Part shown: positions 1 to 64,000 of the stretch, piece by piece
Position numbering within the stretch: the first letter of the stretch is position 1
How the letters are laid out: each line of letters opens with the position of its first letter
Assembly (NCBI RefSeq): GCF_030295325.1
Contig: NZ_AP027059.1
Coordinates: 1,484,637-1,548,636, forward strand
Reading direction: 5' to 3'
From: Haliovirga abyssi
GTDB lineage: Bacteria > Fusobacteriota > Fusobacteriia > Fusobacteriales > Haliovirgaceae
DNA length: 64,000 nt
Translations under genes and position numbers: made by a program
The notes under the pieces: generated by a model
What the model saw: the letters and a program-made list of their open reading frames with translations, nothing else
What the model was told of the DNA's origin: nothing
Databases searched by the model: none

Positions 1-106
1 GGGCGAATTTGCATTTTAAATCCCCCCAACTCATTATAACATATTTTTCACAATCACATAAATTAAAAATATAACATACCCTACTTCTAACATTTACACC
101 AAAACA

Positions 107-147
107 AAAAAGCTCCCCAGCAATTTAAAAATTGCCAAGAAGCTTTT
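107..147 (-). terminator. Rho-independent terminator of the mbx operon
   Basis: Reading the minus strand, an AAGCT...AGCTT stem with an inner GCAATTT/AAATTGC stem is followed by a run of T. It lies about 25 bases past the stop of the ferredoxin-flavoprotein fusion gene, as expected for the end of the 13-gene operon. The first ~100 bases of the window beyond it show no gene. Confidence 0.8.
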
Positions 148-171
148 CTATTTATTCTTTTTTATCCTCTA

Positions 172-2013
172 CTATTTTTTCTTATTCTTCCCATTCATCA
201 AATACTCATCAATAGCTTTTGCTGCTTCATGTCCATCAGCAATACCATGAATTACATCTGGTCCTTGTACAATATCTCCTCCTGCGAACAACCAATCTAC
301 ACCTTCTACTTGTCTATTTTTTCCTATTTTTGTTATTTTTCCTCTTGTTATTCCTAGTTTTTCTTCTAATTCTTTATCCAAATATGAATAATCTGGTGAT
401 TGTCCAATTGATACATAAACTTGTGTTCCTTCTACCATTTTTACATCACTTGTATCAAATTGTGGATTAAATCTATGTTGACCATCAAATATTGATAAAC
501 ATTTAAATCCTTTTACACCTTTAATATTTCCTTTATCATCTAACATTACTTCTTGTGGCCCACATCCAAGTTGATATTTAATTCCTTCTTCCATACCTTC
601 TTCATATTCTTCTCTATCTGCTGGAAGTTGCTCCTCATTTTCAAGAGCTATTAATTTAACATCACTTTTACCATATTTTATTTCTTGCAATCTAATTAAA
701 CTTCTCGCTACATCAAATGCAACGTTTCCTCCACCTATAACTACTGCACTTTTATGTACATCAATATCTTTTATTACACCTCTAGCGAAATCTCTTACTT
801 GTGGTAAGAAATCCATTGCTAAATGTACATCTTTATGGTCTGAATTAGGTATATTAAGACCTCTTGCTCCAAAAAATCCTGTTCCTAAAAATACAACATC
901 ATATTTTGAATGTAACTCTTCAAGCTGAATATCTTTTCCAACTTGTGTATTTGTATGTATTTTTACCCCAATTTTTTCTATAAAGCTAATATCTTTATCT
1001 AATGAATAATCAGGCAATCTATATTGAGGTATTCCATATCTCATAACTCCACCTGCTAAAGGCATAGCTTCAAATATATCTACTTCATAGCCCATTGTCC
1101 TTAAGTAATATCCTGCTGAAATTCCTGCTGGTCCAGCCCCTACTATTGCTACTTTTCCTTCTCCACCTTTTGAAACATTTGCCAAAACAACTTTTTCATA
1201 ATCTTCTTCAGGCGTATTATCTACAATATACCTTTTTAGCCATCTTATAGATACTGCTTCTCCACGATTTCCCAATGCACAAGCTGTTTCACACTTGTGA
1301 GTACATATTCTTCCACATACTCCAGGTAATGGATTAGTTTTGTATAACCAGTCTACTCCTTCTTCCAGATCATCTTTCCATATAGAAAGAATATATTCTG
1401 GTATATTCATTGTAGCAGGACAAGTTTTTGTACAAATTCCACACTCTACACATCTTGAAGCCTCTGCTATTGCTGTCTCTTTTGAAAAACCTTTTACAAT
1501 TTCAATAAATGAATCTTTTCTTTCATCAGCTTCTAATCCTACCATATCATATCTTTTCAAATCCAAAAGTTCTGACACTTCATCTCTTACATAAGCATTT
1601 TCATATTTTATATCATGAATACCATTTTCTTTTGGTAAAAAATAGAAATCATCGACATCTTTTGATATATGAACATATTCTTTTGTCATTGTAAGAGAAT
1701 TTGTAGTACAAATATCTACACACAACCCACAAAATGTACATCGTCCATAATCTATAGCTGGTTTTTCTGGTTTAGAGCCATCTTCATCTGGCAATTCTTC
1801 TCTTTCTTGCATAACTATTGCATTTGTTGGACATATTTCAGAACAAGTCCCACACCCTATACATTTTTCCCAATCATTTGCATGAAATCCTCTATATCTA
1901 TCTGCTGCTTCTCTTGGATTTTCAAATATATCTTCCATGGGAATTGATATAGGTTTTTTTACTAAGTATTTCCATGCTTTTATTGGTGCAAAAAAATTCT
2001 TTTTATTTCCCAT
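172..2013 (-). CDS. Fused two-[4Fe-4S] ferredoxin (MbxN/NuoI-like) and GltD/NfnB-type NAD(P)H flavoprotein
   Basis: This 613-residue protein is the last gene of the mbx operon. Two ferredoxin motifs come first (C51-C54-C57-C61 and C92-C95-C98-C102), in the place normally taken by the electron-input subunit MbxN/MbhN/NuoI. A GltD-type domain follows, with its own cluster ligands (C188/191/194/198 and C233/237/241/245), an FAD-binding VGAGPAG motif (291-297) and a second dinucleotide motif GGGNVAFD (427-434) expected to bind NAD(P)H. Known family members (GltD, NfnB) move electrons between NAD(P)H, FAD and iron-sulfur clusters. I infer that it couples ferredoxin and NAD(P)H at the peripheral arm of the complex. 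It starts 12 bases after mbxL behind an AGGGAGGA-like site. A 'glutamate synthase small chain' label would be misleading, since no GltB lies nearby. Whether NAD or NADP is used cannot be read from the sequence. Confidence 0.88.
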   Translation of the reverse strand: MGNKKNFFAPIKAWKYLVKKPISIPMEDIFENPREAADRYRGFHANDWEKCIGCGTCSEICPTNAIVMQEREELPDEDGSKPEKPAIDYGRCTFCGLCVDICTTNSLTMTKEYVHISKDVDDFYFLPKENGIHDIKYENAYVRDEVSELLDLKRYDMVGLEADERKDSFIEIVKGFSKETAIAEASRCVECGICTKTCPATMNIPEYILSIWKDDLEEGVDWLYKTNPLPGVCGRICTHKCETACALGNRGEAVSIRWLKRYIVDNTPEEDYEKVVLANVSKGGEGKVAIVGAGPAGISAGYYLRTMGYEVDIFEAMPLAGGVMRYGIPQYRLPDYSLDKDISFIEKIGVKIHTNTQVGKDIQLEELHSKYDVVFLGTGFFGARGLNIPNSDHKDVHLAMDFLPQVRDFARGVIKDIDVHKSAVVIGGGNVAFDVARSLIRLQEIKYGKSDVKLIALENEEQLPADREEYEEGMEEGIKYQLGCGPQEVMLDDKGNIKGVKGFKCLSIFDGQHRFNPQFDTSDVKMVEGTQVYVSIGQSPDYSYLDKELEEKLGITRGKITKIGKNRQVEGVDWLFAGGDIVQGPDVIHGIADGHEAAKAIDEYLMNGKNKKK

Positions 2014-2025
2014 ATTAATTCCTCC

Positions 2026-3135
2026 CTACCTATCAATTTCAGGAGCACAAACTCCCATTGTATCTAGCCAAATTGCCACATCATCTAGTCTAGTCCCTGG
2101 CAAATATTTTTCAATTCCAAGAAGCCCTTGAGGATATGATGCTCCTCTTACTGCTATTCTATAAGGCTGTCTACTTCCATCAGAAACTATATAATATCCA
2201 TATTCTCCTCTTGAAGATTCTATATGTGAGAACACTTGACCTTTTGGTATTCTCCATTTTAATGCACTTCCAGTAGATACTTTTGCTCTAACTGGTCCAT
2301 CTTTTGGCATTTTCTCTAAAACTTGTCTAATTATTCTTATACTTTGTTTTACTTCTTTATATTTTGTTTCAAGTCTTGTATATGCATCAGAATAATTCGC
2401 CACAGGTACTTCAAATTCTACTTGATCATATCTTGCATATGGATCAACTTTTCTTATATCATAAGCCTTTCCACTTGAAGTCCTAAGCCCTATTCCAGTA
2501 ACTCCCAATTCTCTTGCTACTTCTTCTGGTAAAACTATATTATCTTTTGTCCTATTTATTATAGTAGAGTTTCTTAAAATCAGGTCTTCATATTCAGAAA
2601 GCCTTCCTTCTAATTTATCTAATACATTTTCTATCTTTTTCTCTATCCCTTTTGGCAAATCTTTTCTAACTCCGCCTACTACAATATACATATGGTATAC
2701 TCTTGCACCAGTTATCTCTTCAAATATATCTAAGATTAAATCTCTTTCTGTAATTGCCCAATTTGGACCAGTATATAGACCTGTTGGTCCTCCAATTCCT
2801 CCAAATGCCATCATATGTATCCCAATTCTTGCTAGTTCTAATATTATCATTCTTATCCAATGAGCTCTTTCAGGCACTTCAATATTTCCTAATGCTTCTG
2901 CTCCCATTGCATATACCATCTCATTAATATCAGGTTCTACCACACATATTCTTGGAATTAAAGCTATATTATTTGTCCAAAGTCTTCTTTCCATCAATTT
3001 TTCAAATCCTCTATGTAACATTCCAGGTAATGGTCTTGCTCTTTTTACTATATCTCCATCCACGTATAAATGCACACTAAAATTTCCATGCATTCCAGGA
3101 TGATTAGGCCCTAAAAACAGTTTTAATTCTCTCAT
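2026..3135 (-). CDS. mbxL: Mbx/MBS catalytic large subunit (NuoD / NiFe hydrogenase large subunit homologue), MbxL
   Basis: This 369-residue protein belongs to the NuoD / group 4 hydrogenase large-subunit family: GPNHPGMHG at the N terminus and an RxC motif near residue 62. A true hydrogenase has RxCxxC and DPCxxC to hold the NiFe centre. Here they read R-I-C64-V-V-E67 and D358-T-M360-G-V-C363, so one cysteine of each pair is kept and the other is replaced by Glu or Met. From memory, loss of half the NiFe ligands is the hallmark of MBX/MBS, the ferredoxin-linked sulfane-sulfur reductase, as opposed to the H2-evolving MBH. The start overlaps the end of mbxK by 4 bases. The protein should sit in the cytoplasmic arm next to MbxJ. 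Its actual substrate (polysulfide, or an electron relay to the fused flavoprotein) is not decided by sequence. Confidence 0.87.
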   Translation of the reverse strand: MRELKLFLGPNHPGMHGNFSVHLYVDGDIVKRARPLPGMLHRGFEKLMERRLWTNNIALIPRICVVEPDINEMVYAMGAEALGNIEVPERAHWIRMIILELARIGIHMMAFGGIGGPTGLYTGPNWAITERDLILDIFEEITGARVYHMYIVVGGVRKDLPKGIEKKIENVLDKLEGRLSEYEDLILRNSTIINRTKDNIVLPEEVARELGVTGIGLRTSSGKAYDIRKVDPYARYDQVEFEVPVANYSDAYTRLETKYKEVKQSIRIIRQVLEKMPKDGPVRAKVSTGSALKWRIPKGQVFSHIESSRGEYGYYIVSDGSRQPYRIAVRGASYPQGLLGIEKYLPGTRLDDVAIWLDTMGVCAPEIDR

Positions 3136-3644
3136 CTTTCTTCACCTTCTTTTTTAAAATCCACATTATAATCTCTTTTAGCATATTTTTTATCTGAATA
3201 TTTTTGTGGATCGAAATCTTTTCTCATTGGCGGAATATCATCCCATAATTCTAAAAACAACCCTTTTTTAGAATCTTCATTTCCTTCAAATTCAACACCA
3301 AAAAATTCATGAACATCTCTTTCATAAAATTTTGCTCCAGGAAAAATAGGTACAATTGTTTTAAACAGAGGTTTTTCTCTATCTAATCTTGTTCTTACTT
3401 GAATTGTAATTCCAGTTTCCCAATTCATCAAAATAAACACTAATTGAAACTCTTTATCATCAATAAAGTCAACGCATGTTAAAAATGTTAATTGATTCCA
3501 ACCAATAGATTTTAAATATGCTAATATTGCATGAATATCTCTACTTTCAAAATCAAAACTAACTTGTTGCTTGGTAGGCTGTTCTATATTAAGTACATTA
3601 TATTTAGATTTAATATCCTCTATTATTTTATTCATGGAATTCAT
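3132..3644 (-). CDS. mbxK: Mbx subunit K (NuoC-like 30-kDa subunit)
   Basis: This protein of about 170 residues has the NuoC signature E-R-D-V-H-E-F-F-G-V near its middle. It is a structural part of the peripheral arm, pairing with MbxL. I chose the ATG at 3644 because it stands about 9 bases after a GGGAGGTGG ribosome binding site. An upstream TTG at 3665 would overlap that site, and ATGs at 3653 and 3635 remain possible. The gene overlaps the end of mbxJ and the start of mbxL, which suggests translational coupling. NuoC-type subunits carry no cofactor, and no clustered cysteines are seen. Confidence 0.85.
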   Translation of the reverse strand: MNSMNKIIEDIKSKYNVLNIEQPTKQQVSFDFESRDIHAILAYLKSIGWNQLTFLTCVDFIDDKEFQLVFILMNWETGITIQVRTRLDREKPLFKTIVPIFPGAKFYERDVHEFFGVEFEGNEDSKKGLFLELWDDIPPMRKDFDPQKYSDKKYAKRDYNVDFKKEGEER

Positions 3645-4176
3645 CTTTAACATCCACCTCCCCAAGTGCTAACTTTTGATTTTCTTCATACCACTCTTTA
3701 TTTTCCTGATATTTTTTCCATCCATTAGCTGTTCCTGCTTTTATTTTATCCATTAAATCTTTAAAAGCATTCATTACCGCTTCTGGTCTTGGCATACATC
3801 CTGCTACAAAAACATCTACTGGAATATAGTTATCTAATTTGTTTATAGTTGAATAAGAATCATAATACACTCCTCCATTTAATGTACAAGAGCCAAATCC
3901 TATTACATATTTTGGATTTAACATTTGCTCATAACTATATATTACTCTTCTTAATGTTTTAGCACTTAAATACCCAGTTACTAATAATACATCTGATTGT
4001 CTTGGTGTTGCCATTGGTCCCATTCCTATTCTTTCCATATCAAATCTTGATGTCATTGCAGGTGGTAACTCTATGGCACCACATCCTGTACAAAAATGCA
4101 TCATCCACATTGATTTTCCTCTAAAAAAATCTCCTAATTCTTCCCATGTTTTTCTATCTTTTTCATCTAAAACCAT
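3628..4176 (-). CDS. mbxJ: Mbx subunit J (NuoB-like, proximal [4Fe-4S] cluster)
   Basis: This 182-residue protein is the NuoB / hydrogenase small-subunit homologue. The cluster ligands are visible as F-C-T-G-C-G near residue 30, G-S-C-T near 95 and A-G-C-M-P-R-P near 125, the pattern that binds the proximal (N2-equivalent) [4Fe-4S] cluster. In complex I and group 4 hydrogenases this cluster delivers electrons to the site formed with the large subunit. The start has a GGGGGTGA site 4 bases upstream and overlaps mbxM by 10 bases. Confidence 0.88.
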   Translation of the reverse strand: MVLDEKDRKTWEELGDFFRGKSMWMMHFCTGCGAIELPPAMTSRFDMERIGMGPMATPRQSDVLLVTGYLSAKTLRRVIYSYEQMLNPKYVIGFGSCTLNGGVYYDSYSTINKLDNYIPVDVFVAGCMPRPEAVMNAFKDLMDKIKAGTANGWKKYQENKEWYEENQKLALGEVDVKDEFHE

Positions 4177-5084
4177 ATTGTCACCCCCAAACCAGTAAAT
4201 ACTACAACTAAAGCTTGAACAACTGCCATAGCTAATGGTACTTTATAATAGAATTTAATTAAATCATCTATTTTAAATCTTCCTACAGCTGTTGCTATCA
4301 TTGTAGTTAATGTATATACTAAGAAATATTTTGTTAAAAATGCTATTATAGTTGGTCCTCCACCTAAAAATAGATTTACAAACAAACTCACTTCTATAAA
4401 TGTAGAAAACTCATGTTGTAAAATAAGCATTGCTAAATGTTTTCCACCATATTCTACCAATGGTCCTGATGCTATTTCCGCTGGAGCTATTGGTGTGTCA
4501 AATGGTTTTTTCCCTAACATTCCCATAAGAGAAACAAAAGCAACTATCCCACCTAATGGAAATCTAAACATATTCCAATATAGAAATCCGCCTTGTTGCA
4601 AATGAGCTATTGTTGATATAGAAGATGTTTTAAATCCAAATATAATAGTCATAACTGTTATTATAAATGGAAGCTCATATCCAACCATTTGAGTCAAAGC
4701 TCTCATTACTCCAATACTTGCCCAAGGATTTCCTGACCCAACAGCACTCATTGCCATACCAAGAGAACCTATTGCAAGCAAATAAGTTATTACAAAAAAA
4801 TTATCCATATTATCAAATGATATAATTCCTGCAACTGGCATAAATATTAATGTAGCCATAGTTCCACCTAACGCCATCATAACGCCAAAATCATATATCC
4901 AACCATGTGAGATTGGTTCTTTACTCATTGCTTTAAATATATCTAAAAATGTTTGATACCAAGGCGGTCCAAATCTTTTGTGTATTCTAGCTGTGATTTT
5001 ACGCTGAATACCATCAAGAGAAACCTGCCATGCAAATGCAAATAGCAAAAGTCCAAATCCTATAATAAATCCCATATAATTCAT
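4167..5084 (-). CDS. mbxM: Mbx subunit M (NuoH-like membrane anchor)
   Basis: This 305-residue integral membrane protein with about eight hydrophobic segments belongs to the NuoH/HyfC family (R-K-I-T-A-R-I-H-K-R-F-G-P-P near residue 30; G-K-K-P-F-D-T-P and the acidic P-A-E-I-A-S-G-P-L-V-E-Y motif near 200). In complex I this subunit joins the redox arm to the ion-pumping arm through a chain of acidic residues. It lies before mbxJ rather than after mbxL. As I recall, that order distinguishes archaeal mbx operons from mbh operons. An AGGAGG site precedes the ATG. Confidence 0.88.
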   Translation of the reverse strand: MNYMGFIIGFGLLLFAFAWQVSLDGIQRKITARIHKRFGPPWYQTFLDIFKAMSKEPISHGWIYDFGVMMALGGTMATLIFMPVAGIISFDNMDNFFVITYLLAIGSLGMAMSAVGSGNPWASIGVMRALTQMVGYELPFIITVMTIIFGFKTSSISTIAHLQQGGFLYWNMFRFPLGGIVAFVSLMGMLGKKPFDTPIAPAEIASGPLVEYGGKHLAMLILQHEFSTFIEVSLFVNLFLGGGPTIIAFLTKYFLVYTLTTMIATAVGRFKIDDLIKFYYKVPLAMAVVQALVVVFTGLGVTIWF

Positions 5085-6904
5085 GCCCTACCTCCTAACA
5101 TAAATATTACAGATACTATAACTACTATCCACAAAACCGCAACTGCTGGTCTAAAACTAAAGAATATTTTTGATACCATATCCCCTAAATCTTTTACTCT
5201 TGTTCCTATTGAAAATAAAAATTCCTCAACTTTAGGATGTTTTTCATAAAGTCTTTCAAATGGTGCATAATAATTAGATGAATAATGATATAGCTCAGGA
5301 GAATGAATAAACTCTGCTGAAGTATAAGTATCCATTAATCCAACTTTTCTTGATTTTGGTAATACCAAGAATATTATTAATGCTATTATAAATCCAAATG
5401 TAAATACGACTGACATCCAAGTTGCATTTAAATTTCCATTATTAGCTATTATATTTAATCCATCTATTTTTATTGGAATCATTCCAACTGATTTTTCTAT
5501 TTTTCCTATATATTTCAACATAACTGTTGGAAATATTCCAAAATATTGTGTTAATGCTGAGATAGCTATCATAGGTATAAGCATTAACATAGGAGCTTCT
5601 TTTACATCTTTATGTTCAGGTAACTCTTGTCCCAAAAATACTGTTGACAATGGTCTAAACACGTATAAGAATGAACCTACACTTCCAAAGAAAGCAGCCA
5701 TTGCTATAAATACCATTCCATGTTTTACTAACGATTGAAATATCAACCACTTAGATACAAATCCACCCATAGGAGGAATTCCAGCTAAAGATATTATCGC
5801 CATTAAATACACAACAAATGTAACTGGCATTTTATGAATCATTCCACCTAATTTTGACATTTTAGTTGTACCAGTTCTATATGCTACAACTGCTGCTGCT
5901 AAGAACATTGCTGAAGTTGCCATTGCATGATTAAATATATGCATTAGTCCTCCTGCCATTCCAATTGAATCATTTAATGCTATTCCTATTAATATATATC
6001 CACTATTACTTACAGTAGAATATGCTATCAATCTTTTCATATCATCTTGCTTTATGGCCATTAATGTACCTACTACAATACTTATAGCTCCTAAAATCAA
6101 TAAAATATAATTTTGATAAGGAACTCCTAATATTTTTAAACTGCTTCCAAATGCTTTTCCTGACGGCAATACAGCTACTGTTAAAAATGCTATAAATGCT
6201 CCCATTTTTACTAATCCACCTGATAATACTGGTGAAAATGTATGTGGTGCATTCCCATGCGCAAGAGGAAGCCAAATATGGAATGGAAAAATTCCAAGTT
6301 TGGTAAGTCCTGCCATTACTAATAGGAAAAACATTCCTGTAGCAAGTAATGGATCTTTTGCGACACTAGCTAACACTGCCACAGTGTCAAATGTATTATA
6401 TTTTGAATATAAAAACATTATCCCAAACAGCATTGAAAACGAACCTGCTGTACTAATTGTATAATATACAACTGATGCCTTTCTTGATTTTCCTAGAGGT
6501 ATTATGAACATAGAACCCCAAACAACTATCTCCCAAAATACAAATATTCCTAATAAGTTGCTCGAAAAAAACAATCCTATTGTTCCTGCTAATGACAACA
6601 AATATAAAAAATTATATGATGCAGGATATATTAGTCTTTCCATCCAATATATATTAAAGAACGAAGCTCCTACATAAGTTAATGTCATTACCATTGCAAA
6701 AAACCATCCATAAGGTGTTATCTTAAATTGAAAAATATTTTGACCTGAAACCACAGATAAATCTTTATAACTATACAATACAATTAATGTTATTAATGAT
6801 ATTATAACAGTTATCCATGCTCCAGATTTTTTATTTAATTTTGTGGTAAAATAAGCTGCTACTCCACCAACCATAATTAACAATATTAAATTTATTAAGC
6901 TCAT
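5081..6904 (-). CDS. mbxH': Mbx subunit H' (second NuoL/MnhD-like antiporter subunit)
   Basis: This 607-residue protein has about 14-16 hydrophobic helices and belongs to the Mrp antiporter / NuoL-NuoM-NuoN family. The signature K-L-G-I-F-P-F-H-I-W-L-P-L-A-H is near residue 205, with further membrane-embedded Lys and His residues downstream. It is longer than the neighbouring MbxH and ends in a soluble stretch (about 520-575) plus a final helix. Two adjacent antiporter subunits (H and H') separate Mbx from the one-H hydrogenase Mbh, and imply a second ion-translocation channel. It begins 15 bases after mbxH with a GGAGGGG site and overlaps mbxM by 4 bases. Confidence 0.87.
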   Translation of the reverse strand: MSLINLILLIMVGGVAAYFTTKLNKKSGAWITVIISLITLIVLYSYKDLSVVSGQNIFQFKITPYGWFFAMVMTLTYVGASFFNIYWMERLIYPASYNFLYLLSLAGTIGLFFSSNLLGIFVFWEIVVWGSMFIIPLGKSRKASVVYYTISTAGSFSMLFGIMFLYSKYNTFDTVAVLASVAKDPLLATGMFFLLVMAGLTKLGIFPFHIWLPLAHGNAPHTFSPVLSGGLVKMGAFIAFLTVAVLPSGKAFGSSLKILGVPYQNYILLILGAISIVVGTLMAIKQDDMKRLIAYSTVSNSGYILIGIALNDSIGMAGGLMHIFNHAMATSAMFLAAAVVAYRTGTTKMSKLGGMIHKMPVTFVVYLMAIISLAGIPPMGGFVSKWLIFQSLVKHGMVFIAMAAFFGSVGSFLYVFRPLSTVFLGQELPEHKDVKEAPMLMLIPMIAISALTQYFGIFPTVMLKYIGKIEKSVGMIPIKIDGLNIIANNGNLNATWMSVVFTFGFIIALIIFLVLPKSRKVGLMDTYTSAEFIHSPELYHYSSNYYAPFERLYEKHPKVEEFLFSIGTRVKDLGDMVSKIFFSFRPAVAVLWIVVIVSVIFMLGGRA

Positions 6905-6919
6905 CGATTCCCCTCCTTT

Positions 6920-8293
6920 CTATATTTTTAATAAAACTAGAGGCATTATACCCATAAATACTATTAATACTCCCAATATTCCTACACTACATTTTAAAAT
7001 AAATTCTCCATCTAAAGAAAGTGATGTTACATATTTTTCAGATGTTTCGACTCCTTCTTCTCCAGGAACCCATAATTTTGATAACAATCTAACATAATAT
7101 ACACCTTCTATTAAACTTGAGATTAATAGTACTACTGCTACCCATTCGTGATTTCCATTAAATATAGCAATTAAAACTTTTAATTTAACATAAAATCCAA
7201 AAAACATTGGAAGTCCTATTATTGACATTGCTGCTGTTGTAAATCCAAATCCCATTATTTTATGCTTATTAAATATTCCTCTTAAATCTTCTACTTTATC
7301 ACTACCTGCTTGAATAGCTAATGCTCCTGCTATAGAAAACATAATTAATTTTGCAACTGCATTATTTACAATTTGTAATATAGCTACATCATCAAGTTTC
7401 AATAAAAATAGAGTAACTATAAGACCTGCTTGAGCAATACTTGAAAATAGAAGTATCTTTCTTAACGAATTTCCTGAAAATGCTGCTGTTTCCGCTAAGA
7501 ATAAAGTCAATAATGAAATTGTTATTAATACTATTGATAAATTTTGTGATATTAATAATGTTTGAGAAAATAATCTACCAAACACAAACATTATTGCTGC
7601 TGCATATACAGAGGCAAATATCGGTCCTGATAATTTATTTGTAGAGTTATAAACTCCTTTTACCCAACCATTAAATGGAAATAATTTTGATTCTACTGCA
7701 ATTCCAGCAAATATTAAAACTATTGGTAATAATAATACTCCGCTTGTAACTCCAGGAGCATATAATTTTCCTCTCAAATCAGCCATATTAAGAGTTCCAA
7801 ATATATTATATATAATTATTATTCCAAATAGATATAAACTTGATCCAACTGTTCCAATAATCAAATAATTAAATGAATGTCTATATTTTTTAGTCATTGC
7901 AGATATTATATATCCTGATATTGAAGCAATCTCTAAGAATACAAATAAGTTAAATAGATCTCCTGTAAGTACCATTCCGTTTACAGCTGCTAAAGATACA
8001 ATTAATACAGAAGCATATTTTTTCACTTCACTATATCCCATAATAACTGCTAATGCAAAGATTATATTAACGATTAATATTCCTGTAAAACTATATCCAT
8101 CCAAAACAAGTGTAATTCCAAATGGCGGTTTCCAATTACCAATATTATAAATTCCATATTTCACCACTGATAAAAGATATAAATTTATAGCTATTGATAA
8201 AGATAATAATATTTTAGCTCCTCTTTTCCACATTACTGATATAAATGCTAACAATAGAGGAAATGCTACTAACAATACTGGACTATTCATCAT
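6920..8293 (-). CDS. mbxH: Mbx subunit H (MnhD/NuoN-like Na+/H+ antiporter subunit)
   Basis: This 457-residue polytopic membrane protein is homologous to MrpD/MnhD and MbhH. The motif E-S-K-L-F-P-F-N-G-W-V-K-G-V-Y around residue 200 holds the conserved pair of membrane glutamate/lysine residues typical of these antiporters. It follows mbxG with an 11-base overlap and uses a GGAGG site. With MbxA-G it should form the Na+/H+ exchanging half of the complex. That sodium is the coupling ion is an inference from the Mrp-like gene set. Confidence 0.87.
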   Translation of the reverse strand: MMNSPVLLVAFPLLLAFISVMWKRGAKILLSLSIAINLYLLSVVKYGIYNIGNWKPPFGITLVLDGYSFTGILIVNIIFALAVIMGYSEVKKYASVLIVSLAAVNGMVLTGDLFNLFVFLEIASISGYIISAMTKKYRHSFNYLIIGTVGSSLYLFGIIIIYNIFGTLNMADLRGKLYAPGVTSGVLLLPIVLIFAGIAVESKLFPFNGWVKGVYNSTNKLSGPIFASVYAAAIMFVFGRLFSQTLLISQNLSIVLITISLLTLFLAETAAFSGNSLRKILLFSSIAQAGLIVTLFLLKLDDVAILQIVNNAVAKLIMFSIAGALAIQAGSDKVEDLRGIFNKHKIMGFGFTTAAMSIIGLPMFFGFYVKLKVLIAIFNGNHEWVAVVLLISSLIEGVYYVRLLSKLWVPGEEGVETSEKYVTSLSLDGEFILKCSVGILGVLIVFMGIMPLVLLKI

Positions 8294-8627
8294 CTTTTAC
8301 CTCCATTTCATCCAAATCAAAAGTTCCATATTTTGCATAAATATTTTTTGCAAATGCAAGTCCTACTGCAGTTACTCCTACTCCTATTACAATTGAGGTA
8401 AGAACTAACGCTTGTGGCAATGGATCTACAAACTTTATCATATTATTATTAAATACTTTTGTAAATATAGGTGCTACTCCACCTTTTACATATCCTATAG
8501 ATATTATAAATAAATTTAATCCAACATCAAGCACATTTAAAGAAATTAATATTTTTAATAAATTTCTTTCTGTTAACATTCCATAAATTCCTATTAATAT
8601 TAATATTATAAATAAATATTGTATCAT
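8283..8627 (-). CDS. mbxG: Mbx subunit G (MnhC/NuoK-like)
   Basis: A 114-residue protein with three hydrophobic helices, matching MnhC/MrpC and NuoK: a G-I-Y-G-M-L-T-E-R-N-L-L-K-I-L-I-S turn, then an A-L-V-L-T-S-I-V-I-G-V helix near residue 80. It is a small antiporter subunit lying between MnhB-like and MnhD-like genes, exactly as in mrp and mbx operons. It overlaps its neighbours by 1 and 11 bases. Confidence 0.87.
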   Translation of the reverse strand: MIQYLFIILILIGIYGMLTERNLLKILISLNVLDVGLNLFIISIGYVKGGVAPIFTKVFNNNMIKFVDPLPQALVLTSIVIGVGVTAVGLAFAKNIYAKYGTFDLDEMEVKDDE

Positions 8628-9379
8628 TATTCCACCTCCCCTGAGATGAAGTTCACTATGATTCCTGATAATTCAGCTCCAACTTTTAATCCTACAAGTA
8701 CATATATTATAGGTATAATTCCTGCACTAAATAAATTTCCTATTGTGCCTGTTGGTAAAAAATTATACAAAAATGCTCCACCTAACAAAATACCTGTTAA
8801 TCCTATTATTACATATAAGCTTCCTGCTATTCCTTCAACTAATTTTAGCGAATGAACTTTTGCTTGGAAATCTTTATGTGATACATATAAAAGCAATACT
8901 ATACTTGCTAACATACTTCCTCCTGGAAATCCTCCTCCTGGAGTCAGATGCCCATGAACAAATATATATACTCCTACAATAAACATTAATCCCACAATTA
9001 CTTTTACTCCTGCTTTTACTATAAAATTAGGTTCTACTGCAAATTGAAGTTTTGTCCCAACTCCTCCTAAAAGAAGTGCCACTCCTAATGCAGATACAAA
9101 TAAAACTGTAACTTCTCCTAAAGTATCAAATGATCTATAATTTACAACAATAGAAGTTACCACGTTTGCTGAACCTGATTCTAAATCCTTATTTTTTCCA
9201 TATCTAATACTCTCATTGTTTCCATTTACATTTTTGTTTAAAAATTTATTAGAAACAGATTGAGAGATATTAGCTTCTCCATATTTGTTAAATTTAACTT
9301 TTGAACTGTCCAAATATAGATTACTAAAAATAAAATATCCAAATAAAATTACAATTAATAAAGCACCTATTTTTTTCAT
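8627..9379 (-). CDS. mbxF: Mbx subunit F (MnhB-like, with an N-terminal MbhE-like extension)
   Basis: This 250-residue membrane protein has a C-terminal MnhB domain from about residue 110: K-A-G-V-K-V-I-V-G-L-M-F-I-V-G-V-Y-I-F-V-H-G-H-L-T-P-G-G-G-F-P is the family hallmark. The first ~100 residues contain one N-terminal helix, a polar linker and a helix reading R-S-F-D-T-L-G-E-V-T-V-L. They resemble MbhE or the end of MnhA, so this gene appears to combine E and F of the hydrogenase-type operon. It starts directly after mbxD. Confidence 0.85.
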   Translation of the reverse strand: MKKIGALLIVILFGYFIFSNLYLDSSKVKFNKYGEANISQSVSNKFLNKNVNGNNESIRYGKNKDLESGSANVVTSIVVNYRSFDTLGEVTVLFVSALGVALLLGGVGTKLQFAVEPNFIVKAGVKVIVGLMFIVGVYIFVHGHLTPGGGFPGGSMLASIVLLLYVSHKDFQAKVHSLKLVEGIAGSLYVIIGLTGILLGGAFLYNFLPTGTIGNLFSAGIIPIIYVLVGLKVGAELSGIIVNFISGEVE

Positions 9380-9631
9380 CTATTTATCGCCCTCCTTTTT
9401 TGCAGAAAAAAGAGTAAACAGAAATAATGCTGTTGCCATTCCTGAACCAATAACAGCTTCTGTAATACCTACATCAGGTGATTTCATAAATACAAAACTA
9501 ACAACTGCAAGCATACTCATAATCGATAAATAAATTATAGAATTTAAAACTTTTTTAGATGATACTGCCATTATGCCAAATAATATTAAAATCAATCCTA
9601 TTATTATTTCAGAAATCTCAATTATCCCCAT
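9380..9631 (-). CDS. mbxD: Mbx subunit D (DUF4040 / MnhB-associated small membrane subunit)
   Basis: An 83-residue protein with three hydrophobic helices and the D-V-G-I-T-E-A-V-I-G-S-G motif of the MbhD / C-terminal MnhA family (DUF4040). I place the start at the ATG at 9631, six bases after an AGAGGTGA site. A longer reading from 9670 would put that site inside the gene. It overlaps the end of mbxC by 14 bases. It forms part of the antiporter module. Confidence 0.82.
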   Translation of the reverse strand: MGIIEISEIIIGLILILFGIMAVSSKKVLNSIIYLSIMSMLAVVSFVFMKSPDVGITEAVIGSGMATALFLFTLFSAKKEGDK

Positions 9632-9956
9632 TTTCATCACCTCTTTTATACTTGTCTTCCATCTCATCAACTACAACTTTTGCTGGTTTCACTCCAATTA
9701 AATAAGCAGCTCTTCCTATAGCAGAACTTCCTACTGGATTTGTTATAGCTAAAAATATTACTATTAATATAGTTTTTACTAACCAACTTGGATGCAAAAA
9801 TCCTACTCCTAATATAAGAGATATTGCTCCAAGAGTTGTTGCTTTTGTTCCTGCTTGAAGTCTATTATATACATCTGGCATTCTAAATATCCCAAGTCCG
9901 CCTAGGGCATAAAATAAAGCTCCTATTATTATTAAAACATAACCTATTACACTCAT
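9618..9956 (-). CDS. mbxC: Mbx subunit C (MnhG-like)
   Basis: A 112-residue membrane protein with the MnhG/MrpG signature G-G-L-G-I-F-R-M-P-D-V-Y-N-R-L-Q-A-G-T-K-A-T-T near residue 20-40 and three helices. The short C terminus is charged and cytoplasmic. It is third in the operon and overlaps mbxB by 4 bases. Confidence 0.88.
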   Translation of the reverse strand: MSVIGYVLIIIGALFYALGGLGIFRMPDVYNRLQAGTKATTLGAISLILGVGFLHPSWLVKTILIVIFLAITNPVGSSAIGRAAYLIGVKPAKVVVDEMEDKYKRGDENGDN

Positions 9957-10204
9957 TTTCTCCCCTCCAAATACCTTGCCATTAATACTGTCTCTACAAA
10001 TGCAAGTATTCCATATACTAAAGCAATATCCAAATATAGGCTATTCCTAAAGATATGTGCTAAAAATACTATTGCTCCTGTTATAATTACATTTAATGTA
10101 TCAACTCCAACTACCCTATCTGGAACTGAAGGGCCTAAGATTACCCTTAATATAGAAAAAAACACCCCAATTCCAAGTAAACTAAAAACAACTAAATTAA
10201 TCAT
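9953..10204 (-). CDS. mbxB: Mbx subunit B (MnhF-like)
   Basis: An 83-residue, three-helix protein matching MnhF/MrpF: G-P-S-V-P-D-R-V-V-G-V-D-T-L-N near residue 28-42 is the family motif. It overlaps mbxA by 4 bases and mbxC by 4 bases. Its ribosome binding site is GGAGGG. Confidence 0.88.
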   Translation of the reverse strand: MINLVVFSLLGIGVFFSILRVILGPSVPDRVVGVDTLNVIITGAIVFLAHIFRNSLYLDIALVYGILAFVETVLMARYLEGRK

Positions 10205-10686
10205 TCAAAAATCCCTCCTAACACCTTCTCAAAGGTTTGAGATATGTTTTCTTGATACTCTTTGCTTCCACTTCCTTTTACATCAATCCAATGAATATAG
10301 ATATTTTCATCATCTACATCCAAAGTTAATGTTCCTGGTGTTAAAGTAATTGAATTTGCTAAAGCTAATTTTCCAACTTCTCCTTTTAAAGATGTTTTGA
10401 TTTTTACAAATCCTGGATTAATAGGAAGTGATGGCGACAATACTCTGTATGCCACATCCAAATTGGATAATATCATTTGATAGATAAATACTGGAATGTA
10501 AACAAACACAAATTTAAATATTTTTACAATACTATCAACTCCAAATGAATAGCTGACTTGTTTATAAATTACAGCAGCCACTATAAGTGAAGCTATTCCT
10601 CCAACAACTATTTCTTGGATAGAAATTCCTGTTGCAACAATCCAAATTAACCATAGCAAAACAAACGTTGAGATAAACTTTTTCAT
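10201..10686 (-). CDS. mbxA: Mbx subunit A (MnhE-like), first gene of the operon
   Basis: This 161-residue MnhE/MrpE-family protein has two or three N-terminal helices and a soluble domain containing N-S-I-T-L-T-P-G-T-L-T-L-D-V, the diagnostic motif. It is the first gene of the 13-gene transcription unit, about 125 bases downstream of a recognisable promoter, with a GGAGGA site. The order A-B-C-D-F-G-H-H'-M-J-K-L that follows equals the mbx order I know from Thermococcales. Confidence 0.87.
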   Translation of the reverse strand: MKKFISTFVLLWLIWIVATGISIQEIVVGGIASLIVAAVIYKQVSYSFGVDSIVKIFKFVFVYIPVFIYQMILSNLDVAYRVLSPSLPINPGFVKIKTSLKGEVGKLALANSITLTPGTLTLDVDDENIYIHWIDVKGSGSKEYQENISQTFEKVLGGIFE

Positions 10687-10818
10687 TTTTGTCCTCCTTT
10701 CTTTTTTTGTTTTTATGTATCTGTAAAATTTAAGATTTTCTTAAAAGATTGTGAAATATAGGTACTTTTTTCACATATCATTGTATGATAATATTAACTT
10801 ATTAAAGCTGACTAATAT

Positions 10819-10848
10819 AATATACAATATTGCAACTGCCTGTGTCAA
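10819..10848 (-). promoter_or_regulatory. Promoter of the mbx operon
   Basis: On the minus strand a perfect TTGACA (10843-10848) is followed after 18 bases by TATATT (10819-10824). The leader to mbxA is about 125 bases and holds an inverted repeat TATCAT-N3-ATGATA near 10777-10793 and a GTGAAA/TTTCAC pair (10751-10774), either of which could be a binding site or RNA hairpin. The rest of the 348-base gap up to 11034 has only the upstream gene's terminator. Confidence 0.65.
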
Positions 10849-10982
10849 GTTTTTTATCTTTTTTGGTTTGTTTTTAATCATATTGTAACTCGTTTTTATA
10901 ATATTAACCTATAATTTAACAAAAATCAATTTTTTTATTTATTAGAAAATATAAATTTATTCAGAAAATAATGCAAAAAATA

Positions 10983-11010
10983 AAAAAACAGGATTTTACT
11001 CCTGTTTTTA
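10983..11010 (-). terminator. Terminator after the CoA-disulfide reductase-like gene
   Basis: An AAAACAGGA / TCCTGTTTT stem with a 6-base loop and T-tract lies about 25 bases after the stop codon. It is nearly symmetric, with runs of A and T on the two sides. Confidence 0.85.
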
Positions 11011-11034
11011 ATCTGTTTTATATAATTTTAAAAA

Positions 11035-12393
11035 TTATTTTTTACACCCTTTTCTTAAAACTATACATTCTGCTGCTTTTATTATTGGATATTTTGTAGG
11101 TGCAGAACTAAGCAACGGATGAGTTCCTATTTGAGTTGTATATAACTCAGTAACTGTCATTCTATTTTGAATAGCTAATCCAAGAACATTTATTAGTTCT
11201 CCAGCACTTTCTCCTCCAATTACTTCTGCCCCAATTATTATTTCAGAATCTTTTGCTACTATTAATTTTACAAATTGTTTTTTTGTTCCAGGTAATGTTC
11301 CAGGATGTTTGTCAACACCTTCATTTCTACCTACCATTACTTCAAATCCACTTCTTTTAGCTTCTTCTTCTGTAACTCCTGCTGCTCCAAATCCAATTTC
11401 TCCAATTGCTGTTGAAAATATTGCTACTGTTCCTATAAAAGTTCTTACAATAGATAGGTTATATAAATTCATTCCTGCCATTCTTGCCTCTGCTGCTGCT
11501 GTTGAAGCAAGCATAATTGGTGTAGATTTTCTTGTAATAAAATCTACTTTTGCTGCACAATCTCCAACTGCAAGTACATCTTTATCATCTGTTCTTAAAT
11601 AACTATCTACTCTTATTGCTCCTAATTTATTTAATTCTAATCCAGAGTCTGCTGCCAATTTAGTATTTGGTCTATATCCCATTGAAAGCACTACTGCATC
11701 AGCTTCTATTCTTTCACCATTTTCCAATACTACTGCTTCTACTTTCCCATCTCCAACTATCTCTTTTACAGCTACTCCTGTTTTTAAACTCACTCCTCTT
11801 TTTACCAATATTTCTTGAGCTCTTTCTGCTATTTCTACATCAAATGCTCTTCCTAATATTGTAGGTAATACTTCTACTAAAGTTACATTTTTTCCTATTT
11901 TATTTAATTCATCTGAAACTTCTACTCCAATAAATCCAGCTCCAATTACAACTATTTTTTTCATTGAGTTAAATTTTTCTTTTATTGCATCAAGATAAAT
12001 TTTATCTTTAGGAATTGAGAATACATTTTCTAAATCTGAACCTTTTAACCAAGTTGGTTTGTATGGAGTTGAACCAGTTGCAAATACTAATTTATCATAT
12101 TGAAATTCTTCTCCTGAAGCAGTTTTTAAAACTTTTTCTTCTCTATTCACATCTACAACTTCATCCTGTTTAAATTCTACTCCAGCTTTTTTTAATCCAC
12201 CTAAAGGGATAACATCTTTATCGCTAGAATCTAATGTCCCAAAAATGTATGGAATTCCACAAGGAACTAAAGCATCTTTCTCTTTTCTAATCAATAATAC
12301 ACTTTTATCAGGGTAATGTGCTTTCCCTGTCATTGCTGAAACTAATCCTGCTGCACTTCCACCTATTACAATTACATCAAATTTTTTCATCAT
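11035..12393 (-). CDS. CoA-disulfide reductase / NAD(P)H sulfur oxidoreductase-type flavoprotein
   Basis: This 452-residue FAD- and NAD(P)H-binding protein belongs to the single-cysteine pyridine nucleotide-disulfide oxidoreductase family. An FAD motif GGSAAG (11-16) is followed by V-P-C45-G-I-P-Y, the redox-active cysteine that forms a mixed disulfide with CoA in CoA-disulfide reductases. A second dinucleotide motif, G-A-G-F-I-G-V-E, lies near residue 150, and the C-terminal dimerisation domain includes G-T-H-P-L-L-S-S-A-P-T near 430. Known members include CoA-disulfide reductases, NADH oxidases and the CoA-dependent sulfur reductase NSR that works beside the Mbx complex in Pyrococcus. Its position directly upstream of mbx, with its own promoter and terminator, supports a sulfur-reducing role here, but sequence alone cannot exclude an NADH oxidase. 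The start is the first of two adjacent ATGs after GGAGG. Confidence 0.83.
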   Translation of the reverse strand: MMKKFDVIVIGGSAAGLVSAMTGKAHYPDKSVLLIRKEKDALVPCGIPYIFGTLDSSDKDVIPLGGLKKAGVEFKQDEVVDVNREEKVLKTASGEEFQYDKLVFATGSTPYKPTWLKGSDLENVFSIPKDKIYLDAIKEKFNSMKKIVVIGAGFIGVEVSDELNKIGKNVTLVEVLPTILGRAFDVEIAERAQEILVKRGVSLKTGVAVKEIVGDGKVEAVVLENGERIEADAVVLSMGYRPNTKLAADSGLELNKLGAIRVDSYLRTDDKDVLAVGDCAAKVDFITRKSTPIMLASTAAAEARMAGMNLYNLSIVRTFIGTVAIFSTAIGEIGFGAAGVTEEEAKRSGFEVMVGRNEGVDKHPGTLPGTKKQFVKLIVAKDSEIIIGAEVIGGESAGELINVLGLAIQNRMTVTELYTTQIGTHPLLSSAPTKYPIIKAAECIVLRKGCKK

Positions 12394-12448
12394 AAAACCT
12401 CCATTAATTTATTTTTTTGCATTATATATATCTTATCATCTTCATATC

Positions 12449-12477
12449 ATTATAATACAATATAATCTTTCTGTCAA
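12449..12477 (-). promoter_or_regulatory. Consensus promoter of the CoA-disulfide reductase-like gene
   Basis: On the minus strand TTGACA (12472-12477) is separated by exactly 17 bases from TATAAT (12449-12454), a full sigma-70 consensus. The predicted leader is about 50 bases. An unusually strong basal promoter suggests high expression. Confidence 0.8.
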
Positions 12478-12540
12478 TTGTTATGTTAAAAAAATCTTTT
12501 GACACACCAATAAAATTTCACAAGAATATTCTAAACACAG

Positions 12541-13035
12541 TTATTTTTTCTTTTTTAAAAAATAATGTAACTCTACATTTTCAGCTTGGCTTAATCTCCT
12601 ACAAGTTTCTCTTGCAATATTTAATATTACTCTACTAAATATATCTTTATCTTCTTTAGCTAATTTCATTAAAGCTTTTTTAGATATAATCAATAGCTCT
12701 ACATCTTCTGTTGCAATTGCTGTAGCACTTTGTGGCTGTATTCCAATCAATGCTGTTTCTCCAAAACAACTTCCAACACCAAATTCTATTAATTCAAATA
12801 TTTCATTCTCTTTTTCAAAATAGAGTTTTACTTTCCCTGAATTAATTATATAAATATTACTTGGAGAATCGCCTTGTTTAAATATAATTTCATCTTTTTT
12901 ATAATAAACACTATTTAAAACTCCAAAAATTCTATATAATTGCAAATCATTTAATCCACCAAAAATTGAAATCCTATTTATTATAGGAACTACTTTATCT
13001 ATATCTATAAGTGGATAAAAAATTTCTTTTTTCAT
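12541..13035 (-). CDS. Stand-alone cyclic nucleotide-binding-fold protein without DNA-binding domain
   Basis: This 164-residue protein has a single CAP/CNMP-binding beta-roll (about 20-125: I-F-K-Q-G-D-x-x-x-N-I-Y-I-I-N-S-G-K-V) and an alpha-helical tail. The phosphate-binding cassette reads F-G-E-T-A-L...P-Q-S-A-T-A (91-106). The Arg that contacts the cyclic phosphate in cAMP/cGMP binders (PRAAT) is Gln102 here, so cyclic nucleotide binding is doubtful. There is no helix-turn-helix, so it is not a CRP-type transcription factor. It has its own promoter (13081-13109) and lies between glycogen phosphorylase and the sulfur-reductase-like gene. Its role is unknown. Confidence 0.8.
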   Translation of the reverse strand: MKKEIFYPLIDIDKVVPIINRISIFGGLNDLQLYRIFGVLNSVYYKKDEIIFKQGDSPSNIYIINSGKVKLYFEKENEIFELIEFGVGSCFGETALIGIQPQSATAIATEDVELLIISKKALMKLAKEDKDIFSRVILNIARETCRRLSQAENVELHYFLKKKK

Positions 13036-13080
13036 ATAAAAGCACCTCTTTTAAAATTATCATAATATAACTCTACACAA

Positions 13081-13109
13081 ATTATAACTTATATTATCTC
13101 CAAATTCAA
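13081..13109 (-). promoter_or_regulatory. Promoter of the cyclic nucleotide-binding-fold gene
   Basis: TTGAAT (13104-13109), 17 bases, then TATAAT (13081-13086) on the minus strand, about 45 bases before the start codon and right after the glgP terminator. Confidence 0.6.
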
Positions 13110-13113
13110 GCAT

Positions 13114-13146
13114 AAAAAAAGAGAATCTAAAAGATTCTCTTTTTAA
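13114..13146 (-). terminator. Bidirectional-looking terminator after glgP
   Basis: AAAAAGAGAATCT / AGATTCTCTTTTT with a 3-4 base loop, starting just past the glgP stop codon. Confidence 0.88.
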
Positions 13147-13152
13147 AAATTA

Positions 13153-15603
13153 TTATTTTACTTCTGTAGCTTTTATTTCCCAAATTTCATCTGCATATTG
13201 TTGTATTGTTCTATCACTTGAGAATTTTCCACCATTTGCAACATTTATCATGGCTTTTTTAGCCCAATCAATTTTATCTCTATATGTTGCACCAATTTTT
13301 CTTTGTGCTTCAGCATATGATGCAAAATCTCTTAAAACATAATATTGGTCTGGTCTATTTCCTTCTACACCATACATTAATGAATCATATAACTCTCTAA
13401 ATATTTCTCTATTATCTGGGCTATATGTACCATCAACTAATTGATCAATAACTTTTTTCAATTCAAGATTTCTATTGTATTCATCCCATGGATTATATGA
13501 ATTTGTTTTATTTAATTCTAAAACTTCATCTGCTTTTAATCCAAATATGAATGCATTTTCTTCTCCAGCTTCTTCTACTATTTCAACATTAGCTCCATCT
13601 AAAGTACCAATTGTTAAAGCTCCATTTATCATAAATTTCATATTTCCAGTTCCTGAAGCTTCTTTTCCAGCAGTAGATATTTGTTCTGATACATCTGATG
13701 CTGGGAATATTTTTTCTGCAACTGATACTCTATAATTTTCTATAAATACAACTTTTATTTTTCCTTTTATAGATTGATCATTATTTATTTTATTTGCTAT
13801 ACTATTTATTAACTTTATTACTAATTTAGCTCTTCTATATCCAGAAGCTGCTTTTGCTCCAAATATGAATGTTCTAGGATATATATCTAAATCAGGATTT
13901 TCTTTTAATCTATTATATAAAGCCATTATATTTAATACATCTAATAATTGTCTTTTATATTCATGTAATCTTTTTACTTGAACATCAAATATTGAATTAG
14001 GATCAACATCTATATTATTATGTTCTTTTATGTATTCAGCTAATTTAACTTTATTTTCATATTTTATTTTCATAAATCTATTAACAACTTCTTCATCATC
14101 AATAAATTTTTCAAATTTCTTTAATTCAGAAAGATTTATTGCCCAATCTGTTCCAATTTTTTCATTTAATAATTTTGCTAACTCTTTATTTGATTTTAAT
14201 AACCATCTTCTTTGAGTTACTCCATTTGTCTTATTATTAAATTTTTCAGGATATAATTCATACCAATCTTTTAATTCTTGATTTTTTAATATTTCTGTAT
14301 GTAATGCTGCAACACCATTTACAGAATGAGACCCAACAATTGCTAACCATGCCATTTTTACCATACCATCAGCTATTATTCCCATTCTATGAGTTCTCGC
14401 CCAATCTCCAGGATATTTTTCATTTAATTCAGCTAAGAATCTTCTGTTTATCTCTTCTACTATTTGATAAATTCTAGGTAATAATCCACTAAATAGATCA
14501 ATTGGCCATTTTTCTAATGCTTCCGCCAAAATTGTATGATTTGTGTATGCACATGCTTTAGTAGTTATATCCCAAGCTGTATCCCAATTTAATCCTTCCC
14601 AATCTAAGAATATTCTCATTAATTCAGGAATAGCTACAACTGGATGAGTATCATTTAATTGCATTGCTACTTTTTCAGCAAATTTAGAAAAATCATTTCC
14701 ATATTTTTTCTTATAATTTCTAACAATATCTTGTACACTTGCTGATACAAAGAAATATTGTTGTTTTAATCTAAGTGCTTTTCCTGATGGACCACTGTCA
14801 TTAGGATATAATACTCTTGAAATATCTTCAGTTATACTTTCTTTTGACATTGCTTTTATATATTCTTGATCATTAAATAGTTGTAAGTCAAAACCATCTT
14901 CTGCTTCTGCTTCCCACAATCTTAATGTATTTACTGTCTTATTATTGTATCCCACAATAGGCATATCATATGGCACAGCTGTTATAACTTCTGCATCCAC
15001 TCTTTTAAATCTTTCTCTTCCATTTTCTTCTCTAACAAGAGTAACTTTTCCGCCAAATTTAATTTCTATAGATTCATCTTTTCTTTTAACAGACCAAGGA
15101 TCTCCATTTTTTAGCCAGTTATCAGGAAATTCTACTTGATATCCATCTATTATTTTTTGTTCAAACATTCCATATCTATATCTAATTCCATATCCATGTC
15201 CTGGTAATTTTAAACTTGCCAATGAATCTAAGAAACATGCTGCTAATCTTCCAAGTCCACCATTTCCAAGTCCAGCATCTGGTTCTGTGTCTTCCACTTC
15301 ATTATAATTAAATCCAAGTTCATTTAAAACTTCTGCCACATCTTCTTCTATAAGCATATTTACCAAATTATTACTTAAAGCTCTTCCCATTAAAAATTCT
15401 GCTGAAAGATAATATGCTTGTTTTACCTCTTCTTCTGCATAAGTTTTTTTTGTATCTAACCAATTGTCAAGTACATAATCCATTGCTGCTCTTGATACTG
15501 CATCAAATATTTCTTGCTTAGTTGCACATGAAATTGTTTTACCAAATTGTTCTTTTAATTTCAATTTGATATTTTCCTTAAACTCTCCTCTGTTAATATT
15601 CAT
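13153..15603 (-). CDS. glgP: Glycogen/starch phosphorylase
   Basis: An 816-residue GT35 family phosphorylase, which releases glucose-1-phosphate from glycogen or maltodextrin in the cytoplasm using PLP and phosphate. The length is normal for bacterial enzymes. Family motifs include E-D-T-E-P-D-A-G-L-G-N-G-G-L-G-R-L near residue 105, F-V-F/I-E-N-Y-R-V-S near 580, and the PLP-lysine region E-A-S-G-T-G-N-M-K-F near 640. It stands alone, with a consensus promoter upstream and a strong terminator downstream. No glgA, B, C or malQ is in the window, so whether the natural substrate is stored glycogen or imported maltodextrin is open. Confidence 0.97.
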   Translation of the reverse strand: MNINRGEFKENIKLKLKEQFGKTISCATKQEIFDAVSRAAMDYVLDNWLDTKKTYAEEEVKQAYYLSAEFLMGRALSNNLVNMLIEEDVAEVLNELGFNYNEVEDTEPDAGLGNGGLGRLAACFLDSLASLKLPGHGYGIRYRYGMFEQKIIDGYQVEFPDNWLKNGDPWSVKRKDESIEIKFGGKVTLVREENGRERFKRVDAEVITAVPYDMPIVGYNNKTVNTLRLWEAEAEDGFDLQLFNDQEYIKAMSKESITEDISRVLYPNDSGPSGKALRLKQQYFFVSASVQDIVRNYKKKYGNDFSKFAEKVAMQLNDTHPVVAIPELMRIFLDWEGLNWDTAWDITTKACAYTNHTILAEALEKWPIDLFSGLLPRIYQIVEEINRRFLAELNEKYPGDWARTHRMGIIADGMVKMAWLAIVGSHSVNGVAALHTEILKNQELKDWYELYPEKFNNKTNGVTQRRWLLKSNKELAKLLNEKIGTDWAINLSELKKFEKFIDDEEVVNRFMKIKYENKVKLAEYIKEHNNIDVDPNSIFDVQVKRLHEYKRQLLDVLNIMALYNRLKENPDLDIYPRTFIFGAKAASGYRRAKLVIKLINSIANKINNDQSIKGKIKVVFIENYRVSVAEKIFPASDVSEQISTAGKEASGTGNMKFMINGALTIGTLDGANVEIVEEAGEENAFIFGLKADEVLELNKTNSYNPWDEYNRNLELKKVIDQLVDGTYSPDNREIFRELYDSLMYGVEGNRPDQYYVLRDFASYAEAQRKIGATYRDKIDWAKKAMINVANGGKFSSDRTIQQYADEIWEIKATEVK

Positions 15604-15656
15604 TCTCTTTTCTCTCCTTTATTTTAAATTTAAACATTACCTACTTTTCTAAACAT

Positions 15657-15685
15657 ATTATATAAATTTGAGAACACTTTGTCAA
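15657..15685 (-). promoter_or_regulatory. Consensus promoter of glgP
   Basis: TTGACA (15680-15685), exactly 17 bases, then TATAAT (15657-15662) on the minus strand, about 55 bases before the glgP ATG. It is just downstream of the tRNA cluster. Confidence 0.8.
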
Positions 15686-15725
15686 GTAAGTTAATTTTTT
15701 AACAATTTATAACAAAAAATAAAAA

Positions 15726-15803
15726 TGGAGCCGCCTATCCGATTCGAACGGATGACCTGCTGATTACAAGTCAGCTGCTCTGGCCAAACTGAGCTAAGGC
15801 GGC
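15726..15803 (-). tRNA. tRNA-Thr (anticodon UGU)
   Basis: The minus strand folds into a complete cloverleaf: acceptor GCCGCCT/AGGCGGC, D stem GCTC/GAGC, anticodon stem GCTGA/TCAGC with loop CTTGTAA, T arm ATCCG-TTCGAAT-CGGAT. Discriminator T and an encoded CCA follow. Last of a three-tRNA cluster. Confidence 0.97.
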
Positions 15804-15831
15804 TCATCATTATTAAATTGCTATTATTGTA

Positions 15832-15907
15832 TGGTGCCCAGACGCGGAATCGAACCACGGACACGGGGATTTTCAGTCCCCTGCTCTACCGACTGAGCTA
15901 TCTGGGC
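15832..15907 (-). tRNA. tRNA-Phe (anticodon GAA)
   Basis: A 76-base cloverleaf with acceptor GCCCAGA/TCTGGGC, anticodon stem GGGGA/TCCCC with loop CTGAAAA, T loop TTCGATT and encoded CCA after discriminator A. Middle gene of the cluster. Confidence 0.97.
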
Positions 15908-15917
15908 ATATACTTTA

Positions 15918-15995
15918 TGGCGGGGCTGACGAGGGTCGAACTCGCGACCTCTGGCGTGACAGGCCAGCGCTCTAACCAAACTGAGCTACAACCCC
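15918..15995 (-). tRNA. tRNA-Asp (anticodon GUC)
   Basis: A 78-base cloverleaf with acceptor GGGGTTG/CAGCCCC (one G-U pair), anticodon stem CTGGC/GCCAG with loop CTGTCAC, T loop TTCGACC, discriminator G (typical for Asp) and encoded CCA. First gene of the cluster after the promoter. Confidence 0.97.
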
Positions 15996-16009
15996 TTTAA
16001 GCGAAAATG

Positions 16010-16038
16010 AGTATACCATACTATTTCTTTCTTGTCAA
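16010..16038 (-). promoter_or_regulatory. Promoter of the tRNA Asp-Phe-Thr cluster
   Basis: TTGACA (16033-16038), 17 bases, then TATACT (16010-16015) on the minus strand, about 15 bases before the mature tRNA-Asp. No clear terminator follows tRNA-Thr. Confidence 0.8.
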
Positions 16039-16056
16039 GCATTTTTATAGAAAATA

Positions 16057-16113
16057 TTTTCAGCACAAAGAAAGAAGAACGCAAAGGTACACAAAGAAAA
16101 AAATTTGAAACCA
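16057..16113 (+). repeat. Dispersed CAGCACAAAG repeat, copy 1
   Basis: This non-coding element reads TTTTCAGCACAAAG, then several A/G-rich CAAAG-type heptads, then ACACAAAGAAAAAAATT. The same element recurs at 18653-18706 and 42064-42114 (opposite orientation) and 49267-49330 (same orientation), always between genes. The rest of the 570-base gap up to 16567 carries the palindromes listed separately and no supported gene. Confidence 0.75.
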
Positions 16114-16213
16114 CTATTATATCTATGATTTCGCCAATAAATCTTTTGATAACATTGGAATATATCCTTTTTTCACTATATCTTTTCCATGTTGTAATTT
16201 TTCATCCATCGTA

Positions 16214-16235
16214 GAGACACGATTTATCGTGTCTC
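16214..16235. repeat. Perfect 10-bp inverted repeat (REP-like palindrome)
   Basis: GAGACACGAT and its exact complement ATCGTGTCTC are separated by TT. A shorter relative, CACGAT-AA-ATCGTG, lies at 16445-16458. Together with the palindrome at 16484-16509 they look like members of one dispersed family flanked by GTAGAGAC/GTCTCTAC. Confidence 0.8.
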
Positions 16236-16483
16236 CTGTTCTCGTGTCTATGTTATCACGTCTCCATTTATCATCTTTTATTTTAATTTATTTTATTTTT
16301 TGTGTTTTATGATTCAACCACAAAAACTATGTTTCTGATTAATTTCCTAAAATTACTCTTGCTCAAACCATTGGTTCTATTAGACTGATTTTTTGAAAAA
16401 ATTAAAAAATACATTTTTGTGGATAAATCATTTTATTAAAAAAACACGATAAATCGTGCTTCTACATATCATTTTTGTTGTTA

Positions 16484-16509
16484 TAGAGACGTAGCATGCT
16501 ACGTCTCTA
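16484..16509. repeat. 26-bp perfect palindrome
   Basis: TAGAGACGTAGCA and its exact reverse complement meet with no loop (centre between 16496 and 16497). No T-tract follows on either strand, so it is not a standard terminator. It lies downstream of the patatin gene. Confidence 0.85.
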
Positions 16510-16567
16510 CTGTTAATTATTTCAATTTTTTATATACTTCTGAACTTTAACCCATTTTGCTCCCAAA

Positions 16568-17497
16568 TCATATAATTAATTTTTTTATTTCATCTATATT
16601 TTTGTCAGCTTCTTTATATCCCTCTTCTATAATCTTTTCCCCTTTAAAAAAATTTAATTGCATATATTTTAAAACATCAGGTTTCAAAAATATATCTGCT
16701 TCTCTTTCTGTCCTTTTTAAATCTCCCATAAATAATATATTTAAAAAATTTTCAATAACTAATATTTTTTCTTTTATCCCCTCATTTTTTGTCAAACTAA
16801 ACTTACTTTTTTTTAAAATTGTCTTCAAAATTTCATTGTTTGCTATTTCATCTATAAAAATTTTCCCTGGATTTAGAATTAATTCTTCTCCATCTTTTAA
16901 GAGTTCTTCATCAACTACTTTATCATCTTTATTAATTTTATCTCTAAAACCAATAGCTATTATTTTTTCAGCTCCATATTTTTTAGCTATATGTATTGGC
17001 AAAGGATCATATACTCCTCCATCAGTTAAGTATCGTCCTCCTCTTTTTACCGGCTTAAATATCAAAGGAATACTTATACTTGCTCTTACCCCTTTATATA
17101 GCTTACCACTACTTATTATAACTTCTTCTCCTGTTAAGAAATCCGTTGCATTTATATAAAATGGTATTTTGCAATCAGAAAAATTTCTTCCTCTTGTTAA
17201 TATTTTAATAAACTCTTCTGCATATTTACCTTTTAACAACCCATTTTTTCTCTCTTTTGTAAAATCTAACAATAAGGAATAATTAAAATTTGAAGCAATT
17301 CCTTCTATATATTTAATTGGCATTCCAATTGCATAAAGTGAACCTATTATAGAACCAATACTACTTCCCACTATTAAATCAGGTTTTATTCCTTCCTCTT
17401 CTAATCTTTTTATTACTCCAATATGTGACAATCCCCATGCACTTCCACCACTTAAAACCAATCCCAATTTTTTTCGTGATTCTTTCAAAATTATCAC
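16568..17497 (-). CDS. Patatin-like phospholipase (RssA/YchK family)
   Basis: A 309-residue patatin-family serine hydrolase. The oxyanion-hole motif L-S-G-G-S-A-W-G near residues 15-22, the nucleophile elbow G-S-S46-I-G (44-48) and the catalytic Asp in T-D-G-G-V near 155 are all present, so it should be an active acyl hydrolase. There is no signal peptide, so it should be cytoplasmic or membrane-associated. It is last in a run that starts with tyrA 34 bases upstream. Natural lipid substrate unknown. Confidence 0.9.
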   Translation of the reverse strand: MIILKESRKKLGLVLSGGSAWGLSHIGVIKRLEEEGIKPDLIVGSSIGSIIGSLYAIGMPIKYIEGIASNFNYSLLLDFTKERKNGLLKGKYAEEFIKILTRGRNFSDCKIPFYINATDFLTGEEVIISSGKLYKGVRASISIPLIFKPVKRGGRYLTDGGVYDPLPIHIAKKYGAEKIIAIGFRDKINKDDKVVDEELLKDGEELILNPGKIFIDEIANNEILKTILKKSKFSLTKNEGIKEKILVIENFLNILFMGDLKRTEREADIFLKPDVLKYMQLNFFKGEKIIEEGYKEADKNIDEIKKLII

Positions 17498-17531
17498 CTC
17501 TTTATATTATCTTCAACTTATCTTTTTAATC

Positions 17532-18629
17532 TTACTTTAATTCTTTTACTTCAAATCCAGCATTTTTTAAAACCTCTTCTGCTTTCTCATTTTCTTTATT
17601 AACATCAAATCCAACTCTTATGCTTCCACCATAGTTTTCTCTAATATGTAATACCTCTATATCTTTTATATTTATATTATTTCTACCTAATATTTTAGTT
17701 ATATCTCCAATTATACCTGGTTTATCTGGTACAAAAACTATAAGCTCTATCATTGGCGACAATATACCTTTTCTTCTTTGAGGAATTTTATCTCTTACCT
17801 CTTTTCCATTTCTAAAAAGTGCAGTCAACATCTCTTCATTGCCATTTTTTATATTCTCTTCAAAATTTGACAACTCTTTTTTAAATTTATCTATTGCATA
17901 TAAAATTTTATCTCTATTGGTCAAACATATATCCCTCCACATTTCTGGGCTCCCTGCAGCTATTCTAGTAGTGTCTCTAAATCCTCCTGCAGCAAGAGAT
18001 AATATAATATTTTGATTATTATTGCTAATATCATTGGCTGTATTTACTAAACTACTTGCAAGAATATGAGGCAAATGACTTATAGAAGCTACTGCTAAAT
18101 CATGAATTTCAACATCTAACTCCAACAGTGTTGAATCAAGTTTTTTTACCATCTCTTTTACTTTTTCAAATGCAGATAAATTTGTATTTTTTGTTTTTGT
18201 TAATACATATATTGCATTTTCAAATAGATATGGATCCAAAGCTTCAACTCCTGTCTTTTCAGAACCAGCCATTGGATGTCCACCTACAAAATATATATCT
18301 TTTGGCAATATATTTTCTATTTCCTTTGTTATATATTCTTTTGTACTTCCAACATCAGTTATAATTGCACCTTTTTTCAAATATGGCAATGCTCTTTTTA
18401 CTAAATTCGGCATTAATTTTACTGGAACTGATAGCACTAAGATATCTATTTCACTTAATCTATCATCTAGCTCTATCATATATTCATCTATCGCATTAAG
18501 AGAAACCGCCTTTTCAAGTTTAGAGCTATTTCTTCCAATTCCTATAACTTTATCCGACCATTTTTTCTTTTTTAAAATATAGCCGATACTACCACCTAAT
18601 AATCCAACTCCCCAAATTGCAACTTTCAT
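17532..18629 (-). CDS. tyrA: Prephenate dehydrogenase with C-terminal ACT domain
   Basis: A 365-residue enzyme of tyrosine biosynthesis that oxidatively decarboxylates prephenate to 4-hydroxyphenylpyruvate. The NAD(P)-binding G-V-G-L-L-G-G-S-I-G motif begins at residue 7. G-G-H-P-M-A-G-S-E-K-T-G near 115-126 and S-H-L-P-H-I near 190 are family active-site motifs. An ACT domain (about 290-365, F-V-P-D-K-P-G-I-I-G-D-I-T) suggests tyrosine feedback control. No other aromatic genes are nearby, so it is isolated from the rest of the pathway. A dispersed repeat occupies the gap upstream. Confidence 0.94.
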   Translation of the reverse strand: MKVAIWGVGLLGGSIGYILKKKKWSDKVIGIGRNSSKLEKAVSLNAIDEYMIELDDRLSEIDILVLSVPVKLMPNLVKRALPYLKKGAIITDVGSTKEYITKEIENILPKDIYFVGGHPMAGSEKTGVEALDPYLFENAIYVLTKTKNTNLSAFEKVKEMVKKLDSTLLELDVEIHDLAVASISHLPHILASSLVNTANDISNNNQNIILSLAAGGFRDTTRIAAGSPEMWRDICLTNRDKILYAIDKFKKELSNFEENIKNGNEEMLTALFRNGKEVRDKIPQRRKGILSPMIELIVFVPDKPGIIGDITKILGRNNINIKDIEVLHIRENYGGSIRVGFDVNKENEKAEEVLKNAGFEVKELK

Positions 18630-18652
18630 AAATTCACCTCTTTTGTAATTTT

Positions 18653-18706
18653 AAAATTTTTCTTTGTGTGACTTTGCGTTCTTCTTTCTTTGTGCTGAAA
18701 TTATTT
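18653..18706 (-). repeat. Dispersed CAGCACAAAG repeat, copy 2
   Basis: On the minus strand this reads AATTTCAGCACAAAG, AAAGAAGAACGCAAAG and CACACAAAGAAAAATTTT, nearly identical to copy 1 but inverted in orientation. It sits between the YibE/F gene and tyrA. Confidence 0.75.
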
Positions 18707-18783
18707 CCCCTACAAAAACTTGACACTATCAAAATTTTATTTTTAAACATTTCCTGATTTTTATATTTTTTATCACTTTAAAA

Positions 18784-19887
18784 TTACTTTTTCTTTATCT
18801 TCTTTGTAAAAATTTTAGAACCAAAATAAGCTGTCAAAGGAACAGCTATTAATATCCCTATACTTCCTGCTATTGATCTTAAAAATTCTGTAGAAATAAA
18901 TTCAAAATTTAAAATTCTAATAAGAGGATAATCATTTTTTTGTACCATAAACATTAAAATTGTAAACATAGAACTTCCTATATATGCCAATATTAAAGTA
19001 TTTACCATTGTTCCTATGACATCTTTTCCTATTTTCATTCCCGATTTCAAAATCTGTTTTTCTGTTAATTGATTATTATGTTCTCTTATTTCATTTAACG
19101 ACGATGCAATTGATATCGCTGTATCCATCACCGCTCCAAGGCTTCCTATTATAATTCCAGCTGATATTAATTCTACTACATTCACATTCTTAAATAAATT
19201 TGAAGCATATATAGATTCCAAATCAGTATATCCTGTTAATTTCATTGCATATATATATATTTGTGATAAAACTCCCGCTATTATTGTACCTCCAATTGTA
19301 CCTAAAAATGCAACTAGCCCTTTTTTACTGTCTCCTGCCACAAAATATATTGTAAATAGTGCTATTAAAAATGAAAATATCACTCCTAACCATAACGGGG
19401 AATATCCTTTTAAAATTAGTGGTAACATTCCATAAAAAATAAAAAATATAGATATTGCTATACCCATTAATGCTTTTACTCCTTTACCTTTTCCAATTAC
19501 AATTACTAAAAATATAAATATAAGTAAAATAGATATCATTAATCCTCTTTTATCTATATCAATAATATTATAAGTAATCATCCCATCTTGATTATGTATA
19601 TCTAAAACAACATCTTCATTTCTTTTTATTGGAACATTATATGCTTTATCTTTAAAAACAGGATGCATAATAAGGACTTTTTTATTTTTATAATCTCCTG
19701 TTTTTATCTCTACTATTACTTTAATTTTTTTTGATATACCATTTTCTACTTCATCTTTATTTGCTGAAATAGTTCTTAAAATTTCAGTGATTTTTCCTTT
19801 TTCATATTTATCATTAGAACTAGCAAATATAAATATTGGAAAAATTAAAAATATAATTAAAATTCCTATTTTTTTTATAAAATTCAT
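18784..19887 (-). CDS. YibE/F family membrane protein
   Basis: A 367-residue protein with an N-terminal signal/anchor, a periplasmic beta-rich segment (about 25-110) and then seven or so membrane helices. The G-A-V-M-D-T-A-I-S-I-A-S-S-L-N-E-I motif near residue 255-270 and the fold match the YibE/F-like family, whose function is not established. It follows the COG2509 flavoprotein gene by 20 bases. Confidence 0.85.
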   Translation of the reverse strand: MNFIKKIGILIIFLIFPIFIFASSNDKYEKGKITEILRTISANKDEVENGISKKIKVIVEIKTGDYKNKKVLIMHPVFKDKAYNVPIKRNEDVVLDIHNQDGMITYNIIDIDKRGLMISILLIFIFLVIVIGKGKGVKALMGIAISIFFIFYGMLPLILKGYSPLWLGVIFSFLIALFTIYFVAGDSKKGLVAFLGTIGGTIIAGVLSQIYIYAMKLTGYTDLESIYASNLFKNVNVVELISAGIIIGSLGAVMDTAISIASSLNEIREHNNQLTEKQILKSGMKIGKDVIGTMVNTLILAYIGSSMFTILMFMVQKNDYPLIRILNFEFISTEFLRSIAGSIGILIAVPLTAYFGSKIFTKKIKKK

Positions 19888-19907
19888 TTTCTCCTCCTAT
19901 TTTCTAT

Positions 19908-21470
19908 CTATTTAACCTTAGTAAAATTTATATCTACTACTTTTATTCCATCAACTGCTGCGCTTACAATACCTCCAGCATAACCTGCACCTTCTCCTAT
20001 TGGAAATAAATTTTCTATATTTATAGCTCTACTCTTTTCATCTCTTTTTATTCTTACAGGCGAAGATGTCCTTGTTTCCGCTCCTATTAAATTAGCTTTA
20101 TCTGAAATGAAATATCTATTTTTACTCCAATAATTAAATGCTTTTTTTAAATTTTTGGAAACATATTTTGGCAACAAATTATCCATTTTATATGATTTCA
20201 ATTCCATTTTAAAACTGCTTTCTATATTTTTATTTGTTTCTTTATTTTCTAAAAAGTCTATTAAATTTTGATAAACAGCTCCGTAATTTCCAACCTCTTT
20301 ATATGTCTTTCTTTCAATTTTTCTTTGTAATTTTATTCCATCAAATAAATTTTTTCCATAATCTTTTTCTGTTATTCCTACCACTACTGCTGAGTTTGAG
20401 AACGCTCCATCTCTTGTGCTATAACTCATTCCATTTACTAACGAACTTCCTAATTCTGATGCAGAATTCACAATTTCTCCTCCTGGACACATACAAAAAG
20501 TGAAAGCTCCTCTATTTTCATTTCTATTATTATATGTGAAATTATATGTTGCAGCTCCTAAATTAGGATTATTTGCAAATTTACCATATTGCATCTGATC
20601 TATAATTCCTCTTGGATGTTCTATTCTGACACCTATTGCAAAATCTTTATTTTCAAGATATACTCCATTTTTATTTAACATTTCATAAGTATCTCTAGCG
20701 CTATGTCCAATCGCTAAAATTAAATATTCAACATCAATTTTTTCATCTCTATTTATTTCTATTGATTTAACTTTCCCATTTTTTATATTAATATCAGTTA
20801 GCTTTGAATTAAAATAAACTTTTCCTCCAAGAGCTATTATTTTTTTTCTCATATTCTTTACCACTTCTTGCAGTATATCAGTCCCTATATGTGGTTTATA
20901 ATCATATAAAATATCTTTTTTAGCCCCGTTTTCAACAAAAGTTTTAAATACTTTATCTATATATTCACTTTTTATTCTAGTAGTTAATTTTCCATCAGAA
21001 AATGTTCCTGCTCCACCTTCTCCAAATTGAATATTTGAATTTTTATTTAATTTGGCATTTTCAAAAAAATTATTAACAGTTTTAGCTCTATTTTCTACTT
21101 TTTCTCCTTGTTCAAATAGTAATGGTTTTAACCCATATTCTGCTAATCTAAGAGCAGCAAAAAGACCTGCTGGTCCTGTTCCAATAACGGCCACTTCTCC
21201 TTTTAATTTTACAGGTTCTCTTTTTACATTTTCTAATTGTTTATATTCTTTTATCTGAGAATTTTTTATATCCATATGTTTATTTGTTGTTACTAATAAT
21301 TTATATATAAATTTTATATTCCCTTTTTTTCTGCTGTCAATTGACCTTTTAAGGTAATCAATTCCTTTTACATTATATTTTTCTATCCCCATTTTCTTTA
21401 GTTGAAACATTATTGCCTTATCTTGATTCTTTTCAACTGGTACAATTACATTATTCACTTCATATCTCAT
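19908..21470 (-). CDS. FAD-dependent dehydrogenase of the COG2509 family
   Basis: A flavoprotein of about 520 residues. The FAD motif G-T-G-P-A-G-L-F-A-A-L-R-L-A-E lies near residue 98, followed by N-I-Q-F-G-E-G-G-A-G-T-F-S-D-G-K-L-T-T-R near 150, the hallmark of these uncharacterised NAD/FAD-utilising dehydrogenases. The end (G-E-G-A-G-Y-A-G-G-I-V-S-A-A-V-D-G) is the usual flavin-binding C terminus. I prefer the ATG at 21470, 7 bases after GGGAG and 2 bases after the methyltransferase stop, over an ATG at 21485. Physiological substrate is unknown. Confidence 0.9.
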   Translation of the reverse strand: MRYEVNNVIVPVEKNQDKAIMFQLKKMGIEKYNVKGIDYLKRSIDSRKKGNIKFIYKLLVTTNKHMDIKNSQIKEYKQLENVKREPVKLKGEVAVIGTGPAGLFAALRLAEYGLKPLLFEQGEKVENRAKTVNNFFENAKLNKNSNIQFGEGGAGTFSDGKLTTRIKSEYIDKVFKTFVENGAKKDILYDYKPHIGTDILQEVVKNMRKKIIALGGKVYFNSKLTDINIKNGKVKSIEINRDEKIDVEYLILAIGHSARDTYEMLNKNGVYLENKDFAIGVRIEHPRGIIDQMQYGKFANNPNLGAATYNFTYNNRNENRGAFTFCMCPGGEIVNSASELGSSLVNGMSYSTRDGAFSNSAVVVGITEKDYGKNLFDGIKLQRKIERKTYKEVGNYGAVYQNLIDFLENKETNKNIESSFKMELKSYKMDNLLPKYVSKNLKKAFNYWSKNRYFISDKANLIGAETRTSSPVRIKRDEKSRAINIENLFPIGEGAGYAGGIVSAAVDGIKVVDINFTKVK

Positions 21471-21472
21471 AT

Positions 21473-23047
21473 TTATATCTCCCATCTAAAAAATTTATCT
21501 ATCTTTTCTTGATTTTCCTGCGTATAATTTTCAATTTGTTCTTTTACTAATTTAGAAATATATTCTATTTTTTCCAAATTATCTGGATAATATATTGGAG
21601 TACTTTTTAATGGTGTAGAATAAAGTTCTAAATCTTGTCCTTTCTTTTTACCATTATAATAAAACCAATCAAAAAACATTTTGCTATTTAAATAACCTAA
21701 AATATAAAATAGATTTAATTCATATATAGTTTGTTTTAATGTCAAATAATATATATCTGCGCTTCCATAAAATGAACTATTTGAATATGAAAAAAGATTT
21801 TTTGAGCCTCTTTGTCTTCCAACTATTTTTTCATTTTCAAAAATTTCTTTTTTTCTTCCCCACTGCAAATTATACCAATTAATCAAACCATTTTTCACTT
21901 CTCTCCTTTTTTCCAATCTCTCTTTGAATGGCAGGAGTTCCTTTAATAATTCAGAATCAACTTCTATATTCTTATCCAAATATAATATCCAAAAATCATT
22001 TTTATCTTTAATTTTATAATTTAATATATCTTTACTTTTATAAAATGGCTTTAAATATTTTGAAAATCTCTCTTCAAAATTTTCTCTTACAAATGCTTTG
22101 TCATATCCACTTACAATCCCTTGATTTATATTTAAAATATCTCCCAATTTAAAATTACATTTTTTATTCATTTTATTAAAAAATATCAATTTTTCATTAG
22201 AAGCAGTTACTATTTTACAATTATCTGTATATAATAAATTAGAATTTATAAATTCATCTATCTCATCATTTATTACTCTTGTTTTTATAGTTTTATCCAT
22301 TTTTATTAATGAAAATATCATATTATGCTGTCCCAACGCTCTTTTAAATACAGATTTATTCAAATCCTCAATATAATAAAATTGGCTGTTTGCCTTTACA
22401 GTTGCTCTTAATTTTTTAGCATAATCAGCTGTAAACCAATAATTAGTAGTTATATATGTTAAAATTCCATTTTTTTTTAAAATCTCTATCCCTTTTTCTA
22501 TAAAAAAATATAAATAATCCATTTTTCCTTCATAATATTTTTTACCAAATTCACTATTTTTTATATCAATAAAAAACTCTCTATTATTTTTTTCACCTAA
22601 ATATGGTGGATTCCCAACAACTATATCATAATTAACTTCAAATGTTTTTAATAAAGAGTTTTCTATATTTAACTCTTTTTCAAAAGAATAATCATTAATA
22701 TTATAACTTTTCAATATTTTTTTTAATCTAATTTTTGCTATATCAATAGAATCTTTATCTATATCATATCCAGTAATCCAATTTGAAAAAAATTTATATT
22801 CTCCAAAATATATTTTAGATATTTTTATTAAAAAATTTAAACTTTCTACTAAAAAATTTCCTGTCCCACAAGATAAATCTATTAATTTTAAATTTTTTAA
22901 TTTTTCTTTTCTATCTCCATCTTTAAAATATTTATAAAATGATATTGCTAACATTTTTCTAGTTATTTCTTGTGGTGTATATACCGAAAACTTTTTTCCT
23001 AATTCAGTTTCATATTTATCACTAATATCGTATCCAAATTTATACAT
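21473..23047 (-). CDS. Solitary TaqI-like N6-adenine DNA methyltransferase
   Basis: A 524-residue gamma-class adenine-N6 methyltransferase. SAM-binding motif I is D-L-S-C-G-T-G-N-F-L near residue 58, the catalytic motif IV is N-P-P-Y near 147, and the C-terminal part (about 290-510) looks like a TaqI/Eco57I-type target-recognition region (G-R-Q-R-G-S-K-N and L-G-Y-L-N-S-K-M). No PD-(D/E)xK endonuclease domain precedes it and no restriction gene is adjacent, so it appears to be an orphan or a regulatory methylase. Upstream lies the terminator of the toxin-like GNAT gene; downstream the COG2509 gene follows after 2 bases. Confidence 0.88.
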   Translation of the reverse strand: MYKFGYDISDKYETELGKKFSVYTPQEITRKMLAISFYKYFKDGDRKEKLKNLKLIDLSCGTGNFLVESLNFLIKISKIYFGEYKFFSNWITGYDIDKDSIDIAKIRLKKILKSYNINDYSFEKELNIENSLLKTFEVNYDIVVGNPPYLGEKNNREFFIDIKNSEFGKKYYEGKMDYLYFFIEKGIEILKKNGILTYITTNYWFTADYAKKLRATVKANSQFYYIEDLNKSVFKRALGQHNMIFSLIKMDKTIKTRVINDEIDEFINSNLLYTDNCKIVTASNEKLIFFNKMNKKCNFKLGDILNINQGIVSGYDKAFVRENFEERFSKYLKPFYKSKDILNYKIKDKNDFWILYLDKNIEVDSELLKELLPFKERLEKRREVKNGLINWYNLQWGRKKEIFENEKIVGRQRGSKNLFSYSNSSFYGSADIYYLTLKQTIYELNLFYILGYLNSKMFFDWFYYNGKKKGQDLELYSTPLKSTPIYYPDNLEKIEYISKLVKEQIENYTQENQEKIDKFFRWEI

Positions 23048-23092
23048 TATTTCACATTCCTTCTTTAAATTTTTTAATAATAATCAGAAACA

Positions 23093-23128
23093 AAAAAGAA
23101 CCTCCTAATAATTTGGAAAGTTCTTCTT
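23093..23128 (-). terminator. Terminator after the GNAT gene
   Basis: On the minus strand AAGAAC...GTTCTT stems with an inner TCC/GGA pair and a TTTTTT tail, a few bases after the GNAT stop codon. It separates the small operon from the methyltransferase gene. Confidence 0.75.
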
Positions 23129-23133
23129 TATTC

Positions 23134-23832
23134 TTAATAATTTTTTGAAAATGTCATTAATTGCGTCAAATCATTAATTATTCCAATAGAAGTAAATCCA
23201 ACTTCTTCATAACGTTTTATTAATTTTTCACTATTTTCATCTTCTAAAACTTCTATTAAAATTATTTTCCCTCCAATTAAAGATTTAACTTCATCTATTA
23301 TATCTAATATATAATCAATTATTTCCTCAAGTCTAATTATTTTTCTATTATATTTATCGTCTCTTCCTATTTGCCCAATTAGAAATGAATAAAACACCTC
23401 ATCATCATAGCCATTGCTAACATTAATTTTCATTTTATTTTTTTTATTTGCAGATATTTTATGTTCTTCTCTAATTATTATCGGCTTTATTGATAATGCA
23501 AAATATGCTATAATATTTCCATTTTCTTCATCGATAATCAAATAAGTTCTAGAAATATTTTCTTTTTGCATTCTAATAGAATTTATATGCAAAAAATTTT
23601 CAACATCTTTATTCCTATGACAAGAAAACGTTGATAAATACTTTTCAACTCTATTTTCTGCTAAATGGAAGCATTCTTTTTTACTATCTTTTGAAATTTT
23701 ATTTTTATTAATATAAATCTCTTCACTATTTATGTAATTAATATCTTTAGATTCTATATTTTTAGCCTTTGATATTTCATCAATATAAAAATTTTCAAGT
23801 AATTTTTTTAAACTTAATATTTTATATCGCAT
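23134..23832 (-). CDS. GNAT-fold acetyltransferase, probable toxin of a type II pair
   Basis: A 232-residue protein whose C-terminal two thirds look like a GNAT acetyltransferase: I-A-Y-F-A-L-S-I-K-P near residue 108-117, then F-L-I-G-Q-I-G-R-D-D as the acetyl-CoA pyrophosphate loop near 150, and a final I-I-L-I-E-V-L-E-D...Y-E-E-V-G-F-T strand-helix-strand (about 190-215). The N-terminal ~70 residues are poorly recognisable. It starts 2 bases after a 59-codon gene, which is the arrangement of GNAT toxin-antitoxin systems that acetylate aminoacyl-tRNA. Toxicity is inferred from gene order. It could also be an ordinary acetyltransferase. Confidence 0.7.
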   Translation of the reverse strand: MRYKILSLKKLLENFYIDEISKAKNIESKDINYINSEEIYINKNKISKDSKKECFHLAENRVEKYLSTFSCHRNKDVENFLHINSIRMQKENISRTYLIIDEENGNIIAYFALSIKPIIIREEHKISANKKNKMKINVSNGYDDEVFYSFLIGQIGRDDKYNRKIIRLEEIIDYILDIIDEVKSLIGGKIILIEVLEDENSEKLIKRYEEVGFTSIGIINDLTQLMTFSKNY

Positions 23833-23834
23833 TC

Positions 23835-24014
23835 TTAATATTTTTTTAAAAGAGAACTTATAGTTTTTTTATCAGCTTCTCTTTCTTCCTTGCAATTATT
23901 TATAACCCTTGTAGCAGTTTTTGTTGAAAACTCAGATTTTAACATAGAATGAATTTTATCTATTGCTTCTTTATTTTTTATTATTATATTCCTAGTAAAT
24001 GATTTCGTAGCCAT
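23835..24014 (-). CDS. Small ribbon-helix-helix-like protein, probable antitoxin
   Basis: A 59-residue basic protein, start at ATG 24014 placed about 10 bases after AAGGAAG (a GTG at 24023 is too close to that site). A short hydrophobic strand (S-F-T-R-N-I-I-I-K-N, 5-14) precedes two helices, consistent with a ribbon-helix-helix DNA-binding fold, but the match is by eye only. It is coupled to the downstream GNAT gene and lies next to a large repeat array that could hold its operator. Confidence 0.62.
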   Translation of the reverse strand: MATKSFTRNIIIKNKEAIDKIHSMLKSEFSTKTATRVINNCKEEREADKKTISSLLKKY

Positions 24015-24037
24015 TATAATCACTTCCTTATATTTTA

Positions 24038-24240
24038 TTAAGGAACGGTAAAAATAACCTTCCGATTTTGTTATAAAATACGCAACGATTTAGGAACACT
24101 TTAAAAACAACCTTATCCTTTTGTTTTAAAATACGCAACGATTCAAGCGTTTTTATAACAAAATATAAAAAAATATTTTTTTAATGTTCTTTAAGCGTTT
24201 TTATGACAAAATATAAGAAACTTATTTTTTAAACGTTCTT
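24038..24240. repeat. Large imperfect palindrome made of four ~50-bp units
   Basis: Two direct ~52-bp units (24038-24089 and 24090-24142) share the cores GGAAC and AAAATACGCAACGATT. Two further ~48-bp units (24145-24192 and 24193-24240) share AAGCGTTTTTAT-ACAAAATATAA and are the same element inverted: TTTTGTTATAAAA then ACGC occurs in unit 1 and, reversed, in unit 3. The centre is about 24144. The array lies immediately upstream of the antitoxin-like gene and nothing in it codes for protein. The remaining gap to 24416 has a further hairpin (24241-24275) and AT-rich sequence. Confidence 0.85.
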
Positions 24241-24275
24241 AAGGAATGGTTTAAAAATATTTTAAACTATTCCTT
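24241..24275. repeat. 16-bp inverted repeat next to the palindromic array
   Basis: AAGGAATGGTTTAAAA and TTTTAAACTATTCCTT pair at 15 of 16 positions (the other is G-T) around a 3-base loop. Its outer sequence resembles the start of the ~50-bp units. No T-tract follows on the minus strand, so it is not a clear terminator for murJ. Confidence 0.8.
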
Positions 24276-24416
24276 ACTTATATTATACTATATCTAAAAA
24301 CTATTAACAATGATTTATTTTGCCTTCCAAATATTAAATTTTCAATGTACAAATTAAAAAAAACATTTTATTCTTCTATATCTCATCTCAACTATTCAAA
24401 ATTTATTCTTAAATCC

Positions 24417-25895
24417 CTACCCCTTAAACATATTCTTCCCATTCTTTTTATACTCAAAACTCCAAAACAGCAAATATAACAATGCAAAAAATATCAATTT
24501 AATTATTATCCAAATTTCAAACAAATTCAATATAGCAACTACTACAACTAACTTAAAACTAACAACTAAAATAAATTTAACAATCCCCATTACATTAATT
24601 TTAAAATATCTTTTATTAAAAAAATAGAGTAATAACGTAAAATTTATTCCAGAAGCTATAACTGTAGCTAGTGCTAATCCTATATACTTATACTCTTTTA
24701 CCAATAAATAGTCCAATAGTATATTTGTTCCAATTGCTATTATAGAAATTTTAACAGGTGTCTTTGTATCTTTATAGCTATAATATCCTCTTACTAATAT
24801 ATGAATTCCTGTATAAAAAAGCAGTCCTAAAGAGTAAGTTGCCAAACTTTCACTTGTAATTTTAATTGCTATATTACTAAATTTCCCATATCCTAAAATT
24901 AATTTCACAATATCCTTTGAATAATATATTAAAACTGTCATAGAAGGTGCTACTAAAAATATTAATAATTTAAAACCTTCTTCTATATTTCTCTTTGCAT
25001 CTTCAATCTTATTTTCAGTTATATTTTTAGATAACATTGGAAATACAACTGTTGCAATTGATATTCCAAACATACCAAGAGGTAAATTATATAGTCTAGT
25101 TGCATTTTCAAGTGCTGATATAGTTCCGCTTGATAAAAATGAAGCAAAATATTGATCTACAATAACATTAATTTGTCTTGCAAAAATTCCAACTAGCATA
25201 GGCAATAACATAATAAATATTTTTTTTAATGCTGGGTCTTCAAAATCAATTTTTAATCTGAAAAATCCAACCAACTTAAAAAATTGAGGTAATAAAATAA
25301 TCAGCTGCATAAAACCACCGACCAAAACCCCAATAGCTAAACTATATATACCAATTTTATTATGTAAAAAAGCTGCAAATAGTATTATTGATATGTTAAA
25401 AATAATAGAAATTGAAGCTGGAAGTAAAAACTTTTTAAAATTATTTAAAATAGCCCCTATCATACCTGCAATTCCTATTGCAACTATATAAAAAGCCATA
25501 ATCTTCAATAATTTCCCAGCAAGTTCTTTTGTTTTATCACTATATCCATTAACCATAATATTAACAATATCATTTGAAAAAACTATTGTTAATATTGCCA
25601 ATAATGATAATATAATAAATAAAATATTAATTATTGAAAATATTAATTTTTTACTCTCTTCTTCTCCTGATTCTTTTAATTTTTCATTATATATTGGGAT
25701 AAAAACATTTCCCAAAGCTCCTTCTCCTAATAATTGCCTAAAAAAATTAGCTATTTTAAACGCAGAAAAATAGGCATCTGTTAAGACACCTGCTCCAAAA
25801 AAATATGCTATAATAACTGTTCTACCAAGCCCTAATACTCTACTTATTAAAGTTATAATCATTACTACAAAGCTATTTCTTAGCATTTTCTTCAA
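24417..25895 (-). CDS. murJ: Lipid II flippase MurJ (MviN family)
   Basis: A 492-residue polytopic membrane protein with about 14 helices. The N terminus (S-R-V-L-G-L-G-R-T-V-I-I-A-Y-F-F-G-A-G near 18-36, then D-A-Y-F-S-A-F-K) is the MurJ/MviN signature. It flips undecaprenyl-pyrophosphate-linked peptidoglycan precursor across the inner membrane. It overlaps the GGCT-like gene by 23 bases and is the last gene of the polA operon. Confidence 0.93.
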   Translation of the reverse strand: MKKMLRNSFVVMIITLISRVLGLGRTVIIAYFFGAGVLTDAYFSAFKIANFFRQLLGEGALGNVFIPIYNEKLKESGEEESKKLIFSIINILFIILSLLAILTIVFSNDIVNIMVNGYSDKTKELAGKLLKIMAFYIVAIGIAGMIGAILNNFKKFLLPASISIIFNISIILFAAFLHNKIGIYSLAIGVLVGGFMQLIILLPQFFKLVGFFRLKIDFEDPALKKIFIMLLPMLVGIFARQINVIVDQYFASFLSSGTISALENATRLYNLPLGMFGISIATVVFPMLSKNITENKIEDAKRNIEEGFKLLIFLVAPSMTVLIYYSKDIVKLILGYGKFSNIAIKITSESLATYSLGLLFYTGIHILVRGYYSYKDTKTPVKISIIAIGTNILLDYLLVKEYKYIGLALATVIASGINFTLLLYFFNKRYFKINVMGIVKFILVVSFKLVVVVAILNLFEIWIIIKLIFFALLYLLFWSFEYKKNGKNMFKG

Positions 25896-26313
25896 AAGCC
25901 TTTCTTTCTTTATATTTAAGCCAATCTTCCTCTTTTACAAACTCTGATTTTGGAGCTATATCTGTTTTCCTAGAAGTTGGAAAAATATACATCCAAGCAT
26001 CTATCTCTTCATTTGTAGAATCAATAAAAACTTTTTTATTAATTCTTACATATTTGCTATTTGAATAATCGTTTTCATTAAATTCCATAACAAAATCAGT
26101 TCTTCTTAATAATTTATCTATATCACTAGCTACCAATAAATTTCCATATACGAAACCATCTTCAGAATCAAATAAAACTGCTGAATCATCATAACTATAC
26201 AGTTCTCCCTTTGTCTTTACAGGTAATGTTATTAGACTCTCTATTTCTAAATTCTCTTTATCAATATATAATTCTCTTAATTTTCCATATACAAACAAAA
26301 AATTAATTTCCAT
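25873..26313 (-). CDS. Gamma-glutamylcyclotransferase-like (AIG2/GGCT) protein
   Basis: A 146-residue protein starting M-E-I-N-F-L-F-V-Y-G-K-L-R, the substrate-loop motif (YGxLR) of the AIG2/GGCT fold, with the later D-x-x-x-E-F...Y-V-R-x-x-K-x-V pattern. Family members act on gamma-glutamyl amines or peptides, but many bacterial members have no known substrate. It lies between scpA and murJ with an AGGAGAGAGG site. Confidence 0.78.
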   Translation of the reverse strand: MEINFLFVYGKLRELYIDKENLEIESLITLPVKTKGELYSYDDSAVLFDSEDGFVYGNLLVASDIDKLLRRTDFVMEFNENDYSNSKYVRINKKVFIDSTNEEIDAWMYIFPTSRKTDIAPKSEFVKEEDWLKYKERKAFEENAKK

Positions 26314-27027
26314 TTATACCTCTCTCCTTTTAGAAATTATATAATCATATCCACTTAGACTAATTATAACTTTCTTCATTTTATATAATTCTAAAACTGC
26401 TAAAAATTTTATAACTTTTTTAATTTTTTCAGTTTCTTTATAGAATAAATTTTTCAAATTTATACTTTTAACTTTTTCTAATTTTTCTGTAAAATCATAA
26501 ATTGCTTCTTCTAATGTATAACTATTCTCATTATCAGATTTCACAACTAATTTATTATTTTTTTTATTCAAAGATTTATCAATAGATTTTATATTTATAT
26601 ATGTTTCATAAATTTTTTCAGTTGTCAAATTAGATAAATCTATATCTCTATTTATTATATTCTTTATTGGCTCTCCTGTTTTAGTATATGAAATATTGTA
26701 AATATTTTCCAATTCTCTTATTTCATTTGCCAATTCTTTATAAAATTTATATTCTGCAATCCGTTTTTCTAATTCTTCCTCTTTTTCTTTTTTTTCTCTT
26801 TTATTTAATATTGCTAATGATTTAATCTCAAGTAATTCTACCGCTATATTTAAAAATTCTACTTTAATTTTTAAGCTTGACTCTTTAGCTTTATTTATTA
26901 TACTCAAATAATCATCTATCAACTTAGATATATTTATAGAATATATCTCAACTTTATTTTTCTCCACTAAATGCAGAAGTAAATCTAACGGTCCTTCAAA
27001 GTTATCTAACTTAATTTTTATTTCCAT
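26314..27027 (-). CDS. scpA: Segregation and condensation protein A
   Basis: A kleisin of about 237 residues: N-terminal F-E-G-P-L-D-L-L-L-H-L-V-E-K-N-K-V-E-I-Y is diagnostic, followed by S-L-A-I-L-N-K-R and a C-terminal winged-helix region. It bridges SMC heads in chromosome condensation. Start taken as ATG 27027 (7 bases after AAGGA), rather than an upstream TTG; it overlaps luxS by 17 bases. The partner scpB is not in the window. Confidence 0.92.
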   Translation of the reverse strand: MEIKIKLDNFEGPLDLLLHLVEKNKVEIYSINISKLIDDYLSIINKAKESSLKIKVEFLNIAVELLEIKSLAILNKREKKEKEEELEKRIAEYKFYKELANEIRELENIYNISYTKTGEPIKNIINRDIDLSNLTTEKIYETYINIKSIDKSLNKKNNKLVVKSDNENSYTLEEAIYDFTEKLEKVKSINLKNLFYKETEKIKKVIKFLAVLELYKMKKVIISLSGYDYIISKRREV

Positions 27028-27460
27028 TCTCAAATCCTTCTATTACTCTCTTAGCAGTTTCTTTTGCTTTTACTAATGAATGATCTCTATAGTTCCCACA
27101 CTCTTTTTCAGTTGCTCCAGGAATTTCTGTTGTTTCTAATATCTTTTTTAAAGCATAAATCAAAACTTCTTGTATATCCTCTTTTTTATTCTCATTATAA
27201 ACACTCATATAAAATCCAGTTCTACATCCCATTGGTGATACATCTATTATATTATCCATTTTATCTCTCATATATGTAGCTATTAGATGCTCTAATGTGT
27301 GTACTGCTGCTGTTTCCATTGGTGTAGTGTTTGGCTTTACAAATCTCAAATCATATACTTCTACAATATCCCCTTTGGGCAAATTCATAACTTTTGCTTT
27401 TCTAACTTGTGGAGCTTTCATTATTGTGTGATCTACTGTAAAACTTTCTATTAATGGCAT
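27011..27460 (-). CDS. luxS: S-ribosylhomocysteine lyase
   Basis: A 149-residue LuxS that splits S-ribosylhomocysteine into homocysteine and the autoinducer-2 precursor DPD. Metal ligands H54 and H58 (H-T-L-E-H) with E57, catalytic C79 in G-C-R-T-G-F-Y-M, and a third ligand Cys in K-E-C-G-N-Y-R-D-H near 120 are intact. Start at ATG 27460, 8 bases after GGAAGGAG. A start at 27478 would overlap this site. No pfs is nearby, so recycling and signalling roles cannot be separated. Confidence 0.97.
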   Translation of the reverse strand: MPLIESFTVDHTIMKAPQVRKAKVMNLPKGDIVEVYDLRFVKPNTTPMETAAVHTLEHLIATYMRDKMDNIIDVSPMGCRTGFYMSVYNENKKEDIQEVLIYALKKILETTEIPGATEKECGNYRDHSLVKAKETAKRVIEGFENGNKN

Positions 27461-28386
27461 TCTAACCACTCCTTCCAAATTTTAATATCATTTTTTATCT
27501 CTTTTATCAGGTTTTCAACTGTTTCAAATTTCTTTTCATATCTTATAAATTTCATTAATTCTATTATTATTTTTTCACCATATACATTTTTATCAAAATC
27601 AAAAATATTAACCTCTATTGAATGTTCTCCAGGTTTTAATGTTGGATTTTTCCCAATATTCATAATCCCATAATATGATTTATCTTTTTCAGAATCAAAA
27701 ATTATTTTCACACCATATACTCCATATGGTGGATATGCTTTATTTACTATTTTTAAATTTGCAGTTGGAAAGCCAAGTTTTCTTCCTATTTTTTTCCCCT
27801 GCACAATCTTCCCTGAAATCATTACTGGATATCCTAATAATTTTTCTGCTTTTTTTAAATCCCCATTTTTTATATATTCTCTTATAAGAGTACTACTTAC
27901 AATTTCATCTTCTATTTTCATAGGTTCTACTACGTTTAATTTTATATCATATTTTTCGCTTAATTCTTTCATATAATCTGTAGTTCCTATTGCATCTTTT
28001 CCAAAAGTATAATTAAATCCTACAAAAATTTCTTTTACATCCAAAATATCTTTTAATACATTTTTCATAAATTTTTCTGGATGTAAATCTGAAAATTCTA
28101 CTGTAAAATTTGCAAAAATAAGTATATCTACTCCTAATTTTTCTAATAAAAATTCTTTTTCATCCTTGCTATTTATCATTTTAGGCCCAGCTGAGCTCGT
28201 AATTACCTTTAATGGATGAGGACTAAAAGTAAACAATATAGATGTTCCATTTAATTCTTTTGCTTTATCTATTGCACTTTTTATAACGCTTTGATGTCCT
28301 AAATGTATTCCATCAAAAGTTCCAAGTGCTACACAAGGATTTTTAAATTTTTCATCTATATTTTCTATACCATATATTACTTTCAT
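27451..28386 (-). CDS. ribF: Bifunctional riboflavin kinase / FAD synthetase
   Basis: A 311-residue enzyme making FMN and FAD from riboflavin. The N-terminal nucleotidyltransferase domain has G-T-F-D-G-I-H-L-G-H-Q near residue 23 and S-S-T-L-I-R-E-Y-I near 160; the C-terminal kinase domain has K-L-G-F-P-T-A-N near 204. It shares one base (TAATG) with the NIF3 gene upstream. FAD supply fits the several flavoproteins of the window. Confidence 0.96.
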   Translation of the reverse strand: MKVIYGIENIDEKFKNPCVALGTFDGIHLGHQSVIKSAIDKAKELNGTSILFTFSPHPLKVITSSAGPKMINSKDEKEFLLEKLGVDILIFANFTVEFSDLHPEKFMKNVLKDILDVKEIFVGFNYTFGKDAIGTTDYMKELSEKYDIKLNVVEPMKIEDEIVSSTLIREYIKNGDLKKAEKLLGYPVMISGKIVQGKKIGRKLGFPTANLKIVNKAYPPYGVYGVKIIFDSEKDKSYYGIMNIGKNPTLKPGEHSIEVNIFDFDKNVYGEKIIIELMKFIRYEKKFETVENLIKEIKNDIKIWKEWLECH

Positions 28387-29333
28387 TATTTCCTCCTGCT
28401 AACTCTTATAAATCCTGAACCAGCAATAATATCAAAATCTATTCCGCTTCTCTCCTCTATTTTATCCAATAATAAATTAACTCCAAGACTGTCACTTGCC
28501 ATATGTGGCATTACTATTACGCTTATATTACATTTTTTAGCTTCTTTTATTTGATCCTCTGGAAGATGCATACATATAAATGTAGATATACCAATATTTT
28601 CTAAATGTTTAAACATTTTTTTATTCCCACTTGTACCACCATTAAATTTCACAAATATTTTCCCTACTCTATTTTCTCCTGTTCCAGCTACAATTTTTGG
28701 CTTTAAACTATTTTTAGCTGTTTCATGATACTCTTTTATTTCTAACACAGATTTAATAATATCTTTTAATTTATATACTTTTTTTTCTTCTAAATAATCA
28801 ATCATATATTTATTAACAAGATTATCCGCTACTGTATGTAAATTAGCAAATGATAAATCTAATAATTTTGCTGCATCCACACTTCTATTATAATTTTGAC
28901 CATGTAATCCTCTTTCTAATTCTGCTTCTCTTTCTGAAACTAATCTTTCTGCTATATTAACTGGTAGCCCTGATTTTATTAATTCTTCTTGATGAATTTC
29001 TAATACTTTCCATAATTTAAGAAGCCCTTTTCCTTCTGGATGATGCCCTAAAATTAAATCTACCCCTAATTTATCTGCTAATAAAATTTCTTGAACTTCT
29101 GTATCTATTCCTACAAATATTTTTTTTATATCTTTTCCAGAATTATAATATATAGCTGAATCCAAATATGGATTCATTAATTCATCTTTGTCAAAATATT
29201 CTTTTTCTTCATCACTTAATGCCTCAAATTTTTCTTTTTTATCATTCAAAAATTTTTCTATTTCCTCGTTGCTTCTTGGATCACCATCTCTACCTGCTTT
29301 TATTCCAATTTCAAAAAATTCGTTTAATTTCAT
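28386..29333 (-). CDS. NIF3-like metal-binding protein
   Basis: A 315-residue protein with D-L-I-L-G-H-H-P-E-G near residue 90-100 and a later M-P-H-M-A-S-D-S-L-G-V motif, both typical of metal ligands in the NIF3/YqfO family. It has a longer N terminus (about 50 residues, E/K-rich) than the minimal family members. Enzymatic function of the family remains uncertain. It sits between whiA and ribF. Confidence 0.8.
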   Translation of the reverse strand: MKLNEFFEIGIKAGRDGDPRSNEEIEKFLNDKKEKFEALSDEEKEYFDKDELMNPYLDSAIYYNSGKDIKKIFVGIDTEVQEILLADKLGVDLILGHHPEGKGLLKLWKVLEIHQEELIKSGLPVNIAERLVSEREAELERGLHGQNYNRSVDAAKLLDLSFANLHTVADNLVNKYMIDYLEEKKVYKLKDIIKSVLEIKEYHETAKNSLKPKIVAGTGENRVGKIFVKFNGGTSGNKKMFKHLENIGISTFICMHLPEDQIKEAKKCNISVIVMPHMASDSLGVNLLLDKIEERSGIDFDIIAGSGFIRVSRRK

Positions 29334-29334
29334 T

Positions 29335-30231
29335 TTAGTTCGTCTCCTCCTCTAGTTCGTTATATATCTTTTCTAATCTTCTAAATCTATTTCTAATTCC
29401 AGATTTGCTAATTCCTATTATCTTTGCCAATTCAGTTAATGAACTTTCAGGATATTTTATCCTAACTTTTGCTACTTCTTCTAAAACTCCAGTTAATGAT
29501 TCTAATCCAACTTTTTTTTCTATCTCTTTTATCATTGTCAACTGTTTTTCTGCTGTATTTATTATTTTAGTTTCATTTGCTACTTCCCAATTTATTGATC
29601 TTACTGTTTTATTTTTTATATCTTTAAACATTATAGTTTCTTCATATTCAAAAAAACTTTTCATTGCTCCAGTCATTACTAAAATATCCATTATATCTTC
29701 TGAATTCCTTAAATAAACCAAATATTTATTTTTCTTTTGAGTATATCCAACCTTTTTATTTATTCCTTTTAAATTATCATAAAGTTTTTTAGCATCATTT
29801 TTATCTTCTAAAAAAAAATCCATAGAATATTCTTTTTCAGGTTGTTTTATATATCCTGCCACAAGAAATATACCCCTAATATATCCAGCTAATTTTGACT
29901 CTGCTTTATTAATTTTTTCTTTATCCATATGTTTAAAATTATCTACAAATACTTTATATCCTTTTTGTTTTCTGACTATGACTCCATAAACTCTATGCTC
30001 TCCAAATCTTTTACTAATAGAATATTTTATCTCTATTTTTAGATTTGTAAAACTTTTAATAATGGAATACACTCTTTTTGCTATACCTATATTTTCAACA
30101 GTAAAATCTATTCTGTCATTTTTAAAACTATTTTTAGCTTTTAAAACTGCATAAAGTTCATATCTTTTTTCTATAACATTTATAACCTCTTTTTGTAAAA
30201 TCTCTTCTTTTACTAATTGTGTATATGACAT
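29335..30231 (-). CDS. whiA: DNA-binding protein WhiA
   Basis: A 298-residue protein with an N-terminal LAGLIDADG-like half (L-A-G-Y-I-R-G-I-F-L-V-A-G-Y near residue 120) and a C-terminal helix-turn-helix (S-L-T-E-L-A-K-I-I-G-I-S-K-S-G-I-R-N-R-F near 262-281). WhiA is known from Gram-positive bacteria, where it affects division and sporulation genes, and also occurs in some other phyla. It shares the TAATG junction with polA and lacks the usual yvcK/rapZ neighbours. Confidence 0.9.
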   Translation of the reverse strand: MSYTQLVKEEILQKEVINVIEKRYELYAVLKAKNSFKNDRIDFTVENIGIAKRVYSIIKSFTNLKIEIKYSISKRFGEHRVYGVIVRKQKGYKVFVDNFKHMDKEKINKAESKLAGYIRGIFLVAGYIKQPEKEYSMDFFLEDKNDAKKLYDNLKGINKKVGYTQKKNKYLVYLRNSEDIMDILVMTGAMKSFFEYEETIMFKDIKNKTVRSINWEVANETKIINTAEKQLTMIKEIEKKVGLESLTGVLEEVAKVRIKYPESSLTELAKIIGISKSGIRNRFRRLEKIYNELEEETN

Positions 30232-32873
30232 TATTTTGTTTCACTCCACCTTTTCCCACTATTTATATTAGTTATTAATTTTATATTCTCAAAATTTATA
30301 CTATTCTCCATTACATCTTTTATTAATTTTGAATATTCCTCTATTTTACTATTTTCTATACTAAATACAAGTTCATCATGTACTTGTAAAAGCATTTTTA
30401 TATCTTTTTTATCTTTTAATTCAGCGTATAATTTTATCATTACAATTTTTAATACATCAGCTGCTGTCCCTTGTACTACACTATTAACAGCCATTCTTTC
30501 AGCTTGATTTTTTATATTTTTATTTTTACTATTTATTCCTATAATTCTTCTTTTTCTTCCAAAACGTGTTTTTACATATCCATTTTCTTTTGCAAATTCT
30601 ACTGTATCATCTATAAACTTTTTCACATTTTCGTAAGTTTCAAAATATTTATCAATATAAGTTTTAGCTTCTCCAACTGTAATTCCTATCTCTTTTGATA
30701 ATCCAAATGGAGTTTTACCATAAATTATACTAAAATTTACTATTTTTGCAATACCTCTTTCTGCCCTTGTAATCTCTTCTGTTTCATCTTTACCTAAAAT
30801 TTTTCGTGCTGTTAAATCATGCAAATCCAAATCTTTAGAATAAGCTTCTATTAAATTTTTATCTTTACTTAATTCCGCTAAAACTCTTAATTCCACTTGT
30901 GAATAATCTGAAGCCACTAAACTATATCCTTCTTCTGCAAGAAATCCATATCTTATTTTTATACCTTCTGATGTTTTTACTGGTATATTTTGTAAATTTG
31001 GATTCACAGAAGATAATCTACCTGTTGTTGTACCAGTTTGATTAAATGTAGTGTGTATTCTATCATTTTTATCAACTAATTTAGGTAAAGCTTCCACATA
31101 AGTTGTTTGCAATTTTTTATATTGCCTATATTGTAATAGTTTATCTGCTATTTCAATCCCTCTATTTTTTAAAGTTTCCAAAACTTCTACATTTGTAGAA
31201 AAACCTGTTTTAGTTTTTTTAACTGGGTTAATCCCCATTTTTATAAACAGTATTTCCGATAATTGTTTTGGAGAATTAATATTAAACTCTTCATTTGCCA
31301 TTTCATAAATTTCTTCTTCTAATTTAACTAATTTTCCGTATAATTCTTTACTATATTTTTCAAAATATTTAATATCAATTTTTATTCCATATTTTTCCAT
31401 TTTTGCTAAAACTTTTACTAATGGCAATTCTATATTTATAAAAAGATCATATAGTTCTTCTTGTTTTAGTTCCTCTTCAAAACTTTTTTTTAAATTTTCA
31501 AAATATAAAACTCTCTTGCAATAAAATTCAGTTGCTCTATTTATATCAATTTTTTCTATAACTTCTTTTCCAAATGTCTCTTTATAATTGGCTAATTGTA
31601 TTCCAAATTTACTATTTAAAATATTTTCCAAATCATACTTACTATCTGAATCCAAAATATAATATGCAATCATAATATCAAAATAGTTTTTCTCTTTTAT
31701 ATACTCTTTTTTTATTAAATTTTTAAGACTATAACCAATAACATTACACTTTTCAATTTTTTCTTTTAATAACATCTCATCACAATTGGTTGCTCCTAAA
31801 TAATTATGATAAAGCGAAATATAATATAATTTTTCATTACTAGATATTGCAACCCCTGCACCATTAAATAACAAGGCTATTTCATCTGCAAATTCAATAT
31901 CTCTTAATTTTTCATTATTATCTATAATTATTATATCTTCTTTCTTAAATTCAATTAAATTTTCATTATTAATTTCTTTTTTATTTTCTTCTATTGTTGC
32001 TTCACCAGCTTCAATTTTTAATTTTTTCAAAAGTGATTTAAACTCTAACTCATTAAAAATTTTATATAATCTGTCATTATCAAGTTTTTTGAATTCCAGT
32101 TTTTCAACATCCACTTCTACTGGAACGTTTTCATCTATAATTGCTAATTTTCTACTTAAAAATGCTAATTCTTTATCTTGTTCTAATTTTTCTCTCATTT
32201 TACCTTTAGTTTTATCTATATTTTCATATAATGTTTCTAAATCTCCATATTCAGATATAAATTTTACTGCTGTTTTAGGCCCCACTCCTCTTACTCCTGG
32301 AATTCCATCTGAACTATCTCCTTGCAATCCAAAAAGGTCTGGTATCTGGCTTGGTAATACTCCCAATTGTTCCACAACATCATCATCTGTTTCTAAAACC
32401 CTAAATTTCCCAACACCTTTTCCAAGAAGTGATATTTTTCTATTTTCAGATAAAAGTTGTGATAAATCTTTATCTCCTGTAACAATATAAGTTTTTATAT
32501 TGTTTTCAGCTAAATTTTTAGATAATGTCCCCAATAGATCATCAGCTTCATATCCAATAACTTTAAACTTTTTTATATTAAATCCATCTAAAATCTCTTC
32601 TATTTTTGAAATTTGTGCTATCAATTCTTCTGGTGCAGCTTTCCTTTGCTTTTTATATCCTTCATACATCTCTCGTCTTTTTAATTGCTCTCTTCTTACA
32701 TCAAAACAAGCTGCAATATAATCAGGTTTAAATTTATCAATTATACTTAGCAGTGTATTTGTAAAACCATATGCTGCTCCAGTTGGCTCTCCATTTGAAT
32801 TCCTCATATTTATCAATGAATAATACGCTTTGTACATTACAGCACTTACATCTATTAATACTGCTTTTTTCAT
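30231..32873 (-). CDS. polA: DNA polymerase I (5' nuclease active, proofreading site degenerate)
   Basis: An 880-residue family A polymerase. Domain order is 5'-3' nuclease (1-290; G-L-Q-G-D-S-S-D-G-I-P-G near 185), a 3'-5' exonuclease-like domain (about 300-460) and polymerase (about 480-880; motif A D-Y-S-Q-V-E-L-R, motif B R-G-I-A-K-I-V-N-F-S-I-I-Y-G, motif C Q-V-H-D-E-L). In the exonuclease-like domain the DxE of ExoI reads A-L-L-F-N-G and the ExoII Asp is missing, so proofreading is probably lost. It is the first gene of an eight-gene operon with a good promoter. Confidence 0.96.
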   Translation of the reverse strand: MKKAVLIDVSAVMYKAYYSLINMRNSNGEPTGAAYGFTNTLLSIIDKFKPDYIAACFDVRREQLKRREMYEGYKKQRKAAPEELIAQISKIEEILDGFNIKKFKVIGYEADDLLGTLSKNLAENNIKTYIVTGDKDLSQLLSENRKISLLGKGVGKFRVLETDDDVVEQLGVLPSQIPDLFGLQGDSSDGIPGVRGVGPKTAVKFISEYGDLETLYENIDKTKGKMREKLEQDKELAFLSRKLAIIDENVPVEVDVEKLEFKKLDNDRLYKIFNELEFKSLLKKLKIEAGEATIEENKKEINNENLIEFKKEDIIIIDNNEKLRDIEFADEIALLFNGAGVAISSNEKLYYISLYHNYLGATNCDEMLLKEKIEKCNVIGYSLKNLIKKEYIKEKNYFDIMIAYYILDSDSKYDLENILNSKFGIQLANYKETFGKEVIEKIDINRATEFYCKRVLYFENLKKSFEEELKQEELYDLFINIELPLVKVLAKMEKYGIKIDIKYFEKYSKELYGKLVKLEEEIYEMANEEFNINSPKQLSEILFIKMGINPVKKTKTGFSTNVEVLETLKNRGIEIADKLLQYRQYKKLQTTYVEALPKLVDKNDRIHTTFNQTGTTTGRLSSVNPNLQNIPVKTSEGIKIRYGFLAEEGYSLVASDYSQVELRVLAELSKDKNLIEAYSKDLDLHDLTARKILGKDETEEITRAERGIAKIVNFSIIYGKTPFGLSKEIGITVGEAKTYIDKYFETYENVKKFIDDTVEFAKENGYVKTRFGRKRRIIGINSKNKNIKNQAERMAVNSVVQGTAADVLKIVMIKLYAELKDKKDIKMLLQVHDELVFSIENSKIEEYSKLIKDVMENSINFENIKLITNINSGKRWSETK

Positions 32874-32910
32874 AATATATCATCCTTTTTAAATGTATTT
32901 TTTATCATTT

Positions 32911-32939
32911 ATTATACCACAATAAATGATTACTTTCAA
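32911..32939 (-). promoter_or_regulatory. Promoter of the polA operon
   Basis: TTGAAA (32934-32939), 17 bases, then TATAAT (32911-32916) on the minus strand, about 40 bases before polA. Confidence 0.75.
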
Positions 32940-32981
32940 CTATAGTATCTGCAGAAAAATTTTTAAAATTTATCAAAAAAT

Positions 32982-33018
32982 AAAAAACAGCTTCCTAATT
33001 AAAGAAAGCTGTTTTTTT
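32982..33018 (-). terminator. Terminator after the 1689-residue lipoprotein gene
   Basis: AAACAGCTTTC...GAAGCTGTTTTTT hairpin directly after the stop codon at 33022. Confidence 0.85.
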
Positions 33019-33021
33019 ATT

Positions 33022-36000
33022 TTATTCAGTTGTAACCATTGTTAATTGCTTTGCTGCCGACGTATTTTTATTTGAACTGTCATCTGCAACTTTCAGATAT
33101 ACTGTTGCGGCACTAGATGCTTTTATACTAATTTGTACAACTGTATTTTTAACACCTAATTTTACTACTCCTATTAGATTCGCATTAGCTCCACTTCCAT
33201 CATATGCGTATACCGTAACATTATCTTCTTCAGTTTGTTTTATACTTAATTGTAAATAATCAACTCCATTTAAACTAACTGTGTCTATACTTCCCACAAT
33301 AACAAGAGCATCTACATTTGGAGCTTCATCATCACTTGCATTTATCGTAACTTCGCTAGTTTCATTTCCTGCCAAATCTTTTAATTTTAATTTAAATGTG
33401 CTACTATTATTCACTGTTTTATTGTATGTTAAATCAGAACCAGTCCACTCTTTTGATTCTCCATCAATATTAACATATATTTTATCACTACTTCCAATAC
33501 CAACTAATGTTGTATTTAAAGCGTTTGATGAGATTGTTATTGTATCTTTTTTTACACTAGCTACTATCTTTGTGGTATCCAATGCCGTTATATCAGGTAT
33601 AGATGAATCTATATCAAAAGTTGCTGTTCCTGGTGTTGAAGTCTCAAATCCTAATTTTGATTCCCCATAAACTTTTACAGTTATTGTTGTTAAATTATAA
33701 TTTCCTAAATCTTCAGTTTTTACTGTTGTACTATTCGTTGTTACATCTTGAGTATATATTTTTGTAGAGCCATTATAATAATCTACTCTATAAGTTCCTA
33801 ATACATTCCCTTTAGCTACATCATCATTTGTTTCAGCAATAGCATTCCAACCAACGGTTACTGTATCTCCTTTTTTCAATTTTCCTGAAGTTGCTGTTAC
33901 TCCTGTAACAGTATAACTATAACTTTGAGCAAATTTACTCGTTATAGTTTCATAAGCATCATGTAATGTAGAAGTTGTTGAACTATTTCCTGAACTATCA
34001 ACCACCTCTAGTTTAATCATTGAATATGAATCCCCATTTATATTTAATTTAAAATCTCCATTACTATCTGCTAAAGTGTTACCTATTTCATTATTAGAAC
34101 TGTCTTTAGCTTTTATTGTGCTATTTGCTTCTGCTTTTCCTGATATTTCATCTAATTCAGGAGATTTTTTATTTGTAACAACTACACTTGTAGGTAATTC
34201 TGGTGGTAATTTATCTTCAACTTTTAAAGAGATCGAATTTGTTTTATCTCCTATAAATGTGCTATTCCCATATTTATCAACTGCTTTTATTACTAAAGTA
34301 TCACCAGTATTAATATTTCCAGATAAAGGCAATGTATATCCATTTGCCCCACTTAAATCTATTCCTGGAGCAGATAAAAGAAACTCTCCACTTAAAGAAT
34401 CTTTATACATATTTAATGTAACATATGTTAAATTTGGAGCTTGTGATACAGAAAATTCTCTTAATGGAGCTTCCTGAGTAGCTCCTTCATGTATTGCAGC
34501 TTTTACATTTGCCAATGTTAAATTTAAATAAATAGTGTTTTCGAACTTATAAATATCCGTCTTGTTTAAATGTTCATCTTGAAGATATACATTTATTTTA
34601 TCATATTGATTATCTCCTAAATCTACTACCAGCTCCCTATTTTTTCCTGTATCATCTTTTCTAATTAATTTTCTTAAAATAACATTTCCTTTGTCATCAG
34701 TTATAAATACTGTTATATTTTCTCCAGAAGTAGTTGGAGTTCCAAAATTATCATAATCCCCATTTGGATTAGAATAAGGAATATACGCAATTAAATAATC
34801 ATCATATCCACTGTAATTTTCTACAAGAGTCATCCATCCTTGATCTATATCTGGACTCACAGTTGCCTCATTTATGCTAAATGTATAATTCCCACCTGGA
34901 TTTTTTATAGTATAATCTGTACCAGTAGAATCTAAACCTGTATATAGTGCATCTGAACTATCTTCTTTTAAATTTCCTGCAAAATCAAAATATATCTTGT
35001 TTATCCCTTCCCATTCTGTAGTTGTAGTTGTCCCAAATTTATTATATACACTTAAAGCATCTCGTTTATGATATTCTGTAGGTGCTAATGTATCAAATGT
35101 CCCAACATACTCATAATCAACAGAAGCTCCATTTATTTTTGTTGCTCTAATTTTTATAGTATACTCATTTCCTTCTATAATTCCATTGTTATTATTAAAA
35201 TCTGTATAAACTCCATCGGTAGAAGTTACGCTTCCAGCATAAATAGGATCATCTGCTAAATTGGGACTATAAAATGTTCCGTCAGATAGCAGTGTAAGTG
35301 ATTTTAACGTTGTAGGTATAGTTGTAGTCCCGCCTTTCCATGCAATAACATTTCCAGAACTATTTTTTACACTTACAATTTCAACTATATCTGCATTGTC
35401 AACTTTTCCAGTTATTACAAAATCACCTTTATACTCTGTATTTAACTCTGGAACTGATACAAATTTAGGCTTTTCTGATTCTAATGGCCTTGTTAGAGAT
35501 ACTATTCTCTCTATTTTTACTATTGGATTAGTAAGAGTTTTTATTGTACCCACTATTTTTATAGAACTTATACCTGTTAAATCTACTGATGCAAAATCTG
35601 TACCTGTCCCATTTGGCGAACTATTTTTCTCTTTTAATTCTCCATTTAAATATAAATCTAATTCACTAAATTTATCTCCATTTAATATATCTATATTCTG
35701 AATTTCACTAGCTATCTTCCAACTTAAATCAGAATCATTAATTCCATCTATTTCTACTCCATTAACTCCTAACAGATCATCTGTATTATCCGAATCTAGG
35801 TCAAAACTAGTTGGAGTTACCGTTGTTAGTGAGTTATCAGCTCTTATTTGAATCATATCATAATTTTTAGGCGAAACCTCACTATAATTAAAAATAATGC
35901 TTCCTTCAAAATTTATATTACTATTATCAATAGCATTTTTTTGAAATCCACCTATCCAGGCTGACTCGTTTGCTGATTTGTTTATAAAATCAGCTTGTAT

Positions 36001-38091
36001 ATTATATTCGTCAGATATTTCAGCAGGCATATTTATATTCCCTTTTATATACATCTCCTCTTTATTTTGCTTTATTGTAACTTCAGAAAGAGATATTTTA
36101 GTATCTGTTTTAGTTCCATCTTCATTTATATCTCCATTGTTTACCAACAAAATAAATGTTATTGATTTTATCAAACTATCTCCTAAATATATCTGTAAAT
36201 TTGATTTTTGTATAGTTTGATTTAAAGTTATATCATCTATATTATATTTTTCCTTATCCGCACTTACAGTATAACTAGTATTATTTCCAACTTTTATTTT
36301 GTAATCCAGCTTATCTGGATTATTAATTTTAATTGATTTTAATACAACATCTGTACTACCATCATAATCAAAATAATACTTATTTTCTATATTATCTCCT
36401 AAAGGATTAATCTCTTGTCCTGAAGTAGAATTATCATCTGAATAAAATGTTATATCTGAATCTTTTATATTTATCTCTGTTGCAAGAGCATTTTCATCAA
36501 TATATCTAAAACTTAAAACATCTGTGCTATGATTTAAAGCTTCATCTGTCATCTCAATTTTAAATCCAACCATTTGACTTGATGCTAAAGAATCATATCC
36601 AAAATCTTTTTCTAAATCATATGTTCCAGAATACAATTCTGTATCTGGTTCATGTTGTAATGTTACTTTTTCTTTGTCTACAATAGTACTATTAATTTCT
36701 TCTATTCTTATTAAATTTATTGTCGCATTTTTATCATTTTTACTTGTATATTGAAATGTAATTGTTTTACCATTTATTTGCATTGGAGCAGAAGGATTTC
36801 CTTCATATTTTCTTATAGATTCCTCTCCAACTTTTATTTTTAAATTAGCTGTATCTAAGTCTGCCAAAACATCAGCTTTAGCTATTTCTCTTTTTATCAA
36901 AGTTTCATTCCCATTAGCATCCTCTGCCAAAATATATAAAAACCATTTTGTTCCAGTAGTTCCAGAATATTTACCGCTTGTTGCTGGATCTTTATCAATA
37001 AATAAAGATATAATATCTGTAGTTAAAATTGTTGTTGAAAGAGCTGAAGCTATCTCTACTCCATCTTTTTTTATTTTATTTCCTTCTGATTTTATCTCTT
37101 GTGCAGTTGACTTCCCATCATCTTTTATTAATGCTCCATATAATGTCACTTTATATTCATCACTTGTTTTTATTTCTAAATTTACATTCCCAAAATCTGT
37201 TAAATTTTCATCAAAATTTAATTTATTCCCATTCACAGGATATAAAACTTCTAATTTCGGAGGTTTTGCATCTACAGTTACCTCTACAGGCCCTGTTCCT
37301 GATGCATTCCCTACATAAGCTGTACTTTCCGCTCTTAAATTTATCAATAATAATGATATACTGTTTTTCCCTTCAGCTAAAATATAATCATCTACATTAT
37401 CACCTTTAACATTTAATATTATTTTTCCTGTTCCAGAGCTTTGAGGATATTCTACTTTTTTTGTTCCTGAAACTTTTCCGATTTTATAGTCTACAACTAC
37501 TCCATTTATAAATACATATATCCCTATTTCATCATCTGCTATATAATCAGAGTTTGATGTACCATCATATACTGCTTCTATTTTATCTAATCCTACTCCA
37601 CCTTGAATATTAGTTCCATCTGGATTTAAAACATCTCGATTTATACTTCTACTTAAATTTTTATTGCTTTTTTCATTAAATATTTCTCCATTATTAGGAT
37701 ATAAAATTTTTCCAGAATCTTTTGAAAAATTTTGATTATTAATATTTACTTCTAACCCCTCTTTAAGATAATTAACATCTACCTCTTTAGATAGTTTCGA
37801 TTTTTCTCCATAATTAGTTATCACGGATTCAACTATTATTTTATTTTCTCCTGGCTGCAGCTTTATATTTTCATTATATACTCCACTCAAGCCCCCATTT
37901 ATTTGAGTGCCATTTATTTTTAAAGTATCGCCATTTGTTACTATTTTTATATTTACGTTATCCTTATTAACTATTACACTTTCTGGTATTACTTCTAAAT
38001 TTATTTTAGTATTATATTTTTCACTTTTTAGACATCCAGATATAAATAATAATGCTAGTAAAATAAGTATGCTAATCCCCTTTTTTTTCAT
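33022..38091 (-). CDS. Giant Ig-like-repeat surface lipoprotein (1689 residues)
   Basis: The N terminus is a lipoprotein signal peptide with lipobox F-I-S-G-C (Cys20), followed by K-S-E-K. The ATG at 38091 lies about 9 bases after AGAGGAG; a GTG at 38097 is less likely. The rest is Ser/Thr/Asp/Asn-rich and beta-predicted, with recurrent Ig-like domains marked by phrases such as V-D-A-K-P-P-K-L, D-K-L-P-P-E-L-P, I-K-A-V-D-K-Y-G-N-S-T and L-K-D-L-A-G-N-E-T. I see no catalytic motif or sortase signal. It is probably exported and tethered to a membrane, possibly an adhesin or scaffold. It is 30 bases from the next lipoprotein gene and probably co-transcribed with it. Confidence 0.85.
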   Translation of the reverse strand: MKKKGISILILLALLFISGCLKSEKYNTKINLEVIPESVIVNKDNVNIKIVTNGDTLKINGTQINGGLSGVYNENIKLQPGENKIIVESVITNYGEKSKLSKEVDVNYLKEGLEVNINNQNFSKDSGKILYPNNGEIFNEKSNKNLSRSINRDVLNPDGTNIQGGVGLDKIEAVYDGTSNSDYIADDEIGIYVFINGVVVDYKIGKVSGTKKVEYPQSSGTGKIILNVKGDNVDDYILAEGKNSISLLLINLRAESTAYVGNASGTGPVEVTVDAKPPKLEVLYPVNGNKLNFDENLTDFGNVNLEIKTSDEYKVTLYGALIKDDGKSTAQEIKSEGNKIKKDGVEIASALSTTILTTDIISLFIDKDPATSGKYSGTTGTKWFLYILAEDANGNETLIKREIAKADVLADLDTANLKIKVGEESIRKYEGNPSAPMQINGKTITFQYTSKNDKNATINLIRIEEINSTIVDKEKVTLQHEPDTELYSGTYDLEKDFGYDSLASSQMVGFKIEMTDEALNHSTDVLSFRYIDENALATEINIKDSDITFYSDDNSTSGQEINPLGDNIENKYYFDYDGSTDVVLKSIKINNPDKLDYKIKVGNNTSYTVSADKEKYNIDDITLNQTIQKSNLQIYLGDSLIKSITFILLVNNGDINEDGTKTDTKISLSEVTIKQNKEEMYIKGNINMPAEISDEYNIQADFINKSANESAWIGGFQKNAIDNSNINFEGSIIFNYSEVSPKNYDMIQIRADNSLTTVTPTSFDLDSDNTDDLLGVNGVEIDGINDSDLSWKIASEIQNIDILNGDKFSELDLYLNGELKEKNSSPNGTGTDFASVDLTGISSIKIVGTIKTLTNPIVKIERIVSLTRPLESEKPKFVSVPELNTEYKGDFVITGKVDNADIVEIVSVKNSSGNVIAWKGGTTTIPTTLKSLTLLSDGTFYSPNLADDPIYAGSVTSTDGVYTDFNNNNGIIEGNEYTIKIRATKINGASVDYEYVGTFDTLAPTEYHKRDALSVYNKFGTTTTTEWEGINKIYFDFAGNLKEDSSDALYTGLDSTGTDYTIKNPGGNYTFSINEATVSPDIDQGWMTLVENYSGYDDYLIAYIPYSNPNGDYDNFGTPTTSGENITVFITDDKGNVILRKLIRKDDTGKNRELVVDLGDNQYDKINVYLQDEHLNKTDIYKFENTIYLNLTLANVKAAIHEGATQEAPLREFSVSQAPNLTYVTLNMYKDSLSGEFLLSAPGIDLSGANGYTLPLSGNINTGDTLVIKAVDKYGNSTFIGDKTNSISLKVEDKLPPELPTSVVVTNKKSPELDEISGKAEANSTIKAKDSSNNEIGNTLADSNGDFKLNINGDSYSMIKLEVVDSSGNSSTTSTLHDAYETITSKFAQSYSYTVTGVTATSGKLKKGDTVTVGWNAIAETNDDVAKGNVLGTYRVDYYNGSTKIYTQDVTTNSTTVKTEDLGNYNLTTITVKVYGESKLGFETSTPGTATFDIDSSIPDITALDTTKIVASVKKDTITISSNALNTTLVGIGSSDKIYVNIDGESKEWTGSDLTYNKTVNNSSTFKLKLKDLAGNETSEVTINASDDEAPNVDALVIVGSIDTVSLNGVDYLQLSIKQTEEDNVTVYAYDGSGANANLIGVVKLGVKNTVVQISIKASSAATVYLKVADDSSNKNTSAAKQLTMVTTE

Positions 38092-38121
38092 TTCCACCCA
38101 CTCCTCTTATTTTTTATGAAA

Positions 38122-41100
38122 CTAATTTAAAACAGTAATTCCGCCATCTTTATCTATTGTAAATATTATTTCTGAACTGTTATTCCCACTATCATAAGCT
38201 TCTATTTTATAATTATATAAAGAATTATTATCAAAATCTAAATCAGTTTCACTAAAATATTTTTCATTAATATCCGTAATATCTTTTAATTTAACATACG
38301 AATTATTCTCTTTTCTATATACTGAATATTTACTAAAATCTTTTATGTATGGAAATTCCCACCAAATAGATACGAAATCTCCTGAAACATATCCAACTAT
38401 ATTTTTAACTTTAGCTGGTTTTAAATCACAAGTTTTTATTGTAAATATATTTGTCTCAGAATACTCATCTTCATCATTTACACTATTAACATCCAAATCT
38501 TTATCCCAAGCTCTTATTTTATAGTAATATTTACTATTTTCGTTTAGTCCATTTTCAATTAAGTTTATTTCATTATTTGAATAATCAACAGAACCATTTG
38601 AATAATATGTTTTATTGTATTTCCCTCTATATATTAATATTGAAGGATATATTACAGTTGTGTTATCTACTGAAGTTGATATACTTCTATACACTTCATA
38701 ATATTGTAAATCTTTTATTTTAGTTGATACATCATTAATTTTTATTTTCATTCTAACTTTATTATTTTCATCATTACTTCCATAAAATTTTGTGCTATCA
38801 TAAGAATAAACAGAACCACTCGATTCTTCTTCAAATTTCATTTCAAAATCAGTTGGTATATCTGGTGGCAAATTATAACTGTACGCTGATACACCATTTG
38901 ACCTATCAGATATTTTATACCCTTTATCCCTAACTACGACCTCATATTTGTACAATTTATTTTCATTCTCTTTTCCTATTTCATCTTTGTAATATGTTTC
39001 ATTTGCATTTTTTATTGTAGCAATTTCTTTATAATCATTTTCATTGTCTGAACCAGTGTCATTTCTGTATATTACATATTCCAAAAAATCATGTCTATCT
39101 ATCTCAGAAACTTTATCCCAATATATTTTTATTCCATATTTTTGTAATGTATCTATCTCTTTTTCTACATTTCCAAAATATATTGTAAGCTTTTCTGGTT
39201 GTTTATTTAATGTCTTTATCTCTAATATATTTGACTGCACTTTGTTTTCTGAATCTTTTATATATTTATCATAACCTAATATATAAAATTTATAAATAGA
39301 ATCATCGTCCAATCCACTTATAACATTATATAATTTTGTCCCACTATAGACCCTTTCATAATTTTCATCATCTCCTTCTTTTTCCATATATAATTCATAT
39401 TTCAACAAGTTATTTCCAGGGTAAAGGCCTGTCCAATTCAACGTTAATGCTGTTTGACTTAAATTACCATATGAAAGCTCTATTGGAAGCAATTTATAAA
39501 AATTAATATATAATGTTTTTATACTTATATTTCCTGCTTTATCTTTCGATAAAATATCTAGTTTATTCAAACCTTGAGTCAATAAATTATTTGTAATTGA
39601 TACACTATAAATCCCCTTTTCTAAAGGTGATGCATTTATAGTGTTATCCCCTATTTTTAAATTAACTTCACTAGATTCAACTTCTAAATCATCAGTAACT
39701 TTAAAATCTATATAAATATCTCCATCCATTGGATAATTCATATTTTTTGTATAGTTAATTTCTGAATAAATCAAATTTGAAGAATCTTTTTTATATACTT
39801 TAATTTCACTTGTTATCGGTGGTAAGGCGTCATAATATATTTCATAATTATTTTCTTCTGATAATCCATTTTCATTTTCTAAATATATATTTATATCATT
39901 ATTACTATTTTTTTTTCCTAAATATATTGGATATATCCCATTCGATTCCTCTTTTGAATATAATATTTCACCATTTAATTTTAAAATAAATTTATCAATT
40001 TTCATCTTTATATTTTGAGAATCTATTTTTATAACAAGCGATACATCTCCATTAGCAGAGTATTCTATTTTATTTTCAACTATATCTTTATTATCTAATT
40101 TTATCTCTTTTATAATGGGAGATTCTTTATAATACCTAACCAAAATATTTTTTTCATTTTGGTTTCCTGCAAAATCGTAAAAAATTAATTTTCCAGAAAA
40201 TTCACTATCTTTTATCTCTTCTGATGTTATTTCAAATATATATCTCATATTTGATTTTATTTCTTTAGGAGATTTATCTCCTAATTTCACATCTTTTATC
40301 CCAACATTATCCTCTAAAGTAACATCAATTAATATATTTTTATTATCTTTCAAATTCACAATCATATCATCTGCATATAACTTTCCATTTATAGTTAAGC
40401 TTTTTACTGTAGGAGATTCTGCATCTAATGATACCATCTTTTCTCCAGTTAATATATTCCCTGCTTTATCACTAACCTCATAATATATTGAACTTTTCGT
40501 AGTTGTTATATCTTTCGTGAATCTATTTGTAGAACTATCTACTGTAATTTCACTATTTTCAATTAATAATTTTTCAAAATTATCATCTTCTACTTTTCCT
40601 GATAAATTAATGGCATCTTCTTTTGATTTTATCCAAATTTTATCATTATATTCATTATCAAAAGTTACAATTGGTTTAGTATTATCATAATATATATTTT
40701 TCTCAACAGACTCCTGATTTCCAGCATTATCTCCAACTTCTAATTTTATAATTTCATCTTTTTTAGGTTCACTTAAAATATAATCTAAATTAAAATCCCC
40801 ACTGCTCTTGTCCCAATCAGCATTTTCAGAATTTAATTTAAAATAACTTAAATTTAAATGCACATCTTCTGTTTTTAATTCTCCTGTTATTGAAATATTT
40901 GGAGAATTCACATAATATATATCATCCTTAGGCAAAACTTCTATACTGCTTTCTAATATTTTTATATTATCCATTTTAGGTTTTGTTATACTGTTATATA
41001 TTTTTATATTTTTTTCTTCAGTTACATTTCCAAACTCATCTAAAAAAGAAAATTTAATTACATTACTTCCGTTTTTAACATCTACTGTTACTTGTTGATT

Positions 41101-41907
41101 AATAAACTTACTTTTGTCAATTTGTATATCATTTACAGATAAATAATTTAAATTAATAATATCACTTACATCTTCTAACTCAAATTTTAATGTAACTTTT
41201 GATTTATTTGTAATATATTCTTCTCCTAGATTTACTTCAGTATCATCACAATATATTTTGTGATAACTAGGAGGTACTTTATCATAATAAAATTTTATTG
41301 CACTTGTTGTTACATTCCCAACTTCATCTACTACATTTATACTTAAAACGTTATCTCCTGATTTTATATTTTCATAATTAAGCGTGTATGAATCAGTTCC
41401 CTTTGTAAAAGTTTGCTCCTCTAAACTCACTTCTTTTATTCCACTCTCATCAGTTGCATTTAACTCAATTTTTATTTTATTATTATTCCCACCTACAATC
41501 ATATTATCTATATAATCTTTATCATTTATCTTAAGTTTTGAAACTTTAGGAGAACTGTCATCCTTTATTAAATTTATTTTTATATTTTTTTTATTACCTC
41601 TCTCATCTTCTGCTATTAATGTTATTTTTTGAATTTTAGTAGTATCTATATATAGAGTAAATTCTCCATTTTTTAATTCTACATTAATATCATTTTCTTT
41701 TAAATATTTTACTTTATCATTATCTTTTACACTACCTTCAATCTTTACTATACCATCTTTATAAGGAAGATTATATTCTCCTTCTTTTATTTTTATTATA
41801 TTCTTATTTTTTAATACTATTGTTGGAGCTTCTTTATCAAAATAATTCATTATACATCCTGCAAAAATTAAGCTTAATAACAATATCAACAACATTTTTT
41901 TATGCAT
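38122..41907 (-). CDS. Giant Ig/fibronectin-III-like surface lipoprotein (1261 residues)
   Basis: A lipobox L-I-F-A-G-C (Cys18) follows a hydrophobic signal peptide. The first ~800 residues form repeats with the pattern D-x-x-x-P-x-V...D-x-x-G-N (I-A-E-D-E-R-G-N, N-V-V-D-E-V-G-N, E-V-S-D-K-A-G-N), typical of bacterial Ig-like folds. From about 800 to 1250 come fibronectin type III-like units (A-L-T-L-N-W-T-G; Y-E-L-Y-M; Y-V-I-Y-R-N; Y-E-V-Y-R-S; Y-S-V-Y-R-K). No enzyme domain is seen. The shared architecture with the adjacent 1689-residue lipoprotein suggests a paired surface structure. Confidence 0.85.
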   Translation of the reverse strand: MHKKMLLILLLSLIFAGCIMNYFDKEAPTIVLKNKNIIKIKEGEYNLPYKDGIVKIEGSVKDNDKVKYLKENDINVELKNGEFTLYIDTTKIQKITLIAEDERGNKKNIKINLIKDDSSPKVSKLKINDKDYIDNMIVGGNNNKIKIELNATDESGIKEVSLEEQTFTKGTDSYTLNYENIKSGDNVLSINVVDEVGNVTTSAIKFYYDKVPPSYHKIYCDDTEVNLGEEYITNKSKVTLKFELEDVSDIINLNYLSVNDIQIDKSKFINQQVTVDVKNGSNVIKFSFLDEFGNVTEEKNIKIYNSITKPKMDNIKILESSIEVLPKDDIYYVNSPNISITGELKTEDVHLNLSYFKLNSENADWDKSSGDFNLDYILSEPKKDEIIKLEVGDNAGNQESVEKNIYYDNTKPIVTFDNEYNDKIWIKSKEDAINLSGKVEDDNFEKLLIENSEITVDSSTNRFTKDITTTKSSIYYEVSDKAGNILTGEKMVSLDAESPTVKSLTINGKLYADDMIVNLKDNKNILIDVTLEDNVGIKDVKLGDKSPKEIKSNMRYIFEITSEEIKDSEFSGKLIFYDFAGNQNEKNILVRYYKESPIIKEIKLDNKDIVENKIEYSANGDVSLVIKIDSQNIKMKIDKFILKLNGEILYSKEESNGIYPIYLGKKNSNNDINIYLENENGLSEENNYEIYYDALPPITSEIKVYKKDSSNLIYSEINYTKNMNYPMDGDIYIDFKVTDDLEVESSEVNLKIGDNTINASPLEKGIYSVSITNNLLTQGLNKLDILSKDKAGNISIKTLYINFYKLLPIELSYGNLSQTALTLNWTGLYPGNNLLKYELYMEKEGDDENYERVYSGTKLYNVISGLDDDSIYKFYILGYDKYIKDSENKVQSNILEIKTLNKQPEKLTIYFGNVEKEIDTLQKYGIKIYWDKVSEIDRHDFLEYVIYRNDTGSDNENDYKEIATIKNANETYYKDEIGKENENKLYKYEVVVRDKGYKISDRSNGVSAYSYNLPPDIPTDFEMKFEEESSGSVYSYDSTKFYGSNDENNKVRMKIKINDVSTKIKDLQYYEVYRSISTSVDNTTVIYPSILIYRGKYNKTYYSNGSVDYSNNEINLIENGLNENSKYYYKIRAWDKDLDVNSVNDEDEYSETNIFTIKTCDLKPAKVKNIVGYVSGDFVSIWWEFPYIKDFSKYSVYRKENNSYVKLKDITDINEKYFSETDLDFDNNSLYNYKIEAYDSGNNSSEIIFTIDKDGGITVLN

Positions 41908-41930
41908 AATATATCACATCCCTATAAAAT

Positions 41931-41959
41931 AATATAATACTACTCTTAATTATCGACAA
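41931..41959 (-). promoter_or_regulatory. Possible promoter of the lipoprotein pair
   Basis: TTGTCG, 17 bases, TATATT on the minus strand about 25 bases before the first lipoprotein gene. The -35 is weak. The 349-base gap to 42256 otherwise holds a small TAGTGA-N3-TCACTA repeat (42024-42038), a dispersed repeat and the map terminator. Confidence 0.4.
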
Positions 41960-42063
41960 ATTCATAAAATAACTTAATAAAAAAACAGCTGCCTTATTTT
42001 CTAGAAAATTTTATATTTTTCATTAGTGACAATCACTATTCCTATCATGGTTACAAAAAATCC

Positions 42064-42114
42064 TCCCCTTTGTGAACCCTTAGTGCCCTTTGCGTCTTTG
42101 TGCTGAAATTATTT
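42064..42114 (-). repeat. Dispersed CAGCACAAAG repeat, copy 3
   Basis: On the minus strand this reads AATTTCAGCACAAAG, ACGCAAAGGGCAC, TTCACAAAGGGGAGG. The beginning equals copy 2, while the heptads in the middle differ. Confidence 0.7.
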
Positions 42115-42144
42115 TACTAATAAATTTACACTTTCCTAACAAAT

Positions 42145-42190
42145 AAAAAAGAAGCTACACTTCATCTCGTAAAAAAATGGCGTAGCTTAT
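42145..42190 (-). terminator. Terminator after map
   Basis: On the minus strand AAGCTACGCC pairs with GTGTAGCTT across a ~20-base loop, followed by CTTTTTT. It lies about 65 bases past the map stop codon. Confidence 0.6.
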
Positions 42191-42256
42191 TCTATATATA
42201 TTTTTTAATTCCAATCATATCTATTCTCTTTATATCCCAATATAATAATCGTCAAT

Positions 42257-43018
42257 TTAATCCACTTTAGTTAAAATTTCTACTCCCTTAGAAGTTACTA
42301 AAACAGTATGCTCAAATTGAGCACTAATACTATTATCAGCTGTTGTAACTGTCCATCCATCTTCTTTTGAAGTAATTGTTCTGTGAGATTTTCCCATATT
42401 AATCATTGGTTCTACAGTAAAAATCATTCCTTCTTTAAGTCTAATTCTATTTTTGGCTGTATAATTATGAAAAACAGCTGGCTCTTCATGAAATTTTGCA
42501 CCAATACCATGTCCTGTATAATCTCTTACTATAGAATATCCAAATTTATTTATGTATTTTTCGATAGTTTTCCCAACTTCATACAAATATTTCCCTGGTT
42601 TAATTGCCTCAATTCCTTTATACATAGCATTTTCTGTTCTTTTTACTAAATTAACAACTTCTTCATCTACATTCCCGACCAAAAAAGTTTTAGAAGTGTC
42701 CCCATGATAACCATCTAAAATTACTGTAACATCCAAATTTATAATATCTCCATCTTTTAAAATTTCTTTTTCAGAAGGAATTCCATGACAAACTACATTA
42801 TTAATAGATGTACACATACTTTTTGGAAATCCATTATAATTTAATGGTGCTGAAATAGCTCCATGTTCTTTTGTGAATTCTTCTGCCAAGTCATTAAGAT
42901 ATTGAGTTGAAACTCCTTCTTTTACAAAAGGCTCTAAATATATTAATAATTCTCCTGCCAATTTACCAGCTTTTCTCATCTTTTTAATTTCTTCTTTAGT
43001 TTTAATCTTAATCATCAT
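42257..43018 (-). CDS. map: Methionine aminopeptidase, type I
   Basis: A 253-residue enzyme that removes the initiator methionine from nascent proteins. Metal ligands are visible: two Asp in D-V-T-V-I-L-D-G-Y-H-G-D-T-S, His in G-H-G-I-G, Glu in V-E-P-M-I and Glu in F-E-H-T-V-L-V-T. There is no N-terminal zinc-finger extension, so it is the short bacterial form. Two adjacent ATGs follow the GGAG site; the first is given. It follows ruvA by 29 bases. Confidence 0.97.
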   Translation of the reverse strand: MMIKIKTKEEIKKMRKAGKLAGELLIYLEPFVKEGVSTQYLNDLAEEFTKEHGAISAPLNYNGFPKSMCTSINNVVCHGIPSEKEILKDGDIINLDVTVILDGYHGDTSKTFLVGNVDEEVVNLVKRTENAMYKGIEAIKPGKYLYEVGKTIEKYINKFGYSIVRDYTGHGIGAKFHEEPAVFHNYTAKNRIRLKEGMIFTVEPMINMGKSHRTITSKEDGWTVTTADNSISAQFEHTVLVTSKGVEILTKVD

Positions 43019-43047
43019 ATTTCTCCTTCTATTTTATATTATATTTT

Positions 43048-43635
43048 TTATTTACGTGATTTTTTCAATATATCTTTAATAGCTTCCTCAATACTAGTAT
43101 ACTTCATTATATCTTCTGTTTTCAATAGTTTTTTTATCTCTTTTTCTCCATATCCAAGGGATTGTAATGCTAAAATTATATCTTCTTCTAATTTATATCC
43201 ATTATTTGTCTCTGCTGTTTCTTCTCCAATTTCCCCAGTTAATTTTATTTTGTCTTTTATATCTAAAATTAATTTTTGACCTTTTTTCATTCCTAATCCT
43301 GGTACTTTAATTAATCTTTTTAATTGCTCGTTAATAATAATATCTTTTAATTCAGCTATACTATAAGTTGATAATACTGCAATTGCTAATTTAGGTCCAA
43401 CTCCACTTGCATTTACTAATATTACAAAAAATTTTCTCTCTTCTTCAGTATAAAACCCAAAAAGCTTAAAAGCTTCTTCTTTCACATGTGTGTAAATATA
43501 TAATTTTTCTTCACTATTTTTTATACTTTCATATGTTTTTAAAGATATGTATATTTTATATGCAATCCCATTTATATCAATAGCCACATAATCAACCCTT
43601 TTAACTACAATTTTTCCTTTTATATATTCGTACAT
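43048..43635 (-). CDS. ruvA: Holliday junction DNA helicase subunit RuvA
   Basis: A 195-residue RuvA with an OB-fold N terminus (M-Y-E-Y-I-K-G-K-I-V...I-D-I-N-G-I-A-Y), tandem helix-hairpin-helix motifs (G-V-G-P-K-L-A-I-A-V-L-S; V-P-G-L-G-M-K-K-G-Q-K-L), and a C-terminal domain III (A-L-Q-S-L-G-Y-G-E-K-E-I). It binds four-way junctions and loads RuvB. RuvB and RuvC are not in the window. Confidence 0.96.
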   Translation of the reverse strand: MYEYIKGKIVVKRVDYVAIDINGIAYKIYISLKTYESIKNSEEKLYIYTHVKEEAFKLFGFYTEEERKFFVILVNASGVGPKLAIAVLSTYSIAELKDIIINEQLKRLIKVPGLGMKKGQKLILDIKDKIKLTGEIGEETAETNNGYKLEEDIILALQSLGYGEKEIKKLLKTEDIMKYTSIEEAIKDILKKSRK

Positions 43636-43660
43636 AATTTCTCCTTTTTTTTATTATCAA

Positions 43661-43852
43661 TTAACCTTCTATATAATTCCCATCTGGCAACATCTCATCT
43701 GAATGATACTTTCCAATTTCTTCCATTTGATACCTAACACAATTTTTCCAATTGCTTTCACTTAAACAATATCTATCTATCCATTTTCTCTCTATTCTTC
43801 CTTCTTCATATGCAAATTTCATAGGACAAACAAAATACCACTTACATCTCAT
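43661..43852 (-). CDS. Small conserved-looking Cys-containing protein (63 residues)
   Basis: M-R-C-K-W-Y-F-V-C-P-M-K-F at the start, then two more cysteines (Y-C-L-S-E-S-N-W-K-N-C-V-R-Y) and M-L-P-D-G-N near the end. Four cysteines in 40 residues suggest a metal or iron-sulfur site. I recall similar short proteins from anaerobic Firmicutes sometimes mislabelled uracil-DNA glycosylase, but no glycosylase motif is present. The ATG at 43852 fits GAGGTGG about 6 bases upstream; the TTG at 43876 is unlikely. It lies 25 bases before ruvA. Confidence 0.7.
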   Translation of the reverse strand: MRCKWYFVCPMKFAYEEGRIERKWIDRYCLSESNWKNCVRYQMEEIGKYHSDEMLPDGNYIEG

Positions 43853-43971
43853 CCATTCCACCTCACTAAAATTCAAAAAATAATCTTTTCATCTTTATTT
43901 ATATTTTTTATTTTAATCTCTTTTTTTATTTTACTAATTGTCAATTTCCTATTATATTTTCAACTATTTTC

Positions 43972-46116
43972 TTATACTATCTCTTTTATATTTACCCCTT
44001 TTACAAATAATATTGTTGGCATTCCTTCTGACAATACATTTAATCTCTCTATATACAATTGTTCATTCCCTTCTATTGGTTCTGCTAACCCCATTACAAC
44101 TAAATCTGCTCCATTAGATTTTTTATGTATTAATTCAATTACAGTTTCATCTTCTGCATTATATAACTCTATATTTGCATCTATTCTCATTTCTTCAAAC
44201 ATATTTTTTAGCTTATCTTTTAAATTTAAATTATTATATTCTTTCATTACTATACTTTTAATGTTTATTGTTGCATTTTTCCATTGTTCATTTAAAGATA
44301 TTACATGAGCCAACATAAGCATTAAATTTCCATTGTTTTCTAATCCACCCCACCAAATATCAATTCTTTTTTTTCTTCCAAAACCTAATTTAGCATTCTC
44401 TTTAAATATTATTATGTTTTTTTCAATTTTAATCATATCGCCAATAAATCTTACATAATCTATCATTTTATTTTCATCTTCTGAAAATCCCAATAATACT
44501 GTATTTGGTTTTAAAGTTCCAATCCCATTTGCTTGAACTATTGCAGTTGCAGACTCTTTAAAACTATTTGCTATAATAACTTCTTGAAATGCTAAAATAT
44601 TTCTACTATTAACATAATCTTTAAGATTCTCTGTTATAATTTCTTTTGATTTTAATTTATCTTTTATTCCACCTGCAACTATACTTACTAATGTTACAAT
44701 TCCATTCCCTTTTGTTAATAAATTAGATAAATAAACTAATCTTTGCCTTTGCCTTGGTGTTCCTGAAAAAACAATTATATCTGGCTTCCAATTTTTACCA
44801 TTTTCTTCTTTATTAAATCTTATTTTTAATAATGCAAATCTAGCTAAAGCTATCCAAATTCCACCTCTTAAATCTCCCCAAGTTTTGGTAACTTGTTTCC
44901 TGCTTAAATATAAATATATAAAAAAGGTTACAATTAATGATATAATAGTTGCCCATTTATTAATTAAAAACATTACCCAATAAGAGCCTAATGCCCCAAC
45001 TAAAGAGATACTCCAATGAACTTTAAATGTTGGTCTATAACTTGGATTCCCAACTACCGACTCTAAACCTGCAGCTAGATTTACTGCCCCATAAGTATTC
45101 AAAAAAAACATTGTTATAATTGGAGCAACTACATCTAAATTCCCCATAATTATAAATATAAATGCTATTATAAATGTGATTATTGATGCAATTCTAGGCT
45201 CATCTGCAGCTCCACTCCCTTTACCCAATTTTTTAGGTAATACTCCATCTTTTGCCAATGCTTGCATAGTTCTTGGTGCTGCCACAATACTTCCCAATGC
45301 AGAAGATAAAGTTGCCGCCCAAATTCCTAGAATAATAAAATATGGAAATTTTGTTATTGATATTAATATTAATTTATTGCTCATAAGAGTTTGACTATCT
45401 ACATTTAAGCTAAACCATATAGTCTGTAATATATAAACAATAAATGTAATACCTATTGCTAAAAATGTTCCTCTAGGAATATTTTTTCTAGGATTTTTTA
45501 AATCTCCAGACATACTTACTCCTGCTAAAATTCCTGTAACTGCTGGAAAAAATATAGAAAATGCTACCCAAAAACTTTTTGCCTCTTTAAAATTACCTAT
45601 ATATGTAATTGGAGTATTATAATCTCCAGATATAAACACTGTCCCTACAGCTAAAATTATAGACCCAAATATAAAATATTGTGCTTTTATAGCAAAATCA
45701 GCTCCTACAATAGATATTGCTCCTATTATTAATGCTACAACTATAGACACTGCTGTCTTATTTACTCCAGGAAATATAATCTCTACAGACTCAATAAATC
45801 CTAAAACATAAAGTGCAACAGAAATAGCTTGAGATAAATATAATGTTATCCCTATACTTCCTCCTACTTCCAATCCCAAACTTCTAGAAATTAAATAGTA
45901 AGCTCCTCCACCTTTTACTTTCATATTTGTCGTTATTGCAGACATAGATAATGCTGTTGATATTGTTATAATATGTGCAATTATAATTATAGCTATTGTT
46001 CCTATTAACCCAGAATTTCCAACTACCCATCCTAATCTTAAAAAATATATTACTCCAACTATTGTCAAAAAAGTAGGTAAAAACACTCCATTAAATGTCC
46101 CAAATCTCTTCTCCAT
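43972..46116 (-). CDS. SLC12-type (cation-chloride cotransporter) APC superfamily transporter
   Basis: A 714-residue protein: about 12 membrane helices in the first ~440 residues, then a soluble C-terminal domain. G-V-I-Y-F-L-R-L-G-W-V-V-G-N-S-G at residue 22-37, G-G-G-A-Y-Y-L-I-S-R-S-L-G near 70 and G-I-L-A-G-V-S-M-S-G-D-L-K-N-P near 200 match the SLC12/NKCC-KCC family more than simple amino-acid permeases. The C-terminal half, with D-I-W-W-G-G near 600, resembles the SLC12 tail. The ATG at 46116 follows GGAGG by 7 bases; a start at 46161 would include the site. Ion specificity is not readable. Confidence 0.82.
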   Translation of the reverse strand: MEKRFGTFNGVFLPTFLTIVGVIYFLRLGWVVGNSGLIGTIAIIIIAHIITISTALSMSAITTNMKVKGGGAYYLISRSLGLEVGGSIGITLYLSQAISVALYVLGFIESVEIIFPGVNKTAVSIVVALIIGAISIVGADFAIKAQYFIFGSIILAVGTVFISGDYNTPITYIGNFKEAKSFWVAFSIFFPAVTGILAGVSMSGDLKNPRKNIPRGTFLAIGITFIVYILQTIWFSLNVDSQTLMSNKLILISITKFPYFIILGIWAATLSSALGSIVAAPRTMQALAKDGVLPKKLGKGSGAADEPRIASIITFIIAFIFIIMGNLDVVAPIITMFFLNTYGAVNLAAGLESVVGNPSYRPTFKVHWSISLVGALGSYWVMFLINKWATIISLIVTFFIYLYLSRKQVTKTWGDLRGGIWIALARFALLKIRFNKEENGKNWKPDIIVFSGTPRQRQRLVYLSNLLTKGNGIVTLVSIVAGGIKDKLKSKEIITENLKDYVNSRNILAFQEVIIANSFKESATAIVQANGIGTLKPNTVLLGFSEDENKMIDYVRFIGDMIKIEKNIIIFKENAKLGFGRKKRIDIWWGGLENNGNLMLMLAHVISLNEQWKNATINIKSIVMKEYNNLNLKDKLKNMFEEMRIDANIELYNAEDETVIELIHKKSNGADLVVMGLAEPIEGNEQLYIERLNVLSEGMPTILFVKGVNIKEIV

Positions 46117-46238
46117 AAATAACCTCCAAATAAAAAATAAGATACGCTTCATATCGTACATAAAAATTATTTTATAATATAGCCTTTAATCTTCTCATTA
46201 TTAATTTTTATTATCGTTTTCATTTTTTATTATCATTA

Positions 46239-47054
46239 TCAATTATTCTCTCCACTATAGCTTTCTATATCTATATATTTTGCTTCTTTTAAATCAGTTC
46301 CTAAAAATATTTTTCCAATCTCTTCAAATTTTTTAGGCATATCGCTTACAAAAAAATCTGATTCTTCTCCTTCATCATTTCTAAGCAATCTTTTGCTATA
46401 CAATATATCTCTAACTTCTATAGCTGTTTCCTCTGCAGAATCTATTAAAATAACATTTTCTCCTACTATTTTTTTTATAGTTTTTTTTATTAAAGGGTAA
46501 TGTGTACATCCCAATACTAATGTATCTACTTTCCCCTTTACTCCATTTAAATATCTGTTTGCCATTTCATATGTCACACTGTCTTCTAATAACCCCTCTT
46601 CAATTAAAGGCACAAATAATGGGCAAGCCTTCTGATATACATTTATATTTTTATTTATATTTTTTACTTCATTATAATATGAATTACTTCCAATTGTAGC
46701 CGTTGTTCCAATTATACCAATATTATTGTTTGTTGTTGTTCTAACCGCTCTTCTACTTCCAGGTTTTATTACCCCAACTACTGGAATATCAACCATATTT
46801 TTTATCTCTTCCAATGCCATTGCTGTAGCAGTATTACAAGCTATCACAATTATTTTAATATTTTTTGTCATCAAAAAATTTGTTATCTCTTTTGAATATT
46901 TTACAATTACTTTTTTAGATTTTGATCCATAAGGAACTCTTGCAGTATCTCCAAAATATATTATTTTTTCATTTGGTAATAATTTTCTTAATTCTTTTAC
47001 AACTGTAAGCCCACCCAATCCTGAATCAAATACTCCTATTCCTCTTCTTTCCAT
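46239..47054 (-). CDS. murI: Glutamate racemase
   Basis: A 271-residue cofactor-independent racemase supplying D-glutamate for peptidoglycan. Motifs: F-D-S-G-L-G-G-L-T, the first catalytic cysteine in A-C-N-T-A-T-A near residue 75 and the second in G-C-T-H-Y-P near 185, with P-Y-G-S near 43. It overlaps the upstream NHL gene by 19 bases. Confidence 0.97.
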   Translation of the reverse strand: MERRGIGVFDSGLGGLTVVKELRKLLPNEKIIYFGDTARVPYGSKSKKVIVKYSKEITNFLMTKNIKIIVIACNTATAMALEEIKNMVDIPVVGVIKPGSRRAVRTTTNNNIGIIGTTATIGSNSYYNEVKNINKNINVYQKACPLFVPLIEEGLLEDSVTYEMANRYLNGVKGKVDTLVLGCTHYPLIKKTIKKIVGENVILIDSAEETAIEVRDILYSKRLLRNDEGEESDFFVSDMPKKFEEIGKIFLGTDLKEAKYIDIESYSGENN

Positions 47055-48076
47055 TTTCTTCTCCTTGCTGTAACTCTTTTTATTAAAATAGATACTACTA
47101 TAAATATAGACGTTAATATAAGTAGCGTAGATATAAATATATCTTGAAATACATTTTTCCCAATTGATCTAATATATGTAAAATCCTTATTAAAGACTTT
47201 CACAGATTTATTTGCTCCATCTGTAACATAAATATAATTATCTGTTACCCATATATCATTTGCATCTCTAAATTGAGTAGGTTTATCACCTCTTTCTCCA
47301 AATAATAATAATATTTTATAATTTTTATTAAAAACTTGTATTCTTTGATTGCCATTATCAACTACAAATATTTCTCCAGCTGTATCTGCAAAAATATCAA
47401 GTGGTGCTTTATAAGATAGATCAAGCTCTTTTGATTTTCCATAAAGAGACCCTTTAAAAATTCCATTTTCATCATAAATCATAACTCGATTATTTCCACT
47501 GTCAGATACAATTATATCTCCATTTAATTTTGTTATTCCTTGAGGCTGTATCATTCCTCCTACAGTAACGCTTTTATATCCAAAATCTCTAATTGCTTCT
47601 CCTTCTAAATTAAATATTTCTACTCTATTATTATCTGTATCTGCTATATATATTTTTTTATCTGATACATATATTGCTTTTGGTCTTTCTATTTCTCCAA
47701 GTAATTTTCCTGCTTTTAAATCAATCTCTTTTAATAATTTCCCTTTTAAATCAAATATATATATTCCATTATTTGTATCTAATAAATATACTTTATTTCC
47801 TTTTACAAATAGATCTACCGGTGAAGGATATACTCCACCCTCTTTATAATTTTTTCCTCCTGTTTGTTTTATACCAAAAGAAAACAAATATTTCCCTTTT
47901 GAATTAAATTTTTTCACACTATGTGTTATTCCATCTACTACATATGCGTTTTCAAATTTATCTACAGCTACTGACACTGGAAAAAATCTAGTACTCAACT
48001 CTTTTTTCACAAAAAATTCCTGTGAAAATGTTATTGAGCTTAATATTATAATTAGGTAAAAAATAGTCTTTTTCAT
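47036..48076 (-). CDS. Exported NHL-repeat beta-propeller protein with C-terminal membrane anchor
   Basis: A protein of about 346 residues with a Sec signal peptide (L-I-I-I-L-S-S-I-T-F-S-Q), about six NHL-type repeats (N-A-Y-V-V-D...V-K-K-F-N; K-I-Y-I-A-D-T-D-N-N-R-V-E-I-F; I-I-V-S-D-S-G-N-N-R-V-M-I-Y; E-I-F-V-V-D-N-G-N-Q-R-I-Q-V-F; Y-I-Y-V-T-D-G-A-N-K-S-V-K-V-F), then a C-terminal helix with a basic tail (R-R-R-K-W-K). The propeller would sit outside the cytoplasm. ATG 48076 fits AGGAG at 9 bases. It is sandwiched between alr and murI in one operon, which suggests an envelope role. Confidence 0.85.
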   Translation of the reverse strand: MKKTIFYLIIILSSITFSQEFFVKKELSTRFFPVSVAVDKFENAYVVDGITHSVKKFNSKGKYLFSFGIKQTGGKNYKEGGVYPSPVDLFVKGNKVYLLDTNNGIYIFDLKGKLLKEIDLKAGKLLGEIERPKAIYVSDKKIYIADTDNNRVEIFNLEGEAIRDFGYKSVTVGGMIQPQGITKLNGDIIVSDSGNNRVMIYDENGIFKGSLYGKSKELDLSYKAPLDIFADTAGEIFVVDNGNQRIQVFNKNYKILLLFGERGDKPTQFRDANDIWVTDNYIYVTDGANKSVKVFNKDFTYIRSIGKNVFQDIFISTLLILTSIFIVVSILIKRVTARRRKWKEEE

Positions 48077-48077
48077 T

Positions 48078-49178
48078 TTAAACATCTCCTATGTAATTTT
48101 TTTCTAATGAGTTGCTTAGTTTACATAATATCTCATCTGGAATAGTATCGACTATTTTAGCTAATCTATTTATACCTATTTTACCACCAATAACTATAAC
48201 CTCATCCTCTATTTTCAAATTTTCTATTTTTGAAACATCCACAATTATTTGATCCATACAAACTTCCCCTACTATATTACATTCTATTCCATTTATTTCA
48301 ACTAAACCTTTTGATGATAATTGAAATAAATATCCATCACTATAACCTATTGGAATAATTGCTATTTTCATATTTTTTAAAGCAGCTGTTTTTAATCCAT
48401 ATCCTATATTCTCCCCTTTTTTAACATTAAAAACTCCAGAAATAATAGACTTTAATGTTAAAACTTCTTTTATATTATTATTATATTCTTCTAAAGGCTG
48501 TAATCCATAAATTGCCATTCCAACCCTAACATAATCATAATCAAATTTTCTATATAATAACGTGGCTGCACTATTAGAAATATGTTTTACTCTAAATAAA
48601 ATATTATTCTCTTCAAACTTCTTTATAATTTTATTGAAATTATTATCCTGAAATCTTGTATATCCTTCATTTCCACTAGCATTTGCAAAATGACTATATA
48701 TTCCCTCTATTTTCAAATTATATTTTTTGATTAATTTTATTGCTATATTTAGATCCTCTTCTCTAATCCCTAATCTATCTAATCCAGTATTAACTTTTAG
48801 ATGAATTTTTAGTTTATTTATATTATCTCCCATATAATCAATATATCCATTTAATTGTTCAATTGAATATATTGTTATAATTATATTGTTTATATTAATT
48901 AATTTATTCAAATACTCTTTTTTTATATAATTAAATATTAATATTTTCTCTTTTATTCCACTTTTAATTAATTTTATAGCCTCTTCATAAAATGCTACTC
49001 CAAAGAAATCTGCTCCTGCTTTTTTTAAAACTTTTGCAATTTCTACTATTCCTAATCCATAAGCATTTGCTTTCACTACAGCCATTACTTTTGAATTAGT
49101 TAATCCCTTAATATAATTATAATTTTCAACCACTTTATCTAAATCTATTTCTAAATAACTATTTTTACTATTTCCCAT
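48078..49178 (-). CDS. alr: Alanine racemase (first copy)
   Basis: A 366-residue fold III PLP enzyme. PLP-lysine motif V-V-K-A-N-A-Y-G-L-G near residue 33, N-T-G-L-D-R-L-G near 130, catalytic tyrosine in P-I-G-Y-S-D-G near 260 and V-C-M-D-Q near 310 are all present. Start at ATG 49178 (9-10 bases after GAAGGGA); a GTG at 49196 is less likely. It shares an operon with the NHL protein and murI. A second, divergent alr lies at 62236-63354; the two differ at several active-site-adjacent positions, so one may prefer another amino acid. Confidence 0.93.
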   Translation of the reverse strand: MGNSKNSYLEIDLDKVVENYNYIKGLTNSKVMAVVKANAYGLGIVEIAKVLKKAGADFFGVAFYEEAIKLIKSGIKEKILIFNYIKKEYLNKLININNIIITIYSIEQLNGYIDYMGDNINKLKIHLKVNTGLDRLGIREEDLNIAIKLIKKYNLKIEGIYSHFANASGNEGYTRFQDNNFNKIIKKFEENNILFRVKHISNSAATLLYRKFDYDYVRVGMAIYGLQPLEEYNNNIKEVLTLKSIISGVFNVKKGENIGYGLKTAALKNMKIAIIPIGYSDGYLFQLSSKGLVEINGIECNIVGEVCMDQIIVDVSKIENLKIEDEVIVIGGKIGINRLAKIVDTIPDEILCKLSNSLEKNYIGDV

Positions 49179-49225
49179 ATTAAAATATCCCTTCACGAAA
49201 TCTTTTTATGATAATTTATATCTTA

Positions 49226-49254
49226 ATCTTACCACATTTCTTATATTACTTCAA
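49226..49254 (-). promoter_or_regulatory. Probable promoter of the alr-NHL-murI operon
   Basis: TTGAAG (49249-49254), 17 bases, TAAGAT (49226-49231) on the minus strand, about 50 bases before alr. The 324-base gap to 49502 also contains a dispersed repeat and the purine permease terminator. Confidence 0.5.
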
Positions 49255-49266
49255 ATAAAAAAAGAT

Positions 49267-49330
49267 GATTTCAGCACAAAGACGCTAAGAACTCAAAGTT
49301 ACACAAAGAAAAAATTTTTTAGAACCACTG
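49267..49330 (+). repeat. Dispersed CAGCACAAAG repeat, copy 4
   Basis: GATTTCAGCACAAAG, ACGCTAAGAACTCAAAG, TTACACAAAGAAAAAATTT, then AGAACCACTG; copy 1 ends in the similar GAAACCACT. Same orientation as copy 1. Confidence 0.72.
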
Positions 49331-49442
49331 AACAATGATGGATGGAAAATGGCGACTAATTATCTGTATTTATATATATATATAATTCACGAATCTCCAT
49401 TTTACAAAAAAATAACAAAGTGAGAAAGTATAAAACAAAATA

Positions 49443-49480
49443 AAAAAAAGCCCCTCCAAAATTGAAGGAACTTCTTAATT
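49443..49480 (-). terminator. Terminator after the purine permease gene
   Basis: AAGTTCCTTC...GGAGGGGCTT hairpin (with G-U pairs) and eight T on the minus strand, about 25 bases past the stop. Confidence 0.8.
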
Positions 49481-49502
49481 TAATATTTTAATTATAAATC
49501 TC

Positions 49503-50795
49503 TTAAAATGCTGTAAAAGCTAAATCTAATAAAGATAATGCTCCTATAACCCACATTGTAGGTGATATCTTTTTAAAATCTCCACTTACTAATGTTATCA
49601 ATATATATGATAAAAATCCAAATATAAGGCCTGTACTTATACTATATGTAAGTGGCATTAATATAATAGTTAAAAATGCTGGTATTGCTACTTCAAAATC
49701 TTGAAAATCTATTTTTTTTATATTTCTAAACATATATACCCCTACTACAATTAAAGCTGGTGCTGTAGCAAATGCTGGCACTATTCCAATAATTGGAGTA
49801 AATAATAAAGCTAATAAAAATAATATAGCTGTAACTGCTGCTGCTAATCCAGTTCTTGCTCCATCTGCAATTCCTGAAGCTGATTCTATATATGTAGTTG
49901 TTGTACTTGTTCCAAATAATGAACCTACAACTGTAGCAATTGCATCTGCTTCTAACATTTTATCTATTTTTTTTATAGTTCCATCTTCTTTTACCATATC
50001 TGCTTCATAAGAACATGCTACAATTGTACCTATTGAATCAAATAGATCTACAAACATAAATGAGAAAACTGCTCCAATTAATCCAAAACTTAAAGCTCCC
50101 ATTATATCTAATTTTAATGCTATTGGAGCTATTGAAGGTGGTACAGATATTATTGCTGTAGGAATTGAAACTTCTTTAAATATTATTCCCAAAATAGTTG
50201 TTAATATAATTCCTATTAAAATTGAACCTTTTACTTTTTTAACTTCAAGTACAGCTATAGTAATTAATCCAACTAATCCTAATATTACAGGTGTATTAAA
50301 TTTCCCCATTCCAACTAAAGTTGCAGGATTATCCACTACAAGCCCCATACTTTTAAACCCTATAAAAGTAATAAATAAACCAATTCCAGCTGATGTTGCT
50401 AATCTCAAAGATAATGGAATTGCATTTACTATCTTTTCTCTTACTCCCAAAACTGTTAATATTAAAAAAGCTATTCCAGATACAAAAACAACTCCTAAAG
50501 CTGTTTGCCAACTTACTTTTTGTCCCAAAACTAATGTAAATGCAAAAAATGCATTTAAACCCATACCTGGCGCCATTGCAAATGGTACATTCGCCCATAC
50601 TCCTACTAATAAAGTTCCTATAAATGCTGCCAAAATTGTTACTGTTATAAGTGCTCCTTTATCCATTCCTGTTGCTGATAATATATTTGGGTTTACAAAT
50701 ATAATATACGCCATTGTAAGAAATGTTGTCGCTCCGCCTATAACCTCCTGTTTTACTGTTGTGTTGTGTTCCTTGAGTTTGAATACTCTTTCCAC
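49503..50795 (-). CDS. Guanine/hypoxanthine permease, AzgA/PbuG family
   Basis: A 430-residue transporter with about 12-13 helices. The N terminus has T-F-L-T-M-A-Y-I-I-F-V-N-P, followed by F-A-M-A-P-G-M-G-L-N-A-F-F-A-F near residue 70, the AzgA-subfamily substrate motif; G-T-S-T-T-T-Y-I-E-S-A-S-G is near 300. It starts with GTG at 50795, positioned 9 bases after AGGAGGAG. A guanine riboswitch upstream (50877-50946) supports guanine or hypoxanthine as substrate. Confidence 0.93.
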   Translation of the reverse strand: MERVFKLKEHNTTVKQEVIGGATTFLTMAYIIFVNPNILSATGMDKGALITVTILAAFIGTLLVGVWANVPFAMAPGMGLNAFFAFTLVLGQKVSWQTALGVVFVSGIAFLILTVLGVREKIVNAIPLSLRLATSAGIGLFITFIGFKSMGLVVDNPATLVGMGKFNTPVILGLVGLITIAVLEVKKVKGSILIGIILTTILGIIFKEVSIPTAIISVPPSIAPIALKLDIMGALSFGLIGAVFSFMFVDLFDSIGTIVACSYEADMVKEDGTIKKIDKMLEADAIATVVGSLFGTSTTTTYIESASGIADGARTGLAAAVTAILFLLALLFTPIIGIVPAFATAPALIVVGVYMFRNIKKIDFQDFEVAIPAFLTIILMPLTYSISTGLIFGFLSYILITLVSGDFKKISPTMWVIGALSLLDLAFTAF

Positions 50796-50827
50796 TTTTT
50801 TCTCTCCTCCTATGATTTAATTTTGAC

Positions 50828-50862
50828 AAAAAAAAGAAACACTTCATGAGTGAAGTGTCTCT
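50828..50862 (-). terminator. Riboswitch-controlled intrinsic terminator
   Basis: A 12-bp stem AGAGACACTTCA / TGAAGTGTTTCT (one G-U) with loop CTCA and eight T. The ACTTCAC of its left arm can pair instead with GTGAAGT at the 3' edge of the aptamer P1 stem (antiterminator). Ligand binding would therefore favour termination. Confidence 0.9.
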
Positions 50863-50876
50863 TTTTTATCAAACTT

Positions 50877-50946
50877 CACCCATAGTCGGGTGTTTACGGC
50901 AACCCGGTAGAGACTTTCAGGCCATATTCCTGAAATTATATGAGTA
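50877..50946 (-). promoter_or_regulatory. Purine riboswitch, guanine class
   Basis: The 70-base minus-strand aptamer has P1 (TACTCATA/TATGGGTG, 8 bp with two G-U), J1/2 TATAAT, P2 TTCAGG/CCTGAA with loop AATATGG, J2/3 AGTCTCTA, P3 CCGGGT/ACCCG and J3/1 ACTATG. The specificity base corresponding to position 74 of the B. subtilis aptamer is C (at 50885), which selects guanine or hypoxanthine over adenine. It is followed by a terminator and the purine permease gene: an OFF switch. Confidence 0.96.
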
Positions 50947-51003
50947 TATTTTATTTATTTTTAATCTATTCCTAACTATTGTATAGATAGTATATCACAA
51001 TTT

Positions 51004-51028
51004 CAGAAAAATTAGAACAATTTTTCTG
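51004..51028. repeat. 10-bp perfect inverted repeat across the pseudouridine synthase stop codon
   Basis: CAGAAAAATT and AATTTTTCTG flank AGAAC; the stop codon lies within the hairpin region. AT-rich, without a clean T-tract, so a weak terminator at best. Confidence 0.45.
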
Positions 51029-51875
51029 AAAAATATTCTGGTAATTCTAAATTAAATTTAAAATTTTCTTTTTCAATTTCTATTTTATGAGAAAACAGAA
51101 ACATTTTTTTTCCTGATTTCACACCATATTTATAATCTCCTAATATTGGATAACCTTTTTCTGCTAATTGTACTCTAATTTGATGAGTTCTTCCTGTTAC
51201 TAATTCTGCTTCTAATAAAGAATATCCATTATTCACTTTTATAGCTTTAAATATAGTTTTACTCCATTTACCTTCTTTATCTTCAGCTACTTCATTTACA
51301 TTCTTTTCTCCTTTTAGAAGATTACTTTCAATAACAAATTTTTTCTCTTTTATTTCACCTTTTACTAATACATAATAATATTTTTTTATCTCTTTATTTC
51401 TTATATATTCTGTATATGTCCTAATAGTTTTTAAATTTTTACCTGCTAATATAAGTCCAGATGTCATTTTATCTATTCTATTTACAAAATTTATATCTGA
51501 ATTTTTATAATAACTTTTCAATATTTCTATTAATCCATAATCATGCCCACTTCCCTTATGCACAACTATCCCATAAGGTTTGTTAAATAATAATATATTC
51601 TCATCTTCATATACTATTCCTTGAGTTACTAATTTAGAGTCTCTTTCATCTAATTTTATAAATTTTTTCTCTTTTACAATATCATTTGTTATAACTTTTA
51701 AAATATCTCCTTCTAAAAGTCTATATTTTTCTTTAGTTTTTTTTCCATTAACTTTTACTCTACCTTTTCGTATCATTTTATAAATACCCATTAATGGAAT
51801 ATCTTTATATTTTTTTCTTAAAAATTTGTCAACTCTTACATTATCATAATCTTCATCTATAATGTATTCTGCCAT
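51012..51875 (-). CDS. RluA-family 23S rRNA pseudouridine synthase (RluC/RluD type)
   Basis: A 287-residue enzyme with an N-terminal S4 RNA-binding domain (about 10-65, G-R-V-K-V-N-G-K-K-T) and a catalytic domain whose active Asp is D135 in V-N-R-I-D-K-M-T-S-G. Later G-R-T-H-Q-I-R-V-Q and P-I-L-G-D-Y-K-Y-G motifs complete the family signature. The usual H-R-L-D is N-R-I-D here. The exact uridines modified cannot be told from sequence. Confidence 0.92.
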   Translation of the reverse strand: MAEYIIDEDYDNVRVDKFLRKKYKDIPLMGIYKMIRKGRVKVNGKKTKEKYRLLEGDILKVITNDIVKEKKFIKLDERDSKLVTQGIVYEDENILLFNKPYGIVVHKGSGHDYGLIEILKSYYKNSDINFVNRIDKMTSGLILAGKNLKTIRTYTEYIRNKEIKKYYYVLVKGEIKEKKFVIESNLLKGEKNVNEVAEDKEGKWSKTIFKAIKVNNGYSLLEAELVTGRTHQIRVQLAEKGYPILGDYKYGVKSGKKMFLFSHKIEIEKENFKFNLELPEYFSEKLF

Positions 51876-51935
51876 ATTTTTTCTCCTATTTTAATTTTTT
51901 CCATAATTCCTTAAACTATCCTTATAGAGTTTATT

Positions 51936-53042
51936 CTAATTCGAATAATTTTTTATACTTTGAACTATACCTAGCATCATAAAACTAAACATAAAAGAAC
52001 TTCCACCATAACTCATAAGTAATAATGGCAATCCTGTTACCGGCATTATTCCTATTGCCATTCCAATATTTACAAAAACATGAAAAAAGAAAATCCCTGC
52101 AATCCCAAATGCTACAAATTTTCCATATCTATCTTTTGTTTTTCTTCCTACATTTATAATATATATAATTAATGTTAAATATAAAATTATCAAAATACTA
52201 CTTCCTAAAAATCCTAACTCTTCACTTAATACTGAAAAAATAAAATCCGTATGTGATTCTGGCAAGAATTTTAATTTATTTTGAGTACCATGTAAAAAAC
52301 CTTTTCCAAAAAGCCCACCTGAACCAGTAGCAATCATTGATTGAACTACATTCCATCCGCTTCCATGTAAATCTTTAGTTGGATCTAAAAAAGTATCTAT
52401 TCTTCCTCTTTGATAATCCTTTAATAAGAAAAAATATGCTATGGGTATAAAAATAATTCCTGCTCCCACCAAAGAAAATAATGGATACAGATCAACATCA
52501 TTTAGAAATATTAATAAGAAAAAAATAAATATTAGCACTAAAGATGTTCCTAAATCAGGTTCTTTTAATATTAATAAAAATGGAATTAATATATGGAATC
52601 CACATACAATAATATTTTTCCAACCTCTAACTCCTTTAGAATATTTATTAGCAAGCAACTCTGAAAATGTTAGTACTAAAAATATTTTTGCAAATTCAGA
52701 CGGTTGAATACTCATAAAACCTAAACTTATCCACCTTTTAGCTCCTAATATCTTTTTCCCAATCACATATACAGATAATAACAATCCTATATTAAGTGTA
52801 TATATAACTTTAGAATATTTAGCATATTTCTTATAATCAATCAAAGAAAAAATTATAAAAACAATTGTTCCAAGTAATGTCCATACAATCTCTTTTTTAA
52901 AAAAAATTCCATGTTTTTTTAAACTAGCACTGTAAACAAAACTTAAACTTAAAAATACCAATATATATATATTTAAAATAAATTTTATATCAACTTTCCT
53001 TACTTTCCTTAATAATTGTCGAATACTTTGATTATTTTTCAT
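51936..53042 (-). CDS. rodA: Rod-shape SEDS glycosyltransferase RodA
   Basis: A 368-residue SEDS-family membrane protein with about ten helices. W-I-S-L-G-F-M-S-I-Q-P-S-E-F-A-K near residue 104 and G-S-G-G-L-F-G-K-G...F-L-P-E-S-H-T-D-F-I-F near 235-260 are diagnostic; the end reads G-L-P-L-L-L-M-S-Y-G-G-S-S. It polymerises lipid II in elongation. RodA rather than FtsW is chosen from motif details and because it overlaps minE by 11 bases; no PBP2 or mreBCD is adjacent. Confidence 0.9.
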   Translation of the reverse strand: MKNNQSIRQLLRKVRKVDIKFILNIYILVFLSLSFVYSASLKKHGIFFKKEIVWTLLGTIVFIIFSLIDYKKYAKYSKVIYTLNIGLLLSVYVIGKKILGAKRWISLGFMSIQPSEFAKIFLVLTFSELLANKYSKGVRGWKNIIVCGFHILIPFLLILKEPDLGTSLVLIFIFFLLIFLNDVDLYPLFSLVGAGIIFIPIAYFFLLKDYQRGRIDTFLDPTKDLHGSGWNVVQSMIATGSGGLFGKGFLHGTQNKLKFLPESHTDFIFSVLSEELGFLGSSILIILYLTLIIYIINVGRKTKDRYGKFVAFGIAGIFFFHVFVNIGMAIGIMPVTGLPLLLMSYGGSSFMFSFMMLGIVQSIKNYSN

Positions 53043-53310
53043 CTATACTATCTGTATCTGATTTAACTTTTTTTATTGGAATATTAATAGATAATCCTAC
53101 ATTATCATCCTCTTTTTCAAGATTAAATTCTAACCCTTCTGTATCTATTTCTAAATATTTAGAAAACACTCCTATTAAATCTCTTTTTAAATTTTCCATT
53201 AAAACTGGTGTAAATGTAGTTCTATCTTGCATTATCACAACTCTTAGTCTATTCTTAGCTATTTCTCCACTTTTTTCTTTTACAAATAATTTTTTTATTG
53301 CTTCAAACAT
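53032..53310 (-). CDS. minE: Cell division topological specificity factor MinE
   Basis: A 92-residue protein with A-K-N-R-L-R-V-V-I-M-Q-D-R near residue 18-30 (the MinD-contacting strand/helix) and a C-terminal dimerisation domain (L-E-F-N-L-E-K...L-S-I-N-I-P-I). An amphipathic start (M-F-E-A-I-K-K-L-F) fits the membrane-sensing helix. It follows minD by 35 bases. Confidence 0.94.
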   Translation of the reverse strand: MFEAIKKLFVKEKSGEIAKNRLRVVIMQDRTTFTPVLMENLKRDLIGVFSKYLEIDTEGLEFNLEKEDDNVGLSINIPIKKVKSDTDSIDEK

Positions 53311-53345
53311 TTTTATCCCTCCTATTTTCTCAATAAAATTTACCC

Positions 53346-54146
53346 CTATTTTTTAAACAAAGTAGCAAGTTTTTTCAATATACCTTTTTTTTCTTCAAGA
53401 GTTAATAATGGTACTTTTTCTCCCAATATTCTTTTCACAACATTTCTATATGCTTTACCAGGTCTTGACTCCTCTGTTTTTACAATTGGTTCTCCTCTAT
53501 TAGTTGAAATAACTATATCTTCATCATCAGGAACAATTCCTAATATTTCAATTTCTAATAAGTCCAATACATCTTCTATTGATAACATTTCTCCTCTTTT
53601 TACCATATCCATTCTAATTCTATTAATTATTAATTTAGGGGGATTTTTTTCTGCAGCTTCTAATAATCCTACTATTCTATCTGCATCTCTTACTGCTGAT
53701 ACTTCTGGATTTGTAACCACTATAACTTCATCAGCTCCAGCTATTGCATTTTTAAATCCTCTTTCTATTCCAGCTGGAGAATCTATAAATACATAATCAA
53801 ATGTTTCTGCTAACTCTTTTGTTATTTCCATCATATTTTCTGGCGTCACAGCATCTTTTTCTCTTGTTTGTGCTGCTGGAAGCAATTGTAAATTTGCTTT
53901 TAATTTTTTATCTTTAATTAATGCTTGTTTTAATTTTGCCCTTCCTTCTACTACATCAACTATGTCATAAACAATTCTATTTTCCAATCCCATTACAACA
54001 TCTAAATTTCTAAGCCCAATATCTGCATCTATAACTGCTACTTTTTTTCCCTGCATTGCTAACCCCGTACTAATATTAGCTGTTGTCGTTGTTTTCCCAA
54101 CTCCACCTTTTCCAGAAGTTATTGCATAAATTACACCTTTTCCCAT
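53346..54146 (-). CDS. minD: Septum-site determining ATPase MinD
   Basis: A 266-residue ParA/MinD ATPase with a deviant Walker A (S-G-K-G-G-V-G-K-T-T-T-T, 10-21), D-A-D-I-G-L-R-N-L-D-V-V near 40, F-I-D-S-P-A-G-I near 120 and the C-terminal membrane-targeting helix K-K-L-A-T-L-F-K-K. It oscillates with MinE to place the septum. minC is not adjacent: dut lies upstream. Confidence 0.96.
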   Translation of the reverse strand: MGKGVIYAITSGKGGVGKTTTTANISTGLAMQGKKVAVIDADIGLRNLDVVMGLENRIVYDIVDVVEGRAKLKQALIKDKKLKANLQLLPAAQTREKDAVTPENMMEITKELAETFDYVFIDSPAGIERGFKNAIAGADEVIVVTNPEVSAVRDADRIVGLLEAAEKNPPKLIINRIRMDMVKRGEMLSIEDVLDLLEIEILGIVPDDEDIVISTNRGEPIVKTEESRPGKAYRNVVKRILGEKVPLLTLEEKKGILKKLATLFKK

Positions 54147-54178
54147 AATTACCTCCTATTTTTTATCTTATCCTAATT

Positions 54179-54697
54179 CTAATTCTTCCCTGTATGTCCA
54201 AATCCACCTTCACCACGTAGTGTATTTTCTAATTCTGATACCACTTCTAATTTTGCTTTATCCACTTTTTTTAATATAAATTGTCCAATTCTATCATACG
54301 GCTTTATATTATAAGATTCTTTTCCTAAATTTATCATTATAATTTTTATTTCACCTCTATAATCTGAATCAATTGTACCAGGTGAATTAACTAATGTTAA
54401 TCCATGTTTTAAAGCTAGCCCACTTCTTGGTCTTACTTGCACTTCATATCCAACAGGTATTTCCATTTTAACTCCCGTTGGAACTAAAACTCTTTCTAAT
54501 GGAGCAATCTCTAAATCTTTATTAATAAATGCAAAAATATCCATTCCTGCTGAACCAATTGTTTTATATTCTGGAAGTTTTGCCCCTTCTTCTAATATTA
54601 CTCTTATATTTATTTCATTATTTTTTATATTATTATTATTATCCTCTTTATTATTCTCCTCAACTAATTTTTCAGCCATTATAAATTTTTTAACCAC
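54179..54697 (-). CDS. dut: dUTP diphosphatase
   Basis: A trimeric-type dUTPase with all five motifs: A-G-M-D-I-F-A, P-R-S-G-L-A-L, G-T-I-D-S-D-Y-R-G, R-I-G-Q-F-I-L and R-G-E-G-G-F-G-H-T-G. An Asn/Glu/Lys-rich N-terminal linker (about 14-30) is longer than usual. Start is uncertain: GTG at 54697 or ATG at 54679, 14 bases after AAAGGTGG. It overlaps the degenerate GGDEF gene. Confidence 0.94.
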   Translation of the reverse strand: MVKKFIMAEKLVEENNKEDNNNNIKNNEINIRVILEEGAKLPEYKTIGSAGMDIFAFINKDLEIAPLERVLVPTGVKMEIPVGYEVQVRPRSGLALKHGLTLVNSPGTIDSDYRGEIKIIMINLGKESYNIKPYDRIGQFILKKVDKAKLEVVSELENTLRGEGGFGHTGKN

Positions 54698-55503
54698 CTT
54701 TCAATCTTTAATTTCTTTTTAATATTTTTTTCTGCTTCTTCCATTAAATTTTCAATACTTTTATTTCCTTCAAATATAGAATATCCATAATTTAATTTTA
54801 TTACACTGCTATCCTCATAATTTTTTAACTCTACTAAATTTTTTATTCTTTCCAATACTGTATGTAATTCCTCTACAGAAATTTTATTTAATAATATTGC
54901 AATTTTATTATGCATATATCTAATCACTATATCACTTTCTTTTATATTATCATCAATTTTATTTATAATTTCATTAAACTTTTGTATTGGTATATTTAAT
55001 TGTTTTTGTGATTCATAATCTATATAATAGTCTATTTCACAAATTAACAATATAAATTTTTGATTTCTTTTTCTTTCAATATCCAAAATTTCTTTTAAAT
55101 ATTCTTTTTCAAATTCGATTTCTTCATCAAAATTTATTATATGTCCTGATAAAGCTATCCTTTCAATTGCAAGTTCTAACATACTTATAAATGGTTTTAA
55201 TACAGGAAATTCTTTTTCAAATATAATGACTCCATATTTTTTTCCTCTTACATTTAAAATATGTTTATGTCCATTATTTATACAATCTATATCATTTAAT
55301 TCTTTATATAATTTTTTACCCTCACATTGAATTGCTATATTTTTTTTATAAATATCATTTTTTTCATCATATTTATAAAAAGCTATTTTTTTTATATTAT
55401 ACTCTTTTTTTAGCATTTCAAAACTCTCGTTCAAAATTGTTTCAAAAGATACAATGTTTTTTAATTTTTCTATAAAATTTTCAATAAATTTTATATTTTT
55501 CAT
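54679..55503 (-). CDS. Degenerate GGDEF-domain protein with GAF-like N terminus
   Basis: A 274-residue protein. Residues 1-120 look like a GAF-type sensor. Residues 135-265 have the GGDEF fold: L-L-I-C-E-I-D158-Y-Y (metal Asp), then the active loop R195-Y-M-H-N-K-I-A-I-L-L where active diguanylate cyclases have R-Y-G-G-D-E-F-A-I-L-L. All five signature residues are replaced, so c-di-GMP synthesis is not expected. It may act as a binding or structural domain. It lies between the M16 peptidase gene and dut, in the run containing minD and minE, without any other c-di-GMP gene in the window. Confidence 0.8.
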   Translation of the reverse strand: MKNIKFIENFIEKLKNIVSFETILNESFEMLKKEYNIKKIAFYKYDEKNDIYKKNIAIQCEGKKLYKELNDIDCINNGHKHILNVRGKKYGVIIFEKEFPVLKPFISMLELAIERIALSGHIINFDEEIEFEKEYLKEILDIERKRNQKFILLICEIDYYIDYESQKQLNIPIQKFNEIINKIDDNIKESDIVIRYMHNKIAILLNKISVEELHTVLERIKNLVELKNYEDSSVIKLNYGYSIFEGNKSIENLMEEAEKNIKKKLKIERWLKNL

Positions 55504-55505
55504 TC

Positions 55506-56735
55506 TTATATATCCCCTAGTGCAACTACAGAATAATTATCCTCTTTAAAATACGTTTTGGCAAAATCATGTATATCTTCTAATGTTATATTTTTTATAT
55601 CTTCTAGGATTGCTTCTATTTTTCTTATTTCTCCATATCTAATATAAGCTAATGCCATCCTTGCCATTCTTGAACGAGTTGTTTCTAATCCTAATGTTAA
55701 ATCACTAATATATTGATTTTTACTTTTTTCCAATTCTTTTTTAGTTATTCCATTTTCATAAATATCTTTAAATTCATTTTTTATTATTTCTATTGCCTCA
55801 TTATACTTATCTTTTGTACTTCCTGCATAAGCTGTAAAAAATCCGCCTTCTTTATACATCGAACTATAAGTATATACAGAATAAGCTAATCCTTTATCTT
55901 CTCTAACTTTTTGAAATAATCTTGAGCTCATACTTCCGCCTAGAATATTAGATAATAAACTTAATATATATCTATTTTTATCTAAATAAGATATACCCTT
56001 TGTATTTACACATAAATGAACTTGATTACTTTCTCTTTTCATCTCTTCAATACCTGTGTTTATAATTACCTCTTTATTATATTCTCTATCTACTTTTGTT
56101 CTATTTAATTTACCAATATTTTCATTTAGCTGTTTTATAACTTCTTCTTTATTAAAATTTCCAACAACTGATATTACTGTATTATCTTTTGTATATCTAT
56201 CTTCCCAATATTTTTTTAATAATTCTCTACTTATATTAGTTACACTTTCTTCTGAGCCTGCAATTGGAAGTCCTAAATTGCTTTTGTTTAATACAAATCT
56301 AGAGTTTATTTCATGAATTTTTTCTTCTGGTATATCTTCATACATTCTAATCTCTTCTATAACAACTTTTTTTTCTTTTTCTAGTTCCTCTTCTGGAAAT
56401 GTAGAGTTAGTATAAATATCTGCTAATACATCTATTGCTAAATTTAAATATGTATTAACAATACTAACATAATATGCTGTAACTTCTTTGCTTGTATATG
56501 CATTTATTTTTCCACCTACATTATCTATATCTTCCGATATCTCTTTTGCATTTCTTCTTGAAGTTCCTTTAAATAACATATGCTCCAATAGATGAGATAT
56601 TCCCTTCTCTTCATAATTTTCATATTTAGAACCTGTTATTGCATATATACCTATTGTTGCTGATTTTACATTTTTTGTAACTTCCATTATTACAGGTATC
56701 CCATTTTCTAATTCCACTATTTCAAATTTAAACAT
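55506..56735 (-). CDS. M16 family zinc metallopeptidase
   Basis: A 409-residue pitrilysin-type protease: the inverted zinc motif H48-L-L-E-H52 with E51 as base, and a downstream E-x-x-x-x-E-E-I-R-M-Y-E-D helix carrying the third ligand. Both halves of the M16 fold (about 1-210 and 220-409, R-L-F-Q-K-V-R-E-D-K-G-L-A-Y-S-V) are present, with no signal peptide. Such YmxG/MPP-like proteins are common in low-GC bacteria; the substrate is unknown. Confidence 0.92.
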   Translation of the reverse strand: MFKFEIVELENGIPVIMEVTKNVKSATIGIYAITGSKYENYEEKGISHLLEHMLFKGTSRRNAKEISEDIDNVGGKINAYTSKEVTAYYVSIVNTYLNLAIDVLADIYTNSTFPEEELEKEKKVVIEEIRMYEDIPEEKIHEINSRFVLNKSNLGLPIAGSEESVTNISRELLKKYWEDRYTKDNTVISVVGNFNKEEVIKQLNENIGKLNRTKVDREYNKEVIINTGIEEMKRESNQVHLCVNTKGISYLDKNRYILSLLSNILGGSMSSRLFQKVREDKGLAYSVYTYSSMYKEGGFFTAYAGSTKDKYNEAIEIIKNEFKDIYENGITKKELEKSKNQYISDLTLGLETTRSRMARMALAYIRYGEIRKIEAILEDIKNITLEDIHDFAKTYFKEDNYSVVALGDI

Positions 56736-56753
56736 ATTTTTCCTCCCAATTTC

Positions 56754-57824
56754 TTAATATTCACTTATTTTAACCAATGATATCCCTAAAACTAAAAAGA
56801 GTATATCTGGTATCCATCCACTTAACATTGGTGATAAAAATCCTCCAACTCCCAATGCCTCTGTTGTAGCTGTTACAACGTAATATATATACCCTATTAC
56901 TACACTTAATCCTATACTTACTGCTGATGCTCCTCTTATATATCTACTTCCTAGAGATAATCCTATAAAGCTCATTATAAGTGCTGCAAATGGATACGCC
57001 ATTTTTTTATACATTGCCACTAATATTTTTTTTACATCCCCACCTGTTTTTTTTATAAAATTAGCTGCATCTTTTAATTCACTTATATTCATCTCTTTTT
57101 CTCTAACTTTATCTCTTAGTAAATCTGAAGGAGTTTCTTTAAAAAAATCTGGCTCATAAAATCCCATTGTTTCTATTTTATTATTAATAATGTCATTTAT
57201 TTTAACTCTAGAAAAATACCATTTCTTCAATTTTATATTATATTTTCCTCTTTTAACTGTTATAATTTTCTCTATTTTTGAAAAACTATTATCCAATAAT
57301 ACTATTTCAGAATCTGAAATATTGTTTCCATTTACAAGTCTTATATAAGTTAAATAATTTCCTTGCCCTTTCATAAATACATCAGTTTTTATTCTTGATT
57401 CTTTCACATTATATACTTCGTTATTTTTTAATTCTCTATACTTTTTATTTGAATTTGGAACCACATTATTATTGAACCATAATAATCCAATTGAAATCAA
57501 ACCACTTAATATTACTGGAGCTAAAATAATTCTTTTAAAACTTACTCCTGATGTTTTAAGAGCCATTATTTCTAAGTTAGTAGCCATCTTATTTACCGTC
57601 ATTAATCCACCTAATAAAACTCCTAATGGTATGACATTTATCATTACTGTAGGTAGCCCATTTAAAAGTAATATAAATCCTTGAATAGGTGTTAATTTCC
57701 CATCCATTATATATCCAATAATTCTAAACATTTCACTTAAAATAAAAATTATTAAAAATGCCATTACTCCTAATAAAAATGATTTTATAAAACTTTTTAA
57801 TATATATTTATCCAATTTTTTCAT
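56754..57824 (-). CDS. lptG: LptF/LptG-family permease (second gene, LptG-like)
   Basis: A 356-residue YjgP/YjgQ permease with six helices (three N-terminal, three C-terminal) around a periplasmic beta-jellyroll (about 125-260), as in the LptB2FG lipopolysaccharide extractor. I call LptG from gene order after lptF. It begins directly at the end of lptF. Its presence implies an outer membrane with LPS-like glycolipid. Confidence 0.85.
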   Translation of the reverse strand: MKKLDKYILKSFIKSFLLGVMAFLIIFILSEMFRIIGYIMDGKLTPIQGFILLLNGLPTVMINVIPLGVLLGGLMTVNKMATNLEIMALKTSGVSFKRIILAPVILSGLISIGLLWFNNNVVPNSNKKYRELKNNEVYNVKESRIKTDVFMKGQGNYLTYIRLVNGNNISDSEIVLLDNSFSKIEKIITVKRGKYNIKLKKWYFSRVKINDIINNKIETMGFYEPDFFKETPSDLLRDKVREKEMNISELKDAANFIKKTGGDVKKILVAMYKKMAYPFAALIMSFIGLSLGSRYIRGASAVSIGLSVVIGYIYYVVTATTEALGVGGFLSPMLSGWIPDILFLVLGISLVKISEY

Positions 57825-58907
57825 CTATCTACTCCTTGTTTGCTTATAAAACAATATTAGACTAAGTAATAATAATAATAAATTAGGATACCACATTCCT
57901 ACAATTGGTGACAAAACTTTATTATAAATTAATAATCTTCCAAAATTAATTCCCATTATATAAAAAAATATAATTACTAAACTTATTCCAAAACTAACCC
58001 CTTTCCCATTCCTATTGTTCTTTACAGATAGCAATACCCCTAAAAATGAAAGTATTAATGCTGATATTGGTATTGCTAATTTTTGCTGATATTCAATTTC
58101 ATAAGATAATGAATTAATTTTTTTCTTTCTTCTCTTAATAATAGCTTCTCTAAGTTCTGTAATACTCATCATAGATTTTCTCTTTTTATTTATACTAAAA
58201 TTCCCAAAAAAAGTATTTATTGGTATTGATTGTTTCTCAAAACTACCGCTTAATTCTTTTTCCCCTTTTGAATTTATATTATAAAAATTAGCATTTTCCA
58301 AAATCATATCACTTTTTTTCCATTTTGCCTTTTTAGATATTATTACTTCTGGAAATGGTGTATCTGATTCTTTTTTAAATACTATTAAATTTTCTGCTTC
58401 ACTCACTTCATTGTCCATTTTATTTATATATATATTATAATCTCCAATTCCTTCTACAAAAACTTTTTCTTCTATTTTTACTGCAGGTTTTCTATATGCT
58501 ATTTTTTTGCTTAACATTCCAAATTTTGTATATGACTCGGGAACAACTTCTTCTTCCAAAAAAAATACAAAACCCATTGTTAATACCCCTAATATTAATG
58601 CAGGTCTTAAAAATCTAGTCATACTTATACCAATTGATTCTAATGCTACAATTTCACTATTTCCAGATAGTTTCCCATAAGATATCATTACACCTAACAA
58701 TAACCCCATTGGAATAGTTTGCACTAATACTGGTGGGAAATAATAAGAGATCAAGGATAACACATCTTTTACAGGTACATTTTTTACTATTATATTCTCC
58801 ATCATCTCTACTAATGCATCTATTAAAAATATAAATGTAAATAAACTTATACCAAAAATTACAGGTGCTCCCATCTCTTCGTAAAAATATCTATCTATTA
58901 TTTTCAT
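57825..58907 (-). CDS. lptF: LptF/LptG-family permease (first gene, LptF-like)
   Basis: A 360-residue paralogue of the next gene with the same six-helix plus jellyroll layout (N-terminal I-I-D-R-Y-F-Y-E-E-M; I-P-M-G-L-L-L-G-V-M-I-S-Y-G-K-L-S-G-N-S-E near residue 65-85). It forms the other half of the permease. lptB, lptC and lptA are not in the window. It overlaps cvpA by 4 bases. Confidence 0.85.
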   Translation of the reverse strand: MKIIDRYFYEEMGAPVIFGISLFTFIFLIDALVEMMENIIVKNVPVKDVLSLISYYFPPVLVQTIPMGLLLGVMISYGKLSGNSEIVALESIGISMTRFLRPALILGVLTMGFVFFLEEEVVPESYTKFGMLSKKIAYRKPAVKIEEKVFVEGIGDYNIYINKMDNEVSEAENLIVFKKESDTPFPEVIISKKAKWKKSDMILENANFYNINSKGEKELSGSFEKQSIPINTFFGNFSINKKRKSMMSITELREAIIKRRKKKINSLSYEIEYQQKLAIPISALILSFLGVLLSVKNNRNGKGVSFGISLVIIFFYIMGINFGRLLIYNKVLSPIVGMWYPNLLLLLLSLILFYKQTRSR

Positions 58908-59566
58908 TTTACTTCACCTTTCAAAGCTTTTTGCAATATGTCATTAATCTCTTTTTCATTTTTACTATTTTTTAATATTTTTTTTGTATCTATGTTTTTT
59001 AAATCTTTAAATTTTACATTCTTTTTTACAGATTTGTTTATAATCTCTTCTATATTTATATTAGTATTAAATTTTTTAACTTCCTCTTCTAAATTTTTAG
59101 GCATTAGCGAAACTAATTTAGGCGAAATTTTACTTATAGCTTTTCCAGAATAACTTTTATATAACTCTTTATGAAATTGGTCATTAAAATTAGAGATAGC
59201 AGCCATAACTAAAAGTATAACTATAGCTATAAAACTTCCTTTTAAAAATCCTGCTAATCCACCAAGCACTCTATCTAACCATCCTAATAGAATTGTATGG
59301 AAAAATTTCTTCAGTAGTAAAATAATCATATACATAATAATATATGATACTAATATTGTCAAAACATATACAATCAAATAATTAGTATTATTTTTTATAT
59401 GCTTACTCCCAAAAACTATAAGATAAATATTTCCAGAAATCCTTTTCGCTATTAATATAGATATTAATCCACCAAATAATGAAAAAAACTCTAAAATAAA
59501 CCCTTTAAATATACCTATTATCATACTTAACGCAATTATTGCAATTATAATAGAATCAATATACAT
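58904..59566 (-). CDS. CvpA family membrane protein
   Basis: A protein of about 220 residues with four N-terminal helices (I-I-G-I-F-K-G-F-I-L-E-F-F-S-L-F-G-G) in the colicin V production protein family, plus a hydrophilic Lys-rich C-terminal tail of about 80 residues. ATG 59566 has GGAGGG upstream; a TTG at 59578 would overlap it. Role in envelope stress or secretion is not defined. Confidence 0.87.
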   Translation of the reverse strand: MYIDSIIIAIIALSMIIGIFKGFILEFFSLFGGLISILIAKRISGNIYLIVFGSKHIKNNTNYLIVYVLTILVSYIIMYMIILLLKKFFHTILLGWLDRVLGGLAGFLKGSFIAIVILLVMAAISNFNDQFHKELYKSYSGKAISKISPKLVSLMPKNLEEEVKKFNTNINIEEIINKSVKKNVKFKDLKNIDTKKILKNSKNEKEINDILQKALKGEVK

Positions 59567-59597
59567 ATTTCCCTCCAACTTTATTTTTTTATATTAT

Positions 59598-60782
59598 TTA
59601 ATTCATCACCTTTACCCATAAACATTTAAGATATAAACTTTCTGGAATATGTAAAATCCAAGGATGATCTTCTGGTTGATATGTAACTCCAACCACTTTT
59701 AATAATTTCCCATTTTTAGATGCTGCCATTCTTGTTACTTCAATCAAATCTTGTAAAGTAATGTGATATGCACATGTGCATACTCCTAATATTCCATCTT
59801 TTTCAATTAATTTAAATCCATTATCACATAAATTATAGAATAGATCTCTTCCTTTTTTTACATCATTTTTACTTTTTACTAATGCTGGTGGATCTAATAC
59901 AATTAAATCATATTTCTCTTTTTTTTGAGATAATATATTTAATATGCTAAAAGCATCTCCTTCTATTGTAGAAAAATCGCCTTCAAACTCATTTAAACTA
60001 TAATTTTTTTTAGCTACTTCTAATGCCTCAGGTGATTTATCTATTGCAACTACTTTTTTACTACCTTTTTTCAAAGCAGCCATTGAAAATCCTCCACTTG
60101 ATGAAAAAACATCTAAAACTTTACTGTTAGGTTTTATATAGTTCATTATAAATTTCCTAGAATCTCTTTGATCTAAAAAGAACCCTGTTTTTTGTCCATT
60201 AACTATATCAATAATAAATTTCATACCATTGTCTTCCATTATTATTTCATCTGGAATTTCTCCATATATAAGCCCGCTTTTTAATTCTAATCCCTCTTTT
60301 ATTCTACTTCCCATATCTGATCTTTCATAAATCCCTTTAGGTTTTATTACTTCCCTTAATGATTTTATTATCTCTTCTTTAAATTTTTCTATTCCTAATG
60401 TTCTAAATTGAACTGATAAATATTTACCAAACATATCTACAATTAATCCAGAAAATCCATCTGCTTCAGAGTAAAATAATCTAATTGAATTTGTTTCATT
60501 TAAAATATGTTTTCTATTTTCATATGCTGTTTTTATCCTATTTTTAATAAATTTTTTATCTATTTTTTCATCTTGTGTTGTTAATACTCTTACCAAAGTA
60601 CTTGCATTATCATTAATATATCCTCTTCCTACAAAACTTAAATCTTCTGACACAACATCTACTATATCTCCATTTTCATAATTTCCCATAATAGATTTCA
60701 CTTCATCTTTATATACAAATGGGTAAAAATTTCTTATTTTTCTATCTTTCATTTTTTTTAATATTACTCTTACTTTTGCCAT
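59598..60782 (-). CDS. rlmI: RlmI-family 23S rRNA m5C methyltransferase
   Basis: A 394-residue protein: N-terminal PUA-like domain (about 1-75), then a Rossmann methyltransferase with V-L-D-V-F-S-S-S-G-G-F-S (about 222-233), V-L-D-P-P-A-L near 298 and the C-T-C-A-Y-H-I catalytic motif near 340. Family members methylate C1962 of 23S rRNA; Ala replaces the usual Ser after the second cysteine. Confidence 0.9.
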   Translation of the reverse strand: MAKVRVILKKMKDRKIRNFYPFVYKDEVKSIMGNYENGDIVDVVSEDLSFVGRGYINDNASTLVRVLTTQDEKIDKKFIKNRIKTAYENRKHILNETNSIRLFYSEADGFSGLIVDMFGKYLSVQFRTLGIEKFKEEIIKSLREVIKPKGIYERSDMGSRIKEGLELKSGLIYGEIPDEIIMEDNGMKFIIDIVNGQKTGFFLDQRDSRKFIMNYIKPNSKVLDVFSSSGGFSMAALKKGSKKVVAIDKSPEALEVAKKNYSLNEFEGDFSTIEGDAFSILNILSQKKEKYDLIVLDPPALVKSKNDVKKGRDLFYNLCDNGFKLIEKDGILGVCTCAYHITLQDLIEVTRMAASKNGKLLKVVGVTYQPEDHPWILHIPESLYLKCLWVKVMN

Positions 60783-60861
60783 TATTTCTCCTTTTATACT
60801 ATTTTCTTTTTATACTATTTTTTTATTTTTTATATTATTCTTATTTTTTATATTATTCCAA

Positions 60862-61632
60862 CTATTTCATTTCAAACATTTTAACATTAATACTTTTTTT
60901 CCTTTTTAATTTTTTTATCTCTTTTTTTAAAATTATTAATTCATTAATATCATAAATTTTCTTATCTTTATTTATAATTTTAAATAATTTAATATCTAGT
61001 TCACTATAAAAAAAGAATAAACTTTTTTTTACATTAATCACTTTACCATAAATTATAGAACCTTTCTCAGCAATACCTTTTATCTTTTCTTCTAAAATAA
61101 ATTTAATAATTTCACCATTTTTTAATTTTATTTTTCTAAAATCCCTATATAGTTTTAGTTCTATTTTGTTATTTTTCATAGATTTTTTTAGCTCTTTTTC
61201 CTGACTAAAAAATATTTTTTCTTCACTGTTTTTATTACCTAAAAATTTTTTTATTTTTTTTATTCTATCTAAAAAATTCAATTTATTATTATATTTTCTA
61301 AAACAACCATATTCAATTTTTTCTATTCTATCAAGTATAGATTTATCAAAGCTTTTTTTCCCAAATATAATTAATTCAGATTCTCCTAACTTATTTTTAA
61401 TATTATCTTGTAAAAAATTATATAATTTATTTTCTCTCTCTTCTATACTTCCTTCTCCTACTTCTCCATATACTTTTTTTTCCATAATACCAATTTGTTT
61501 TTCAATCGTAAAACTATCATCTAATGTAAATCCATATAATATATTTTCAATTTCTATATATTTATTATTATCTCCAAAACTAAATAAAAATATAAGAAAA
61601 AACAATAGCACGCTTATAATTTTTTTATCCAT
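60862..61632 (-). CDS. Exported protein of unknown function
   Basis: A 256-residue protein with a Sec signal peptide (M-D-K-K-I-I-S-V-L-L-F-F-L-I-F-L-F-S-F-G). The remainder is very Lys/Ile-rich, with an N-terminal half containing three Cys-free helices and a C-terminal half (about 150-225) predicted as beta (I-K-F-I-L-E-E-K...I-I-Y-G-K-V-I-N-V). I recognise no family. It may be periplasmic. It lies 112 bases after the BsuPI-like gene. Confidence 0.7.
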   Translation of the reverse strand: MDKKIISVLLFFLIFLFSFGDNNKYIEIENILYGFTLDDSFTIEKQIGIMEKKVYGEVGEGSIEERENKLYNFLQDNIKNKLGESELIIFGKKSFDKSILDRIEKIEYGCFRKYNNKLNFLDRIKKIKKFLGNKNSEEKIFFSQEKELKKSMKNNKIELKLYRDFRKIKLKNGEIIKFILEEKIKGIAEKGSIIYGKVINVKKSLFFFYSELDIKLFKIINKDKKIYDINELIILKKEIKKLKRKKSINVKMFEMK

Positions 61633-61744
61633 AATTATTAAATCCCCCTAATATATTATGAAACAATATATGCTCAAAGTTTCTTAAAAAAATATAAAAT
61701 ATATCTTCTACTAAAAAATAAGCAAATAATTATTTTTTACAACC

Positions 61745-62236
61745 CTAATTTATAAAAAAATTCATATCAAATTTTATATTAAAATCTTTACTATATATAT
61801 GTAATTCATATTCACCACTATTTATAGCTTCTTCTGTATTACTTTCATTCATCCATAAATCTGAAAAAACAATTTTACTATATCCATTTATTTTTAATTT
61901 TCTTTTTCCAGAAGCATTCTTTTCTAAAATATCTTTTTTATATATAATCTTATCCCCTTTTGTAATTATAAAATTAAAGCTGTTTTCTTTTTTCAAAATA
62001 AAATATTTTGGCTTTTTACTTCTATTTTTAATTTCTACTTTTATAAGTAATGCCTCATCTTTATCTATTTTATATTTACTAATAATTGCACTGTATTTCA
62101 CATTATTTAAAATTAACTCCTGCTTTGTAGGCATCTTTTTTTGAAAATAATAATTTAATAACAAAATAAGTCCAAATATAAAAATTAAATCAAGAATAGT
62201 TATAATGTTTGATTTTTTTTTAAAAAAACTATTCAT
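61745..62236 (-). CDS. Membrane-anchored BsuPI-like domain protein
   Basis: A 163-residue protein with one N-terminal helix (I-L-D-L-I-F-I-F-G-L-I-L-L-L) and an extracytoplasmic beta domain. The order L-L-I-K-V-E-I-K-N-R-S-K-K-P...F-N-F-I-I-T-K-G-D-K-I-I-Y, then I-N-S-G-E-Y-E-L-H-I-Y resembles the intracellular proteinase inhibitor BsuPI fold, though here it is anchored outside. The match is by pattern only. The start shares TAATG with alr. Confidence 0.65.
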   Translation of the reverse strand: MNSFFKKKSNIITILDLIFIFGLILLLNYYFQKKMPTKQELILNNVKYSAIISKYKIDKDEALLIKVEIKNRSKKPKYFILKKENSFNFIITKGDKIIYKKDILEKNASGKRKLKINGYSKIVFSDLWMNESNTEEAINSGEYELHIYSKDFNIKFDMNFFIN

Positions 62237-63354
62237 TATATTTCTTCCTTTCCTAAAAGAGAATTAACTCTAATAATTTTCCCATTTTTCCAATATATTC
62301 TTGGAACTCGATTATTAATATTTGTTAAAATTTCATATGATATTGTTCCTGAGATTTTTGCTATTTCATCTATATTTATATTTTCACCAAATATTTCTAA
62401 TTCATCTCCAACCTTTACTTTTCCTATTAGAGTTTTTGGGATTTTTATCATCATTTGATCCATGCAGACTCTTCCAATTATTTTACATCTTTTTCCTTTT
62501 AAATAAACTTCTCCTGTATTTGATAATTTCCTATTTATTCCATCTGCATATCCTGCAGAAACTGTTGCTATTATTTCACCTTTTTTAGCTATATAAGTTT
62601 TCCCATAGCTTATAGGCATATCTTGCTTTACTTCTTTTAAAAATATAATCTTACTTTTAAAAGACATTACTGGTTTAAATTCTTTACTAAATCTATTTTT
62701 AACCACAGGAATTCCATACAAAATTATTCCTGGTCTAACCATATTCCCTTCATTAATAACATTTAATATTCCTGCGCTATTTGATATGTGAAAATATTCA
62801 ATATCTTTATTTTCATCTACTATTTTTTTAAATATTTCAACTTGTTTTTGAGTATATTCTAAATCCTCATCTGCAACTGATAAATGTGTAAATATTCCTT
62901 TTATATTTGCTATATTTTTATTTTTTATATATTGTATAGCTTTTTCTGCTTCTTCATATGAAAATCCGATCCTTCCCATACCTGTATCTATTTTTACATG
63001 AATATCTGGAAATAGCCCTTTTTTTTCTATATAATTTATTTCTTCATAAGAAGACAGAGTAAGCTGTATCCCTAAAGATACAGCTTTATCCCATTCTTCA
63101 AGAGGTGTACATCCCAATATCAAAATTTTACCTCTTATTCTATTCTTAACTAATTCTTCCGCTTCTTCTATGCAAGCCACTCCAAAATTAGACACTCCAT
63201 TTGCAGATAATTCTCTTGCAATTTCAACTGCACCATGTCCATAAGCATTTGCTTTTATAACTCCAAGTATTTTTTTATTATTAGAAGTCAATTTTTTTAT
63301 TAAATTTAAATTTATTATTAAGTTATTTAGATTAATATCTGACCATACTCTCAT
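62236..63354 (-). CDS. alr: Alanine racemase (second copy)
   Basis: A racemase of about 372 residues with all standard motifs: I-K-A-N-A-Y-G-H-G near residue 35, K-I-D-T-G-M-G-R-I-G near 130, S-A-G-Y-A-D-G near 260 and V-C-M-D-Q near 305. Compared with the copy at 48078, it keeps the canonical D-T-G-M-G-R-I-G and G-H-G and looks more like classical Alr. Start at ATG 63354, 11 bases after AAAGGTGG. Confidence 0.93.
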   Translation of the reverse strand: MRVWSDINLNNLIINLNLIKKLTSNNKKILGVIKANAYGHGAVEIARELSANGVSNFGVACIEEAEELVKNRIRGKILILGCTPLEEWDKAVSLGIQLTLSSYEEINYIEKKGLFPDIHVKIDTGMGRIGFSYEEAEKAIQYIKNKNIANIKGIFTHLSVADEDLEYTQKQVEIFKKIVDENKDIEYFHISNSAGILNVINEGNMVRPGIILYGIPVVKNRFSKEFKPVMSFKSKIIFLKEVKQDMPISYGKTYIAKKGEIIATVSAGYADGINRKLSNTGEVYLKGKRCKIIGRVCMDQMMIKIPKTLIGKVKVGDELEIFGENINIDEIAKISGTISYEILTNINNRVPRIYWKNGKIIRVNSLLGKEEI

Positions 63355-63406
63355 ATATACAAATGCCACCTTTTCTTATACTTTAATCGACTCAAAAAAA
63401 GTAATT

Positions 63407-63613
63407 TTATTTCAAGAAAAAAACTATTGTTCTTCCTTTTTTTTCACTTCCTATTTTTTCTTCTCTAAAAAGCCAACCTAATGCCAATAAAACTTCATCT
63501 TTTTTCAATTCACTGTTATCTACCATAGCTTTTATTCCTGTAGCACCATTTTCGTTTAGATAGTTCCAAACTTTTCCTGCTGCTGCTCCTGTTTTTTCAA
63601 AAGAATATTTCAT
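63407..63613 (-). CDS. Small winged-helix domain protein (DUF2582-like)
   Basis: A 68-residue protein: G-K-V-W-N-Y-L-N-E-N-G, then K-K-D-E-V-L-L-A-L-G-W-L-F-R-E-E-K-I, the recognition-helix-like segment, then a beta wing. It matches the DUF2582 winged helix family. ATG 63613 follows AAGGAG by 8 bases. It lies 17 bases after secF; function unknown. Confidence 0.82.
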   Translation of the reverse strand: MKYSFEKTGAAAGKVWNYLNENGATGIKAMVDNSELKKDEVLLALGWLFREEKIGSEKKGRTIVFFLK

Positions 63614-63630
63614 ATTTATCACTCCTTTTT

Positions 63631-64000
63631 TTATTTTGCTTCCTTCTTTTCAAGAAGATTAACTATTGGGCTTGCAACAAATATTGAAGAATAAGTCCCT
63701 GAAAGTATTCCTATTAATAAAGCTGTTATAAATGTTCTAAGCGATGCTCCTCCAAATATTAATACTGCTAGTATAGCTAATAAAGTTGTAACTGATGTAT
63801 TTATTGATCTTGTAAACACTTGATTTATACTATCATCAATTAAATCTCCTATATTTTTTTTGGATTTTTTCTTTATGTTTTCTCTAATTCTATCAAATAC
63901 AACTATTGTATCATTTATAGAATATCCTAAAATTGTTAATATCGCCGCTATAAATGGTGTATTAATCTCATAACCAAGTAAAGCTATAGCTCCTACTGCT
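63631..64000 (-). CDS. secF: Protein translocase subunit SecF, 3' part (5' end outside the window)
   Basis: Open to the window edge without an intervening stop, about 122 codons. The hallmark G-Y-S-I-N-D-T-I-V-V-F-D-R-I-R-E-N, then N-T-S-V-T-T-L-L-A-I-L-A-V-L-I-F-G-G and the C-terminal helix I-G-I-L-S-G-T-Y-S-S-I-F-V-A show SecF. It assists SecYEG in proton-driven export. secD is expected just beyond the window. Confidence 0.95.
   Translation of the reverse strand, partial: AVGAIALLGYEINTPFIAAILTILGYSINDTIVVFDRIRENIKKKSKKNIGDLIDDSINQVFTRSINTSVTTLLAILAVLIFGGASLRTFITALLIGILSGTYSSIFVASPIVNLLEKKEAK

Follow-up and report, generated by a model that had tools for sequence, protein, structure and literature searches.

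The sulfane reductase MBS of Pyrococcus furiosus has been presented as a ferredoxin-fed evolutionary intermediate between hydrogenases and complex I. Electrons from ferredoxin are taken up at the MbsN subunit, and the reduction of polysulfide has been ascribed to an open three-Cys site (PMC7684303). In bacteria, the 13-subunit MBX of Thermotoga maritima was published as an MBS homologue, with nsr and mbxA both induced by S0 (PMC9431562). For Thermoanaerobacter, mbx has been proposed to be an Rnf analogue with ferredoxin:NAD(P) oxidoreductase activity, and is reported to alternate with Rnf (PMC3608648). Two groups of Fe-S flavoproteins are also relevant in this context: NfnB/NfnL, in which the E126C exchange of NfnL uncouples the bifurcation branches (PMC9503767), and DsrL, in which the loss of a YRR motif goes along with NAD(H) use in assays and separates NAD(H)-using DsrL-1 from NADP(H)-using DsrL-2 (PMC7596348).

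Here, we analyzed a stretch of 64,000 nucleotides from Haliovirga abyssi (the window), in which the N subunit of an mbx operon is fused to an NfnB-like flavoprotein. The fusion is a real, conserved and apparently uncharacterized variant of a known complex, and its normal form in two bacterial phyla. An earlier note on this DNA had seen in it the best candidate for an undescribed system, which proved correct in part. The fusion architecture is covered by a curated NCBIfam entry (NF010590/PRK13984), and both the T. maritima MBX (PMC9431562) and a role for mbx in Thermoanaerobacter (PMC3608648) are published, while the fused subunit itself appears to be uncharacterized. Neither the biochemistry of any fused member nor a description of the fused subunit was found in the open literature that the search covered.

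The fusion gene closes a 13-gene mbx operon

The fusion gene is the last in a series of 13 co-directed, closely packed genes that run from 10686 to 172 on the (-) strand (Table 1). Their order is identical to that of Pyrococcus mbsABCDEGHH'MJKLN, with the fusion occupying the N position—in agreement with the earlier note, which had taken it for the MbxN equivalent and last gene of an mbx operon. Within a single chain, Pfam domains were assigned as a 4Fe-4S dicluster domain (aa 47-105), a Fer4_20/DPD domain II (aa 166-270) and Pyr_redox_2 (aa 287-589), accompanied by the FAD motif VGAGPAG (~291-297) and the NAD(P) motif GGGNVA (427-432). The four Cys sets of the ORF (C51-54-57-61, C92-95-98-102, C188-191-194-198 and C233-237-241-245) contain 16 cluster residues, all of them invariant among 98 distinct family members. 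These domain assignments and the invariant Cys residues bear out the original reading of a ferredoxin and a flavoprotein in one chain, with four Cys sets and FAD and NAD(P) motifs, and confirm the architecture as a NuoI/MbsN-type dicluster ferredoxin plus an NfnB/GltD-like Fe-S flavoprotein encoded by one intact gene.

Table 1. Positions in the window of the mbx operon, its terminal fusion gene and the flavoprotein gene upstream.
Feature	Coordinates	Strand	Remarks
Fusion subunit, MbxN/MbsN + NfnB-like flavoprotein	172..2013	(-)	613 aa, uninterrupted ORF
Regions of the fusion subunit			Dicluster ferredoxin aa ~1-125; linker ~126-160; Fe-S domain ~163-270; FAD/NAD module ~285-610
MbxL / NuoD-like catalytic-site subunit	2026..3135	(-)	Best solved match MbsL 6u8y_L
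MbxK / NuoC-like	3132..3665	(-)	
MbxJ / NuoB-like	3628..4176	(-)	FCTGCG...GSC...GC three-Cys proximal cluster motif as MbsJ
MbxM / NuoH-like	4167..5084	(-)	
MbxH' / second antiporter-like subunit	5081..6904	(-)	607 aa
MbxH / MrpD-like	6920..8293	(-)	
MbxG / MrpC-like	8283..8627	(-)	
MbxE / MrpB + MbhE-like	8627..9379	(-)	
MbxD / MrpA C-terminal-like (DUF4040)	9380..9670	(-)	
MbxC / MrpG-like	9618..9956	(-)	
MbxB / MrpF-like	9953..10204	(-)	Position + tblastn match to gene at equal place in relatives
MbxA / MrpE-like	10201..10686	(-)	
CoA-disulfide reductase / NAD(P)H sulfur oxidoreductase (NSR)-family flavoprotein	11035..12393	(-)	348 bp upstream of operon

Two genes run together, or an assembly or frameshift artefact, are ruled out by the end-to-end match of the window protein to NF010590/PRK13984 (positions 8-609 of 611; E 2e-276; 918 bits, slightly below the curated cut-off of 946) and by the many genomes in which homologues of full length occur in an unchanged gene order. 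This 611-aa family has the same full-length architecture and is named 'putative oxidoreductase', with neither a function nor a complex attached to it. A degenerate window copy is likewise ruled out: the protein departs from its relatives at 4 of 103 nearly invariant positions, no cluster Cys among them, and has no deletions. The AlphaFold model of the fusion was good for the C-terminal half only (about aa 155-536 and parts of the end), the best matches being NfnL and NfnB; the N-terminal domain was poorly modeled (pLDDT about 30), from an input with only two full-length rows.

Elsewhere in the window, two adjacent, very long ORFs at 33022-38097 and 38122-41907 (-), of 1691 and 1261 aa, have lipoprotein-like signal sequences and the look of large surface proteins. 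Two alanine racemase-like genes lie 13 kb apart, at 48078-49196 and 62236-63369 (-).

Signatures of an MBS-type complex and its sulfur context

The J and L subunits resemble their MBS counterparts more closely than those of complex I. MbxJ scored 227 bits against MbsJ (6u8y_J) versus 122 bits against the best complex I-type subunit, and MbxL reached 308 bits against MbsL versus 229 bits against complex I. Where complex I has the tandem CC of the N2 motif, MbxJ has CG (within FCTGCG, common to MbsJ), and this three-Cys form of the proximal cluster—with the first ligand Cys followed by Gly rather than a tandem CC—was found in 71/71 scored loci. MbxL, closest to MbsL, is without the full four-Cys [NiFe] set, and its C64 and C363 are the equivalents of MbsL C85/C385. 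The positions of MbsJ C25 and MbsL C85/C385 vary within the fusion-bearing family, which fits the finding that those Cys residues are dispensable (PMC7684303). From these sequence comparisons, the MBS hallmarks of the peripheral arm point to polysulfide as the terminal acceptor, and not to a simple transfer from ferredoxin to NAD(P).

The NSR-family gene upstream of the operon probably has its own transcript in the window. At one locus (L131), a homologue of it separates mbxA from mbxB within the operon; others were found just upstream of the operon at a second locus (L139) and about 4 kb downstream in convergent orientation at two more (L119 and L120); such NSR-mbx linkage occurs in a minority of loci. 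These neighbours, together with the S0 induction reported for T. maritima, favour a sulfur role of the complex, as supportive evidence rather than proof.

Distribution, synteny and origin of the fusion

In Thermotogota (set assembled via a Pseudothermotoga MAG), 55 of 103 genomes scored above the cut-off and 69/103 had a full-length, divergent or contig-cut fusion; in Cloacimonadota (set assembled via a Cloacimonetes MAG), the fusion was present in about 40 of 118 genomes. The neighbourhood survey comprised 80 stretches, 79 of them with a full-length or contig-cut fusion from these two phyla. In every one of the 79, a NuoD/MbxL gene lies directly upstream of the fusion, on the same strand and 3-172 bp away, and the whole mrpEFGABC-D-D'-NuoH-B-C-D series precedes it wherever the contig reaches. 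This synteny rules out a random or mobile fusion; homologous fusions mostly away from mbx genes, which the earlier note had named as a refutation of its reading, are not what the survey shows. In the reverse direction, MbxL-type genes occur in 70 Thermotogota genomes, 69 of which have the fusion, and no Cloacimonadota MbxL-type gene without a fusion was seen where the downstream flank was readable. One Thermotogota genome (G120; L187:3001-6047) encodes MbxN as an unfused protein of 164 aa, has NfnA and NfnB genes behind it and keeps the neighbouring peripheral-arm genes—an apparent loss of the flavoprotein half with retention of the complex. Nine genomes related to G120, in a divergent Thermotogota clade, have an NfnB gene roughly 900 bp downstream of the fusion.

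The phylum of the window is not Thermotogota, and a survey of 98 genomes from that phylum revealed no further full-length fusion copy. In a maximum-likelihood tree, the window fusion nevertheless falls within a clade of Thermotogota (10-row group, 96*); the neighbouring NuoD-like protein is 85% identical to its counterpart in a Thermotogota genome. On the strength of this placement and identity, the window copy was probably acquired by transfer from Thermotogota.

Two variations on the operon were also encountered. Antiporter subunits H and H' are joined as one 1048-aa ORF in a Cloacimonetes MAG (L034:3570-6716), and at L131:14492-19204 and L137 (oriented) 15686-18663 the mbx operon is followed immediately by a second set of complex I-like genes (~30% identical; NuoH, B, C and D types).

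Cluster ligands and cofactor motif of the flavoprotein half

Every Cys ligand listed for T. maritima NfnB (C39, C42, C47, C51, C90, C96 and C100; PMC7596348) is present in the window fusion. At the proximal cluster, however, the Glu ligand (E117 in T. maritima NfnB; E126 in P. furiosus NfnL) is replaced by Lys260. Lys occupies this position in 98/98 distinct fusions, whereas Glu was found in 7/7 NfnB controls. The Lys260 codon lies at window 1234-1236, and C233 is a candidate to complete the proximal cluster instead of Glu. Since the E126C exchange uncouples the branches of NfnL (PMC9503767), the uniform change from Glu to Lys suggests, by analogy, that the flavoprotein module of the fusions acts as a plain, non-bifurcating conduit.

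A second difference concerns the motif for the NADPH 2'-phosphate, YRR (Y310-R311-R312), which reads A456-L457-E458 in the window fusion. The xLE form (S/C/A-L-E) occurs in 60 of the 98 fusions, all in one clade (99*) that includes the window; YRR is found in 36, and two were unreadable. YRR is present in two fusion clades and in all NfnB controls. Moreover, two Cloacimonadota genomes (G240 and G294) each have one YRR-type and one xLE-type operon. Because YRR is lost in the window enzyme as it is in NAD(H)-using DsrL (PMC7596348), the xLE clade is predicted, by comparison with DsrL and NfnB, to use NADH and the YRR clades NADPH.

Proposed electron path and competing readings

The reading that we favour, with moderate confidence, is that the fusion serves as the N subunit of an ion-pumping MBS/MBX-type sulfane reductase with its own NADH or NADPH input via the covalent NfnB-like module. 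In the mechanism that we infer, NADH (in the window clade) or NADPH (in the YRR clades) would bind the FAD module, from which electrons would pass to the pair of [4Fe-4S] clusters in the Fer4_20 domain and then to the second pair, in the NuoI-like N-terminal domain. These would in turn reduce the proximal three-Cys cluster in MbxJ, the site at which polysulfide would be reduced, and redox-driven changes at this cluster would drive the Mrp-like membrane arm and thereby pumping. Some points speak against this reading. Genome G120 is without the flavoprotein domain yet has the complex, and the potential drop from NADH to polysulfide is small and leaves little for pumping, so that ferredoxin may still be a main donor. 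Reduced ferredoxin may thus share the electron wire of the fusion complex.

The main rival is a confurcating, dual-input sulfane reductase, in which NAD(P)H and reduced ferredoxin are co-oxidized, as in the HydABC hydrogenase, and polysulfide is reduced with enough energy to pump; it would solve the problem that NADH by itself offers a small potential drop. MBS does accept ferredoxin at MbsN (PMC7684303), and NfnB stands behind the operon in the divergent Thermotogota clade (nine fusion genomes and G120, with NfnA shown in G120). However, the branch-coupling Glu of Nfn is the very residue that is Lys in all fusions, and the other operons are without a same-strand NfnB-like partner downstream, and we regard this arrangement as unlikely.

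Also improbable, in our estimation, is an ion-pumping ferredoxin:NAD(P)+ oxidoreductase analogous to Rnf, with ferredoxin electrons entering at the NuoI-like clusters and leaving via FAD to NAD(P)+. Both sites lie in one chain, P. furiosus Mbx was long held to be a ferredoxin:NADP oxidoreductase, and one clade of Thermoanaerobacter has mbx in place of Rnf (PMC3608648; PMC4596419). Such a path would bypass the site in MbxJ/MbxL that couples redox chemistry to pumping, yet the MBS-specific three-Cys form is kept in every scored locus. Rnf is, in addition, co-present with the fusion: RnfC was detected in the window genome (600 bits), in 68 of the 69 fusion-bearing Thermotogota genomes and in 29 of the 34 Thermotogota genomes without the fusion. 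This co-occurrence rules out the complex as an Rnf replacement; it does not take the place of Rnf here, unlike in Thermoanaerobacter (PMC3608648), and the earlier suggestion of an alternative to Rnf is, if a substitute is meant, not supported.

Finally, a mainly structural or regulatory flavoprotein half—an NAD(P)H sensor in a complex run by ferredoxin like P. furiosus MBS—is very improbable, for although G120 keeps the neighbouring peripheral-arm genes with its unfused N subunit, inert domains decay, and here all cluster Cys residues and FAD/NAD motifs are retained across two phyla, with a cofactor motif that changed coherently in one clade.

Implications for complex I-like respiration

Building on the sulfane reductase with its own NAD(P)H input, we tentatively put forward a broader proposal, to which we give less credence. 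Bacterial MBX may represent a separate complex I-like respiratory class with its own N module, i.e., an NfnB-type NADH/NADPH dehydrogenase fused to the NuoI subunit and independent of NuoEFG. Members of this class may oxidize NAD(P)H together with ferredoxin on sulfur, and NADH and NADPH versions would run side by side in some Cloacimonadota. If bacterial relatives of MBS have an NAD(P)H input domain of their own, pyridine-nucleotide modules were acquired on more than one occasion, and from different components, in the evolution of complex I-like machines. The electron accounting of sulfur-reducing Thermotogota, whose MBX is assumed to run on ferredoxin, would then change as well. What is new here is the invariance of the 16 cluster Cys residues in 98 fusions, the exchange of Glu for Lys in 98/98 and the split between YRR and xLE by clade; the YRR/SLE split and the invariant Lys offer direct and cheap handles for tests.

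Comparison with described systems

The closest described system, P. furiosus MBS (PDB 6u8y; PMC7684303), is alike in its 13 genes and their order, the three-Cys cluster of J, the C85/C385 equivalents of L and the Mrp-like membrane arm. Its MbsN, however, is a 208-aa ferredoxin-type subunit, to which the window N subunit adds a further ~450-aa NAD(P)H flavoprotein. Complex I (NDH-1) differs by its tandem-Cys N2 motif, absent from the window MbxJ. The T. maritima MBX is alike as a sulfur-induced, 13-subunit MBS homologue, and was treated in the same study as ferredoxin-driven, with the flavoprotein module unmentioned (PMC9431562).

On the flavoprotein side, NfnB/NfnL (T. maritima 4ylf; P. furiosus 5jca/5vj7) share the Fer4_20, FAD and NAD(P) domains, all Cys ligands and the fold. 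They differ from the fusions in the proximal-cluster Glu (Lys in all fusions) and in YRR (xLE in the window clade); the window protein is, moreover, joined to a complex I-type ferredoxin, and no NfnA partner gene is present in the window operon. DsrL (PMC7596348) likewise unites an Fe-S flavoprotein of the GltD/NfnB type with a dicluster ferredoxin domain, and its NADH and NADPH types are split by YRR as well. In contrast to the window fusion, the partner of DsrL is the DsrAB sulfite reductase and its ferredoxin domain is C-terminal.

Follow-up and report, generated by a model that had tools for sequence, protein, structure and literature searches.

The first 11 kb of the 64,000-nucleotide stretch of Haliovirga abyssi DNA analysed here (the window) encodes a membrane complex with relatives among the group 4 [NiFe] hydrogenases, the sulfane reductases (MBS/MBX) and complex I. 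Two questions are raised by this locus: to which of these classes the complex belongs, and which electron donor feeds it, given that NADH has to be considered as donor (or NAD+ as acceptor) because the N subunit continues into an NADH-type flavoprotein.

The operon is a self-contained unit of 13 genes on the minus strand, running from 10686 down to 172, tightly packed and partly overlapping. The gene order is MrpE, MrpF, MrpG, MbhD, MbhE/MnhB, NuoK-like, MbsH, MbsH', M, J, K, L and N. This is the 13-gene MBS/MBX set with H, H' and the full Mrp-like complement. The two antiporter subunits and the position of M before J, both claimed in the preliminary description, are present, with the order M, J, K, L, N. 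The features of the operon and its upstream neighbour are as follows.

11035 to 12393, minus strand: CoA-disulfide reductase / NAD(P)H sulfur reductase (NSR)-like flavoprotein, 452 aa; a neighbour outside the unit
10819 to 10848, minus strand: promoter-like site, TTGACA-18-TATATT, 11/12; consensus match only
10201 to 10686, minus strand: MbsA-like (MrpE), first gene of the unit
9953 to 10204, minus strand: MbsB-like (MrpF)
9618 to 9956, minus strand: MbsC-like (MrpG)
9380 to 9670, minus strand: MbsD-like (MbhD)
8627 to 9379, minus strand: MbsE-like (MbhE and MnhB domains)
8283 to 8627, minus strand: MbsG-like (MrpC/NuoK-like)
6920 to 8293, minus strand: MbsH-like antiporter subunit, MrpD/NuoN-like; Ala at the K250 equivalent, Gln at the H330 equivalent
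5081 to 6904, minus strand: MbsH'-like antiporter subunit, NuoM-like; equivalents of P. furiosus MbsH' E128, K248 and H336 all kept
4167 to 5084, minus strand: M subunit, MbsM/NuoH-like membrane anchor
3628 to 4176, minus strand: J subunit, MbsJ/NuoB-like; proximal-cluster Cys C32, C97 and C127, plus C29
3132 to 3665, minus strand: K subunit, MbsK/NuoC-like; start codon approximate
2026 to 3135, minus strand: L subunit, MbsL/NuoD-like, 369 aa, with C64xxE67 and M360xxC363
172 to 2013, minus strand: N subunit fused to a GltD/NfnL/StnC-like FAD-NAD(H) domain, 613 aa
104 to 151, minus strand: terminator-like hairpin 3' of the N-GltD gene; consensus match only

Promoter-like sites are no more frequent in this DNA than in shuffles. 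A putative strong ribosome-binding site, AAAGGAGG, precedes the ATG of the MrpE gene, again as a consensus match only.

The L subunit bears most directly on the class of the complex. The motifs reported earlier, C64-x-x-E67 and M360-x-x-C363, are exact in the 369-aa open reading frame (C64-V-V-E67 and M360-G-V-C363), and the two CxxC Ni-Fe motifs of group 4 [NiFe] hydrogenases (MBH) are absent from it. In the alignment with 6u8y_L, C64 and C363 correspond to C85 and C385 of MbsL from Pyrococcus furiosus, which is also the best solved relative (E 9e-91). NuoD of complex I ranks second (1e-66), while the hydrogenase subunit MbhL (6cfw_L) is a much weaker match (2e-33). The structure paper on MBS describes C85 and C385 as the two of four Ni-Fe ligands that MbsL retains, both being non-catalytic (PMC7684303). 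Both cysteines are found in every complete L of the MBX clade (60-odd loci), the first in a Cxx[E/D] motif throughout and the second as a lone C-terminal Cys, and neither is found in any of the 11 NuoD rows of the alignment; this pattern is thus not a product of chance. A phylogeny of L, which the preliminary description had proposed as a check, places it with MbsL and NuoD.

The J subunit aligns with MbsJ without gaps (E 1e-66, CTGC...C...C), whereas the matched spans of J and MbhJ differ, at 128 versus 131 residues. Its proximal-cluster motif is three residues shorter than that of MBH and contains three coordinating cysteines, as in MBS/MBX. Across 26 sequences, C32, C97 and C127 never vary; C29, which corresponds to the non-coordinating C25 of MbsJ, is lost in one relative, namely the J subunit of a Bacteroidales MAG (locus L047). 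By the criteria of the MBS structure paper (PMC7684303), the catalytic cluster of J is of the MBS type.

An active group 4 [NiFe] hydrogenase of the MBH/Hyf type would share its ancestry with this complex, as the weaker MBH match (E 2e-33) indicates. Nevertheless, in every member other residues stand in place of two of the four Ni-Fe cysteines, and L is placed with MbsL and NuoD, so that this explanation is refuted at the sequence level and retains practically no probability. The earlier assignment to MBS/MBX rather than to the hydrogenases, on which residues, J-cluster motif, gene order and phylogeny agree, is well supported. In itself this class is ordinary, as the family is known in bacteria and the MBX of T. 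maritima has been described already.

In MBS, MbsH (E138, K250, H330) and MbsH' (E128, K248, H336) have both been proposed to be proton pumps (PMC7684303). In the bacterial set, the MbsH' type has all three pump residues in 60/60 subunits. The MbsH type keeps the Glu, but a Lys at the K250 position occurs in none of 55 and His330 in only seven of them; the subunit encoded in the window has Ala and Gln at these positions. The presence of Glu, Lys and His in both subunits, proposed for P. furiosus MBS and not a defining feature of the wider MBX family, is not found here. Since only the MbsH' type has the full set of pump residues, two antiporter subunits do not amount to two equal pumps in this complex, a difference that the preliminary description did not mention. 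In 34 of the 55 MbsH-type subunits, the position of E221, two residues from MbsH E219, is occupied by a Lys, which might compensate for the loss of K250. The pump Lys of MbsH has also been lost in relatives in which N is not fused, so its loss does not track the NADH domain.

The gene at 172-2013, whose fusion went unnoticed in the preliminary description, bears on the second question. Residues 1 to about 120 of its product are NuoI/MbsN-like, and residues from about 148 to 612 form a GltD/NfnL-type FAD-NAD(P)H oxidoreductase. N is therefore not the stand-alone two-cluster protein of P. furiosus, although that feature does not define the wider MBX family. An AlphaFold2 model built with 40 sequences (pLDDT 88.6, pTM 0.83) superimposes on P. 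furiosus NfnL with a Z of 45.7, at 1.8 A over 442 residues. The cluster ligands lie at C51-C61 and C92-C102 in the NuoI-like part and at C188-C198 and C233-C245 in the GltD part, followed by K260 and L457-E458. All 16 cluster cysteines are invariant in 45/45 fused relatives. A further cysteine, C505, is found in 40 of the 45 and is absent from NfnL.

The ligand position of the FAD-proximal cluster distinguishes two kinds of GltD-type domain: it is a Glu in the bifurcating NfnB and a Lys (K170) in StnC, whose flavin is non-bifurcating and through whose GltD domain electrons from NADPH reach an Fe-S chain (PMC10482914). Where NfnB/NfnL has a Glu, all 45 fused proteins have a Lys (Lys260), as in a StnC-type entry domain and not as in a bifurcating NfnB/NfnL subunit. 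Bifurcation at an NfnL-type flavin was considered and judged unlikely, given K260 at this position. After strand 2 of the nucleotide-binding fold, all NADPH-type homologues shown have the motif 'YRR', which is replaced by 'xLE' in 43/45 fused MBX proteins (the two deviating ones have ARK and YRR). As a rule of thumb, an acidic residue at the end of Rossmann strand 2 usually indicates NADH, and NADH is accordingly the predicted nucleotide of the GltD domain. Electrons are known to enter complex I and MBS at the N/NuoI end. From its sequence, the GltD domain looks like a non-bifurcating NADH module at the electron-entry end of the complex. Among open-access papers, to which the search extended, no functional account of the NuoI-GltD fusion was found; an earlier mention in subscription papers is possible.

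The fusion is spread over about eight bacterial phyla. Its hosts include Thermotogota, Clostridia MAGs, Izemoplasma/Acholeplasma, Halanaerobiales, Mcinerneyibacteriota, Spirochaetota, Myxococcota and one Bacteroidales MAG; among the Thermotogota, the T. maritima genome scores above the cut-off for the NuoI-GltD fusion (PRK13984). An unfused N with no adjoining GltD characterizes a clade of Thermoanaerobacter, Caloramator and Clostridium tepidiprofundi, which in the tree is nested among fused lineages, suggesting one gain and one loss. In the tree of GltD domains, the fused rows form one group except for the Bacteroidales row L047. The GltD domain of L047 has the NADPH-type 'YRR' yet also the Lys cluster ligand, and possibly represents an early-branching or independent fusion.

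The host, with a genome of 2.73 Mb in 2 contigs, is a member of the Fusobacteriota in a family of its own, its nearest 16S relatives being Ilyobacter (86%), Fusobacterium (85%) and Cetobacterium (85%). The complex was found in only one of 98 Fusobacteriota genomes, neither an MBX-level L subunit nor the NuoI-GltD fusion being present in the other 97, which makes horizontal acquisition probable. The L subunit is 84% identical to that of Marinitoga; an assignment of the window to Marinitoga on this basis was rejected, as the phylum tally of the genome, its 16S and its kin structure all point to Fusobacteriota. A sister position to Marinitoga in the L-only tree (support 81) was set aside, as the six-gene tree differs: there the window falls between Marinitoga/Thermotogaceae on one side and the Clostridia/Izemoplasma clade on the other (100). 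A recent transfer is unsupported, since the operon and a housekeeping gene nearby have similar GC3. Together, the six-gene placement and the native-like GC3 indicate that the operon was probably acquired horizontally a long time ago. Fusobacteriota is a phylum known for mesophiles, and from this membership a mesophilic host is plausible. Such a host would not be new for the family, since the complex also occurs in Izemoplasma and Halanaerobium relatives.

Directly upstream of the operon lies the NSR-like gene, about 62% identical to genes of two Thermosipho MAGs (L028, L017), where it is also near MBX, on the opposite strand. It was considered as a part of the system and rejected: its occurrence is sporadic, only L028 carrying it among the 50 loci with both operon ends, and the gene has a terminator-like hairpin to itself (11009-10984). 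Further upstream, positions 12541-13035 encode a 164-aa protein with a cyclic-nucleotide-binding domain, in which a DNA-binding domain was not detected; it is possibly a truncated regulator of the Crp/Fnr type. At 33022-41907, two adjacent very large open reading frames (1691 and 1261 aa), with only single matches to bacterial Ig-like domains, probably encode surface proteins. Elsewhere, the host genome contains a second complex I-like cluster (L093, G000:C1:2352000-2366000, at 6377-13991), with HyfB/HyfF-like membrane subunits, a HycG-like subunit and a HyfG-like large subunit that lacks the Ni-Fe cysteines (SVAGDTT, NLSYCGFDL). This cluster looks like an energy-converting hydrogenase-related (Ehr) complex, and no dedicated redox partner was identified.

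The reading that we favour, tentatively and at close to an even chance, is that this operon codes for a bacterial MBX that is an ion-pumping sulfane (polysulfide) reductase of the MBS type, with an NADH dehydrogenase domain fused to its N subunit. What we observe is the gene content, the residues and cluster ligands, the predicted fold and the phylogeny; the NADH donor, the direction of flow, the polysulfide acceptor and the ion stoichiometry are what we infer for a predicted activity. NADH would give two electrons to the FAD of the GltD domain. These would pass singly through the two [4Fe-4S] clusters of GltD, continue over the pair of NuoI-type clusters in N and arrive at the proximal cluster of J with its three Cys ligands, where polysulfide bound in the chamber between J, L and M would be reductively cleaved. 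Reduced ferredoxin could probably donate to N as well, as in MBS. The redox step would drive ions through the Mrp-like arm, in which only the MbsH'-type subunit has the full proposed pump residues. In T. maritima, MBX is induced by S0 and thiosulfate, with mbxA up 4.4-fold on S0, and has been modelled as a ferredoxin-only sulfur reductase with no mention of the flavoprotein domain (PMC9431562).

The main weakness of this reading is thermodynamic, as little energy is available from the oxidation of NADH by polysulfide. The drop is small, roughly 20-60 mV, and hardly pays for one ion per two electrons; that from ferredoxin is far larger. An acceptor other than polysulfide is possible, going by the sequences. 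A weak driving force from NADH alone would be answered by a three-way enzyme that co-oxidises ferredoxin and NADH with polysulfide in a confurcation-like manner, the low-potential electrons paying for the pumping while NADH is disposed of. GltD/NfnL-type flavins do bifurcate in Nfn (PMC10482914); here, however, the ligand in 45/45 proteins is the Lys of the non-bifurcating StnC instead of the Glu, and the operon contains no NfnA/NfnS partner, which leaves such an enzyme quite unlikely. If the complex were a plain Pyrococcus-type MBS passing electrons from ferredoxin to sulfane only, the GltD domain would be structural or a minor side entry. L, J and the gene order are indeed MBS-like, and the relatives in Thermoanaerobacter and Caloramator do without any GltD by N, but a vestige would not keep all its cofactor ligands invariant over about eight phyla, and we regard this explanation as improbable.

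A transfer from ferredoxin to sulfane alone also leaves the fused NAD(H)-type domain unexplained, a point in favour of an ion-pumping ferredoxin:NAD+ oxidoreductase, Rnf-like in effect, in which ferredoxin would donate, GltD reduce NAD+ and the arm pump. This would be the older view of Mbx as a ferredoxin:NADP oxidoreductase (PMC4596419), with NAD+ in place of NADP+. Against it stands the location of GltD on N, at the entry end: electrons going from ferredoxin to GltD would skip the coupling site of J, L and M, a site that keeps its MBS-specific residues everywhere. Moreover, the host genome also encodes Rnf, a canonical Nfn subunit and an [FeFe] hydrogenase, and a further ferredoxin:NAD complex would be redundant beside them. 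We therefore consider this alternative rather unlikely.

Compared with known systems, the complex shares with P. furiosus MBS (6u8y) its 13 subunits, the C85/C385 pair, the three-Cys motif of J, the pump residues of MbsH' and the Mrp-like arm. It differs in the fusion of N to a GltD-type NAD(H) flavoprotein and in an MbsH type without K250 and mostly without H330. The MBX of T. maritima, with its match to the fusion (PRK13984), belongs to the same bacterial family, whereas the host of the window is a member of the Fusobacteriota. StnC of the Stn transhydrogenase (8oh5, PMC10482914) is similar in that a Lys-ligated GltD feeds a Nuo-type Fe-S chain, but unlike N-GltD it is NADPH-dependent, fused to a NuoG domain and soluble, and feeds a bifurcating FMN. 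With NfnL/NfnB of Nfn (5jca, 4ylf), the domain has in common the fold, the FAD and the two [4Fe-4S] clusters; Nfn has the Glu and the NADPH-type 'YRR', while MBX has the Lys and 'xLE' and no NfnS partner.

The likeness to complex I consists of the NuoBCDI core, the NuoH/M/N-like arm and, as we infer, NADH entry at the NuoI end. Unlike complex I, the complex has a GltD-type module instead of NuoEFG, of which none is encoded among the open reading frames of the operon. Its L subunit keeps two cysteines, both lacking at the Cys-free site of NuoD, and the acceptor would be polysulfide instead of quinone.

MBS has been discussed as bridging hydrogenases and complex I, the latter being distinguished by the module through which NADH enters. 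It may be, at somewhat less than an even chance, that a widespread bacterial branch of MBS independently gained a GltD-type NADH-oxidising entry module on its NuoI-like subunit and so became a quinone-free counterpart of complex I, which would pump ions while oxidising NADH with polysulfide and in which one of the pumps is degenerate. The combination of a conserved NADH-type module with a degenerate MbsH pump is noteworthy, and with this operon such complexes reach a phylum in whose other 97 genomes none was found. If the reading holds, a second, unrelated NADH-type module would sit on the same subunit, and NADH entry would have arisen more than once. The energy balance would then change for Thermotoga and other sulfur-reducing fermenters in which MBX has been modelled as ferredoxin-only, and the wiring of the bacterial complex may resemble that of respiratory complex I more closely than hitherto supposed.
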